Assembly: GCA_013373425.1 (NCBI GenBank)
Contig: JABXHW010000057.1
Coordinates: 1-33,098 of the forward strand
DNA: 33,098 nucleotides
Direction of reading: 5' to 3'
Source of the DNA: Flavobacteriia bacterium
Lineage (GTDB): Bacteria > Bacteroidota > Bacteroidia > Flavobacteriales > Schleiferiaceae
The position numbers and the translations under genes are program-made. Shown here in pieces: positions 1 to 33,098 of this stretch (its first letter is position 1; every line of letters starts with the position of its first letter). The notes under the pieces are model-generated. The model made no database searches. It was not told the DNA's origin and worked only from the letters and a program-made list of their open reading frames with translations.

Positions 1-1569
1 AAGCCCGCTGAAATTTCAGCAATCCTGCGCAAGCAACTTTCAGGATTCAGTTCTGAAACTGAAATGCAAGAAGTTGGTACCATCCTCCAAGTAGGTGACG
101 GTATCGCACGTGCATTTGGTCTTCAAAACGCCCAAGCAGGTGAACTCGTTGAGTTCGATAATGGTCTTGAGGGTATCATCCTCAACCTCGAAGAAGATAA
201 CGTAGGTATCGTATTGCTCGGTGCTGCTGAAGGAATCAAAGAAGGATCTACTGTAAAGCGTACAGGTAAGATTGCTTCTATCGACGTAGGCGAGGGAATG
301 CTCGGTCGCGTTGTAGATACCTTGGGTAACCCAATCGACGGTAAGGGACCAATCGAAGGAGAGAGGTTCCAAATGCCTCTCGAGCGTAAAGCTCCAGGTG
401 TTATCTACCGCCAGCCGGTAAACGAACCACTTCAAACAGGAATCAAGTCAATCGACGCAATGATTCCAGTAGGTCGTGGCCAACGTGAGTTGATCATTGG
501 TGACCGTCAGACAGGTAAAACTACCGTGGCGATCGATACCATCATCAACCAAAAAGAATTCTACGACAAAGGAGAGCCAGTTCAGTGTATCTACGTTGCT
601 GTAGGTCAGAAGGGTTCTACTGTTGCAGGTATCGCTAAAACTCTTGAAGAGAAAGGTGCGATGGCCTATACTACAATCGTTGCTGCGAACGCGTCTGACC
701 CTGCTCCAATGCAGTTCTACGCTCCATTTGCAGGTGCTGCGATTGGTGAGTACTTCCGTGACACAGGTCGCCCAGCATTGATCATCTATGATGACCTTTC
801 TAAGCAGGCAGTTGCTTACCGTGAGGTATCGCTTCTACTTCGTCGTCCTCCAGGACGTGAGGCATACCCAGGTGACGTATTCTACCTACACAGCCGTCTC
901 CTCGAGCGTGCTGCAAAGGTGATTGCTGACGACACTATCGCATCTCAAATGAACGACCTTCCTGAGTCTCTTAAAGGCAAAGTAAAAGGTGGTGGTTCAT
1001 TGACTGCACTTCCGATTATCGAAACACAAGCAGGTGACGTATCTGCATACATTCCTACGAACGTAATTTCTATTACCGACGGACAGATCTTCTTGGAGTC
1101 TGACTTGTTCAACTCTGGTGTTCGTCCAGCGATTAACGTAGGTATCTCTGTATCACGTGTAGGTGGTAACGCGCAGATCAAGCCGATGAAGAAGGTATCA
1201 GGTACCTTGAAGCTTGATCAAGCTCAGTTCCGCGAACTTGAAGCGTTTGCTAAGTTTGGTTCTGACCTCGACGCGGCTACAATGGCCGTTATTAACAAGG
1301 GTCGTCGTAACGTAGAGATCTTGAAGCAGTCTGTAAACTCTCCACTTTCTGTAGAGAAGCAAACAGCGATTATCTACCTCGGTACAAAGGGTATGCTTAA
1401 CAAAGTACCAGTTGAGCGTGTTCGTGAATTCGAAGTTGCATTCCTAGATTACATGGAAAGCAAGTATGCTGATACTTTGAGCGCTATTTCTGCAGGTAAG
1501 TGGACTGACGCAGAAAGTAAGGCTATCGAAGCAGCAGCTAAGGAAGTACTTCCTAACTACGAAGGATAA
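1..1569 (+). CDS. atpA: F1F0 ATP synthase subunit alpha (5' partial)
   Basis: Regulatory/non-catalytic alpha subunit of the F1 head of ATP synthase, which binds nucleotide at alpha-beta interfaces on the cytoplasmic side. The reading frame is open from base 1: it starts [10 protein letters not shown], typical of the alpha N-terminus a few residues after the start, so only about 4-5 residues are missing. The ATG at 64 is internal. The 522 visible residues match the usual full length (~525). The P-loop GDRQTGKT is at 499-522, a Walker-B-like LIIYDD follows, and SRVGG carries the conserved arginine near 1156-1170. The end ...EVLPNYEG is ordinary for the family. It is followed by atpG after 58 bp that hold a strong hairpin. 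Identity is certain from sequence. Confidence 0.98.
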
Positions 1570-1579
1570 TATTTGATTT

Positions 1580-1610
1580 CCTCCTGACCAGCGTTAGCTG
1601 CGTCAGGAGG
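1580..1610 (+). promoter_or_regulatory. intercistronic hairpin between atpA and atpG
   Basis: The arms CCTCCTGAC (1580-1588) and GTCAGGAGG (1602-1610) are perfect complements. The stem continues inward as CAGC/GCTG around loop GTTA, with a single bulged C at 1601, giving 13 base pairs. No T-run follows (GTCTTAATAC), so a simple terminator is unlikely. It ends 17 bp before the atpG ATG. A likely role is mRNA processing, stabilisation or attenuation that sets the alpha:gamma (3:1) ratio; that role is inference. Confidence 0.75.
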
Positions 1611-1627
1611 GTCTTAATACTCGTTCC

Positions 1628-2488
1628 ATGGCGAACCTAAAAGAATTACGTAACAGAATCGTCTCTATCGGCTCAACGATGCAGATCACTTCAGCAATGA
1701 AGATGGTTTCTGCTGCTAAGCTGAAGAAGGCACAGGATGGCATTACTCAAATGCGTCCGTACGCCAACAAACTGAAGGACATTCTTTCAAACGTGAGTGC
1801 AACTCTCGATAACTCCGAGAACGCATACGCGGAAGAGCGTCCTGTAAAGAACGTATTGCTCATCATCGTGAGCTCTAACCGTGGTTTGTGTGGTGGATTC
1901 AACTCTAGCGTTGTAAAGCTCACTAAGAGCATCCTCGCTGAGTACGCCAAAAAGTCTGTGAACGTACAAGTAAAAGCCGTTGGTAAGAAGGGCTTCGACG
2001 CATTTAAAAAGTCGGAGCAGTTCCACTCTGAGTACAATGAGATTTGGAACGACCTTTCTTTTGAGAATTCTGCCAAAATCGCAGAAGAGGCAATGGAAGG
2101 TTTCTTGAACGGAACTTGGGACCGTGTAGAGGTGGTTTACAACCACTTTAAGAACGCGGCTATCCAAGTGCCTACCCGCGAGCAGTTCTTGCCTGTAGTG
2201 CCTACAGTAACAGAAGCAGGTTCAAAAGGTGACTACATCTACGAGCCGTCTAAAGAGGAAATCTTGAGCGACTTGATTCCTACTTCATTGAAGATTCAAG
2301 TTTTCAAGGCCCTATTGGATAGCAATGCTTCTGAGCACGGCGCACGTATGACTGCGATGCACAAGGCAACAGATAATGCCAAGGAATTGAGAGATCAATT
2401 GAACTTGGATTACAACAAAGCACGTCAAGCTGCAATTACCAACGAAATCCTCGAGATTGTTGGTGGTGCAGAAGCCTTGAACGGTTGA
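1628..2488 (+). CDS. atpG: F1F0 ATP synthase subunit gamma
   Basis: Central rotor shaft of F1, coupling proton flow through F0 to conformational change in the alpha3beta3 head. At 286 aa it has normal family length. The N-terminal coiled-coil helix begins MANLKELRNRIVSIGSTMQI and continues with the hallmark ITSAMKMVSAAK. The C-terminal helix has RMTAMHKATDNAKEL and ends ITNEILEIVGGAEAL, the classic gamma signature. The middle has the Rossmann-like SSNRGLCGGFN segment. The start at 1628 is fixed by homology at the first residues. It is the last gene of this ATP synthase transcript: a strong terminator follows and no atpD/atpC is present, as in Flavobacteriia where beta/epsilon lie elsewhere. 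Confidence 0.98.
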   Translation: MANLKELRNRIVSIGSTMQITSAMKMVSAAKLKKAQDGITQMRPYANKLKDILSNVSATLDNSENAYAEERPVKNVLLIIVSSNRGLCGGFNSSVVKLTKSILAEYAKKSVNVQVKAVGKKGFDAFKKSEQFHSEYNEIWNDLSFENSAKIAEEAMEGFLNGTWDRVEVVYNHFKNAAIQVPTREQFLPVVPTVTEAGSKGDYIYEPSKEEILSDLIPTSLKIQVFKALLDSNASEHGARMTAMHKATDNAKELRDQLNLDYNKARQAAITNEILEIVGGAEALNG

Positions 2489-2519
2489 CAATAAGTTTCG
2501 AACGAAAGTTCAAGAAGGG

Positions 2520-2549
2520 CCCCGATGTCGTGAGATGTCGGGGTTTTTT
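2520..2549 (+). terminator. rho-independent terminator of the atp operon
   Basis: Stem CCCCGATGTC (2520-2529), loop GTGA (a GNRA-type tetraloop, 2530-2533), arm GATGTCGGGG (2534-2543), then six T (2544-2549). All ten positions pair if two G-U wobbles are allowed. It lies 32 bp after the atpG stop and about 50 bp before the stop of the convergent gene at 2598. Confidence 0.93.
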
Positions 2550-2597
2550 AATTTTCGCCTATACTTCAGAAGTGTGGGTAGATGAACGTTTCACTCG

Positions 2598-4007
2598 TTA
2601 AGGCGTTTTCATGACCTTATACAGGGTATACTCCCCCTTGTCAGCTATTCGGTGAACCACAACGCGCCTAAAGTCTTCAAGGCTTATTTCAGAACCAGGT
2701 GACAGAGATCTTCTCGTAAGTAAAAAGAGCGGGTCGGAATGGAGTTGCTCCCTGTCCCATCTGTTTCTGGTTAGAAAGGGCTCATAAGGAATCGGCGTGA
2801 GCATCTCGTTAAATGCGGCACAGGTGTACACAGACCAATAGTTGCCTATCAGAGTACCCGCTTCTAGCTTGTCCGCAAAGTATTCAGCTTCTATTCTAGA
2901 CATTCTATCCTTTGTAGAACGATGCGTATCGTCGATATACCCCGTTGAGATATAGCTGAGCCAACCATGACTTATAAGCAGGGTGATTACAATCAATTTG
3001 TGTGACCATCTTCCACTTGATACTCTTGGTTTTTTAATCAAAATGGCGAAAACGAAAAGGTAGACGGGATAAGCAAAGTACCTCGGCAAGCCACCATTTA
3101 CATTGACCCAATGTGAAGCGAGTGTCAGAACTAATGAAGAAATGGCCATGTAGAGCCAGATTTTTGACTCCTCCGTGTACTTGGAGATGAGTGTGAGCAG
3201 GAAGAGGCTAGCTACGAGCGCGGATACCACGCAAACGAGCGAATCACTCGAATAGTAGTAATCGAAATATGCCAGAAATGATGACCAGTTTTCTTTTAAC
3301 CCAGTGAGATCTACAAAGAGCTGCCTGTAACTTCTAGTGATGTGTACATTGTTCTTTATAATAAGCAGGATGAGGCCCGTAATAGTCGCGTGAGAAATAA
3401 AGACAATTGTCGATTTAAGGATTGAGAAACCTCTCTTTCGATTCAGATAATAGAAGAAAACGGCGTAAACTGGAATCATGAGCTCAGAAGTCCAAACCGA
3501 AAGTGAAACAAGAAGAGCAATCAATGCCGACTTGTATTTAAACGACTGAATAGAGAGCACGTAAGTGAGCGCTGAAAGTAAGAGTAGTTGCGTAAGATAG
3601 GGGTGCCCAATAGCCGTAATCGTTTTGGCGTTCCAAGAGGGAAGAAAAAGTGCCAACAAACAGAACAGAAAGACAAGCGTGGACTTCGACTGTTTGCCTA
3701 TGAAGAAGGATGTAGCGAAGTTGGCTAGAGAATTGACGATTGTTATAGCCGCCAGGCCGGAAAGACCTAAATATGTCAAGGGGTGAGCAAGAATCGGCAA
3801 CAGGCTTCCCAAGCGATCTTGTCCCCAATAATAGAGTCCGTCAGGAAACACAAACTCCTCAGTCATCAATACCCAAATAGCATTGTCTGAATTGAATAAT
3901 GGAGAGTAAAGGGGCTGAAAATAGATAAGAGAAACGACAACAATCACTGAAACAAGAGCGCCAATACCGACAGCAGTCAAGTATTTTAGAGAGATTGCTT
4001 TTTTCAT
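2598..4007 (-). CDS. polytopic membrane protein, GT-C glycosyltransferase-like
   Basis: Inner-membrane protein of 469 aa with about 9-11 hydrophobic segments, the first at residues 8-30, then a C-terminal soluble part of about 115 residues. The first extracytoplasmic loop after TM1 carries acidic residues (FNSDNAIW with D41, then D56 and D64 in YYWGQDRLGSLLP). This acidic first loop, multi-TM core and soluble tail resemble GT-C lipid-linked sugar transferases of the ArnT/PMT type, but no diagnostic motif was confirmed and the fold call is inference. The frame is open further upstream to 4154, but that would overlap the divergent gene and add non-hydrophobic residues before the signal-anchor, so the ATG at 4007 (MKKAISLKYL) is preferred. 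Substrate unknown. Confidence 0.6.
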   Translation of the reverse strand: MKKAISLKYLTAVGIGALVSVIVVVSLIYFQPLYSPLFNSDNAIWVLMTEEFVFPDGLYYWGQDRLGSLLPILAHPLTYLGLSGLAAITIVNSLANFATSFFIGKQSKSTLVFLFCLLALFLPSWNAKTITAIGHPYLTQLLLLSALTYVLSIQSFKYKSALIALLVSLSVWTSELMIPVYAVFFYYLNRKRGFSILKSTIVFISHATITGLILLIIKNNVHITRSYRQLFVDLTGLKENWSSFLAYFDYYYSSDSLVCVVSALVASLFLLTLISKYTEESKIWLYMAISSLVLTLASHWVNVNGGLPRYFAYPVYLFVFAILIKKPRVSSGRWSHKLIVITLLISHGWLSYISTGYIDDTHRSTKDRMSRIEAEYFADKLEAGTLIGNYWSVYTCAAFNEMLTPIPYEPFLTRNRWDREQLHSDPLFLLTRRSLSPGSEISLEDFRRVVVHRIADKGEYTLYKVMKTP

Positions 4008-4106
4008 ACTTTGCAAAATGCCTTCAGAGTTGAGAGATGATGCTAGAACTTGCGAGAAAAGGTATGAATATTTGACCCCACATGTAATCTCCTGATTAGC
4101 TCTCTT

Positions 4107-4712
4107 ATGTCGCATCAAATAAAATTTAAGCGCTATAGCCCTTGGGGGGCTCACTCTTGGGGCTCGTGGTCATTTGCCATAATGGTGGTTTTCACGATCC
4201 TCTTTTTTATTTCACAGGAGCATTGGAATGATGATGTCACCAACATATTTCGCATTCTCGCTGTTGCGGGCTTCTTGGGTACTTTCTTGAATTTATGCTT
4301 AACGATGCTTCCTCTCCATTGGTGCTTTAAGAAAAGAGAAGAATCGCTTTACTTACACAAGAAGCACTTTACCTGGAAGGGAAAGGAGTATGCCTATCGA
4401 GAAGTGAGATTTACCAGGTACTTCATTCAAGCTAATAACGGTTACCCTGGTCTTTATTTTCGAGAAACGCGCACTGTGATTGTTCGCCTCAAGGGCCCCA
4501 GATGGGTCATTATTGGAACACCGGTCTTTAAGGATTGCGAGAAGGAATTCGAGAAGCCCATTAAGCAGTTCGTATCGCGCTTGGCGGCCCAAAACAATAG
4601 AGGAAAACGCGAGCTACCCACCTGGTCATCATATCTGTGGGGCATCTGTTTCATTATATTTATACTCTTGCTTCTCTTCGACCTAGTTTCAGCTATACTG
4701 GGATTAGCATGA
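4107..4712 (+). CDS. small membrane protein with PH-like middle segment, unknown function
   Basis: 201 aa. Two hydrophobic segments near residues 22-37 and 47-70 and one near the C-terminus (about 174-196). Between them lies a basic, beta-strand-rich stretch (SLYLHKKHFTWKGKEYAYREVRF is typical of its strand alternation) reminiscent of bacterial PH-like membrane proteins, followed by an amphipathic segment with FEKPIKQFVSRLA. No catalytic motif is visible. It is divergent from the 2598-4007 gene, with 99 bp between their starts. The ATG at 4107 is the first in the frame after the intergenic gap. Function not recognised. Confidence 0.6.
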   Translation: MSHQIKFKRYSPWGAHSWGSWSFAIMVVFTILFFISQEHWNDDVTNIFRILAVAGFLGTFLNLCLTMLPLHWCFKKREESLYLHKKHFTWKGKEYAYREVRFTRYFIQANNGYPGLYFRETRTVIVRLKGPRWVIIGTPVFKDCEKEFEKPIKQFVSRLAAQNNRGKRELPTWSSYLWGICFIIFILLLLFDLVSAILGLA

Positions 4713-4722
4713 AAAGCCGCTT

Positions 4723-4793
4723 CCTACCGTTCGATATATCCTCTTGGAGTAGCTATTGTAGAGACCTAATTCTCAATCGCTTCGAACGGTAGG
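4723..4793. repeat. long stem-loop (12-bp perfect inverted repeat)
   Basis: CCTACCGTTCGA (4723-4734) and TCGAACGGTAGG (4782-4793) are perfect reverse complements enclosing 47 bp. With one bulged base the pairing extends by GCT/AGC. It begins 11 bp after the stop of the gene ending at 4712. No T-run follows the 3' arm (AGCAGCTCAACAC), so it is an atypical terminator at best. It could be a processing site or the remnant of a small palindromic element. Confidence 0.65.
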
Positions 4794-4853
4794 AGCAGCT
4801 CAACACATAGATTAGTTGGGTTGGTATCCTAACACCGTGTACAACTTCATTGC

Positions 4854-4905
4854 ACTTTTCAAAAGTCGGTTAGGCGCCTGAAATGGCACTCCGTATTTCT
4901 ACGGA
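4854..4905. repeat. cluster of three short palindromes upstream of the 4981 gene
   Basis: Three close palindromes: ACTTTTCAAAAGT (4854-4866), AGGCGCCT (4872-4879) and the hairpin TCCGTA-TTTC-TACGGA (4890-4905). They lie 76-127 bp upstream of the ATG at 4981, in the expected promoter/leader position, and could be operator sites or leader structure. No clear TAnnTTTG promoter element was found beside them. Confidence 0.45.
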
Positions 4906-4980
4906 TTCTGATTGCGTAGTACTGTTGATTCTGCACATCTGCGTAATAATGTACCTTGCTGTTATCCAACTAACCTCATC

Positions 4981-5733
4981 ATGAAAACACTACCCCTCGC
5001 CCTCAGTGTTGCCACAGCACTTGCTCTTTCACTCAGCTTAAATGCCCAAGCACAGTCCAACTGTGCAGTGCCCGAAACCAGTATTACCCATGAAGTTTTC
5101 CTCGAATGGCAGGAAGACTATTTCTCATTTGCGACCAGCCATGGATATGATGTGTTGGGAGAAAGACTTGACACTAACTTGATTGATTTTGATATCGACT
5201 CACTGCAGTTGGACAGTCTCTATAAGAAGTGTCCAACGTGTGAAGATGTTCGCATTTACTTCGCAGCGGCCATCGAAGATGGTATTAACTCGCCTCGCTT
5301 GCTGTTGGTAAACGTGGATGACAATTGTAGCGATACAGAGTTCAAGGAAAAAGGCATTCTATTAATAGCTCCAGATGGAGGAAGTGGCTTCATTTCACAA
5401 ACTGAGGCCACGCTTCTCAGAGCAAATTGGCAAGCGTATATGACGCTTACACAGGCAAGAATCCCCAACTTAATATCGCTTAACTCTTACACGTACTACC
5501 GAACAACCCTGCAAAAGGCCTATGCGAATGGCACCAAGACATTGAAGATTACCCTAGCCAGAAGAGTGGTTGATCCGAGTGAAACGGACTATGAATTCCC
5601 ATCTTCACCTTTAGACCCTGTTTCTTTTAACTTGATAATCAGCAGCATCGACGAGAGTGGGAATGTGCTCGAAAACTCCCACATGAACTTTGCACGTCCA
5701 TGTCCGAAGTTCTGTCCACCCTCAAGCTTCTAA
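4981..5733 (+). CDS. secreted protein of unknown function
   Basis: 250 aa. A clear Sec signal peptide (MKTLPLALSVATALALSLSL, then NAQAQS, cleavage near residue 24-26) sends it to the periplasm or beyond. The mature part is acidic with several cysteines, including a CPTC pair near residue 85 and C-P-x-x-C-P-P at the C-terminus, so disulfides are likely. No family recognised. The frame is open upstream to 4912, but the signal peptide fixes the start at 4981. Only 9 bp separate its stop from the next gene, so it may be co-transcribed with the membrane protein/two-component genes that follow. Confidence 0.75.
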   Translation: MKTLPLALSVATALALSLSLNAQAQSNCAVPETSITHEVFLEWQEDYFSFATSHGYDVLGERLDTNLIDFDIDSLQLDSLYKKCPTCEDVRIYFAAAIEDGINSPRLLLVNVDDNCSDTEFKEKGILLIAPDGGSGFISQTEATLLRANWQAYMTLTQARIPNLISLNSYTYYRTTLQKAYANGTKTLKITLARRVVDPSETDYEFPSSPLDPVSFNLIISSIDESGNVLENSHMNFARPCPKFCPPSSF

Positions 5734-5742
5734 TCGAATACT

Positions 5743-6390
5743 ATGACAGACTTCACTTGGGTTGGGACAGTCGTTGTGCTGGTTCCTAGCACCGTTGCTC
5801 TTTTCAGGTATGAGCATTTCGATGGTCCGATCTTGCCGCGACTAGCTTTCTTGGTTTGGTGGAATGCATTGGTTGAAGTTTTGGTCACAGCCGCTTATTA
5901 TTCAGGCTACGGCAATAATATGCCGCTTTATCACATCTATATGGCGGTTGAATTTGCTCTACTTTCATGGGTGTTCTGGGCCATGCTGCCCGAGGTTATC
6001 AACCGCACACGTTGGCTAATTGGGGTAGGCGTGTTTTGGGCGATGATTCTTTCCAAAGCCTTCAAACCTGATCTTTTCTTGGAGTTTCCCAGCTTGCTAC
6101 GCAGCTTTGAAAGCTTAATCTTGATTGGCTTGAGTATCGTTTATTTCTGGAAAGTTCTCCAAAAAGCGGAAGAGCCACTCTTGCTGAGAAGCCCAGGATT
6201 TTGGGTCGGAGCAGCGGTGCTGACGTACTATGGTTCAACCACCCTAGTTTATGCCTATACCGATTACATCATGGAGAAGTCGGATGAGCTCTTCACGGCA
6301 GTTTGGAGCGTCTTGGCCATCTTGAATGTCGTATTTTACTCCATGCTCATTTGCGCCTTTCTATGTCAGAAGCCGAAAGTGAAATCTTAG
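5743..6390 (+). CDS. polytopic membrane protein of unknown function, first of an overlapping two-component cluster
   Basis: 215 aa with about six or seven hydrophobic segments spread over its whole length (near residues 6-20, 33-52, 63-84, 90-106, 118-137, 150-171 and 185-207). No catalytic motif is visible. Its 3' end overlaps the histidine kinase gene by 28 bp, which implies translational coupling. Because the kinase has only one TM segment and almost no extracytoplasmic part, this protein could supply the sensing function; that is inference. Such small 6-7 TM proteins next to LuxR-type systems are common in Bacteroidetes but, as far as I know, uncharacterised. Confidence 0.8.
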   Translation: MTDFTWVGTVVVLVPSTVALFRYEHFDGPILPRLAFLVWWNALVEVLVTAAYYSGYGNNMPLYHIYMAVEFALLSWVFWAMLPEVINRTRWLIGVGVFWAMILSKAFKPDLFLEFPSLLRSFESLILIGLSIVYFWKVLQKAEEPLLLRSPGFWVGAAVLTYYGSTTLVYAYTDYIMEKSDELFTAVWSVLAILNVVFYSMLICAFLCQKPKVKS

Positions 6391-7145
6391 ACCTGTTCCT
6401 CGCTTCCGCGGTGTTTGTGGTGATGTTCATCGCCTTAATCATTGTGTTTGTGATTAATTATCAGCGACGCTTGTGGCGACAAAACAACAAGATGCGTCAG
6501 ATGGAGGCCGACCATCAAAAGAGCATGCTCGAATCTGCTCACGCAGCAATGGAGGTCACGCAAAAGCGTATTGCAACCGATCTCCACGACGACATCGGAG
6601 CCAGCATCAGCACAGCAAAGCTTTACCTCAAGGAGATAGAAGGAGGGGAACAGGTGTCGGAAATTTTGACCAAGACCATGACGAGCTTGCGACGAATTGT
6701 GAATGATTTGATGCCGCCAACCTTGGCAGATTTCGGACTCAAACCCGCTTTGCAGGAGCTTGTTCAACAAGCCAACCAGACAGATGCGCTCAAGGTGGAG
6801 CTAGATTGGATGGCCACTCAAAAGCGCTATCCAGAAAAAGTTCAGCTCGTAGTGTATCGCGTGGCTCAGGAGCTCCTCAACAACTCTTTGAAACACAGCA
6901 AAGCGAGCTTTATTGGCTTTTCCGTTTCTCAAGATGGCGACATATTGCTGATGGGCTTCCGAGACAACGGTGTGGGATTCGTACCTTCAGAAGTGGAAAT
7001 GAATGTGGGGCTGCTCAATATGAGAAGTAGAGCTGAAGCAGTGCGAGGAAATTTTGAGTACCGAAGTAGTCCAGGCTCTGGGTTTCAAGCTCGGTTAGAG
7101 ATTCCAATCAGTGAAGTAAAAACAGCCAGTCATGGAGACCATTAA
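6363..7145 (+). CDS. sensor histidine kinase, HisKA_3 (NarX/DesK) class
   Basis: 260 aa. One TM segment at residues 10-32, a coiled coil at about 35-70, the HisKA_3 dimerisation box with phospho-acceptor His75 in TDLHDDIGAS, then an HATPase_c domain with the N-box ELLNNSLKHS and G-box RDNGVGF. It lacks an extracellular sensor domain. The ATG at 6363 is chosen because it gives a compact N-terminus directly before the TM; a TTG at 6303 would add 20 hydrophilic residues wholly inside the upstream gene. It overlaps the upstream gene by 28 bp and the downstream regulator by 14 bp, so the three products are probably made in a fixed ratio. Confidence 0.93.
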   Translation: MSEAESEILDLFLASAVFVVMFIALIIVFVINYQRRLWRQNNKMRQMEADHQKSMLESAHAAMEVTQKRIATDLHDDIGASISTAKLYLKEIEGGEQVSEILTKTMTSLRRIVNDLMPPTLADFGLKPALQELVQQANQTDALKVELDWMATQKRYPEKVQLVVYRVAQELLNNSLKHSKASFIGFSVSQDGDILLMGFRDNGVGFVPSEVEMNVGLLNMRSRAEAVRGNFEYRSSPGSGFQARLEIPISEVKTASHGDH

Positions 7146-7764
7146 GATTGCGATTGCCGACGATCATCAGCTTTTTCGACAAGGGATTCGAATGATGCTC
7201 GAAACTCAATCCGACTTCGAGCTCGTAACCGAAGTGGGCGATGGAGCTGAACTTCTCAAGAGAATGGATATCGACAAGCCCGAAGTGATTCTCCTCGATG
7301 TGGAAATGCCCAATCTGAATGGAGCTGACGCCCTGAAGCAGCTGAAAAAGAATCATCCTGAAGTGAACGTAGTGATGTTGACCATGCATGCGCATGAGGA
7401 ACACATGATTCACTTTCTGGCAAATGGCGCAGGCGCCTATCTGCTGAAAGACACCACTTCTGAAGAGATGTGTAAAGCCATTCGAACCGTTGCAAAAGAA
7501 GGCCAATACCTCACACCTGAAAGTTCTAAAGCACTTCTCCACCAACTGCATCCTGATGAATCAACTCCGCCGGAATTCAGCGAGCGAGAAAAGGAAGTTC
7601 TGAAGCTGATTTGCGAAGAAAAAACCTCCGCAGAAATCGCAGAGATCTTGTTTTTGAGTCCGCGTACAGTGGAGACTTACCGCAAGCAACTCCTCGAAAA
7701 AACCTATTCCAAGAATACGGCTGGTTTGGTGAAGTACGCGATGGAGCGGAAGGGGATATGGTAG
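7132..7764 (+). CDS. LuxR/NarL-family response regulator
   Basis: 210 aa. The receiver domain (about 1-120) has acidic pocket D10/D11, phospho-acceptor Asp56 in EVILLDVEMP, T83 in VVMLTMH and the conserved Lys in YLLKD. A C-terminal LuxR-type helix-turn-helix follows at about 145-205 (FSEREKEVLKLI...TSAEIAEILFLSPRTVETYR). It is the cognate partner of the overlapping HisKA_3 kinase and acts as a phosphorylation-controlled transcription factor; targets are not visible. A structured region follows the stop, consistent with the operon ending here. Confidence 0.95.
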   Translation: METIKIAIADDHQLFRQGIRMMLETQSDFELVTEVGDGAELLKRMDIDKPEVILLDVEMPNLNGADALKQLKKNHPEVNVVMLTMHAHEEHMIHFLANGAGAYLLKDTTSEEMCKAIRTVAKEGQYLTPESSKALLHQLHPDESTPPEFSEREKEVLKLICEEKTSAEIAEILFLSPRTVETYRKQLLEKTYSKNTAGLVKYAMERKGIW

Positions 7765-7792
7765 ATGTTGGTACGTAGGGACGTGCGTGAGT

Positions 7793-7850
7793 GCGGGCAA
7801 GTGTCTTTGCGTGAACTTAGTCCTCTTGCCCGCTCAAGCCGCGGAGGCTT
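7793..7850 (+). terminator. tandem hairpins after the two-component operon (weak terminator candidate)
   Basis: GCGGGCAAG (7793-7801) pairs with CTTGCCCGC (7825-7833) around a 23-nt loop, immediately followed by a second small hairpin AAGCC-GCGGA-GGCTT (7836-7850). There is no T-run, so this may be a rho-dependent or processing structure rather than an intrinsic terminator. It lies 28 bp after the regulator stop. Confidence 0.4.
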
Positions 7851-7939
7851 AGTGGGTGTTCAAAAGTATGTGTCGCGGGGTCGATTCTTTTATACATCCT
7901 AATTATCTTTCCGTTCCAATAAGCACCACTCTCCTCACT

Positions 7940-8404
7940 ATGAAATACTCGACTCTCCAATCACTCACAATTACTCTCTTGTCTTTATGTGCATTCAACA
8001 AATCTCTCGCTCAAGAGCGTGATTGGTGTCCAGAATTTCGCGAAAATCTAAACCTGATTCTGTCAAACGATTCTACGTGTATTGAGTTTGCAATCGATGA
8101 TGAAACCGCAAGGATTCCACTGACTCGACTTATAGGTTGCGGATTCACGGCTGTCGAAGGAATAGACGGCAATCAGTATTCCTGGTGGGAGACGGATAAT
8201 CTTGAACTATATAGTGAAGGCATTCGGAAGCACGTAATATTATCGTCGTATAGACCAGGGGAAGAATCTTGTACTGTGAGCTTAGAGTTCGTCAATAATG
8301 AAGTCACCCCTAGACAGCGATTTGTTATCCGCTACTCCATCGATAACCAAGGTCAAGTCAGCGCCGTACGACTAAAGCCACGTGGCTCAAGGCGTGTCGA
8401 GTAA
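7940..8404 (+). CDS. small secreted protein of unknown function
   Basis: 154 aa. Signal peptide at residues 1-25 (MKYSTLQSLTITLLSLCAF, then NKSLAQ with cleavage after AQ). The mature part of about 129 residues has four cysteines and ends in a basic tail (RLKPRGSRRVE). The start at 7940 is fixed by the signal peptide; the frame is open to 7856, but that extension is not signal-like. No family recognised. Nothing resembling a terminator is visible between its stop and the kinase at 8501, which holds only a C-rich 96-bp stretch. Confidence 0.65.
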   Translation: MKYSTLQSLTITLLSLCAFNKSLAQERDWCPEFRENLNLILSNDSTCIEFAIDDETARIPLTRLIGCGFTAVEGIDGNQYSWWETDNLELYSEGIRKHVILSSYRPGEESCTVSLEFVNNEVTPRQRFVIRYSIDNQGQVSAVRLKPRGSRRVE

Positions 8405-8500
8405 CAAGAATAATCTAGGTCCTCTTCCCCCTGTCACCTGTCCCCCGTCCATTCACCACTCCCCCCTTTGACTCGGCGCGATTTTTGCCCATCTTTACAC

Positions 8501-9931
8501 ATGACCTTTCCGAAGCTGAGCCTCAGGGCAAGAATTTTTATTTCCATGCTTTTCATGATCCTCGTCAGCTTTGTGTTGACTGGTCTAATCTCTCTTTACC
8601 ACTTTGAGGAAGAGAATGAAGAGTATCACCAAAGTCGCCTGAAGCGCAAGGAATACGCAATAGAGAGTAACATCGAGTACTTCTTAGCTAGTCGACCCGA
8701 CCAGCAACACCCCGATAGCTTAGCATCACTTTTCTCGAACAAAATCTGCGAGCTTGCGGATGTCCACAACCTCGACATCAACTTGTTTAGTCCGGATGGA
8801 GAGCTCATCATCTCCAGCAACTTCACACTATTCGACAATGAAATGCTCGCAACAGAAGTGCCTGGCGATATCCTCGACATGGTCGTTGAAGGAGAGCGGC
8901 GCTTTATTCAGCCCTCCACTGACACCTCTGATGTTCTCCTCATCTACAGCATTCTTTACACGGTTGATGGCGCACCTCTTGCCATCTTGAACCTACCGTA
9001 CTTCGAGCCCGACAGAATTCCGGCGCAGGATGTGGAGTTTCTCGAAACGCTCATCGCACTGTACATCATCCTATTTGTAGCCGCAGTATTGCTGGCCTAT
9101 TTCTTATCCAACTACATCACTCAGTCGCTCACGGCGATTACCAAAAAGATGCAAATGGTTCAGTTGGGCAAGAACAACGAACCCATCAAATGGAGAAGCC
9201 AAGATGAAATAGGCGCCTTGGTAGATGAGTATAACCGTATGATGGAGCAGCTCGAACAACACGCTATCAAGCTTGCACAAAGCGAGAGGGAAACCGCCTG
9301 GAAAGAAATGGCCAAGCAAGTGGCTCATGAGATTAAAAACCCACTCACTCCAATGCGTTTGAGCGTTCAAATGCTCGAGCGAAAATTGGTAGTTGACGAT
9401 AAGCAGAAACTCAACGAATTCACGGAAAGCATGCTTTCACAGATTGATGCCTTGAGCAATATTGCTACAGCATTTAGTCGATTTGCGAGCATGCCTGAGA
9501 TGAAGAAGGAACAAGTGAATTTGAAGAACTTCCTAGAACGAGTGAATGCGGCGCATGAAACGGTAGAGTTGGATTGTCCAGAAGAAGAAATCGTGATCGA
9601 GGCAGATAAAGATCAGCTTACACGCGTTCTGAATAACTTGATTTTGAATGCTGAGCAAGCCGTGCCGGAAGACCGAGAGCCGAAGGTGGTCGTTGGATTC
9701 AATCGCAAATCAGACGAAGAGGTTGAAATCTTCGTTAGCGATAATGGAGTGGGTATTCCCGAAAGCCGCCGAGAAAAGGTGTTTGAGCCGAGCTTCACGA
9801 CCAAGACTCAGGGAATGGGGTTGGGTCTCGCAATGGTGAAGAACATCGTCAAAGGGTTCAAAGGGGATATCACATTCACGTCGAAGGAAGGTGAGGGAAC
9901 GACCTTCATCGTTCGACTACCCATTTCATAA
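8501..9931 (+). CDS. NtrY-like sensor histidine kinase
   Basis: 476 aa. TM1 at about residues 12-33, a periplasmic sensor region at about 34-180, TM2 at about 183-204, HAMP at about 205-255, HisKA with His276 in AKQVAHEIKNPLTPM, and HATPase_c with N-box N383 (NNLILNAEQA), G1 DNGVGIP (414-420), F-box FEPSFTTK and G2 GMGLGL (438-443). The WKEMAKQVAHEIKNPLTPM block is typical of the NtrY-type kinases of Bacteroidetes. The start is set at 8501 because the upstream in-frame ATG at 8468 adds 11 residues before the basic signal-anchor. No response regulator is adjacent, so it is an orphan here. It is followed after 12 bp by the SIMPL gene. Confidence 0.93.
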   Translation: MTFPKLSLRARIFISMLFMILVSFVLTGLISLYHFEEENEEYHQSRLKRKEYAIESNIEYFLASRPDQQHPDSLASLFSNKICELADVHNLDINLFSPDGELIISSNFTLFDNEMLATEVPGDILDMVVEGERRFIQPSTDTSDVLLIYSILYTVDGAPLAILNLPYFEPDRIPAQDVEFLETLIALYIILFVAAVLLAYFLSNYITQSLTAITKKMQMVQLGKNNEPIKWRSQDEIGALVDEYNRMMEQLEQHAIKLAQSERETAWKEMAKQVAHEIKNPLTPMRLSVQMLERKLVVDDKQKLNEFTESMLSQIDALSNIATAFSRFASMPEMKKEQVNLKNFLERVNAAHETVELDCPEEEIVIEADKDQLTRVLNNLILNAEQAVPEDREPKVVVGFNRKSDEEVEIFVSDNGVGIPESRREKVFEPSFTTKTQGMGLGLAMVKNIVKGFKGDITFTSKEGEGTTFIVRLPIS

Positions 9932-9943
9932 AACAACACAAAG

Positions 9944-10648
9944 ATGTTAAAGCAAATCAGCGCAGCGCTTGCATTGAGCGCACTCTCATTTTCGGCATTT
10001 GCCCAAAACGAAGGGATTTCTGTCAGCGGATCGGTTTCGAAGCAAGTAGAGCCCGATGAGATGATTATTCAGTTCTCAGTTTCGACGGAAGAAGAGGAAA
10101 TTCAAGATGCATTCACAGGAACAGAACAAAAGTCGGCCGCGATTATCGAGTACCTACAATCACTCGATGAGTTGTGCGAAGTAAGCACTCAGCACATCAG
10201 CTTAGGTGAACAATTCGAGTGGACAAACGGAAGAGCGGAACGTGTCCGTGTGGGATTTACAGCATCACAATCGCTCCAGGTAAAGCTCAAGGATTTTGAT
10301 TTGTATCCCATTGTTATGGCTAAGCTGATCGAACTTGGGGTGAACAATGTCGGCGGCGTGAGCTTCTCTTATTCTGGGGCACAAGATCTCAGAAATTCGA
10401 TGCGCGTTGAAGCCATTCAAATTGCTAGGTCCAAAGCGAGTGAAGTAGCCGAGGCATTGGATGTACAGTTGGGCAGCGCTGTTGAATTTACAGAAGCAGG
10501 AAGCCCTAGTTTCAGACAAAGAGCTGAGCTGAGCAATTCCTTTTATCTAGCTGACGGAGAACAAGCCGAGGGCAGTATTTCACCGGGAAAACAAACCATC
10601 CGCATGGAGGTGCACGTTCGTTTTGCGATCTTAGCGCCCCAAGAATAA
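9944..10648 (+). CDS. SIMPL-domain (DUF541) periplasmic protein
   Basis: 234 aa. Signal peptide at residues 1-20 (ending SAFAQ), then a SIMPL/DUF541 domain starting with GISVSGSVSKQVEPDEMIIQ, the usual opening strand of the family. The family includes E. coli YggE, linked to oxidative-stress tolerance, and forms envelope assemblies of unclear biochemistry. Length is normal. It sits 12 bp after the NtrY-like kinase and 21 bp before the enoyl-CoA hydratase, so co-transcription is likely. No odd features. Confidence 0.88.
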   Translation: MLKQISAALALSALSFSAFAQNEGISVSGSVSKQVEPDEMIIQFSVSTEEEEIQDAFTGTEQKSAAIIEYLQSLDELCEVSTQHISLGEQFEWTNGRAERVRVGFTASQSLQVKLKDFDLYPIVMAKLIELGVNNVGGVSFSYSGAQDLRNSMRVEAIQIARSKASEVAEALDVQLGSAVEFTEAGSPSFRQRAELSNSFYLADGEQAEGSISPGKQTIRMEVHVRFAILAPQE

Positions 10649-10669
10649 AGCAACCTAAAATCATATACC

Positions 10670-11443
10670 ATGGAAGATCTAGTGCTCGTCAACCAAGAAG
10701 GGAAAGTAGCAACGGTTACCATCAACCGTCCAAAGCAACTCAACGCCCTCAATGGTGACACTATTGCCGCACTGAGCATAACCATGCAGGAACTCGAAGA
10801 AAATGAGTCGGTACGCGCTATCATTCTCACCGGATCAGGAGAGAAGTCGTTTGTAGCGGGTGCAGATATCAAAGAGTTCGCAAACTACAGCGTTGAGGAA
10901 GGAAAGGCCCTGGCTCGTCGTGGCCATGAAACCTTGTTCAACTTGATTGAGAACCTTCGCACTCCAGTTATCGCGGCCGTGAACGGATTCGCTCTCGGTG
11001 GTGGCTTGGAGCTCGCAATGAGTTGTCACATGCGTGTGGCATCAGACAATGCACGAATGGGCCTTCCTGAAGTAACTTTAGGTGTAATTCCTGGTTACGG
11101 AGGAACACAGCGCTTGGCTCAATTGGTAGGCAAAGGCAAAGCCATGGAGATGATTACTACTGCAGGCATGATCGACGCAAATGATGCTCTTAAATGGGGT
11201 CTTGTGAACCATGTGGTCGCCTTGGACGAACTTCACGCGAAATGCGCGGAAATCGCATCAAAAATCGCCAAGAACAGTGGTGTTGCTATCGCTGCTGCCA
11301 TGTCGGCAGTGAATGCAGGATTCGAAACTGGAGTGAACGGCTTTGAAGCTGAAATTGACGCTTTCGGAGAGGCTTTTGGAACCGATGAGTTCAAAGAGGG
11401 AACAACGGCATTCTTGGAGAAGAGAAAGCCAGATTTCAAGTAA
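10670..11443 (+). CDS. enoyl-CoA hydratase/isomerase (crotonase family)
   Basis: 257 aa, normal length. Hydrates trans-2-enoyl-CoA in beta-oxidation or related CoA-thioester pathways in the cytoplasm. The CoA/oxyanion segment SFVAGADIKEF is at 60-70, and the oxyanion/catalytic loop GFALGGGLELAM contains Glu114. GLPEVTLGVIPGYGGTQRL contains Glu134. Both catalytic glutamates of true hydratases (Glu144/Glu164 in the rat enzyme) are present, which supports hydratase over pure isomerase activity. The C-terminal EGTTAFLEKRKPDF is typical. Substrate chain length (short-chain/crotonyl) cannot be told from sequence alone. Confidence 0.95.
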   Translation: MEDLVLVNQEGKVATVTINRPKQLNALNGDTIAALSITMQELEENESVRAIILTGSGEKSFVAGADIKEFANYSVEEGKALARRGHETLFNLIENLRTPVIAAVNGFALGGGLELAMSCHMRVASDNARMGLPEVTLGVIPGYGGTQRLAQLVGKGKAMEMITTAGMIDANDALKWGLVNHVVALDELHAKCAEIASKIAKNSGVAIAAAMSAVNAGFETGVNGFEAEIDAFGEAFGTDEFKEGTTAFLEKRKPDFK

Positions 11444-11463
11444 TTCATTCAGACTCCCACGTT

Positions 11464-12117
11464 GTGCAGGAGGAGAAATTCACAGTAGAAAAAACGTCCA
11501 GAGTCTTCTCGCTTGGAGAAACTGGACCAAATATTAAGAAGCTGATCATTGCTCTTCATGGCTATGGTCAGCTTCCTGCGTTTTTCTTGAGGAAGTTTGC
11601 TGACTTGGAAAATGCCGAACGTCGAATTGTAGCTCCAGAAGGCTTGCATCGATTTTACCTTGAAGGCACAAGCGGTAGAGTGGGCGCGTCGTGGATGACC
11701 AAGGAAGCGCGGCTAGACGATATTGCCGACCAAGCGAAGCATCTCGATGCTGTTTTGGCCCGAGAAATAGCGCTTTGTCCGAATATAGAGCACATCACCT
11801 TGGTGGGGTTCTCACAAGGAGTATCAACCGCTTGTCGATGGGTAGACCATCGCGAAGGTAAGTCCATTGATCACCTAATATGTTGGGCGGGTTCTTTTCC
11901 GCCAGATATCGATTACGCTCTGAAGAAAGAGGCGTTCACCAATTTGAAGTTCGACACTGCTTTTGGCGATTCCGATGAATTCGCACCGGAGCACAAGGTT
12001 CAGGGCTTACTCGCGCAATTAGCCGAATTCGACATCGTGCCTAAGTTGCACAGATACGTAGGTGGACATAGCATTGAGCCTGATTTGTTGAAGGAAATCA
12101 CCGACCATGCGGATTGA
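11464..12117 (+). CDS. alpha/beta hydrolase, phospholipase/carboxylesterase-like
   Basis: 217 aa cytoplasmic serine hydrolase. Oxyanion-hole motif ALHGYGQ at 30-36, nucleophile Ser117 in VGFSQG, acid residue in GDSDEF (Asp169 or Asp171) and His202 in GGHSIEP complete the triad in family order. Best match by pattern is the PF02230-type carboxylesterase/acyl-protein thioesterase group; the natural substrate is unknown. The start is GTG at 11464, since no ATG occurs before the core fold. A nearby alternative start cannot be excluded, but the first strand (KKLIIALHGYG) is intact either way. It overlaps the S4 gene by 11 bp. Confidence 0.88.
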   Translation: MQEEKFTVEKTSRVFSLGETGPNIKKLIIALHGYGQLPAFFLRKFADLENAERRIVAPEGLHRFYLEGTSGRVGASWMTKEARLDDIADQAKHLDAVLAREIALCPNIEHITLVGFSQGVSTACRWVDHREGKSIDHLICWAGSFPPDIDYALKKEAFTNLKFDTAFGDSDEFAPEHKVQGLLAQLAEFDIVPKLHRYVGGHSIEPDLLKEITDHAD

Positions 12118-12472
12118 TAAATACTTGTGGTGTGTACGGATATTCAAGACTCGTTCACTCGCCTCAAGCGAAGTGAAGAAAGAGCGCGTTTTGATCGATG
12201 ATGAAATTGTAAAACCGTCGCGAGAAGTGAAGGTTGGAGACGAGTTTACTGTCAAGTTTCATGGCTTTGAGCGGTCCTTCAAGATCCTCGACTTGCCGAA
12301 GTCGAGGGTAGGAGCCAAATTGGTTCCCAATCTGATGGAAGAGATTACTCCAACAGAGGAAGTAGAAAAGCAAGAGTTCCTGCGCATGGCCAAGAGTCTG
12401 CAACGCGACCGAGGAACGGGGAGACCCACCAAACGGGAGCGGCGAGACTTGGACCGACTGACGGGGGATTAA
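12107..12472 (+). CDS. S4-domain RNA-binding protein, Hsp15-like
   Basis: 121 aa. The N-terminal S4 domain at residues 1-60 begins MRIDKYLWCVRIFKTRSLA, the Hsp15/HslR signature, with the RNA-binding turn VLIDDEIVKPSREVKVGD. A basic C-terminal tail (KSLQRDRGTGRPTKRERRDL) matches the family. In E. coli, Hsp15 rescues stalled 50S subunits carrying nascent-chain tRNA; the same role here is inference. It overlaps the preceding hydrolase gene by 11 bp and is the last gene of the co-directional run before a bidirectional terminator. Confidence 0.92.
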   Translation: MRIDKYLWCVRIFKTRSLASSEVKKERVLIDDEIVKPSREVKVGDEFTVKFHGFERSFKILDLPKSRVGAKLVPNLMEEITPTEEVEKQEFLRMAKSLQRDRGTGRPTKRERRDLDRLTGD

Positions 12473-12479
12473 ATGCAAA

Positions 12480-12519
12480 CAGGCGAGGAATCATACTTGA
12501 TAGATCCCTCGCCTGATTT
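12480..12519. terminator. bidirectional terminator between convergent genes
   Basis: CAGGCGAGG (12480-12488) pairs with CCTCGCCTG (12507-12515). The stem extends by ATC/GAT after one mismatch, and ATTTTGT follows on plus. On minus the stem is followed by TTTGCATTT. It sits 7 bp after the S4 gene stop and 24 bp after the minus-strand stop at 12540, so it can serve both transcripts. Confidence 0.85.
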
Positions 12520-12539
12520 TGTCTTGGACTACTTCCTTC

Positions 12540-14981
12540 TTAGTACAAGAATTTTTCTGAATAGGCCATATTGTTATCTTCATCAATCACACGAAGGATG
12601 TAGTACGACACATCGTTCAGCGGCTTCTTGAATTGGAACTGAAGCGGCCCGTATGTACTGATATCGTCTTCTGAGTACAACTGGCGACCCGACATATCAA
12701 TTACCTCAACGATTACTTCAGGCGAGAGGCCTTCAAGGAAATCAACATTGATGACGCCATTGTCTACACGTACTCTAAACGCGCGCTGACCGCTGGCGCC
12801 GTTTTCTTCCACACTGATGTCGTTTGCTACAGCGATAAGGTCGAATCGATGTTCATCGAATGCAGTATCGTTCGTGAATGTGTAGCTGTTATTCAACAAG
12901 TCGGTAGTAACACCTGTCTTGCGATCATACAGTTTTACTATAAAATCTTGAGGGAAAGTGTTCTCTGCGATAGAGATCGTGTAGTCTTCTAGAAGATTGC
13001 CTTTCACGCCGAGGAATGCAGTATCGCCGTAGAATGAGCGGTCGATGACATTAGCAGCAAGCACAGCGCTATCAGGAGTGATGCTGTAGAAATTCATCAC
13101 TTGTGGAGCAGGATTATAGAACTTGGTGATATCACCACGTGTGTCTTGATTCAAACTGAAACCTAGTTCACGCACAAACACGACATTATCGCTGTAGTCT
13201 GGATTTGAGTTACGAACGATTTCGAGAACGAGCTTTTCCTGATTTTTCAAGTGAGTTGCAGGCGAACTTGTCGTTCTATCACTATTCGTAAAGTCGAATA
13301 CATTTGTTGCTGTGGCACCTGAATTGTTGAGTTTAACCCAGACCGCTTGAAGTGGAGCAATGTTACTTACACCACCGTTTGAGCCAGCAACGGAGTTCCA
13401 TGCTACGTAGCCTCCGTCTCCAGAATTCAGGCTTTGCTTCCAGATGTAATATGTATCGCTGTAATCCGATCCGGAGAAGTTGTCGTCTACTTTCGACCAA
13501 TCTAAGTTGCTTGGGTAAGGGTTGGCAATCAAGTTCCAACCATCGCTAGCACCTTCATCGGCATAATCACTCCAAGCCAACGTTGATGTATAGCCTAAAG
13601 ATGAAGTGGTGTTTCCTGTATTGATGCTTCCTGTTAGGTCAAGCACAACGGGGAGATTACCATCACCGTTTACTCCGCCACCTGCACGAACAAAGTTGCT
13701 GTCGATATATATATTCCAGCCTCCGGTGAAGGCATCAGAACTATCTGTTGCGGCAATGAAATCTGCAGTGGCTGCGTCCCAGTAGTAAGCAGAAACGCCG
13801 GATGAATTCCCGCTGTAGTTGATGATGATATCGTCTTCAAGATCATCCAATGTCATTCCGCTGATTGGCGAACCCAGGTTGTGCCAACCCGGCTCGGAAA
13901 TTACCATTTGAAAAGTCACATCTCCCGAAATACTAGCGCCTCCACCTTCAGCAGCGATTTGGCCGTACGATGAGGCCGATGTTGAAGCCAGAAGAAGGTT
14001 TCCGTTGGTAGTTATCGTTCCATCCGTTGGAGTGAAAACACCTGTTACGGTTTGAGTTCCACCATCTATCGCTACTCCGTTGGAGTTGTTGATCGTGAGG
14101 TTTTCCCATTCTGTATCTCCGGTGATGGTCTGTGCCGCTGCACCAGCCAGTTCTATTGTTCCATTGATGGCCTGTCCAGACACCGAACCAATAAGCTCGC
14201 CTGTGATAGTCAGAGTGTTTCCGCCAAGGTCGAGAATAGATGAATCTAGAATTATTAGTCGTTGAACAGTAGCATTTCCAGGCATGGGGTCCGTAGTAGC
14301 TGTTTCCACCAACATGTCTAGAGTGTTGTCTGAGCTTGAAGGAGCACCTCCCGCGGAACCACCTGACCAAGTTGCACCGTCCCAAATGATATCGAAGTTT
14401 TGCAAAGGAAAGGCTAGGCCATTTCCACTGTTGGCCACTATCGGACTATTGTAAGAAGAAGGGCTGTTATCGGAAAGCTGATGGAATTGTTGTCCACTCA
14501 TCGCGGACTCTTCTAGGCTAATTTTTGGAAGTTCGGTAGTGTCTGTAATGGGTATAGCTACTCGAACCAATTTCTGATAGGTAGTTGTAGGTTCCTTGTG
14601 CGCAACACCAGGAAAGTAGCTGGTTGTAAAATTGCTTAAGACAAACACTACAATTCTAGAGGAGGTGTTGTTGCTAACGCTTGCATTGTAGAAGTCTTGC
14701 GGAGTCAGACCTCCACTATTACCATCACACAAAGTGCGCTTTCTCACACCCACATTGCTTGCGATGTTAGAGCCGAATGCAGCAGTGTTGTAATTAATGG
14801 CTACTTGTAAGCTTCTGATATAAGTGCCTCCAGCACTCGCCTTTAGCTCAATATCAAATACAAGTGAATCCGTGGCGCTATTTACCACACTCATATTGTT
14901 GATCCGATACGTAAGTGTTTGAGCACTAACTGAAGAGGTCAACAAAAAGGCAAGCAGCAATATGAAATTTCCAGGTCTCAT
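12540..14981 (-). CDS. large secreted protein with cohesin-like N-terminal domain and T9SS-like C-terminal domain
   Basis: 813 aa. Signal peptide at residues 1-20 (ending SSVSAQ). An N-terminal beta-rich domain at about 22-190 has FDIELKASAGGTYIRSLQV at 42-60, matching a similar segment in the two upstream neighbours. The middle at about 240-350 holds the strand-repeat phrase TIELAGAAAQTITG / WENLTINNS, common in Bacteroidetes surface proteins. The last ~75 residues (VRVDNGVINVDFLEG...VEVIDMSGRQLYSE...YYILRV...YSEKFLY) look like a type A T9SS sorting domain, although no Y-P-N-P-type opening motif is visible. The ATG at 14981 overlaps the upstream stop as ATGA, indicating translational coupling and fixing the start; an in-frame ATG at 15020 is rejected. 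Confidence 0.85.
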   Translation of the reverse strand: MRPGNFILLLAFLLTSSVSAQTLTYRINNMSVVNSATDSLVFDIELKASAGGTYIRSLQVAINYNTAAFGSNIASNVGVRKRTLCDGNSGGLTPQDFYNASVSNNTSSRIVVFVLSNFTTSYFPGVAHKEPTTTYQKLVRVAIPITDTTELPKISLEESAMSGQQFHQLSDNSPSSYNSPIVANSGNGLAFPLQNFDIIWDGATWSGGSAGGAPSSSDNTLDMLVETATTDPMPGNATVQRLIILDSSILDLGGNTLTITGELIGSVSGQAINGTIELAGAAAQTITGDTEWENLTINNSNGVAIDGGTQTVTGVFTPTDGTITTNGNLLLASTSASSYGQIAAEGGGASISGDVTFQMVISEPGWHNLGSPISGMTLDDLEDDIIINYSGNSSGVSAYYWDAATADFIAATDSSDAFTGGWNIYIDSNFVRAGGGVNGDGNLPVVLDLTGSINTGNTTSSLGYTSTLAWSDYADEGASDGWNLIANPYPSNLDWSKVDDNFSGSDYSDTYYIWKQSLNSGDGGYVAWNSVAGSNGGVSNIAPLQAVWVKLNNSGATATNVFDFTNSDRTTSSPATHLKNQEKLVLEIVRNSNPDYSDNVVFVRELGFSLNQDTRGDITKFYNPAPQVMNFYSITPDSAVLAANVIDRSFYGDTAFLGVKGNLLEDYTISIAENTFPQDFIVKLYDRKTGVTTDLLNNSYTFTNDTAFDEHRFDLIAVANDISVEENGASGQRAFRVRVDNGVINVDFLEGLSPEVIVEVIDMSGRQLYSEDDISTYGPLQFQFKKPLNDVSYYILRVIDEDNNMAYSEKFLY

Positions 14982-16261
14982 TGCGGTACTGCGTTTGATT
15001 TTCCTTTGTTCGTATACCAAATCACCTCTCTGTCGGAGTTGAACACGTTGCCGTCGAGGTCAAAGTCGGCATCGTAATATCCGTTAGCTCCAATATCTCC
15101 AAACCAAGCTACATCTGAGTCAGAGTTGAAGATGTCACCATCATGATCCCCATCACCAGCGATCAACATACTGAAGCCATTCTTAACCTTCGCCCCATTC
15201 GACCCTCCAAAGATAGTCGATAAACCACTCGTCATATCACACTCCCACCTTGGGATCGGTGGAAGAGAGTCGTTATACATCAATCCGTCTGAACACATCA
15301 TTGCAAGGTGATTGCGATGGTGCACCACAACGTATTGATTTTTAGTGTCGTCGAAGGTCACATTATCGAACTCAAGATAAGAACTTCCGTCGAGGTCTAC
15401 GACATGTCCGTTCTTAAGCAAGAAACCCGCACGAGTTCCAATTACAGATGTTGCATTCGCATTCGTTGCATTATTAGTTTCACGGATTTCTACGAGCACC
15501 CAATCCACCACGTCAGCATTCGGAATAGCGGCTACACTATCGCCGCCAGAATAATTCCAAGGACCCGCCTCATAGGGGTTCTTCAATGGAAGAAGCCCCT
15601 GGCTATTGAGGTCAGTACGCATCTCGCCAGTATTTACATCGTATGCACCTTCGAGGAATACGGTGATGTCAAGACGTGGGGATCCCAGCGTTGGGAAATC
15701 GGTAAACCTTAACACGGCAGGTTCTGTCACAAACTTTGGCTGCTTATTGGTGAAGTAGTGAACGTTTGACGTGTTCTCATTATCCTGTCCAGTAATCACC
15801 CAATCGAATGCAGGGTCTAGAATACCTGTATAGTTGGTTACTTCAATGTGCACGAGTGATGTTTGTTGACCGTTTGGCAGTGCAAGTACGTTATCGTTGA
15901 ACTGCCACATGCTGTCGATAAACTTAGGATCTAAGCTGTAAACGACTTTTCCACCGTTCTGCTGTGAGCCAAATCGAATAAAACCAGGATTGAGGTTGGC
16001 GTTCCCGCTTCGACTTTGTCCGGCTCCCAACCACGTAACATTTAAAGTCGGATTGGTAAACTGTGTCCAATCGGCTGTGAACACAATGTCTCCGAAAGCT
16101 ATGAAGGCAGTATCTCCTCTTGTACACTCAAAAGCTAGGTCGAAACTGATAACGCCTGAAGGGTCCTCGCTGTAGTTCACGGCACTCACGTCCACGCGGG
16201 TCTGAGCCCAGGTAAGCTGGGCGAGCAGAAGGAGTGTGAATGTGGTCGCGATACGTTTCAT
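14978..16261 (-). CDS. secreted protein with cohesin-like N-terminus and C-terminal dockerin-like EF-hands
   Basis: 427 aa. Signal peptide at residues 1-20 (ending LTWAQ). The N-terminal beta domain at about 22-180 has FDLAFECTRGDTAFIAFGDI at 40-59. A middle domain at about 195-350 contains the landmarks LEGAYDV, VVDWVLVEIRE and HHRNHLAMM and is shared with the 1002-aa neighbour. The C-terminus has two EF-hand loops with exact dockerin spacing: DGDHDGDIFNSD (370-381) and DFDLDGNVFNSD (399-410), ending YTNKGKSNAVPQ. There is no T9SS domain. Its stop overlaps the next gene's start (ATGA). The likely role is a calcium-binding surface component; function is inferred from modules only. Confidence 0.85.
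   Translation of the reverse strand: MKRIATTFTLLLLAQLTWAQTRVDVSAVNYSEDPSGVISFDLAFECTRGDTAFIAFGDIVFTADWTQFTNPTLNVTWLGAGQSRSGNANLNPGFIRFGSQQNGGKVVYSLDPKFIDSMWQFNDNVLALPNGQQTSLVHIEVTNYTGILDPAFDWVITGQDNENTSNVHYFTNKQPKFVTEPAVLRFTDFPTLGSPRLDITVFLEGAYDVNTGEMRTDLNSQGLLPLKNPYEAGPWNYSGGDSVAAIPNADVVDWVLVEIRETNNATNANATSVIGTRAGFLLKNGHVVDLDGSSYLEFDNVTFDDTKNQYVVVHHRNHLAMMCSDGLMYNDSLPPIPRWECDMTSGLSTIFGGSNGAKVKNGFSMLIAGDGDHDGDIFNSDSDVAWFGDIGANGYYDADFDLDGNVFNSDREVIWYTNKGKSNAVPQ
15032..15154 (-). other. pair of dockerin-like calcium-binding loops (within 14978-16261)
   Basis: Two 12-residue loops 29 residues apart, each with Asp at positions 1, 3 and 5, Gly at 6, hydrophobic at 8 and Asp at 12. This is the type I dockerin duplicated-loop arrangement. 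Both loops share the sub-motif FNSD, so they are internal duplicates. Confidence 0.75.
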
Positions 16262-16343
16262 TTAGGTCTCAATTGGGCGTACTTCGGACTTTTGTGTACT
16301 TGGTTTTTAGCTCAATAAATAGGGGCTAGTTAGTGGCAGAAAT

Positions 16344-16371
16344 CCGAGAAGCAGATTAGGCTACTTCTCGG
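16344..16371 (-). terminator. hairpin terminator candidate downstream of the FN3 protein gene
   Basis: CCGAGAAG (16344-16351) and CTTCTCGG (16364-16371) are perfect 8-bp arms around a 12-nt loop. On minus the stem is preceded by AGAAAA and followed by ATTTCTG, a modest T tract. It lies 25 bp after the minus-strand stop at 16397. It separates that gene from the two-gene operon starting at 16261, which then needs its own promoter in 16262-16343; no clear one was seen. Confidence 0.65.
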
Positions 16372-16396
16372 TTTTCTACTAGGTTCTTATCAGCGA

Positions 16397-19300
16397 TTAC
16401 TGTGGTGTTTGTTCTGAGTAGTCGCGGTTGTTGAAGACCATTGCGCGGTCAGCTGCGTTCACCGCACCGTCAAGGTTAACATCCGTGTCGCCGTATGTTG
16501 GAGATGTGTTTCTGTCGTTGTAAACCGCTGCGTTGTCACCCGCATCGATTACAGAATTTGTAGCGTTGTCTGCCCAACCTCCGAAGAGTACATATACAGA
16601 TCCGTCTCCGTTGTAGTCATACATTGGGTCGATTCCAATCGCACCTGCAGTAGAGAAGTTGTAGCTAAATGCACTAGCTCCATTGTCTACCAGGGCAGTT
16701 GCGGAGTACGCACCCAAGTGGTTTCTGTGGCGGATACCTACGTAGTAAGTACCTTCCGCAGTGATTTCAAATTCTGGCAAGCTGCTTCCGTCTGCTGCTA
16801 CGATGCTTCCATCAGCGAGCAAGAGGGCTGCTTGTGTGAATTCAACTGTAGTTGCACTTGCTGCAGATGCACCAGAGCGCAATTCGAGAAGAACCCAGTC
16901 TACTACGTTAGCTGGCATGCTGCCATTGGTCTCGCCACCGTTGTAGTTTCCGAATGCTGCCGTGTTGTAAGGCTGTGCAGAAGGAACAGTGATGTTCACA
17001 CCGCTCATGTCTGTACCGTTATACGGACCTTCGAGGATGGCGGCAAGGTCAACTTGCAACCAAGTCACGTCGCTTCCGTTTGCTTCAGCAGCGTCAGAGT
17101 AGTTAATCACATTCAAGTCTGATGCGGCATCACCTGTGAAGGCATAGATGTCGAATGCGTATGTTTCGTTTTGATCAAGTCCTGTTACGCTTACAGATCC
17201 TGAAGTACCGTCACCGTTGTACACTACGTAACCGTTTCCAAGTGCATCACCTGAACCGTAAGCAGTGTTGGCTGTGTAAGCCGTAGCGTTCGTTGGAGCC
17301 GTAGCAGCATCCGTGCTCAAGCGAGCAACGACTACCCATTGGTTGGCCGCTTCACTTGGGTCTGTCCAAGTCACGTCAATCGCGTTAGCACTTGTTGCTG
17401 TTGCAGTAATTCCTGCAAGCGCTGTAGAAGGCTCTGCGAATACAGTGTATTGTGTTCCGGTAAGTGCAGTCGCATAGTTTGCAGTTACACCTGAACCGTT
17501 GTAGTCGTATACGTCAACTGAGTATTCTGTTCCTGCAGTCAATCCAGAAACCGTTAGGCTCGTCTGACTTGCACCTGCGAATAGTACGATGTTACCCGCT
17601 CCGGTTACGTCGCCATCACCTGCAGTAAAGTCGGTGTTAGCAGAGTATCCTGTTCCGTTGCTTGGTGCAACCGCGGCGTTAGCTGCTTCACGCACAACCA
17701 CCATTACGTTAGAACCTGTACCCGCAGTCCAGCTCACGTCGAATGAAGTCTGTGCATAGTTAGAGAAGGCAATGTTCGTTGCTGCGGTTGGAGCGTTGAA
17801 CTGAGTAGTTTGTGAACCACTCAATGCGGTTGCGTTGTAGTTGCTATATTCTTGAGCACCGTTGTATTCGTATACTTCGATAGTGTAATCCACACCGGCG
17901 GTCAATCCTGAAGCAGTGATTGAAGTAGTAGCTGGACCAGAGTAGAGAACTACGTTGCCTGTTCCTGTTGTGCTACCGTCACCCGAAGTGAATGTTGCGT
18001 TGTCTGCATAAGCTGTTCCATCTGCTGGAGCTACCGCCGCATCAGTCGTCAATCGAGCAACAACCAATGTGCTGTCGCCGTTACCCCCTGTCCAGCTCAC
18101 GTCAAATGAAGTTCCAGCAACATTGCTAAAGACCATGTTCGTAGCTACAGTAGTAGGCTCGGCGAACATCGTGAATTGTGAGGCAGAACCGATAGAAGAA
18201 GTCAAGTAGTTTGCTGAACTTCCCTGACCGTTGTATTCGTAAATCTCAACAGTGTAGAATGTGCCTGCAGTCAATCCAGTAATCGATGCGCTGGTTGTGT
18301 TCACCTGTGCGTATACTACGTCGTTACCTGCGCCAGTTGTTCCGCTTGGTGGGTAAGCGGTTCCATCAGCAGGAGCTGCTTGTGCAGTTGCATCTTCACG
18401 AACAACTACGAGTACGCTATCACCGTCACCTGATGTCCACGAAAGATCGAAACTCGTTGTAGCAACATTCGAGAATGCCAAGTTGCTAGCCGCAACAGTT
18501 GGTTCTGCGAATAGAGTTACACCTGAAACCGTTGCTGCTGCACTGTATGCTTCAGAGAAACCTCCACCACCCGAGTATGCGTAAATGGCGAAGTGATATG
18601 TTGAACCTGTTGATAGACCCGTAACCGTGGCTGAAGTAGCTGCGCTACCAAACTTGCCGATTACGTATTCGTTGTTTCCTGATCCGAGTTCAGCACCTGA
18701 ACCGAAAGCAAGGTTGCCAGCGTAAGTGATAGTGTTAGCAGGACCAGTTGTTACCGCTGCGGCGTCGCGCGCTACAATCAACACGCTGTCAGCACCGCCA
18801 ACCGCATCCCAAGAAAGAGTTGCCTGACCTGAAGTGCTGAAGTCCGCTGCGAAGTTGGTCACCACAGAAGGAGCAGTACCTGCAGAAGGTGTACTCACTG
18901 TCAAGTTGCTAATCGACTTCTGGCGAAGACGACCGTTACCAGCTACGTATGCTTCGTTAAACTGAGTGGATGGATTACCCGAGCCAACATTTGCAAAAGC
19001 TGGAAGTGCAGTAAAGTCACTCACGTCTGTTAGCGTAATGGTTGCGATTCGCACCGGCGTAGTAGATACGGCAGGGAAGTCACCCAATACAGTTGCGCTA
19101 AATGGCGCTTGAATGTTCAAAACAACATCACCGCCTACAATTGTAGCGCTCATGTTGCTGAAGTCTGGGTTGATATTCGATAGGGAGGCGCTAAGGGAAC
19201 TCCACTTAGTAGCGTTGGTTGAAACAACGAAATCGGCATCCGCGATATACGTGGTGCCGCTGGAAGTGCTAGCATAAACATCGAAGGTCATCGATGTGCC

Positions 19301-19405
19301 ATCCTGTTGCTGGTTCTTCGCAGTGATGGTCAAGTCGTTATTCTGGGCAAAGGCGCCAAACGAAACAACTGCGAAAAGTGCGATTAAGGTCTCTCTCATT
19401 TTCAT
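16397..19405 (-). CDS. large secreted protein: cohesin-like N-terminus, five FN3-like repeats, dockerin-like C-terminus
   Basis: 1002 aa. Signal peptide at residues 1-21 (ending SFGAFAQ). The N-terminal beta domain at about 25-170 has FDVYASTSSGTTYIADADF at 41-59, matching both neighbours. Five FN3-like repeats of about 116-122 residues begin near 178, 300, 416, 538 and 658, each with a strand like SFDVSW, V-V-x-R, and G-L-T-x-G-x-x-Y. A domain at about 785-930 is shared with the 427-aa neighbour (LEGPYN, VVDWVLLELR, RHRNHLGAYS). The last dockerin-like loop DVNLDGAVNAAD is at 975-986; the preceding partner loop (DNATNSVIDAGD) is degenerate. It ends YSEQTPQ with no T9SS domain. The start is ATG at 19405, or 19399 (MRETL). 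Probably a cell-surface adhesin/scaffold. Confidence 0.85.
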   Translation of the reverse strand: MKMRETLIALFAVVSFGAFAQNNDLTITAKNQQQDGTSMTFDVYASTSSGTTYIADADFVVSTNATKWSSLSASLSNINPDFSNMSATIVGGDVVLNIQAPFSATVLGDFPAVSTTPVRIATITLTDVSDFTALPAFANVGSGNPSTQFNEAYVAGNGRLRQKSISNLTVSTPSAGTAPSVVTNFAADFSTSGQATLSWDAVGGADSVLIVARDAAAVTTGPANTITYAGNLAFGSGAELGSGNNEYVIGKFGSAATSATVTGLSTGSTYHFAIYAYSGGGGFSEAYSAAATVSGVTLFAEPTVAASNLAFSNVATTSFDLSWTSGDGDSVLVVVREDATAQAAPADGTAYPPSGTTGAGNDVVYAQVNTTSASITGLTAGTFYTVEIYEYNGQGSSANYLTSSIGSASQFTMFAEPTTVATNMVFSNVAGTSFDVSWTGGNGDSTLVVARLTTDAAVAPADGTAYADNATFTSGDGSTTGTGNVVLYSGPATTSITASGLTAGVDYTIEVYEYNGAQEYSNYNATALSGSQTTQFNAPTAATNIAFSNYAQTSFDVSWTAGTGSNVMVVVREAANAAVAPSNGTGYSANTDFTAGDGDVTGAGNIVLFAGASQTSLTVSGLTAGTEYSVDVYDYNGSGVTANYATALTGTQYTVFAEPSTALAGITATATSANAIDVTWTDPSEAANQWVVVARLSTDAATAPTNATAYTANTAYGSGDALGNGYVVYNGDGTSGSVSVTGLDQNETYAFDIYAFTGDAASDLNVINYSDAAEANGSDVTWLQVDLAAILEGPYNGTDMSGVNITVPSAQPYNTAAFGNYNGGETNGSMPANVVDWVLLELRSGASAASATTVEFTQAALLLADGSIVAADGSSLPEFEITAEGTYYVGIRHRNHLGAYSATALVDNGASAFSYNFSTAGAIGIDPMYDYNGDGSVYVLFGGWADNATNSVIDAGDNAAVYNDRNTSPTYGDTDVNLDGAVNAADRAMVFNNRDYSEQTPQ
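17066..18874 (-). repeat. five FN3-like coding tandem repeats (~350-366 bp each)
   Basis: Five divergent in-frame copies inside the 16397-19405 gene, recognisable at protein level by FSNVxxTSFDxSW near each start and G-L-T-A-G-x-x-Y-x-x-x-x-Y-x-Y-N-G near each end. Copies 2, 3 and 4 are closest to each other; copies 1 and 5 are more divergent. Confidence 0.8.
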
Positions 19406-19539
19406 AGCGATATGGAATCAGGTCTCTCGTTCCACAAAAATGCGGCTTAAATAAGCCCCAACCTCAATGTTTATGGGCGTTTTCGATAAACGGTATGTAT
19501 TGTACGATGAATGGTTCTATATAGGGGGTGGTTGGCGTG

Positions 19540-19547
19540 TAATTTTG
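19540..19547 (+). promoter_or_regulatory. possible Bacteroidetes -7 promoter element for the receiver/HEAT/GT2 operon
   Basis: TAATTTTG matches the Bacteroidetes -7 consensus TAnnTTTG exactly, 112 bp before the ATG at 19659. No TTG/TTTG is found about 19 bp upstream, so only half the promoter is supported. A short AT-containing motif can arise by chance. Confidence 0.3.
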
Positions 19548-19557
19548 AACAAATTAT

Positions 19558-19573
19558 CGCCCCTTTAGGGGCG
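19558..19573. promoter_or_regulatory. GC hairpin in the presumed leader of the receiver operon
   Basis: CGCCCC-TTTA-GGGGCG is a perfect 6-bp stem with a 4-nt loop, 11 bp after the TAATTTTG element and 85 bp before the ATG at 19659. No T-run lies on either side, so it is not an obvious terminator. It could be a leader structure or an operator between the divergent genes at 19405 and 19659. Confidence 0.5.
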
Positions 19574-19658
19574 TGCTCAGAATCCATGAAATTCCTCATG
19601 GTTTTCTAAACTCGAAACCGTTACCTTCGTCGGGAGTCCACCTGATAAATCCAAGTTG

Positions 19659-20024
19659 ATGAGTTCCGTCCGCATTCTACTCGTTGATGACGAACCAATA
19701 TTGCTGAAAGCCGTAGAATTTAAGCTCAAGAAAGAGAAGTTCGACGTGACCACTGCTACGAGTGGTGAGGACGCAGTTGAGCAACTCAAGTCTGGTGAGC
19801 ATTACGACCTAGTGATCAGCGATGTTATGATGCCAGGCCTAAGCGGAATTGAGTTGCTTCGTGTGGTGAAGGAAAACAACGCCGACATGAAGGTTTTACT
19901 CCTAACGGGACTTAAAACAGAAGACACGGTTGTCGATGCATTTGACCTAGGCGCAGACGACTTTATGACCAAACCGTTTAACCCAAAAGAACTCGTGCTT
20001 CGCGTGAAGAAACTCTTGCGATAA
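19659..20024 (+). CDS. stand-alone receiver (CheY-like) response regulator
   Basis: 121 aa consisting only of a receiver domain: acidic pair D10/D11 (LLVDDEP), phospho-acceptor Asp55 in DLVISDVMMPG, Thr in LLLTG, and Lys in the MTKPF motif. No output domain is present, so it must act by protein-protein contact. The ATG at 19659 is used; a TTG codon just before it is in frame. It precedes the HEAT-repeat and glycosyltransferase genes by 32 bp in the same direction, suggesting that phosphorylation controls their activity. No kinase is adjacent. Confidence 0.93.
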   Translation: MSSVRILLVDDEPILLKAVEFKLKKEKFDVTTATSGEDAVEQLKSGEHYDLVISDVMMPGLSGIELLRVVKENNADMKVLLLTGLKTEDTVVDAFDLGADDFMTKPFNPKELVLRVKKLLR

Positions 20025-20056
20025 TGGGCTCCACGGGAAGCTAACCTCCCCTCTAT

Positions 20057-21169
20057 ATGCAGATGATTACGAATTGGTGGGATTCGTTCTTGGAAAAGGA
20101 TTTACGTTTTCAAGTAGTCATTGCTTTCTCTGTGATTTTGCTGATTGTCAGCATTGCCCTTTTCATCATCGTACTTCGCTTGCGTGCCAGAAAGTCTCGT
20201 GCCGACCGAAAAGCTTCTGAACTCATCGATCAAATTGAGCCGATAATTCTGTCTCTGATTTACGAGGAGGAGGATGAAGTTGATTGGGATCATGAGATCG
20301 TCAATTTGCGGAACATTCTCACCTTCAGCATGTATGAGTTTCACAGTTATGCGCGATTGAGTGATTACTTGATTCAGCTACATAAACAGCTTGAGGGAGA
20401 TTCGGCGAAGAAAATTGAGCGAATTTATCGAGATCTCGAAATGCCGCCTATGACTTTAAAGCTGCTTAAAGATGGCAAGTGGCATCACAAAGTAAAGGCC
20501 ATCAGTGCACTTTCAGAGTTTCGAATTAAGAATTACCTGTTCGAGGTTATCCAGTACATGGATCACCCCCAAAGATTGGTTCGCGACGAAGCTCAGTTTG
20601 GGGCAATCGTACTCGGAGGCAAGAGAGCGACGGGCTCCATCGTTAAGCTGAATTATGAAATGTCTAAGTGGCAACAGTTGAGGTTGATAGAGCAGTGCGC
20701 GCAGCTAGATGATGAAATCAAAAGCGATGTACTTTCCTGGATGAATTCTCAGAATGAGTCGCTAATTGAACTCGCGCTTCGAATGTGTATACGCATGGGG
20801 TGGTATGAGGCTATCGAGAACATCCCACGTTTTATTTCCCACAAAAGAGAAGAGATTCGTTTACTCAGCGTAGAGGCAATTGGTGAGCTCGGATCGGCCG
20901 ATTTAATTTCAGAATTGCTTCATCGATTTGAAGTAGAGTCCAGAAAGGTGCAGATTCGAACTTTGATGGCCATTGGCGAGCTCGACGCAGATGGGAGAGC
21001 AAGTGACTTTTTACGAGGACAAATCATGTATGCCGACTATGAGGTAGCTTTGGCTGCCGCGCATGCTTTGTACGAAACCACCTCGGATGACGAAATGCGT
21101 GAATTTTCTGCCCGTCTCGAGGAGGATAGGGTAGTGTTAATCGAGCAAGTGCTTTATGGAGCAGTTTGA
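20057..21169 (+). CDS. membrane-anchored HEAT-repeat protein
   Basis: 370 aa. A single TM at about residues 18-40, a basic stop-transfer (RLRARKSRADRK), then a cytoplasmic alpha-solenoid. Helical repeats are visible at KVKAISALSEF, LVRDEAQFGAIVLGG, EIRLLSVEAIGELGSADL, KVQIRTLMAIGELDADGRA and EVALAAAHALYE, each resembling a HEAT unit with a small-hydrophobic core and conserved Asp/Arg spacing. HEAT solenoids are protein-binding platforms, so this could link the receiver to the glycosyltransferase. It overlaps the glycosyltransferase gene by 14 bp. The start is ATG at 20057 (an in-frame ATG lies two codons later). No enzyme motif. Confidence 0.8.
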   Translation: MQMITNWWDSFLEKDLRFQVVIAFSVILLIVSIALFIIVLRLRARKSRADRKASELIDQIEPIILSLIYEEEDEVDWDHEIVNLRNILTFSMYEFHSYARLSDYLIQLHKQLEGDSAKKIERIYRDLEMPPMTLKLLKDGKWHHKVKAISALSEFRIKNYLFEVIQYMDHPQRLVRDEAQFGAIVLGGKRATGSIVKLNYEMSKWQQLRLIEQCAQLDDEIKSDVLSWMNSQNESLIELALRMCIRMGWYEAIENIPRFISHKREEIRLLSVEAIGELGSADLISELLHRFEVESRKVQIRTLMAIGELDADGRASDFLRGQIMYADYEVALAAAHALYETTSDDEMREFSARLEEDRVVLIEQVLYGAV

Positions 21170-22622
21170 TACGGATCTGAATGTCGGTGATTGGGTATTT
21201 CTCACATTGGTGGGGATACTCTTTGTGTACACTGTTACGGTGATGCTCAGCTATATCTTCTTGGCAATCTTCTCCAACCTTCAAGCTCGCATATACATCC
21301 AGCGGAACAAATACGCGAAATACGACCTTCTCCTTAAGAGCTCTGTGGCGCCCTCGGTTTCGGTTCTCGCTCCAGCATTTAACGAAGAAGCGAGTATTGT
21401 TGAAAATATTCGATCACTCCTATCTCTGAAATATCCTAAATATCAGGTGGTTGTGGTGAATGATGGAAGTAAAGATTCAACTCTACAACAGTGCATAGAC
21501 GCTTATAATCTAGAGCCGATCCCTTTTCAGCCTACGGGCAATCTTGAATGTAAACCTATACGTAATGTATACAGGTCTAAAAACCCGGCATTCAAGAAGT
21601 TATTGGTTGTAGATAAGGAGAATGGAGGAAAGGCAGATGCGCTTAATGCAGGATTGAATGTCGCACAGTCGCCTTATGTGATGAACATCGACGTTGATTG
21701 CATTTTGGAGAGGGATTGCCTTCAGAAATTGATGAAGCCCTTTTTAGAAGAAACCGGTACACGAGTTATTGCTACGGGAGGTGTGATTCGAATTGCCAAC
21801 AATTGCGAAGTAGAGGGTGGATCGATTACAAAGGTTCGACTTCCACAGACGTTGATAGGTAAGTTTCAAACTTTGGAATACTTGCGTGCCTTCTTGCTCG
21901 GTAGAATGGCCTGGGGCTACTTAGATGGTCTGCTCCTAATTTCGGGAGCTTTAGGCGTTTTCGACCGAGAGATTGTCATGAAATGCGGGGGGTATTACGC
22001 GGCCACTGTTGGAGAAGATATGGAGCTTGTTGTGCGGATGCGTCGCTATGCTCGCGAGCATGGCATAAAGTATAAGGTTGAGTTTATTCCAGATCCGCTG
22101 TGCTGGACTGAGGTGCCGGAATCTTGGAATGTGCTATACAGACAGAGGAATCGGTGGACGCGAGGTACGATTGAAACGGTGCTCCTACACAAGAAGCTCT
22201 TCTTTAATCCTAGGTATGGCAAAATTGGACTGCTCAGCTTCCCGTATTGGGTGTTCTTTGAGTGGTTCGCCCCTGTAATTGAGTTTTTCGGGACGATTTT
22301 CTTCATCATCTATGCATTCCTTGGCCTTGTCAACTTCCAGTTCTTCATAATGCTGTTTTCAATGGTGTACCTCTTCAGTATCACCATTTCTATGTATACC
22401 CTTTTCATGGAAGATCTCACCTTCTTCCGCTATCGTCAGAAGAAGGATTTTAGGCGCCTGATGATGATGGCGTTTATTGAGCCTTTCGTGTTCCACCCAT
22501 TTGTGGTCTGGTCGGCGGTTAAAGGAAACTGGGACTATTTCTTTGAAGGGAAGAAGCAGTGGGGAGCGATGAAACGCGTTGGATTCCAAAAGCCGAAAGA
22601 GGAGGAAGCTCCGAAATCTTAA
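21156..22622 (+). CDS. processive family-2 glycosyltransferase, polysaccharide synthase-like
   Basis: 488 aa integral membrane GT2 enzyme. N-terminal TM at about 12-38. The GT-A domain has AFNEE (74-78), VNDGSKD (101-107), KENGGKADALN (154-164), the metal-binding D179-V-D181, the acceptor-side GED (286-288) and the processivity motif QRNRWTRG (330-337). Several TM segments follow at about 357-420 and about 438-455. This set matches hyaluronan/PNAG/cellulose-type synthases that polymerise and export a beta-linked polysaccharide from UDP-sugar; no PilZ domain is fused. It is co-transcribed with the receiver and HEAT genes. The product could be PNAG-like or other; the sugar cannot be told. Confidence 0.9.
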   Translation: MEQFDTDLNVGDWVFLTLVGILFVYTVTVMLSYIFLAIFSNLQARIYIQRNKYAKYDLLLKSSVAPSVSVLAPAFNEEASIVENIRSLLSLKYPKYQVVVVNDGSKDSTLQQCIDAYNLEPIPFQPTGNLECKPIRNVYRSKNPAFKKLLVVDKENGGKADALNAGLNVAQSPYVMNIDVDCILERDCLQKLMKPFLEETGTRVIATGGVIRIANNCEVEGGSITKVRLPQTLIGKFQTLEYLRAFLLGRMAWGYLDGLLLISGALGVFDREIVMKCGGYYAATVGEDMELVVRMRRYAREHGIKYKVEFIPDPLCWTEVPESWNVLYRQRNRWTRGTIETVLLHKKLFFNPRYGKIGLLSFPYWVFFEWFAPVIEFFGTIFFIIYAFLGLVNFQFFIMLFSMVYLFSITISMYTLFMEDLTFFRYRQKKDFRRLMMMAFIEPFVFHPFVVWSAVKGNWDYFFEGKKQWGAMKRVGFQKPKEEEAPKS

Positions 22623-24181
22623 CGGGCCTCAAGAACTTCCGATTGCTTATACCGTCCGTTGCATTTTCCTAGGATAAATCGAGCAACGCTATCACTCCTG
22701 CAAGGAATTACCACTTCATACTCGCCCGTTTGCACATTGAATTTTTCACTCGCGAATGGAATGCCTTCATCCTCAATGAATGCATCAGCGTGATATTCCC
22801 TAGGAAAAGCAGCCAGCTTCACAAAGTGTGTGGGATCGATGAGAGTGGGTTGATAGCTCACCGAGTCTTTAGACACAGCCATTGAATCAAGAGCAACATC
22901 ATATCTAGGATCAGGCACCATGTCCCAATTGACCTTAGCGAAGCGCTCATCGATAGTAAGCTCTAAGGTGATATCATATAGTGATCGAGGCGGAGGTGGA
23001 AGTTCTGGCGCTTGAGAATTTTCAAGGTAGCTGTCCAGCACCTTTGAGATAAACGGCTCGTACCATTCCCAAAAGAACTTCTTTCTGTCTTCCGGATTTT
23101 GATTGTCGTAGAACAACGAACGGATACTCGTTATTCCTGCAAACCGGCTCGTCGTAAGGCTTACCGGGTTGTCTGTGAAATCACCCGCCAGATAAATCGT
23201 TTTCCAGTCCGGCTTTACCAGAACTGCGGGGAAGCTCGTAGGAATCCCGAGGGCACGCATTTGTGTCAACCCTGCCGAGCTTGAGTACACTCTAAATTGA
23301 CTTACCGTTCTAACCGCGGTGTCGGGGGTGCATATCTCAAACCAAAAAGGGTATCGAATGAATGCGTCAACGCCCATTTCTTCGGCAATGTGCCGCTCTG
23401 TTTCGAGAATAGGAACATTGTGTATGAGTTCATTTTCTGGAAGGATAAGTATCCTACCATCTTCATGAAAGAATCCAATTCCAGGCCCGTCGAATTCATA
23501 CTCCTTGTGGTATTGCTCTTGATACACTTGAGGAATCCACTCGGGAAGCTCGCCGCCTTCTCTGTATTCGAGGTCTTGCCAGTAGCGACCCACCCAACCA
23601 GAGAAGTGGACACCAAGAATGTCTTCCGCCCTGCGGCGAATGGGCATGGGAGTGGGAGCACCGAAAATGCTGAACTCGGCGATTAAAAGCTTTCCTTGAC
23701 GTTGAAGAGCATCCATGAGAGAGGCGTCTTCCGCCTCCAGGCCGCCATAAACTAAACCAGATTCTTTGATGTTGTTCAATTTTGCACGCCATTCCTCATA
23801 CGTAGAGCCGTAAGTATCAATAAAATAGCCGACATTTACGAACTTGGCTATGCTATCAATTTGCTTTTGGGTGTAGCCATCTAGATCTTTGGCGTTGAGC
23901 AGGTTGTCTGGTTGTGGGAAGTGTCCCAGGTAATCTACTCGTCGGCTGTAGTTCGACCCATCTTCTTTCACGTAATGATGATGATTTAGCACCCATGTAA
24001 AAGCGCGATGCTCTATGTTGCTAAAATCTTGAGCCGTTTTATCTAGCATAACGACCCGCAAAGTCGTCGTTGGACTCGCCCACCAAACGATAAAACTCCA
24101 GAGAGGTAGGAGTAAGATCGTAAACAAAATCACTTTCCGAATACGGTACTTAGTCCGGGACTGAAAACCAGATTGAGCCAT
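22619..24181 (-). CDS. membrane-anchored extracytoplasmic protein of unknown function
   Basis: 520 aa. N-terminal signal-anchor at about residues 17-35, then a large soluble part outside the membrane. Landmarks are RVDYLGHFP, GLVYGGLEAEDASLMD, IAEFSIFGAPTPMPIRRRAE, GVHFSGWVGRYWQDL and FIRYPFWFEI. A proline-rich linker (PELPPPPRS) near residue 390 leads to a C-terminal beta-rich part. I do not recognise the family, and no catalytic signature is clear. The ATG at 24181 is preferred over 24202 because it gives a short basic N-terminus before the TM. It is convergent with the glycosyltransferase: their stops share TTAA at 22619-22622. A role in processing or exporting the same polysaccharide is possible from context only. 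Confidence 0.75.
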   Translation of the reverse strand: MAQSGFQSRTKYRIRKVILFTILLLPLWSFIVWWASPTTTLRVVMLDKTAQDFSNIEHRAFTWVLNHHHYVKEDGSNYSRRVDYLGHFPQPDNLLNAKDLDGYTQKQIDSIAKFVNVGYFIDTYGSTYEEWRAKLNNIKESGLVYGGLEAEDASLMDALQRQGKLLIAEFSIFGAPTPMPIRRRAEDILGVHFSGWVGRYWQDLEYREGGELPEWIPQVYQEQYHKEYEFDGPGIGFFHEDGRILILPENELIHNVPILETERHIAEEMGVDAFIRYPFWFEICTPDTAVRTVSQFRVYSSSAGLTQMRALGIPTSFPAVLVKPDWKTIYLAGDFTDNPVSLTTSRFAGITSIRSLFYDNQNPEDRKKFFWEWYEPFISKVLDSYLENSQAPELPPPPRSLYDITLELTIDERFAKVNWDMVPDPRYDVALDSMAVSKDSVSYQPTLIDPTHFVKLAAFPREYHADAFIEDEGIPFASEKFNVQTGEYEVVIPCRSDSVARFILGKCNGRYKQSEVLEAR

Positions 24182-24305
24182 GCTGCGTAGATGAATGTGC
24201 AATATAATTATCTATTGACCTTCTTTTTCGAATGTCGATAAGATTGTGCACCCGGTAGGAATTGAATGTCGGAAAAGAGATACAACATATTGTCAGACTG
24301 GAAGG

Positions 24306-24313
24306 TAGCTTTG
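24306..24313 (+). promoter_or_regulatory. possible -7 promoter element for the giant adhesin gene
   Basis: TAGCTTTG is an exact match to TAnnTTTG, 68 bp before the ATG at 24382, in the 200-bp gap between divergent genes. The nearest upstream TTG (24290-24292) is only 13 bp away rather than about 19, so the -33 half is unsupported. Confidence 0.35.
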
Positions 24314-24381
24314 ATTTGTTCATGGGGACGTACGCTTTCATTCCCCCTGAAAGACCAAGTGAGACCTGAAAATGAACAACT

Positions 24382-27300
24382 ATGAAGAGCCTCTACTCGC
24401 TTCCCTGCAAATGGCGCGTGTGGCTAATAGTACTCGTACTAAGCCAATTCTCTGCTTTCGGGCAGCAGATTGGTAACATCTATCAAGCATCTTCTGGGAC
24501 GATACTCGACCCCAATTCAGATGGGTGGATATCCGCTTCTGGCGGGGCCATCGATACCTCTGTGGTTATTGATGAGTCATTCGATTTCGAATATCCAATG
24601 ATACCGATGTTCCATCTTACAGCTGAACCACCGGCTGACCTCCAGGGAGGTAACGATTGTGGTAAATCAGAAATTGTTGACAACCCAAATTATCCTATGA
24701 GTGCCGGTTATTGGTACTTAGGAGATGTCGATGGAATCCCAGGCAATGGGGATGAGTTTCTGATGTATCGAATAAGAATAGCTCGTAACACCACTGGTGC
24801 CTATGGCTTTAGCTTTCTTATTGATACAGACAACAAAATGGGCTTTACAGGTCCAGATGCCGACCCTAATGCGGTGGCCGGAAACCCTGGCTTTGAAAAG
24901 GAGGTTATCTACGGTACTTCAGCTGGTGGCCTCGTTCAAATTTTAGATGTGGACGGAACCACCACGGGGACGCAGACGTCTTCTTATCCTGGAGCAAGCC
25001 ACTCTCAGCGTTCACATGCGGGGTATACCAACTGTCCGCTTTCCGATCCTGTGTTTATCGATTTCTATATTCCTTTTGACAGTTTGGGCATCAATCCAAA
25101 CGATTCGATTCGAATGATTTTTGCCACGGCTACGTCACCGAACTCCGCGCTAGGAGGGTCGGCTTCTGATATTGGTGGTGTGAATGATGGTCTGTTCGGA
25201 AGTGGAGATTCTATCTTTATTGCCATTACCGACAGCACCCCATCTTTCACTTTCGGCGGTTGTGGTTGGGCCATTGCACAGCAAGGAGCTCAGGTAAGCT
25301 GTCACGGCGACAGCGATGGTTGGGCTTGGGTTGACGTTTGGGGTGGAGCGCCGCCCACCAGTTATTTATGGACTACAGGTGATACCACCGATACCGTTTA
25401 CGGACTATCGGCCGGCACCTATACCATATATATCACGAGTGGAGGCGGCTGTACAGATACGGTCGATGTGGTCGTCACGGAACCCGACTCCCTGATTGCC
25501 AATGTGGATATAACGGATAGTATACTTTGTAATGGTGACTTCAACGGAACCCTTGCTGGGTTTGCTACGGGAGGTACGCCTCCTTATACCACGTCCTGGG
25601 ATAACGGTGCGCTAAATGACACCCTTACCAATATGGGTGCTGGCACCTATACCTATTATGTCACAGATGCAAATGGGTGTTCCGACTCGATACAAATCAC
25701 ACTCACAGAACCCCCAGTTCTGGATGTTCAAATACAGAATCAAAATGAAATCTTGTGCTTTGGTGATAGCATAGGGTCGTTAGATATATTGATTACTGGC
25801 GGAACTCCACCTTACTCCGTACTATGGCAAGATGGAAACACCGACAGTCTTCGCAATAACCTGGTTGCGGGTACTTATTCGGTAGTTATCACTGATGCCA
25901 ATGGATGTCAAGATTCACTAAGTGTAACTCTCGATCAACCGGCTCAGCCAGTTGGTGGTCTAGCTATTCTTGAATCCCCTGTTTCTTGTTTTGGAGGATC
26001 AGATGGTGTAGGTGTTGTAGTCGCAACAGGTGGACGCTCACCATACACTTACTTGTGGAGCAATGGCGAAACTTCAGATACAGCCGTTGGACTTTCTGCA
26101 GGTTCACTCTATGTGGTAATTACCGATAGTGTGGGCTGTACTGATACTGTAAACCTAGTGGTCACTCAGCCAGACACGGCCTTGACTTTGTCGGTAGCTA
26201 TGAACAGTCCAGTTTCGTGCTTTGGAGGAACGGACGGTCAGGCTACTGCATCGGTTTCAGGAGGGACACTTCCTTATAGTTACTTGTGGTCAACAGGAGA
26301 TACGACTTCGTCGATTACGGGTGCGGCTGGAACCTATTCAGTCGTTGTAACCGATTTCAGAGGTTGTGTGGACAGTGCTAGCATCACCATTACGGAACCT
26401 TCAGCGGCACTTGTCGTTTCGATTACAGATTCATCCGACGTAGATTGTTTCGGTGATGCAGATGGATTTGCAACAGCAACAGCTTCTGGAGGTACAGCTC
26501 CTTACGATTTTGAATGGAGCAATGGTGTTACAGATACCATCATCAATGGATTGAACGGAGGAACCTACACGGTTGTCGTAACAGACGCAAGAGGATGTAT
26601 AGACTCTGCAACTGTGACCATTGCTGAGCCTAGCGCGGAATTAGTTGCTACTGGAAACATCATCCAACAGATTCTTTGCAATGGAGATACAGATGGGTCG
26701 GGATATGTAGACATTACGGGAGGAACCGCTCCATACACCATACTTTGGTCGAATGCGGCAACCACAGATACCATCTCGGGTTTGCCAGCAGGAACCTATG
26801 ATGTCACAGTTACCGATGCGAATGGTTGTACGGATACGGCAACCTTCACATTGACTCAGCCGGCGGTGTTGAGTGTCTCGCAAACAGTAGACGCCAATGT
26901 TTTGTGTTTTGGGGATAGTACGGGTCAGGCTACAATAACAGCAACTGGCGGAACTTCACCCTATACATATGCATGGTCTTCAGGCCAATCTACTGCTGTA
27001 GTTACCAACTTAACTGCAGGCACACATACCGTTGTTGTTACGGATGCCAATGGCTGTCAGGATTCTGTAAACGTTACGATTACTCAACCTGCAATGGCTC
27101 TGACATCTGGAACTTCTAGCACGACAGGAGTTACTTGTCGTGGTGATGTTGACGGATCTGCTTCAGCAACGGCGTCTGGAGGTACAGCCCCTTATACTTA
27201 TGCCTGGAGCAATGGTATGACGGGTCAGAATATTACCGGACTTGCAGGTGGCGACTATATTCTCACCGTCACAGATGCGAACGGTTGTACGGCTGTCGAT

Positions 27301-30300
27301 ACCGTAAACATCTTCGAGCCAGCTTTCGAATTGTTAGTTGGAGCTGCGGATGGAACAACAATCACCTGTAATGGCGATAGCGATGGAACCGCTTACGCCT
27401 CCGCTTCCGGTGGTGTGCCTCCTTACACCTTCGCATGGAGCAACGGAATGACGGGTGACACTATCACGGGAATTCCGGCTGGCACCTACGTAGTTACGGT
27501 TACTGACTCAATGGGTTGTACCGATACCAACACAGTGGTTGTTACAGAACCAGACTCACTTCTGCTCAACGTTAGCGCTTCAGATATTACCTGTTTTGGT
27601 TTGATGGATGGTGCTGCGAGTGCTGCTCCATCTGGTGGTGAGGCGCCATACACTTACTTGTGGAACACAGGCGCAACGACTGCCTCAATTTCTTCCTTGA
27701 ATCCAGGCACCTACTACGTGACCGTTACGGATAATAGAGGTTGTGTTCAGTCAGATACTGTTACGATTACTTCACCAACGATGCCGCTGGCAGCAATCAT
27801 TGTCTATACAGATGTGAACTGTTTTGGCGGATCAGATGGAACGGCTACAGCCAATGGATCTGGTGGTGTATCACCTTATACCTATTTGTGGAGCGACGGT
27901 CAAACTACCCAAACGGCAACAAGCTTAGCTCCGGGTGGATATTATGTAATCATGACTGACGCGAATGGCTGTCAGGATTCTGCATACACAACCATAGCTC
28001 AACCGGCTTCTGCTTTATCCGTTTCAACAAACCTTATCTCATCACCAACATGTGGGGTGTTGAATGGATCCGTTTACGCAGAAGGTAGTGGTGGAACTCC
28101 TCCTTATTCATATTCGTGGAATAATGGTACGGCAAACGATACTGCGACTGGCCTAGGTGGTGGTCCTGTGATTGTTACGGTAACCGATTCAAACGGTTGT
28201 ACAGCAGTAGATACGATTGTTGTCCCTTCACCTGCGGCTGACCTTGTGGTTACCGGAACGGTGATAGGAGATATTTCATGTTTTGGTGGTTCAGATGGTA
28301 TTCTCTACGGTTCAGCTGTAGGCGGAACACCTCCATATACTATTAGTTGGAGCACCGGATTTACTGGCGATACGCTAACGGGTGTATCTGCTGGATCATA
28401 CACAGTATTCGTAGTGGATTCCAATGGCTGTTCTGCGTCTAGCACCGTAAATATTGGAGAGCCAGATTCCATCACCTCGACTACTTCCGTACTCAATAAT
28501 GTTAGCTGTTTTGGCGGTTCGGATGGCTCCGGATCAGTGACTCCTTCTGGAGGCACACCTGGCTACACCTACTTATGGGATAACGGTCAGACATCAGCTA
28601 CTGCAACCGGGTTGAACGCCGGATGGCATACGGTAACCATTACGGATTTGAATGGCTGTACTCATGTGGATAGCGTAAATATTACGGAACCTGCAACAGC
28701 TGTTGATGTAAGCGCAACAATGGATACTGCGGTGTCTTGTTTCGGCGGGTCTGATGGCGTTGCCACCGCTACAGGATCTGGCGGAACGTCACCGTACACC
28801 TACTTGTGGAGCGATAGTCAAACCACGGCTACCGCCTCTGGATTAGCAGCGGGAACATACACAGTTACCATCACAGATTCTCTAGGATGTACCGATACGA
28901 CGTCAGTAACTATTACTGAACCAGCTTCGGCAGTTGACGTAAGTCCAGCGACCATTTTTGCAGTTTCCTGCGTTGGTGATTCCGACGGTTGGGCCACTGT
29001 TTCGGGCTCAGGAGGAACCTCTCCTTATACGTATGCCTGGAGCAATGGACAAACAGGAGACTCTGCGGTGAACCTCGCTGCAGGAACTTATACTGTTACC
29101 ATCACAGACGCAAATGGTTGTCAGGACACCACAGCTGTATCCATTCCTGAACCAAGCGCTCCATTATCTGCAGTTGCCATTGATGCCATGACTATTTCGT
29201 GCTTCGGCGGAACAGATGGAACAGCTTATGCAACCGTTTCTGGCGGTTGGGCACCATATACGTATTCATGGAATACAGGATCGACAAATGATACGATTAC
29301 TGGCTTGGCTGTAGGTACTTACACCGTTACAGTGACCGATTCATTGGGCTGTCAAACTACGGCGGATATCACCCTTGTTCAGCCAATGCAGGTGACGGCA
29401 ACGGCAACACTCATTTCAAATGTTCTTTGTTTAGGCGGGTCGGATGGATCAGCTTATGTAGCTGGAGGTGGTGGTACACCTCCTTATACTTATCTATGGC
29501 CGAATGGCGAAACAAATGATACAGCCGTAGCACTAGCAGCGGGCACTCACATCGTAACAGTAACAGACTCGAACGGCTGTTCAACCACCGCTTCTGTAAG
29601 TGTGGGTCAGCCGAGTACGGCTGTAAGTGCTGGCGGTTCTGTGCTCACCCAAGTGCTTTGTTTTGGTGATTCAACAGCAACCGCAAGAGCAACTGCTTCT
29701 GGTGGGACATCACCTTATACGTATGCCTGGAGTAACGGTCAAACGACTAGAACTGCTACGGGTTTATGGGCCGGCACGCACACCGTTGTAGTTACAGATG
29801 CGAATGGATGTACGGATACAGCGACAGTCACAGTAACCGAACCAGCCACAAGTGTGGATGCGTCGGCTGTGATGGTAAATCAAGTTTCTTGCTTTGGCGG
29901 AAATGACGGTAGAGCCTCAGCCAGCGCAACAGGAGGAACGCCTCCTTACACGTATCTGTGGAGTAATGGTGTGAGTGGTGTAAACACTTCAACATTGAGC
30001 TCGCAGTGGTATACGGTAACGGTAACTGACGCCAATGGTTGTACTGATACTGCCATGGTATTTATTACTCAACCTACTGCTCCGGTAGCAGTAAGTGGAG
30101 TCGTGGTTCAGAATGTGACTTGCTTTGGAGGTGCGGACGGCATCGCTTGGGCGAATGCAACTGGAGGAACAGCTCCGTACACTTATACTTGGAGTGACGG
30201 TCAAACAGGAGATACTGCTGTTGGACTTGTGGCTGGAAACTACGCAGTTCTTGTTACCGATTCATTGGGTTGTCAAGACTTGATTTCTGTTGTGATTACA

Positions 30301-33098
30301 GAGCCAGCCACTGATATCATGGCCAATGCTTCCGTTTCTATCACACCTAGCTGTTATGGTGGAGCGGATGGAGCCGCGTATGTAACCGTTACTAACGGCT
30401 ATGCGCCATTCACCTACTTATGGAGCGATGGACAAACCACGGACACAGCAGTCGGTTTGGTTGCAGGCAGCTACAGTGTGGTTGTCACTGATTCACTCGG
30501 TTGTGATGCAACGGCTACTGTGAATGTAACTTCCCCGCCTCAGGATATCATTCTCACCATGACAGTTGTCGCAAATGTGAACTGTTTGGGTGGTGCTGAT
30601 GGATCTGGAAACGTATTTGCTCAAGGCGGCACTTCACCTTATACATACTTATGGAGCAATGGTGATACGACTGCAACAGCAACTGGACTAGCGGCTGGAA
30701 CACATACCGTTACAGTAACGGATTCTCAAGGATGTTCAGACACCGCTTCGGTGACGATTACAGAGCCTTCTTCTGCAGTAGATGCATCAGCGACAGTGCT
30801 GTTTGCAGTGAACTGTTTTGGAGGGTCAGACGGATATGCCCAAGCTTCAGCTACTGGTGGAACGCCACCTTATTCTTACACTTGGGATGACGGTCAGACA
30901 GGACGCACAGCTTTGGGCTTAGATACTGGTTGGTATGTAGTTACTGTTGTGGACGCCAATGGATGTCAGGATACAGCTCATGTATTTATGACTCAACCTG
31001 ATTCGGCAGTTTCAATTTCGATTGACGTGCTGAATAACGTGAGTTGTTTGAATGGTTCAGATGGTAGTGCACTCGCCTCTGCGGTTGGCGGAACACCACC
31101 TTATTCATTCGATTGGGACCATGGACCTATAACGGCATTAGCGGCAGGCTTGCCTGCAGGACGCTATACGGTTACTGTAACGGATGATAATGGATGTCAG
31201 GATAGCCTATCCGTTATCATTACTCAGCCTGCCACGCAGCTCACTCTTACAGCTTTAGAAGTGAGTGCAGTGAATTGTTTCGGAGGATCTGATGGGGTTG
31301 CATATGCAGCTGCAGCAGGAGGGGATGCACCGTACTCATATTTGTGGAGCGATGGCCAGACTACAGACACCGCAACTGGATTAACCGTGGGTTCTTATAC
31401 TGTTACAGTTACCGATAGCAATGGTTGTCAGGTTTCTGTTGGAGTAAATATAACTCAGCCTTCATCGGCACTTTCTGCATCGGCTTTGGTGAATGGCAAT
31501 GTTGATTGCTTCGGTAATGCCACAGGTAGCGCAACGGCCTCTGGTTCCGGCGGAACTGCTCCTTATTCTTATTTGTGGAGCGACGGGCAAACCGTAGCAA
31601 ATGCGACTGGATTGATAGCTGGATCATATTCAGTGACCGTTACCGACGCGAATGGATGTTCAGATACGGCTTCTGTCACAATCACTCAGCCTTCAGCGGC
31701 TCTTACCAGCGCTTCAACAGTGATTCAAAATGTTAGCTGCTTCGGTGGTAACAATGGCTCTGCTTTTGTGACCTATACTGGAGGAACTTCCCCATACACC
31801 GTGAGCTGGAGTAATGGAGCAGGAACGGATAGCATCATCAACCTGACTGCTGGCGTTTATACGGTATTGATAACCGATGCAAATGGCTGTACAACCCAGG
31901 ATACGATTACCATTACACAGCCTTCCGCGGCATTAATTGCAACAGGATCTGTTAGTGCGAATGTGCTTTGCTTTGGGAATGCAACTGGTGCAGCGACTGT
32001 AACTGCAGCAGGAGGTACCGCTCCTTACACGTACTCATGGAGCAACGGTGCTACCACTGCATCTATTAGCAACTTGATTGCAGGCACTTATTCTGTAACT
32101 GTGACCGACGTGAATGGTTGTCAGGATACGGCAAGTGTGACCATCACTCAGCCTTCAGCAGCCCTTTCGGTGAGCTTGGTGGCCAGTCAGAATATCGACT
32201 GTTTTGGCAACTCTACGGGGTCTGCGCAGATTGCAATAACTGGTGGAACTAGTCCTTATAACATCAGTTGGAACAATGGTGCATCAACAGCATCTATTTC
32301 CAGCTTGATTGCAGGCACGTACAGCGTGACTGTGACAGACGCCAACGGCTGTACAGATACCTTGAGTGTAACCTTGACTCAGCCTTCAGCGGCACTTACC
32401 AGCACATCAACAGTAATCCAAAATGTGAGCTGCTTTGGTGGAAACAATGGATCTGCTTACGTGACCTATACTGGTGGTACGTCTCCATACACGGTGAGCT
32501 GGAACAATGGCGCTACCATCGATACAATCAGCAACTTGATTGCGGGCACTTACACTGCCACCATTACTGATGCGAATGGGTGTACAACTACCGAAAGCGT
32601 AACCATCACTCAGCCGGCTTCTGCACTTAGTGCTTCGGCGGTTGTGAATGCGAATGTGCTTTGCTTCGGCAATGCGACAGGCGCCGCAACGGTTACGGCA
32701 ACTGGAGGAACTTCACCTTACACGTATTCTTGGAGCAACGGTGCTACCACTGCATCTATTAGCAACTTGATTGCAGGCACTTATTCTGTAACTGTGACCG
32801 ACGTGAACGGTTGTCAGGATACAGCAAGCGTGACAATCACTCAGCCGAGTGCTGCACTTGCGGTGAGCTTGGTGGGATCTCTTAACATCAACTGTTTTGG
32901 AGATTCTACAGGAAGTATTGACGTGATGGCTTCTGGAGGGACAACTCCTTACACCTACTCTTGGAACACAGGAGCTTCAGGAACGAGTATCAGCAACCTG
33001 ACTGCAGGAACGTATGCCGTGACTGTAACAGATGCCAATGGTTGTACCGATACCTTGAGTGTGACCTTGACTCAGCCTTCAGCAGCACTTACTAGCAC
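24382..33098 (+). CDS. giant SprB-like repeat adhesin (3' partial)
   Basis: One frame is open from ATG 24382 to the window end, at least 2905 codons, with no stop. The signal peptide (MKSLYSLPCKWRVWLIVLVL, then SQFSAFGQQ) ends near residue 29. A unique N-terminal domain at about 30-300 carries GDVDGIPGNGDEFLMYRI and DFYIPFDSLGINPNDSIRMI. From about residue 303 a SprB-type repeat array runs to the end. Each unit of about 77 residues has a C-F-G-G-S-D-G start, G-G-T-x-P-Y-T-Y-x-W, L-x-A-G-T-Y-x-V-T-V-T-D, A-N-G-C, then a T-x-P separator. SprB of Flavobacterium johnsoniae is a moving surface adhesin in gliding, secreted by T9SS; the same role here is inference. The C-terminal sorting domain must lie beyond the window. 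Confidence 0.93.
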   Translation, partial: MKSLYSLPCKWRVWLIVLVLSQFSAFGQQIGNIYQASSGTILDPNSDGWISASGGAIDTSVVIDESFDFEYPMIPMFHLTAEPPADLQGGNDCGKSEIVDNPNYPMSAGYWYLGDVDGIPGNGDEFLMYRIRIARNTTGAYGFSFLIDTDNKMGFTGPDADPNAVAGNPGFEKEVIYGTSAGGLVQILDVDGTTTGTQTSSYPGASHSQRSHAGYTNCPLSDPVFIDFYIPFDSLGINPNDSIRMIFATATSPNSALGGSASDIGGVNDGLFGSGDSIFIAITDSTPSFTFGGCGWAIAQQGAQVSCHGDSDGWAWVDVWGGAPPTSYLWTTGDTTDTVYGLSAGTYTIYITSGGGCTDTVDVVVTEPDSLIANVDITDSILCNGDFNGTLAGFATGGTPPYTTSWDNGALNDTLTNMGAGTYTYYVTDANGCSDSIQITLTEPPVLDVQIQNQNEILCFGDSIGSLDILITGGTPPYSVLWQDGNTDSLRNNLVAGTYSVVITDANGCQDSLSVTLDQPAQPVGGLAILESPVSCFGGSDGVGVVVATGGRSPYTYLWSNGETSDTAVGLSAGSLYVVITDSVGCTDTVNLVVTQPDTALTLSVAMNSPVSCFGGTDGQATASVSGGTLPYSYLWSTGDTTSSITGAAGTYSVVVTDFRGCVDSASITITEPSAALVVSITDSSDVDCFGDADGFATATASGGTAPYDFEWSNGVTDTIINGLNGGTYTVVVTDARGCIDSATVTIAEPSAELVATGNIIQQILCNGDTDGSGYVDITGGTAPYTILWSNAATTDTISGLPAGTYDVTVTDANGCTDTATFTLTQPAVLSVSQTVDANVLCFGDSTGQATITATGGTSPYTYAWSSGQSTAVVTNLTAGTHTVVVTDANGCQDSVNVTITQPAMALTSGTSSTTGVTCRGDVDGSASATASGGTAPYTYAWSNGMTGQNITGLAGGDYILTVTDANGCTAVDTVNIFEPAFELLVGAADGTTITCNGDSDGTAYASASGGVPPYTFAWSNGMTGDTITGIPAGTYVVTVTDSMGCTDTNTVVVTEPDSLLLNVSASDITCFGLMDGAASAAPSGGEAPYTYLWNTGATTASISSLNPGTYYVTVTDNRGCVQSDTVTITSPTMPLAAIIVYTDVNCFGGSDGTATANGSGGVSPYTYLWSDGQTTQTATSLAPGGYYVIMTDANGCQDSAYTTIAQPASALSVSTNLISSPTCGVLNGSVYAEGSGGTPPYSYSWNNGTANDTATGLGGGPVIVTVTDSNGCTAVDTIVVPSPAADLVVTGTVIGDISCFGGSDGILYGSAVGGTPPYTISWSTGFTGDTLTGVSAGSYTVFVVDSNGCSASSTVNIGEPDSITSTTSVLNNVSCFGGSDGSGSVTPSGGTPGYTYLWDNGQTSATATGLNAGWHTVTITDLNGCTHVDSVNITEPATAVDVSATMDTAVSCFGGSDGVATATGSGGTSPYTYLWSDSQTTATASGLAAGTYTVTITDSLGCTDTTSVTITEPASAVDVSPATIFAVSCVGDSDGWATVSGSGGTSPYTYAWSNGQTGDSAVNLAAGTYTVTITDANGCQDTTAVSIPEPSAPLSAVAIDAMTISCFGGTDGTAYATVSGGWAPYTYSWNTGSTNDTITGLAVGTYTVTVTDSLGCQTTADITLVQPMQVTATATLISNVLCLGGSDGSAYVAGGGGTPPYTYLWPNGETNDTAVALAAGTHIVTVTDSNGCSTTASVSVGQPSTAVSAGGSVLTQVLCFGDSTATARATASGGTSPYTYAWSNGQTTRTATGLWAGTHTVVVTDANGCTDTATVTVTEPATSVDASAVMVNQVSCFGGNDGRASASATGGTPPYTYLWSNGVSGVNTSTLSSQWYTVTVTDANGCTDTAMVFITQPTAPVAVSGVVVQNVTCFGGADGIAWANATGGTAPYTYTWSDGQTGDTAVGLVAGNYAVLVTDSLGCQDLISVVITEPATDIMANASVSITPSCYGGADGAAYVTVTNGYAPFTYLWSDGQTTDTAVGLVAGSYSVVVTDSLGCDATATVNVTSPPQDIILTMTVVANVNCLGGADGSGNVFAQGGTSPYTYLWSNGDTTATATGLAAGTHTVTVTDSQGCSDTASVTITEPSSAVDASATVLFAVNCFGGSDGYAQASATGGTPPYSYTWDDGQTGRTALGLDTGWYVVTVVDANGCQDTAHVFMTQPDSAVSISIDVLNNVSCLNGSDGSALASAVGGTPPYSFDWDHGPITALAAGLPAGRYTVTVTDDNGCQDSLSVIITQPATQLTLTALEVSAVNCFGGSDGVAYAAAAGGDAPYSYLWSDGQTTDTATGLTVGSYTVTVTDSNGCQVSVGVNITQPSSALSASALVNGNVDCFGNATGSATASGSGGTAPYSYLWSDGQTVANATGLIAGSYSVTVTDANGCSDTASVTITQPSAALTSASTVIQNVSCFGGNNGSAFVTYTGGTSPYTVSWSNGAGTDSIINLTAGVYTVLITDANGCTTQDTITITQPSAALIATGSVSANVLCFGNATGAATVTAAGGTAPYTYSWSNGATTASISNLIAGTYSVTVTDVNGCQDTASVTITQPSAALSVSLVASQNIDCFGNSTGSAQIAITGGTSPYNISWNNGASTASISSLIAGTYSVTVTDANGCTDTLSVTLTQPSAALTSTSTVIQNVSCFGGNNGSAYVTYTGGTSPYTVSWNNGATIDTISNLIAGTYTATITDANGCTTTESVTITQPASALSASAVVNANVLCFGNATGAATVTATGGTSPYTYSWSNGATTASISNLIAGTYSVTVTDVNGCQDTASVTITQPSAALAVSLVGSLNINCFGDSTGSIDVMASGGTTPYTYSWNTGASGTSISNLTAGTYAVTVTDANGCTDTLSVTLTQPSAALTS
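25288..33098 (+). repeat. 34-unit SprB-type tandem repeat array (~231 bp period)
   Basis: First-cysteine codons of successive units start at 25300, 25528, 25756, 25987, 26218, 26446, 26677, 26905, 27136, 27367, 27592, 27820, 28051, 28279, 28507, 28738, 28969, 29200, 29428, 29659, 29890, 30121, 30352, 30583, 30814, 31045, 31276, 31507, 31738, 31969, 32200, 32431, 32662 and 32893. Spacings are only 225, 228 or 231 bp, and every spacing from 29659 on is exactly 231. All 34 units keep both conserved cysteines. The array continues beyond the window. Confidence 0.95.
31690..33098 (+). repeat. 693-bp higher-order repeat (three SprB units per copy)
   Basis: Two consecutive copies, 31690-32382 and 32383-33075, each span three 231-bp units; a third starts at 33076 and is cut by the window (21 of its first 23 bases match copy 2). 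Within the copies, 32038-32114 and 32731-32807 are identical over 77 bp at an offset of exactly 693. This indicates recent block duplication. Confidence 0.88.

Follow-up and report, generated by a model that had tools for sequence, protein, structure and literature searches.

Cohesin-dockerin assembly is a classic of clostridial cellulosomes. Noncellulosomal cohesins and dockerins were reportedly treated by Peer et al. in 2009, who may already mention such modules in Bacteroidetes. In C. thermocellum, CipA/ScaA ends in an X-module-type II dockerin which docks onto anchoring scaffoldins (PMC5141474; PDB 4fl4, 3kcp, 2b59). For Bacteroidetes, a passage of a 2018 paper states that no cohesins or dockerins were identified in its genome, as in others of the group (PMC5831590), and part of a later paper lists Pfam dockerins in a few Bacteroidota (PMC10266427). 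A T9SS-anchored cohesin scaffold with dockerin-bearing enzymes has been proposed in Cloacimonadota, as described in part of PMC8542988; a preliminary description of the DNA studied here, which knew of no described system with such a layout, is superseded in this point.

We analyzed three neighbouring open reading frames, P0001, P0002 and P0003, located on one strand within a stretch of 33,098 nucleotides (the window) of a Flavobacteriia bacterium (GCA_013373425.1, contig JABXHW010000057.1). Taken as a whole, the best explanation is that X-dockerin proteins dock onto a T9SS-anchored cohesin, possibly in several tiers, and we assign this reading a probability of roughly three in four.

Domain organization of P0001, P0002 and P0003

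The features of the locus are listed in Table 1. The stop codon of P0002 and the ATG of P0003 share four bases (ATGA), and the listed reading frame of P0003 starts upstream of this ATG, with TTG at 15020. The three adjacent proteins with signal peptides, judged by eye, and an FD pair at residues 41-42 (P0001), 40-41 (P0002) and 42-43 (P0003) were found as the preliminary description had reported. The G/D-T-x-Y/F-I pattern that it placed after FD is present in P0001 (GTTYI) and P0002 (DTAFI), and in P0003 (GTYI) the middle residue is absent. Above the cut-offs, the Pfam and NCBIfam models gave nothing for the three proteins except FN3-type matches, all of them in P0001. The middle region of P0003 is common to the partner proteins of relatives described below.

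Table 1. Features of the locus (positions in the window)
Feature	Position	Strand	Remarks
P0003	12540..14981 (from ATG)	-	Signal peptide (by eye), cohesin-like domain, middle region, divergent putative T9SS-type CTD; proposed anchor
Putative divergent T9SS-type C-terminal domain of P0003	12546..12755	-	hhalign 94.6%, E 7e-8
Predicted cohesin-like domain of P0003	14427..14921	-	AF2 pLDDT 75.5, pTM 0.72; Foldseek; VIA-align; genus-free profile E 8e-7
P0002	14978..16261	-	427 aa; signal peptide (by eye), cohesin-like domain, X-module-like domain, dockerin
X-module-like domain and dockerin of P0002	14981..15691	-	Z 10.1 to 4u3s_B; profile E 3e-65
Second strict EF-hand-type loop, P0002 dockerin, residues 399-410	15032..15067	-	DFDLDGNVFNSD
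First strict EF-hand-type loop, P0002 dockerin, residues 370-381	15119..15154	-	DGDHDGDIFNSD
Predicted cohesin-like domain of P0002	15698..16204	-	Predicted fold, Z 10.4 to 4ums and 6kgc_A
P0001	16397..19405	-	1002 aa; signal peptide (by eye), N-terminal cohesin-like domain, FN3 array, X-module-dockerin tail
X-module-like domain and dockerin of P0001	16400..17122	-	Tail profile without the genus, E 8e-50
Strict EF-hand-type loop, P0001 dockerin, residues 975-986	16448..16483	-	DVNLDGAVNAAD
Degenerate first loop, P0001 dockerin, residues 946-957	16535..16570	-	DNATNSVIDAGD
FN3 array of P0001, 5 stretches	17080..18880 (limits approximate)	-	Pfam fn3 E 5.3e-33
Putative cohesin-like domain of P0001	18887..19345	-	Sequence profile; genus-free profile E 7e-4

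The preliminary description had made its idea depend on the fold of the N-terminal domains. For P0003, cohesins were the best matches of the predicted structure with both programs used: all 15 Foldseek matches at E ≤ 0.001 were cohesins (best 5lxv_A, 2.5e-5), with modest TM-scores of 0.47 to 0.56 by query length, and ranks 1-35 of VIA-align were occupied by cohesins (Z 10.7 to 6kgc_A, rmsd 3.2, 133 aligned residues). For P0002 without its signal peptide, the top Foldseek matches were 4fl4_L and 3kcp_A (E 5e-8 and 9e-8), which we take to be scaffoldin chains with cohesin, X-module and dockerin. The idea of the preliminary description withstood this check. For the two scaffoldin chains, the Z-score was 12.2 over 280 and 278 residues, respectively, with multidomain rmsd values of 7.9 and 11.7; the alignment behind this model mixed full-length proteins, tails and N-terminal domains and included other cohesin-like rows. 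Four of the 15 matches of P0002 at E ≤ 0.001 were non-cohesins: two had CBM3-type folds and two were adaptins, of which one stood at rank 4. Both fold types also occur in the match lists of P0003 and P0002 as a whole.

A profile of 24 N-terminal domains without the genus reached P0003 and P0001 (Table 1; best of 600 shuffles, 0.032). It missed P0002, whose assignment therefore depends on the predicted fold. Another cohesin-like profile that reaches P0001 contains the P0001 sequence itself. Against PDB sequences, the best match of the N-terminal domain profile was a designed protein (0.0042), with cohesins behind at about 0.3. The Pfam cohesin model PF00963 (cut-off 24.1) matched none of the window domains and nothing in the whole genome; relatives above the cut-off were the proteins of loci L140 (84.3 bits) and L095 (26.0 bits), and 5 of the 33 rows of our cohesin profile A4 matched it at E ≤ 10 (best 9e-4). 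The N-terminal domains of P0003 and P0002 are thus predicted to fold as cohesins, and that of P0001 is, by its sequence, a putative relative of these domains. They are the three cohesin-like domains of the genome, one per protein.

The C-terminal part common to P0001 and P0002 is, according to the tail profile and the P0002 model, an X-module-dockerin dyad. A profile of 12 tails, all from outside the genus, matched both proteins (Table 1). In a tail profile search of PDB sequences, X-dockerins came out on top (5k39_B, 4.6e-4). Residues 175-407 of the P0002 model could be aligned with the X-dockerins 4u3s_B (146 residues, rmsd 3.8) and 2b59_B (Z 9.8, 150 residues, rmsd 4.0), with dockerin helices at 360-370 and 389-399. 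The EF-hand loops previously assigned to the ends of both proteins were retained, with the qualification that one of the two in P0001 is degenerate. The Pfam dockerin model PF00404 gave 14.4 bits for P0001 (cut-off 22.9) and no match for P0002; among 70 tail-bearing relatives it matched four at E ≤ 1e-3. With a loose pattern, at least two loops were found in 70 of 95 tail genes. The genome encodes three tail proteins, P0001, P0002 and one on contig C26; a scan of the genome contigs with the single P0002 sequence gave no matches. An SprB-like giant gene (24382 to contig end) was considered as a further carrier of the tail and rejected; its counterpart in genome G001 has, as judged by eye, a type-B-like domain at its end.

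For the C-terminus of P0003, a T9SS-like domain had been suggested before. As a single sequence it matched neither TIGR04183, PF18962 nor any other T9SS model, and it was missed by a profile of 14 partner C-terminal domains (CTDs). It became visible only in the profile-profile comparison of an 11-row alignment led by P0003 with these 14 CTDs, which suggests that P0003 ends in a divergent domain of T9SS type. The host possesses a T9SS (SprA, 2577 bits), and its genome contains 109 matches to TIGR04183.

Gene pairs and covariation in relatives

A tail gene is followed by a partner gene in 52 of the 58 genomes with fetched clusters. The partner gene closes 64 of 83 tail clusters, with a gap of ≤ 60 bases in 57 of the 64 pairs and overlapping reading frames in 23; since the first ATG, GTG or TTG was used as start, gaps and overlaps are approximate. 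Using CTD profiles built partly from these same proteins, we found a T9SS-type C-terminus in 52 of 60 partners taken as complete; the eight others gave no match, and among these L048 represents the initial fragment of a disrupted gene. Among the 72 next-door genes, 39 matched TIGR04183 and 38 PF18962. Eight of the 72 (L097 second, L099 second, L105 second, L108, L112, L120, L129 and L139 first) were judged by eye to be unrelated, fragmentary or ambiguous and did not enter the covariation tests. The cohesin-like class comprises 27 of the 64 partners. The relative at L140 combines two Pfam cohesins with the tail; the gene after it encodes a class I partner whose Por_Secre_tail match lies above the cut-off. 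Three loci belong to a "Thermoplasmatota" MAG that shares an isolate-name series with Bacteroidales MAGs and were taken as misbinned. The pairing is not general, because in tail-rich genomes no more than 6 of the 53 tail genes that could be assessed are followed by a CTD gene, compared to a background of 16 in 220 open reading frames (from the 80 best GTDB loci, most of which belong to tail-rich MAGs).

Across the phylum, tails were detected in 53 of 395 sampled genomes, and a linked partner gene in 43 of the 49 tail genomes examined further; fetching left out G373, G431 and G479 and covered part of the tail hits of the others. Profile A4 matched 29 of the 395 genomes, 27 of which are among the 53 with tails. 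The Pfam cohesin model matched 127 genomes, of which 94 gave no match to the tail; 20 of the 53 tail genomes had no Pfam cohesin match, and 11 had neither this nor an A4 match.

In a within-genome swap test of the dockerin against the N-terminal domain of the partner, a value of 0.319 was obtained versus 0.165 ± 0.052 (p = 0.0035), and the X-module, used as control segment, gave p = 0.22. Mantel tests over all pairs did not separate the two segments, covariation with the partner being about equally strong for the X-module (0.476) and the dockerin (0.457). Loop type and partner class were combined by hand: short loops accompany class I (27) and class III (22), long loops the unassigned partners (5) and nine of ten class II partners, the exception being the short loop of L100, which is tied between classes I and II. 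Since the loop pattern, widened to take in the long-loop proteins L056 and L057, and the class seeds were picked after the sequences had been viewed, and the iterated class profiles overlap, the weight rests on the unsupervised swap test. Two further exceptions were noted by eye: L123 has a class I partner and a long loop of another form, scored short by the pattern, and the first tail gene at L110 is of the long-loop type, with a short-loop one and then a class I partner behind it. In a count of inner symmetry, own repeat halves resembled each other more closely than they did halves from other proteins in 58 of 64 cases, a count that is biased because each split maximised the score of its own halves. 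The tier pattern counted in favour by Pearson and was weaker, partly reversed, by Spearman, which slightly reduced our confidence in the overall reading; in the window the signal between P0002 and P0003 was near zero (0.06).

Proposed docking system and alternative explanations

The conserved order of tail gene and partner and the covariation of the dockerin with the partner lend further support to the idea of the preliminary description, a surface receptor for dockerin-bearing siblings. It has to be extended, as an X-module-like domain precedes the dockerin and both dockerin proteins also bear cohesin-like domains, so that tiers or chains are possible. P0003 would act as anchoring scaffoldin, its CTD carrying it via the T9SS to the cell surface, where its N-terminal cohesin would be displayed as receptor for the X-dockerin proteins encoded alongside. 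P0002 (cohesin-X-dockerin) would dock into P0003, with its own cohesin remaining free. P0001 would be a rod of FN3 domains whose X-dockerin, differing in type, finds its receptor in the cohesin of either P0002 or a second P0001 molecule, which would make chains possible, and the X-dockerin protein on contig C26 would plug into the same free cohesins. The order of these tiers is tentative, and we hold it to be somewhat less probable than an even chance. Cohesin-dockerin binding at this locus, presumably dependent on calcium, is part of the same proposal. That P0001 and P0002 reach the surface we infer, since they have signal peptides but carry the tail where a T9SS domain would sit.

The same position of the tail is consistent with a role in export. 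The linked cohesin protein would then be a dedicated adaptor that is bound by the tail protein in the periplasm and passes the T9SS jointly with it; docking would be real and surface building not its main purpose. The adjoining and often overlapping partner genes would fit, as would the L110 partner, which has a type-B-like domain at its end and is followed by a gene resembling, by eye, PorP/SprF. Scattered tail genes without adjoining partner are common, however, some tail proteins exceed 2000 aa, and the cohesin-like domains of P0001 and P0002 would be needless for an export signal, so we regard this explanation as rather unlikely. A wider proposal joins both roles in a largely unannotated, phylum-wide docking code, in which X-dockerins plug large adhesins or enzymes lacking a T9SS signal into a co-encoded, signal-bearing cohesin that doubles as export adaptor, and adaptors like P0002 stack tiers; we consider it speculative and, if anything, slightly less likely still.

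The N-terminal domains could also be cohesin-fold relatives with another job, e.g., glycan binding as in CBM3 or as fibre subunits, with tails that bind something else and a pairing that reflects co-regulation of surface proteins. The CBM3 and adaptin-type folds in the match lists, for P0002 from rank 4, and the many genomes with Pfam cohesin and no tail match would agree with this. The unbroken run of cohesins at the top of the P0003 list, the within-genome result that the partner varies with the dockerin segment rather than with the X-module, and the tails in 27 of 29 genomes with A4 make it improbable. A true polysaccharide-degrading cellulosome would account for cohesin-like, X-module-like and dockerin-like parts occurring together and for the L140 relative. 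It would call for dockerin enzymes on a multi-cohesin scaffoldin; each window protein has a single cohesin-like domain, no glycoside hydrolase or carbohydrate-binding module was found in P0001-P0003 with Pfam at E ≤ 1, and polysaccharide deacetylase (2 of 70 proteins) is the sole plain carbohydrate enzyme among the 25 commonest of the 50 Pfam families of tail proteins, a set of 70 that includes the C26 protein. We therefore judge it very improbable. Docking of X-dockerin proteins onto a T9SS-anchored cohesin remains the preferred reading.

Comparison with known systems

The locus appears to encode docking parts that resemble those of cellulosomes and are not commonly attributed to this group of bacteria. 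If the binding is confirmed, it would explain the retention on Bacteroidota cells of large surface proteins that lack a T9SS signal, and new protein pairs would become available for direct testing.

The non-cellulosomal cohesins of Archaeoglobus (2xdh) and C. perfringens (2jh2, 2vo8) resemble the P0003 domain with Z-scores of 9.2 to 10.5 and are, to our knowledge, not T9SS-anchored. T9SS type A surface proteins are represented by the next-door genes matching TIGR04183 and PF18962, unlike P0003 with its own CTD. In single-cell genomes of cockroach-gut Bacteroidota, PF00404 dockerin-type domains occur in Alistipes, Bacteroides and Bacteroidales, whereas the sole cohesin lies in a Firmicutes genome, and the section concerned describes neither pairing nor anchor (PMC10266427). 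The scaffoldin-like protein of Ca. Stygibacter likewise has dockerin-bearing partners and combines cohesins with a C-terminal domain that is proposed to attach it to the surface; it differs as a tandem-cohesin scaffold of 3755 aa, derived from domain annotation in another phylum, with peptidases and glycosidases as partners, and the text on it mentions neither gene pairs in a one-to-one relation nor tiers or a tail of X-dockerin type (PMC8542988). Anchoring at our locus would occur by the T9SS, in contrast to the SLH modules described for B. cellulosolvens in part of PMC8063739. Compared to C. thermocellum, the window sequences lie outside the reach of the Pfam models, with one cohesin-like domain per protein and no hydrolase. 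CipA/ScaA, as far as described in the relevant part of PMC5141474, nevertheless shares with this locus the order cohesin-X-dockerin, the two loop-helix motifs, the docking of the X-dockerin onto the cohesin of a surface-anchored protein, which is predicted here, and separate cohesin-dockerin types for each tier, which are proposed here.

Gene order and the dockerin tail

The window comprises the entire contig G000:C46; the T9SS genes of its genome, together with the named genomes that carry the same tail, point to Bacteroidota as its phylum. P0001, P0002 and P0003 follow one another in this order on the minus strand; 135 bases separate P0001 from P0002, and the bases ATGA are common to the P0002 stop codon and the P0003 ATG. 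As judged by eye, all three proteins have a signal-peptide-like N-terminus, and the FD positions given for them in the preliminary description were exact on re-reading. When the three were scanned against Pfam, P0001 alone had domains at the cut-off, all of FN3 type; its match to dockerin type I stayed at 14.4 bits (cut-off 22.9), and P0003 matched no family even at E 10. The T9SS-type C-terminal domain (CTD) of P0003 is divergent and was detected solely by profile-profile comparison. Since the host genome encodes SprA and has 109 TIGR04183 matches, P0003 could travel via the host T9SS.

Coordinates of features in the window and in fetched loci
Sequence	Positions	Strand	Feature
Window	12540-14981	minus	P0003
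Window	14978-16261	minus	P0002
Window	16344-16371	minus	P0001-P0002 intergene: perfect 8-bp hairpin, 12-base loop, without clear T run
Window	16397-19405	minus	P0001
Window	19656-24202		Response regulator, HEAT-like protein, family-2-type glycosyltransferase, deacetylase-like protein (named by eye)
Window	24382-33096	plus	SprB-repeat-like giant ORF, at least 2905 aa, runs past contig end
L048 (G002)	10165-12643		P0003 counterpart split into two frames, pieces read separately
L110	9212-10126		Partner with type-B-like CTD terminus, then PorP/SprF-like gene (by eye)
L247	7780-10305		Cohesin-like protein without CTD match
L252	6206-7756		Cohesin-like protein without CTD match
L111	5992-6900		Cohesin-like protein without CTD match

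The intergenic hairpin may act in attenuation or RNA processing. Beside the operon lies an apparent surface polysaccharide locus, part of whose gene order is kept in the compared genomes G001 and G002 (loci L045, L048). The giant ORF was rejected as a further dockerin-tailed protein, its G001 counterpart having a type-B-like CTD terminus (by eye).

About 240 C-terminal residues are common to P0001 and P0002. Matches to a P0002 query were found in 9 of 99 genomes, a count that includes the host, and matches to a profile from 24 aligned tails in at least 53 of 395 genomes sampled from the phylum, a lower bound because at most six candidates were scored per genome. In GTDB genomes, this profile matched at least 588 stretches. 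In the tail's second loop, positions 1 and 12 show no variation across the alignment, and positions 5 and 6 almost none. X-dockerins ranked first when the tail profile was compared with PDB sequences (5k39_B, E 4.6e-4). In structure comparison, the AF2 model of P0002 without signal peptide (pLDDT 86.2, pTM 0.66) had the scaffoldin chains 4fl4_L and 3kcp_A as top matches, and its last 233 residues resembled X-dockerins (4u3s_B, Z 10.1; 2b59_B, Z 9.8). From these X-dockerin matches, the tail is predicted to be an X-module-like domain plus a dockerin. Tail genes at L181, L205 and L209 sit in a MAG labelled Thermoplasmatota archaeon, which is probably misbinned; its isolate-name series is common to Bacteroidales MAGs.

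Cohesin-like N-terminal domains

The preliminary description had proposed a cohesin-like N-terminal domain in P0003, and the predicted fold agreed. The AF2 model (33 sequences, pLDDT 75.5, pTM 0.72) gave 15 Foldseek matches at E ≤ 0.001, all cohesins, with modest TM-scores of 0.47-0.56, and the first 35 VIA-align rows were likewise all cohesins (top Z 10.7). For P0002, 11 of the 15 Foldseek matches at the same threshold were cohesin/scaffoldin chains, and the remaining four were divided equally between adaptins and CBM3-type modules. The sequence signal was weak: against PDB sequences, the N-domain profile listed a designed protein at the top (0.0042), followed by five cohesins and one other protein (0.29-0.40). 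In the host genome, its three matches at E ≤ 10 all lay within P0001-P0003, which are included in the profile.

Genome G171 (L140, L250) encodes a 787-aa protein consisting of two Pfam cohesins (84.3 bits) and a tail, and 42 bases downstream a 386-aa protein with a class I N-domain (the sequence class of P0003) and a Por_Secre_tail domain above cut-off. These proteins tie the window system to known cohesins. An 841-aa protein of G282 carries three class I domains. The cohesin-like proteins of L247, L252 and L111 share a terminal CIPF or CIPL motif and then a basic tail, which may be another sorting signal.

The cohesin-like profile A4, derived from tail proteins and their neighbours and hence not independent of tails, was found in 29 of the 395 genomes; 27 of these also had tails, against an expectation of 3.9 (Fisher 7e-25). 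The independent Pfam cohesin was present in 127 (111 above cut-off), of which 33 had tails against 17.0 expected (Fisher 1.2e-6) and 94 had no tail match; the phylum's cohesins thus merit a separate survey.

Tail-partner pairing, covariation and possible tiers

In 79 fetched loci and the window, 95 tail genes formed 83 clusters, 72 of which had a same-strand gene within 700 bases. Exclusion of eight next-door genes by eye left 64 tail-partner pairs, with a median gap of 16.5 bases (≤ 60 bases in 57, overlapping in 23), values that depend on the gene starts as called here. The pair was present in all nine relatives, which were selected by P0002 match, and in 43 of 49 phylum genomes. NCBIfam sorting domains occurred in the 72 next-door genes as type A (39) and type B (3), and our own CTD profiles matched 52 of 60 complete partners. 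The 64 partner N-domains fell into classes I (27), II (10) and III (22), with five unassigned; class I is the only one linked to cohesins by predicted structure.

Among the best 80 GTDB loci, mainly from tail-rich MAGs, 47 of 100 tail ORFs were set aside (3 ran off, 15 had no room, in 10 the next gene ran off and in 19 another tail followed). Only 6 of the 53 testable ORFs had a CTD gene next door, against a background of 16 of 220 ORFs, those six included. Pairing is therefore a trait of those sampled genomes that carry few tails; the scattered tails of tail-rich genomes are consistent with many cargos per receptor.

Dockerins occurred in a short-loop and a long-loop form. With categories set post hoc and exceptions noted by eye, short loops accompanied all 27 class I and all 22 class III partners, and long loops nine of ten class II and all five unassigned partners. 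Each of the six genomes with both forms (G008, G018, G020, G111, G127, G250) combined short loops with class I and long loops with class II or unassigned partners. Over all pairs, dockerin and X-module covaried equally with the partner, as would be expected from shared ancestry. In an unsupervised control, partners were shuffled within each of ten genomes with at least two pairs: dockerin versus partner N-domain gave 0.319 against a null of 0.165 ± 0.052 (fraction 0.0035), and the X-module control a fraction of 0.2195.

The three-gene layout occurs in four genomes: the host (G000), G001, G002 and G063. Similarity vectors of dockerins and cohesins were correlated across 60 reference operons. 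Pearson values of the P0001-type dockerin with the P0001/P0002 cohesins were 0.56/0.30 (G000), 0.37/0.25 (G001) and 0.38/0.39 (G002), and 0.51 with the P0002 cohesin of G063; with the P0003 cohesin they were lower (0.20, 0.05, 0.04 and 0.04, respectively). The P0002-type dockerin reached 0.71 (G001), 0.42 (G002) and 0.56 (G063) with the P0003 cohesin, and an uninformative 0.06 in the window. All seven scattered tail proteins tested scored best with the P0001 or P0002 cohesin. Spearman values were weaker. At no point did the P0001-type dockerin favour the P0003 cohesin, and the P0002-type dockerin favoured it in G002 only (0.28), scoring higher with the P0001 cohesin in G001 (0.26 versus 0.12) and with the P0002 cohesin in G063 (0.41 versus 0.31). 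Given these partly contrary values, the tier order suggested by the correlations is a lead, not a result.

Relation to known systems

By predicted fold, the window system groups with cohesin and X-dockerin modules and would work like them; its identification as a cellulosome was rejected. The literature searched, which mostly excludes subscription papers, held no description of the paired tail-partner layout. Dockerin-type domains have already been reported in Bacteroidota (PMC10266427), and a Melioribacter genome paper found none of them in the cellulases of that genome (PMC3534657). What sets the layout apart from clostridial systems is its T9SS anchor; co-encoded pairs, an X-dockerin tail and possible tiers distinguish it from the system proposed for Cloacimonadota (PMC8542988).
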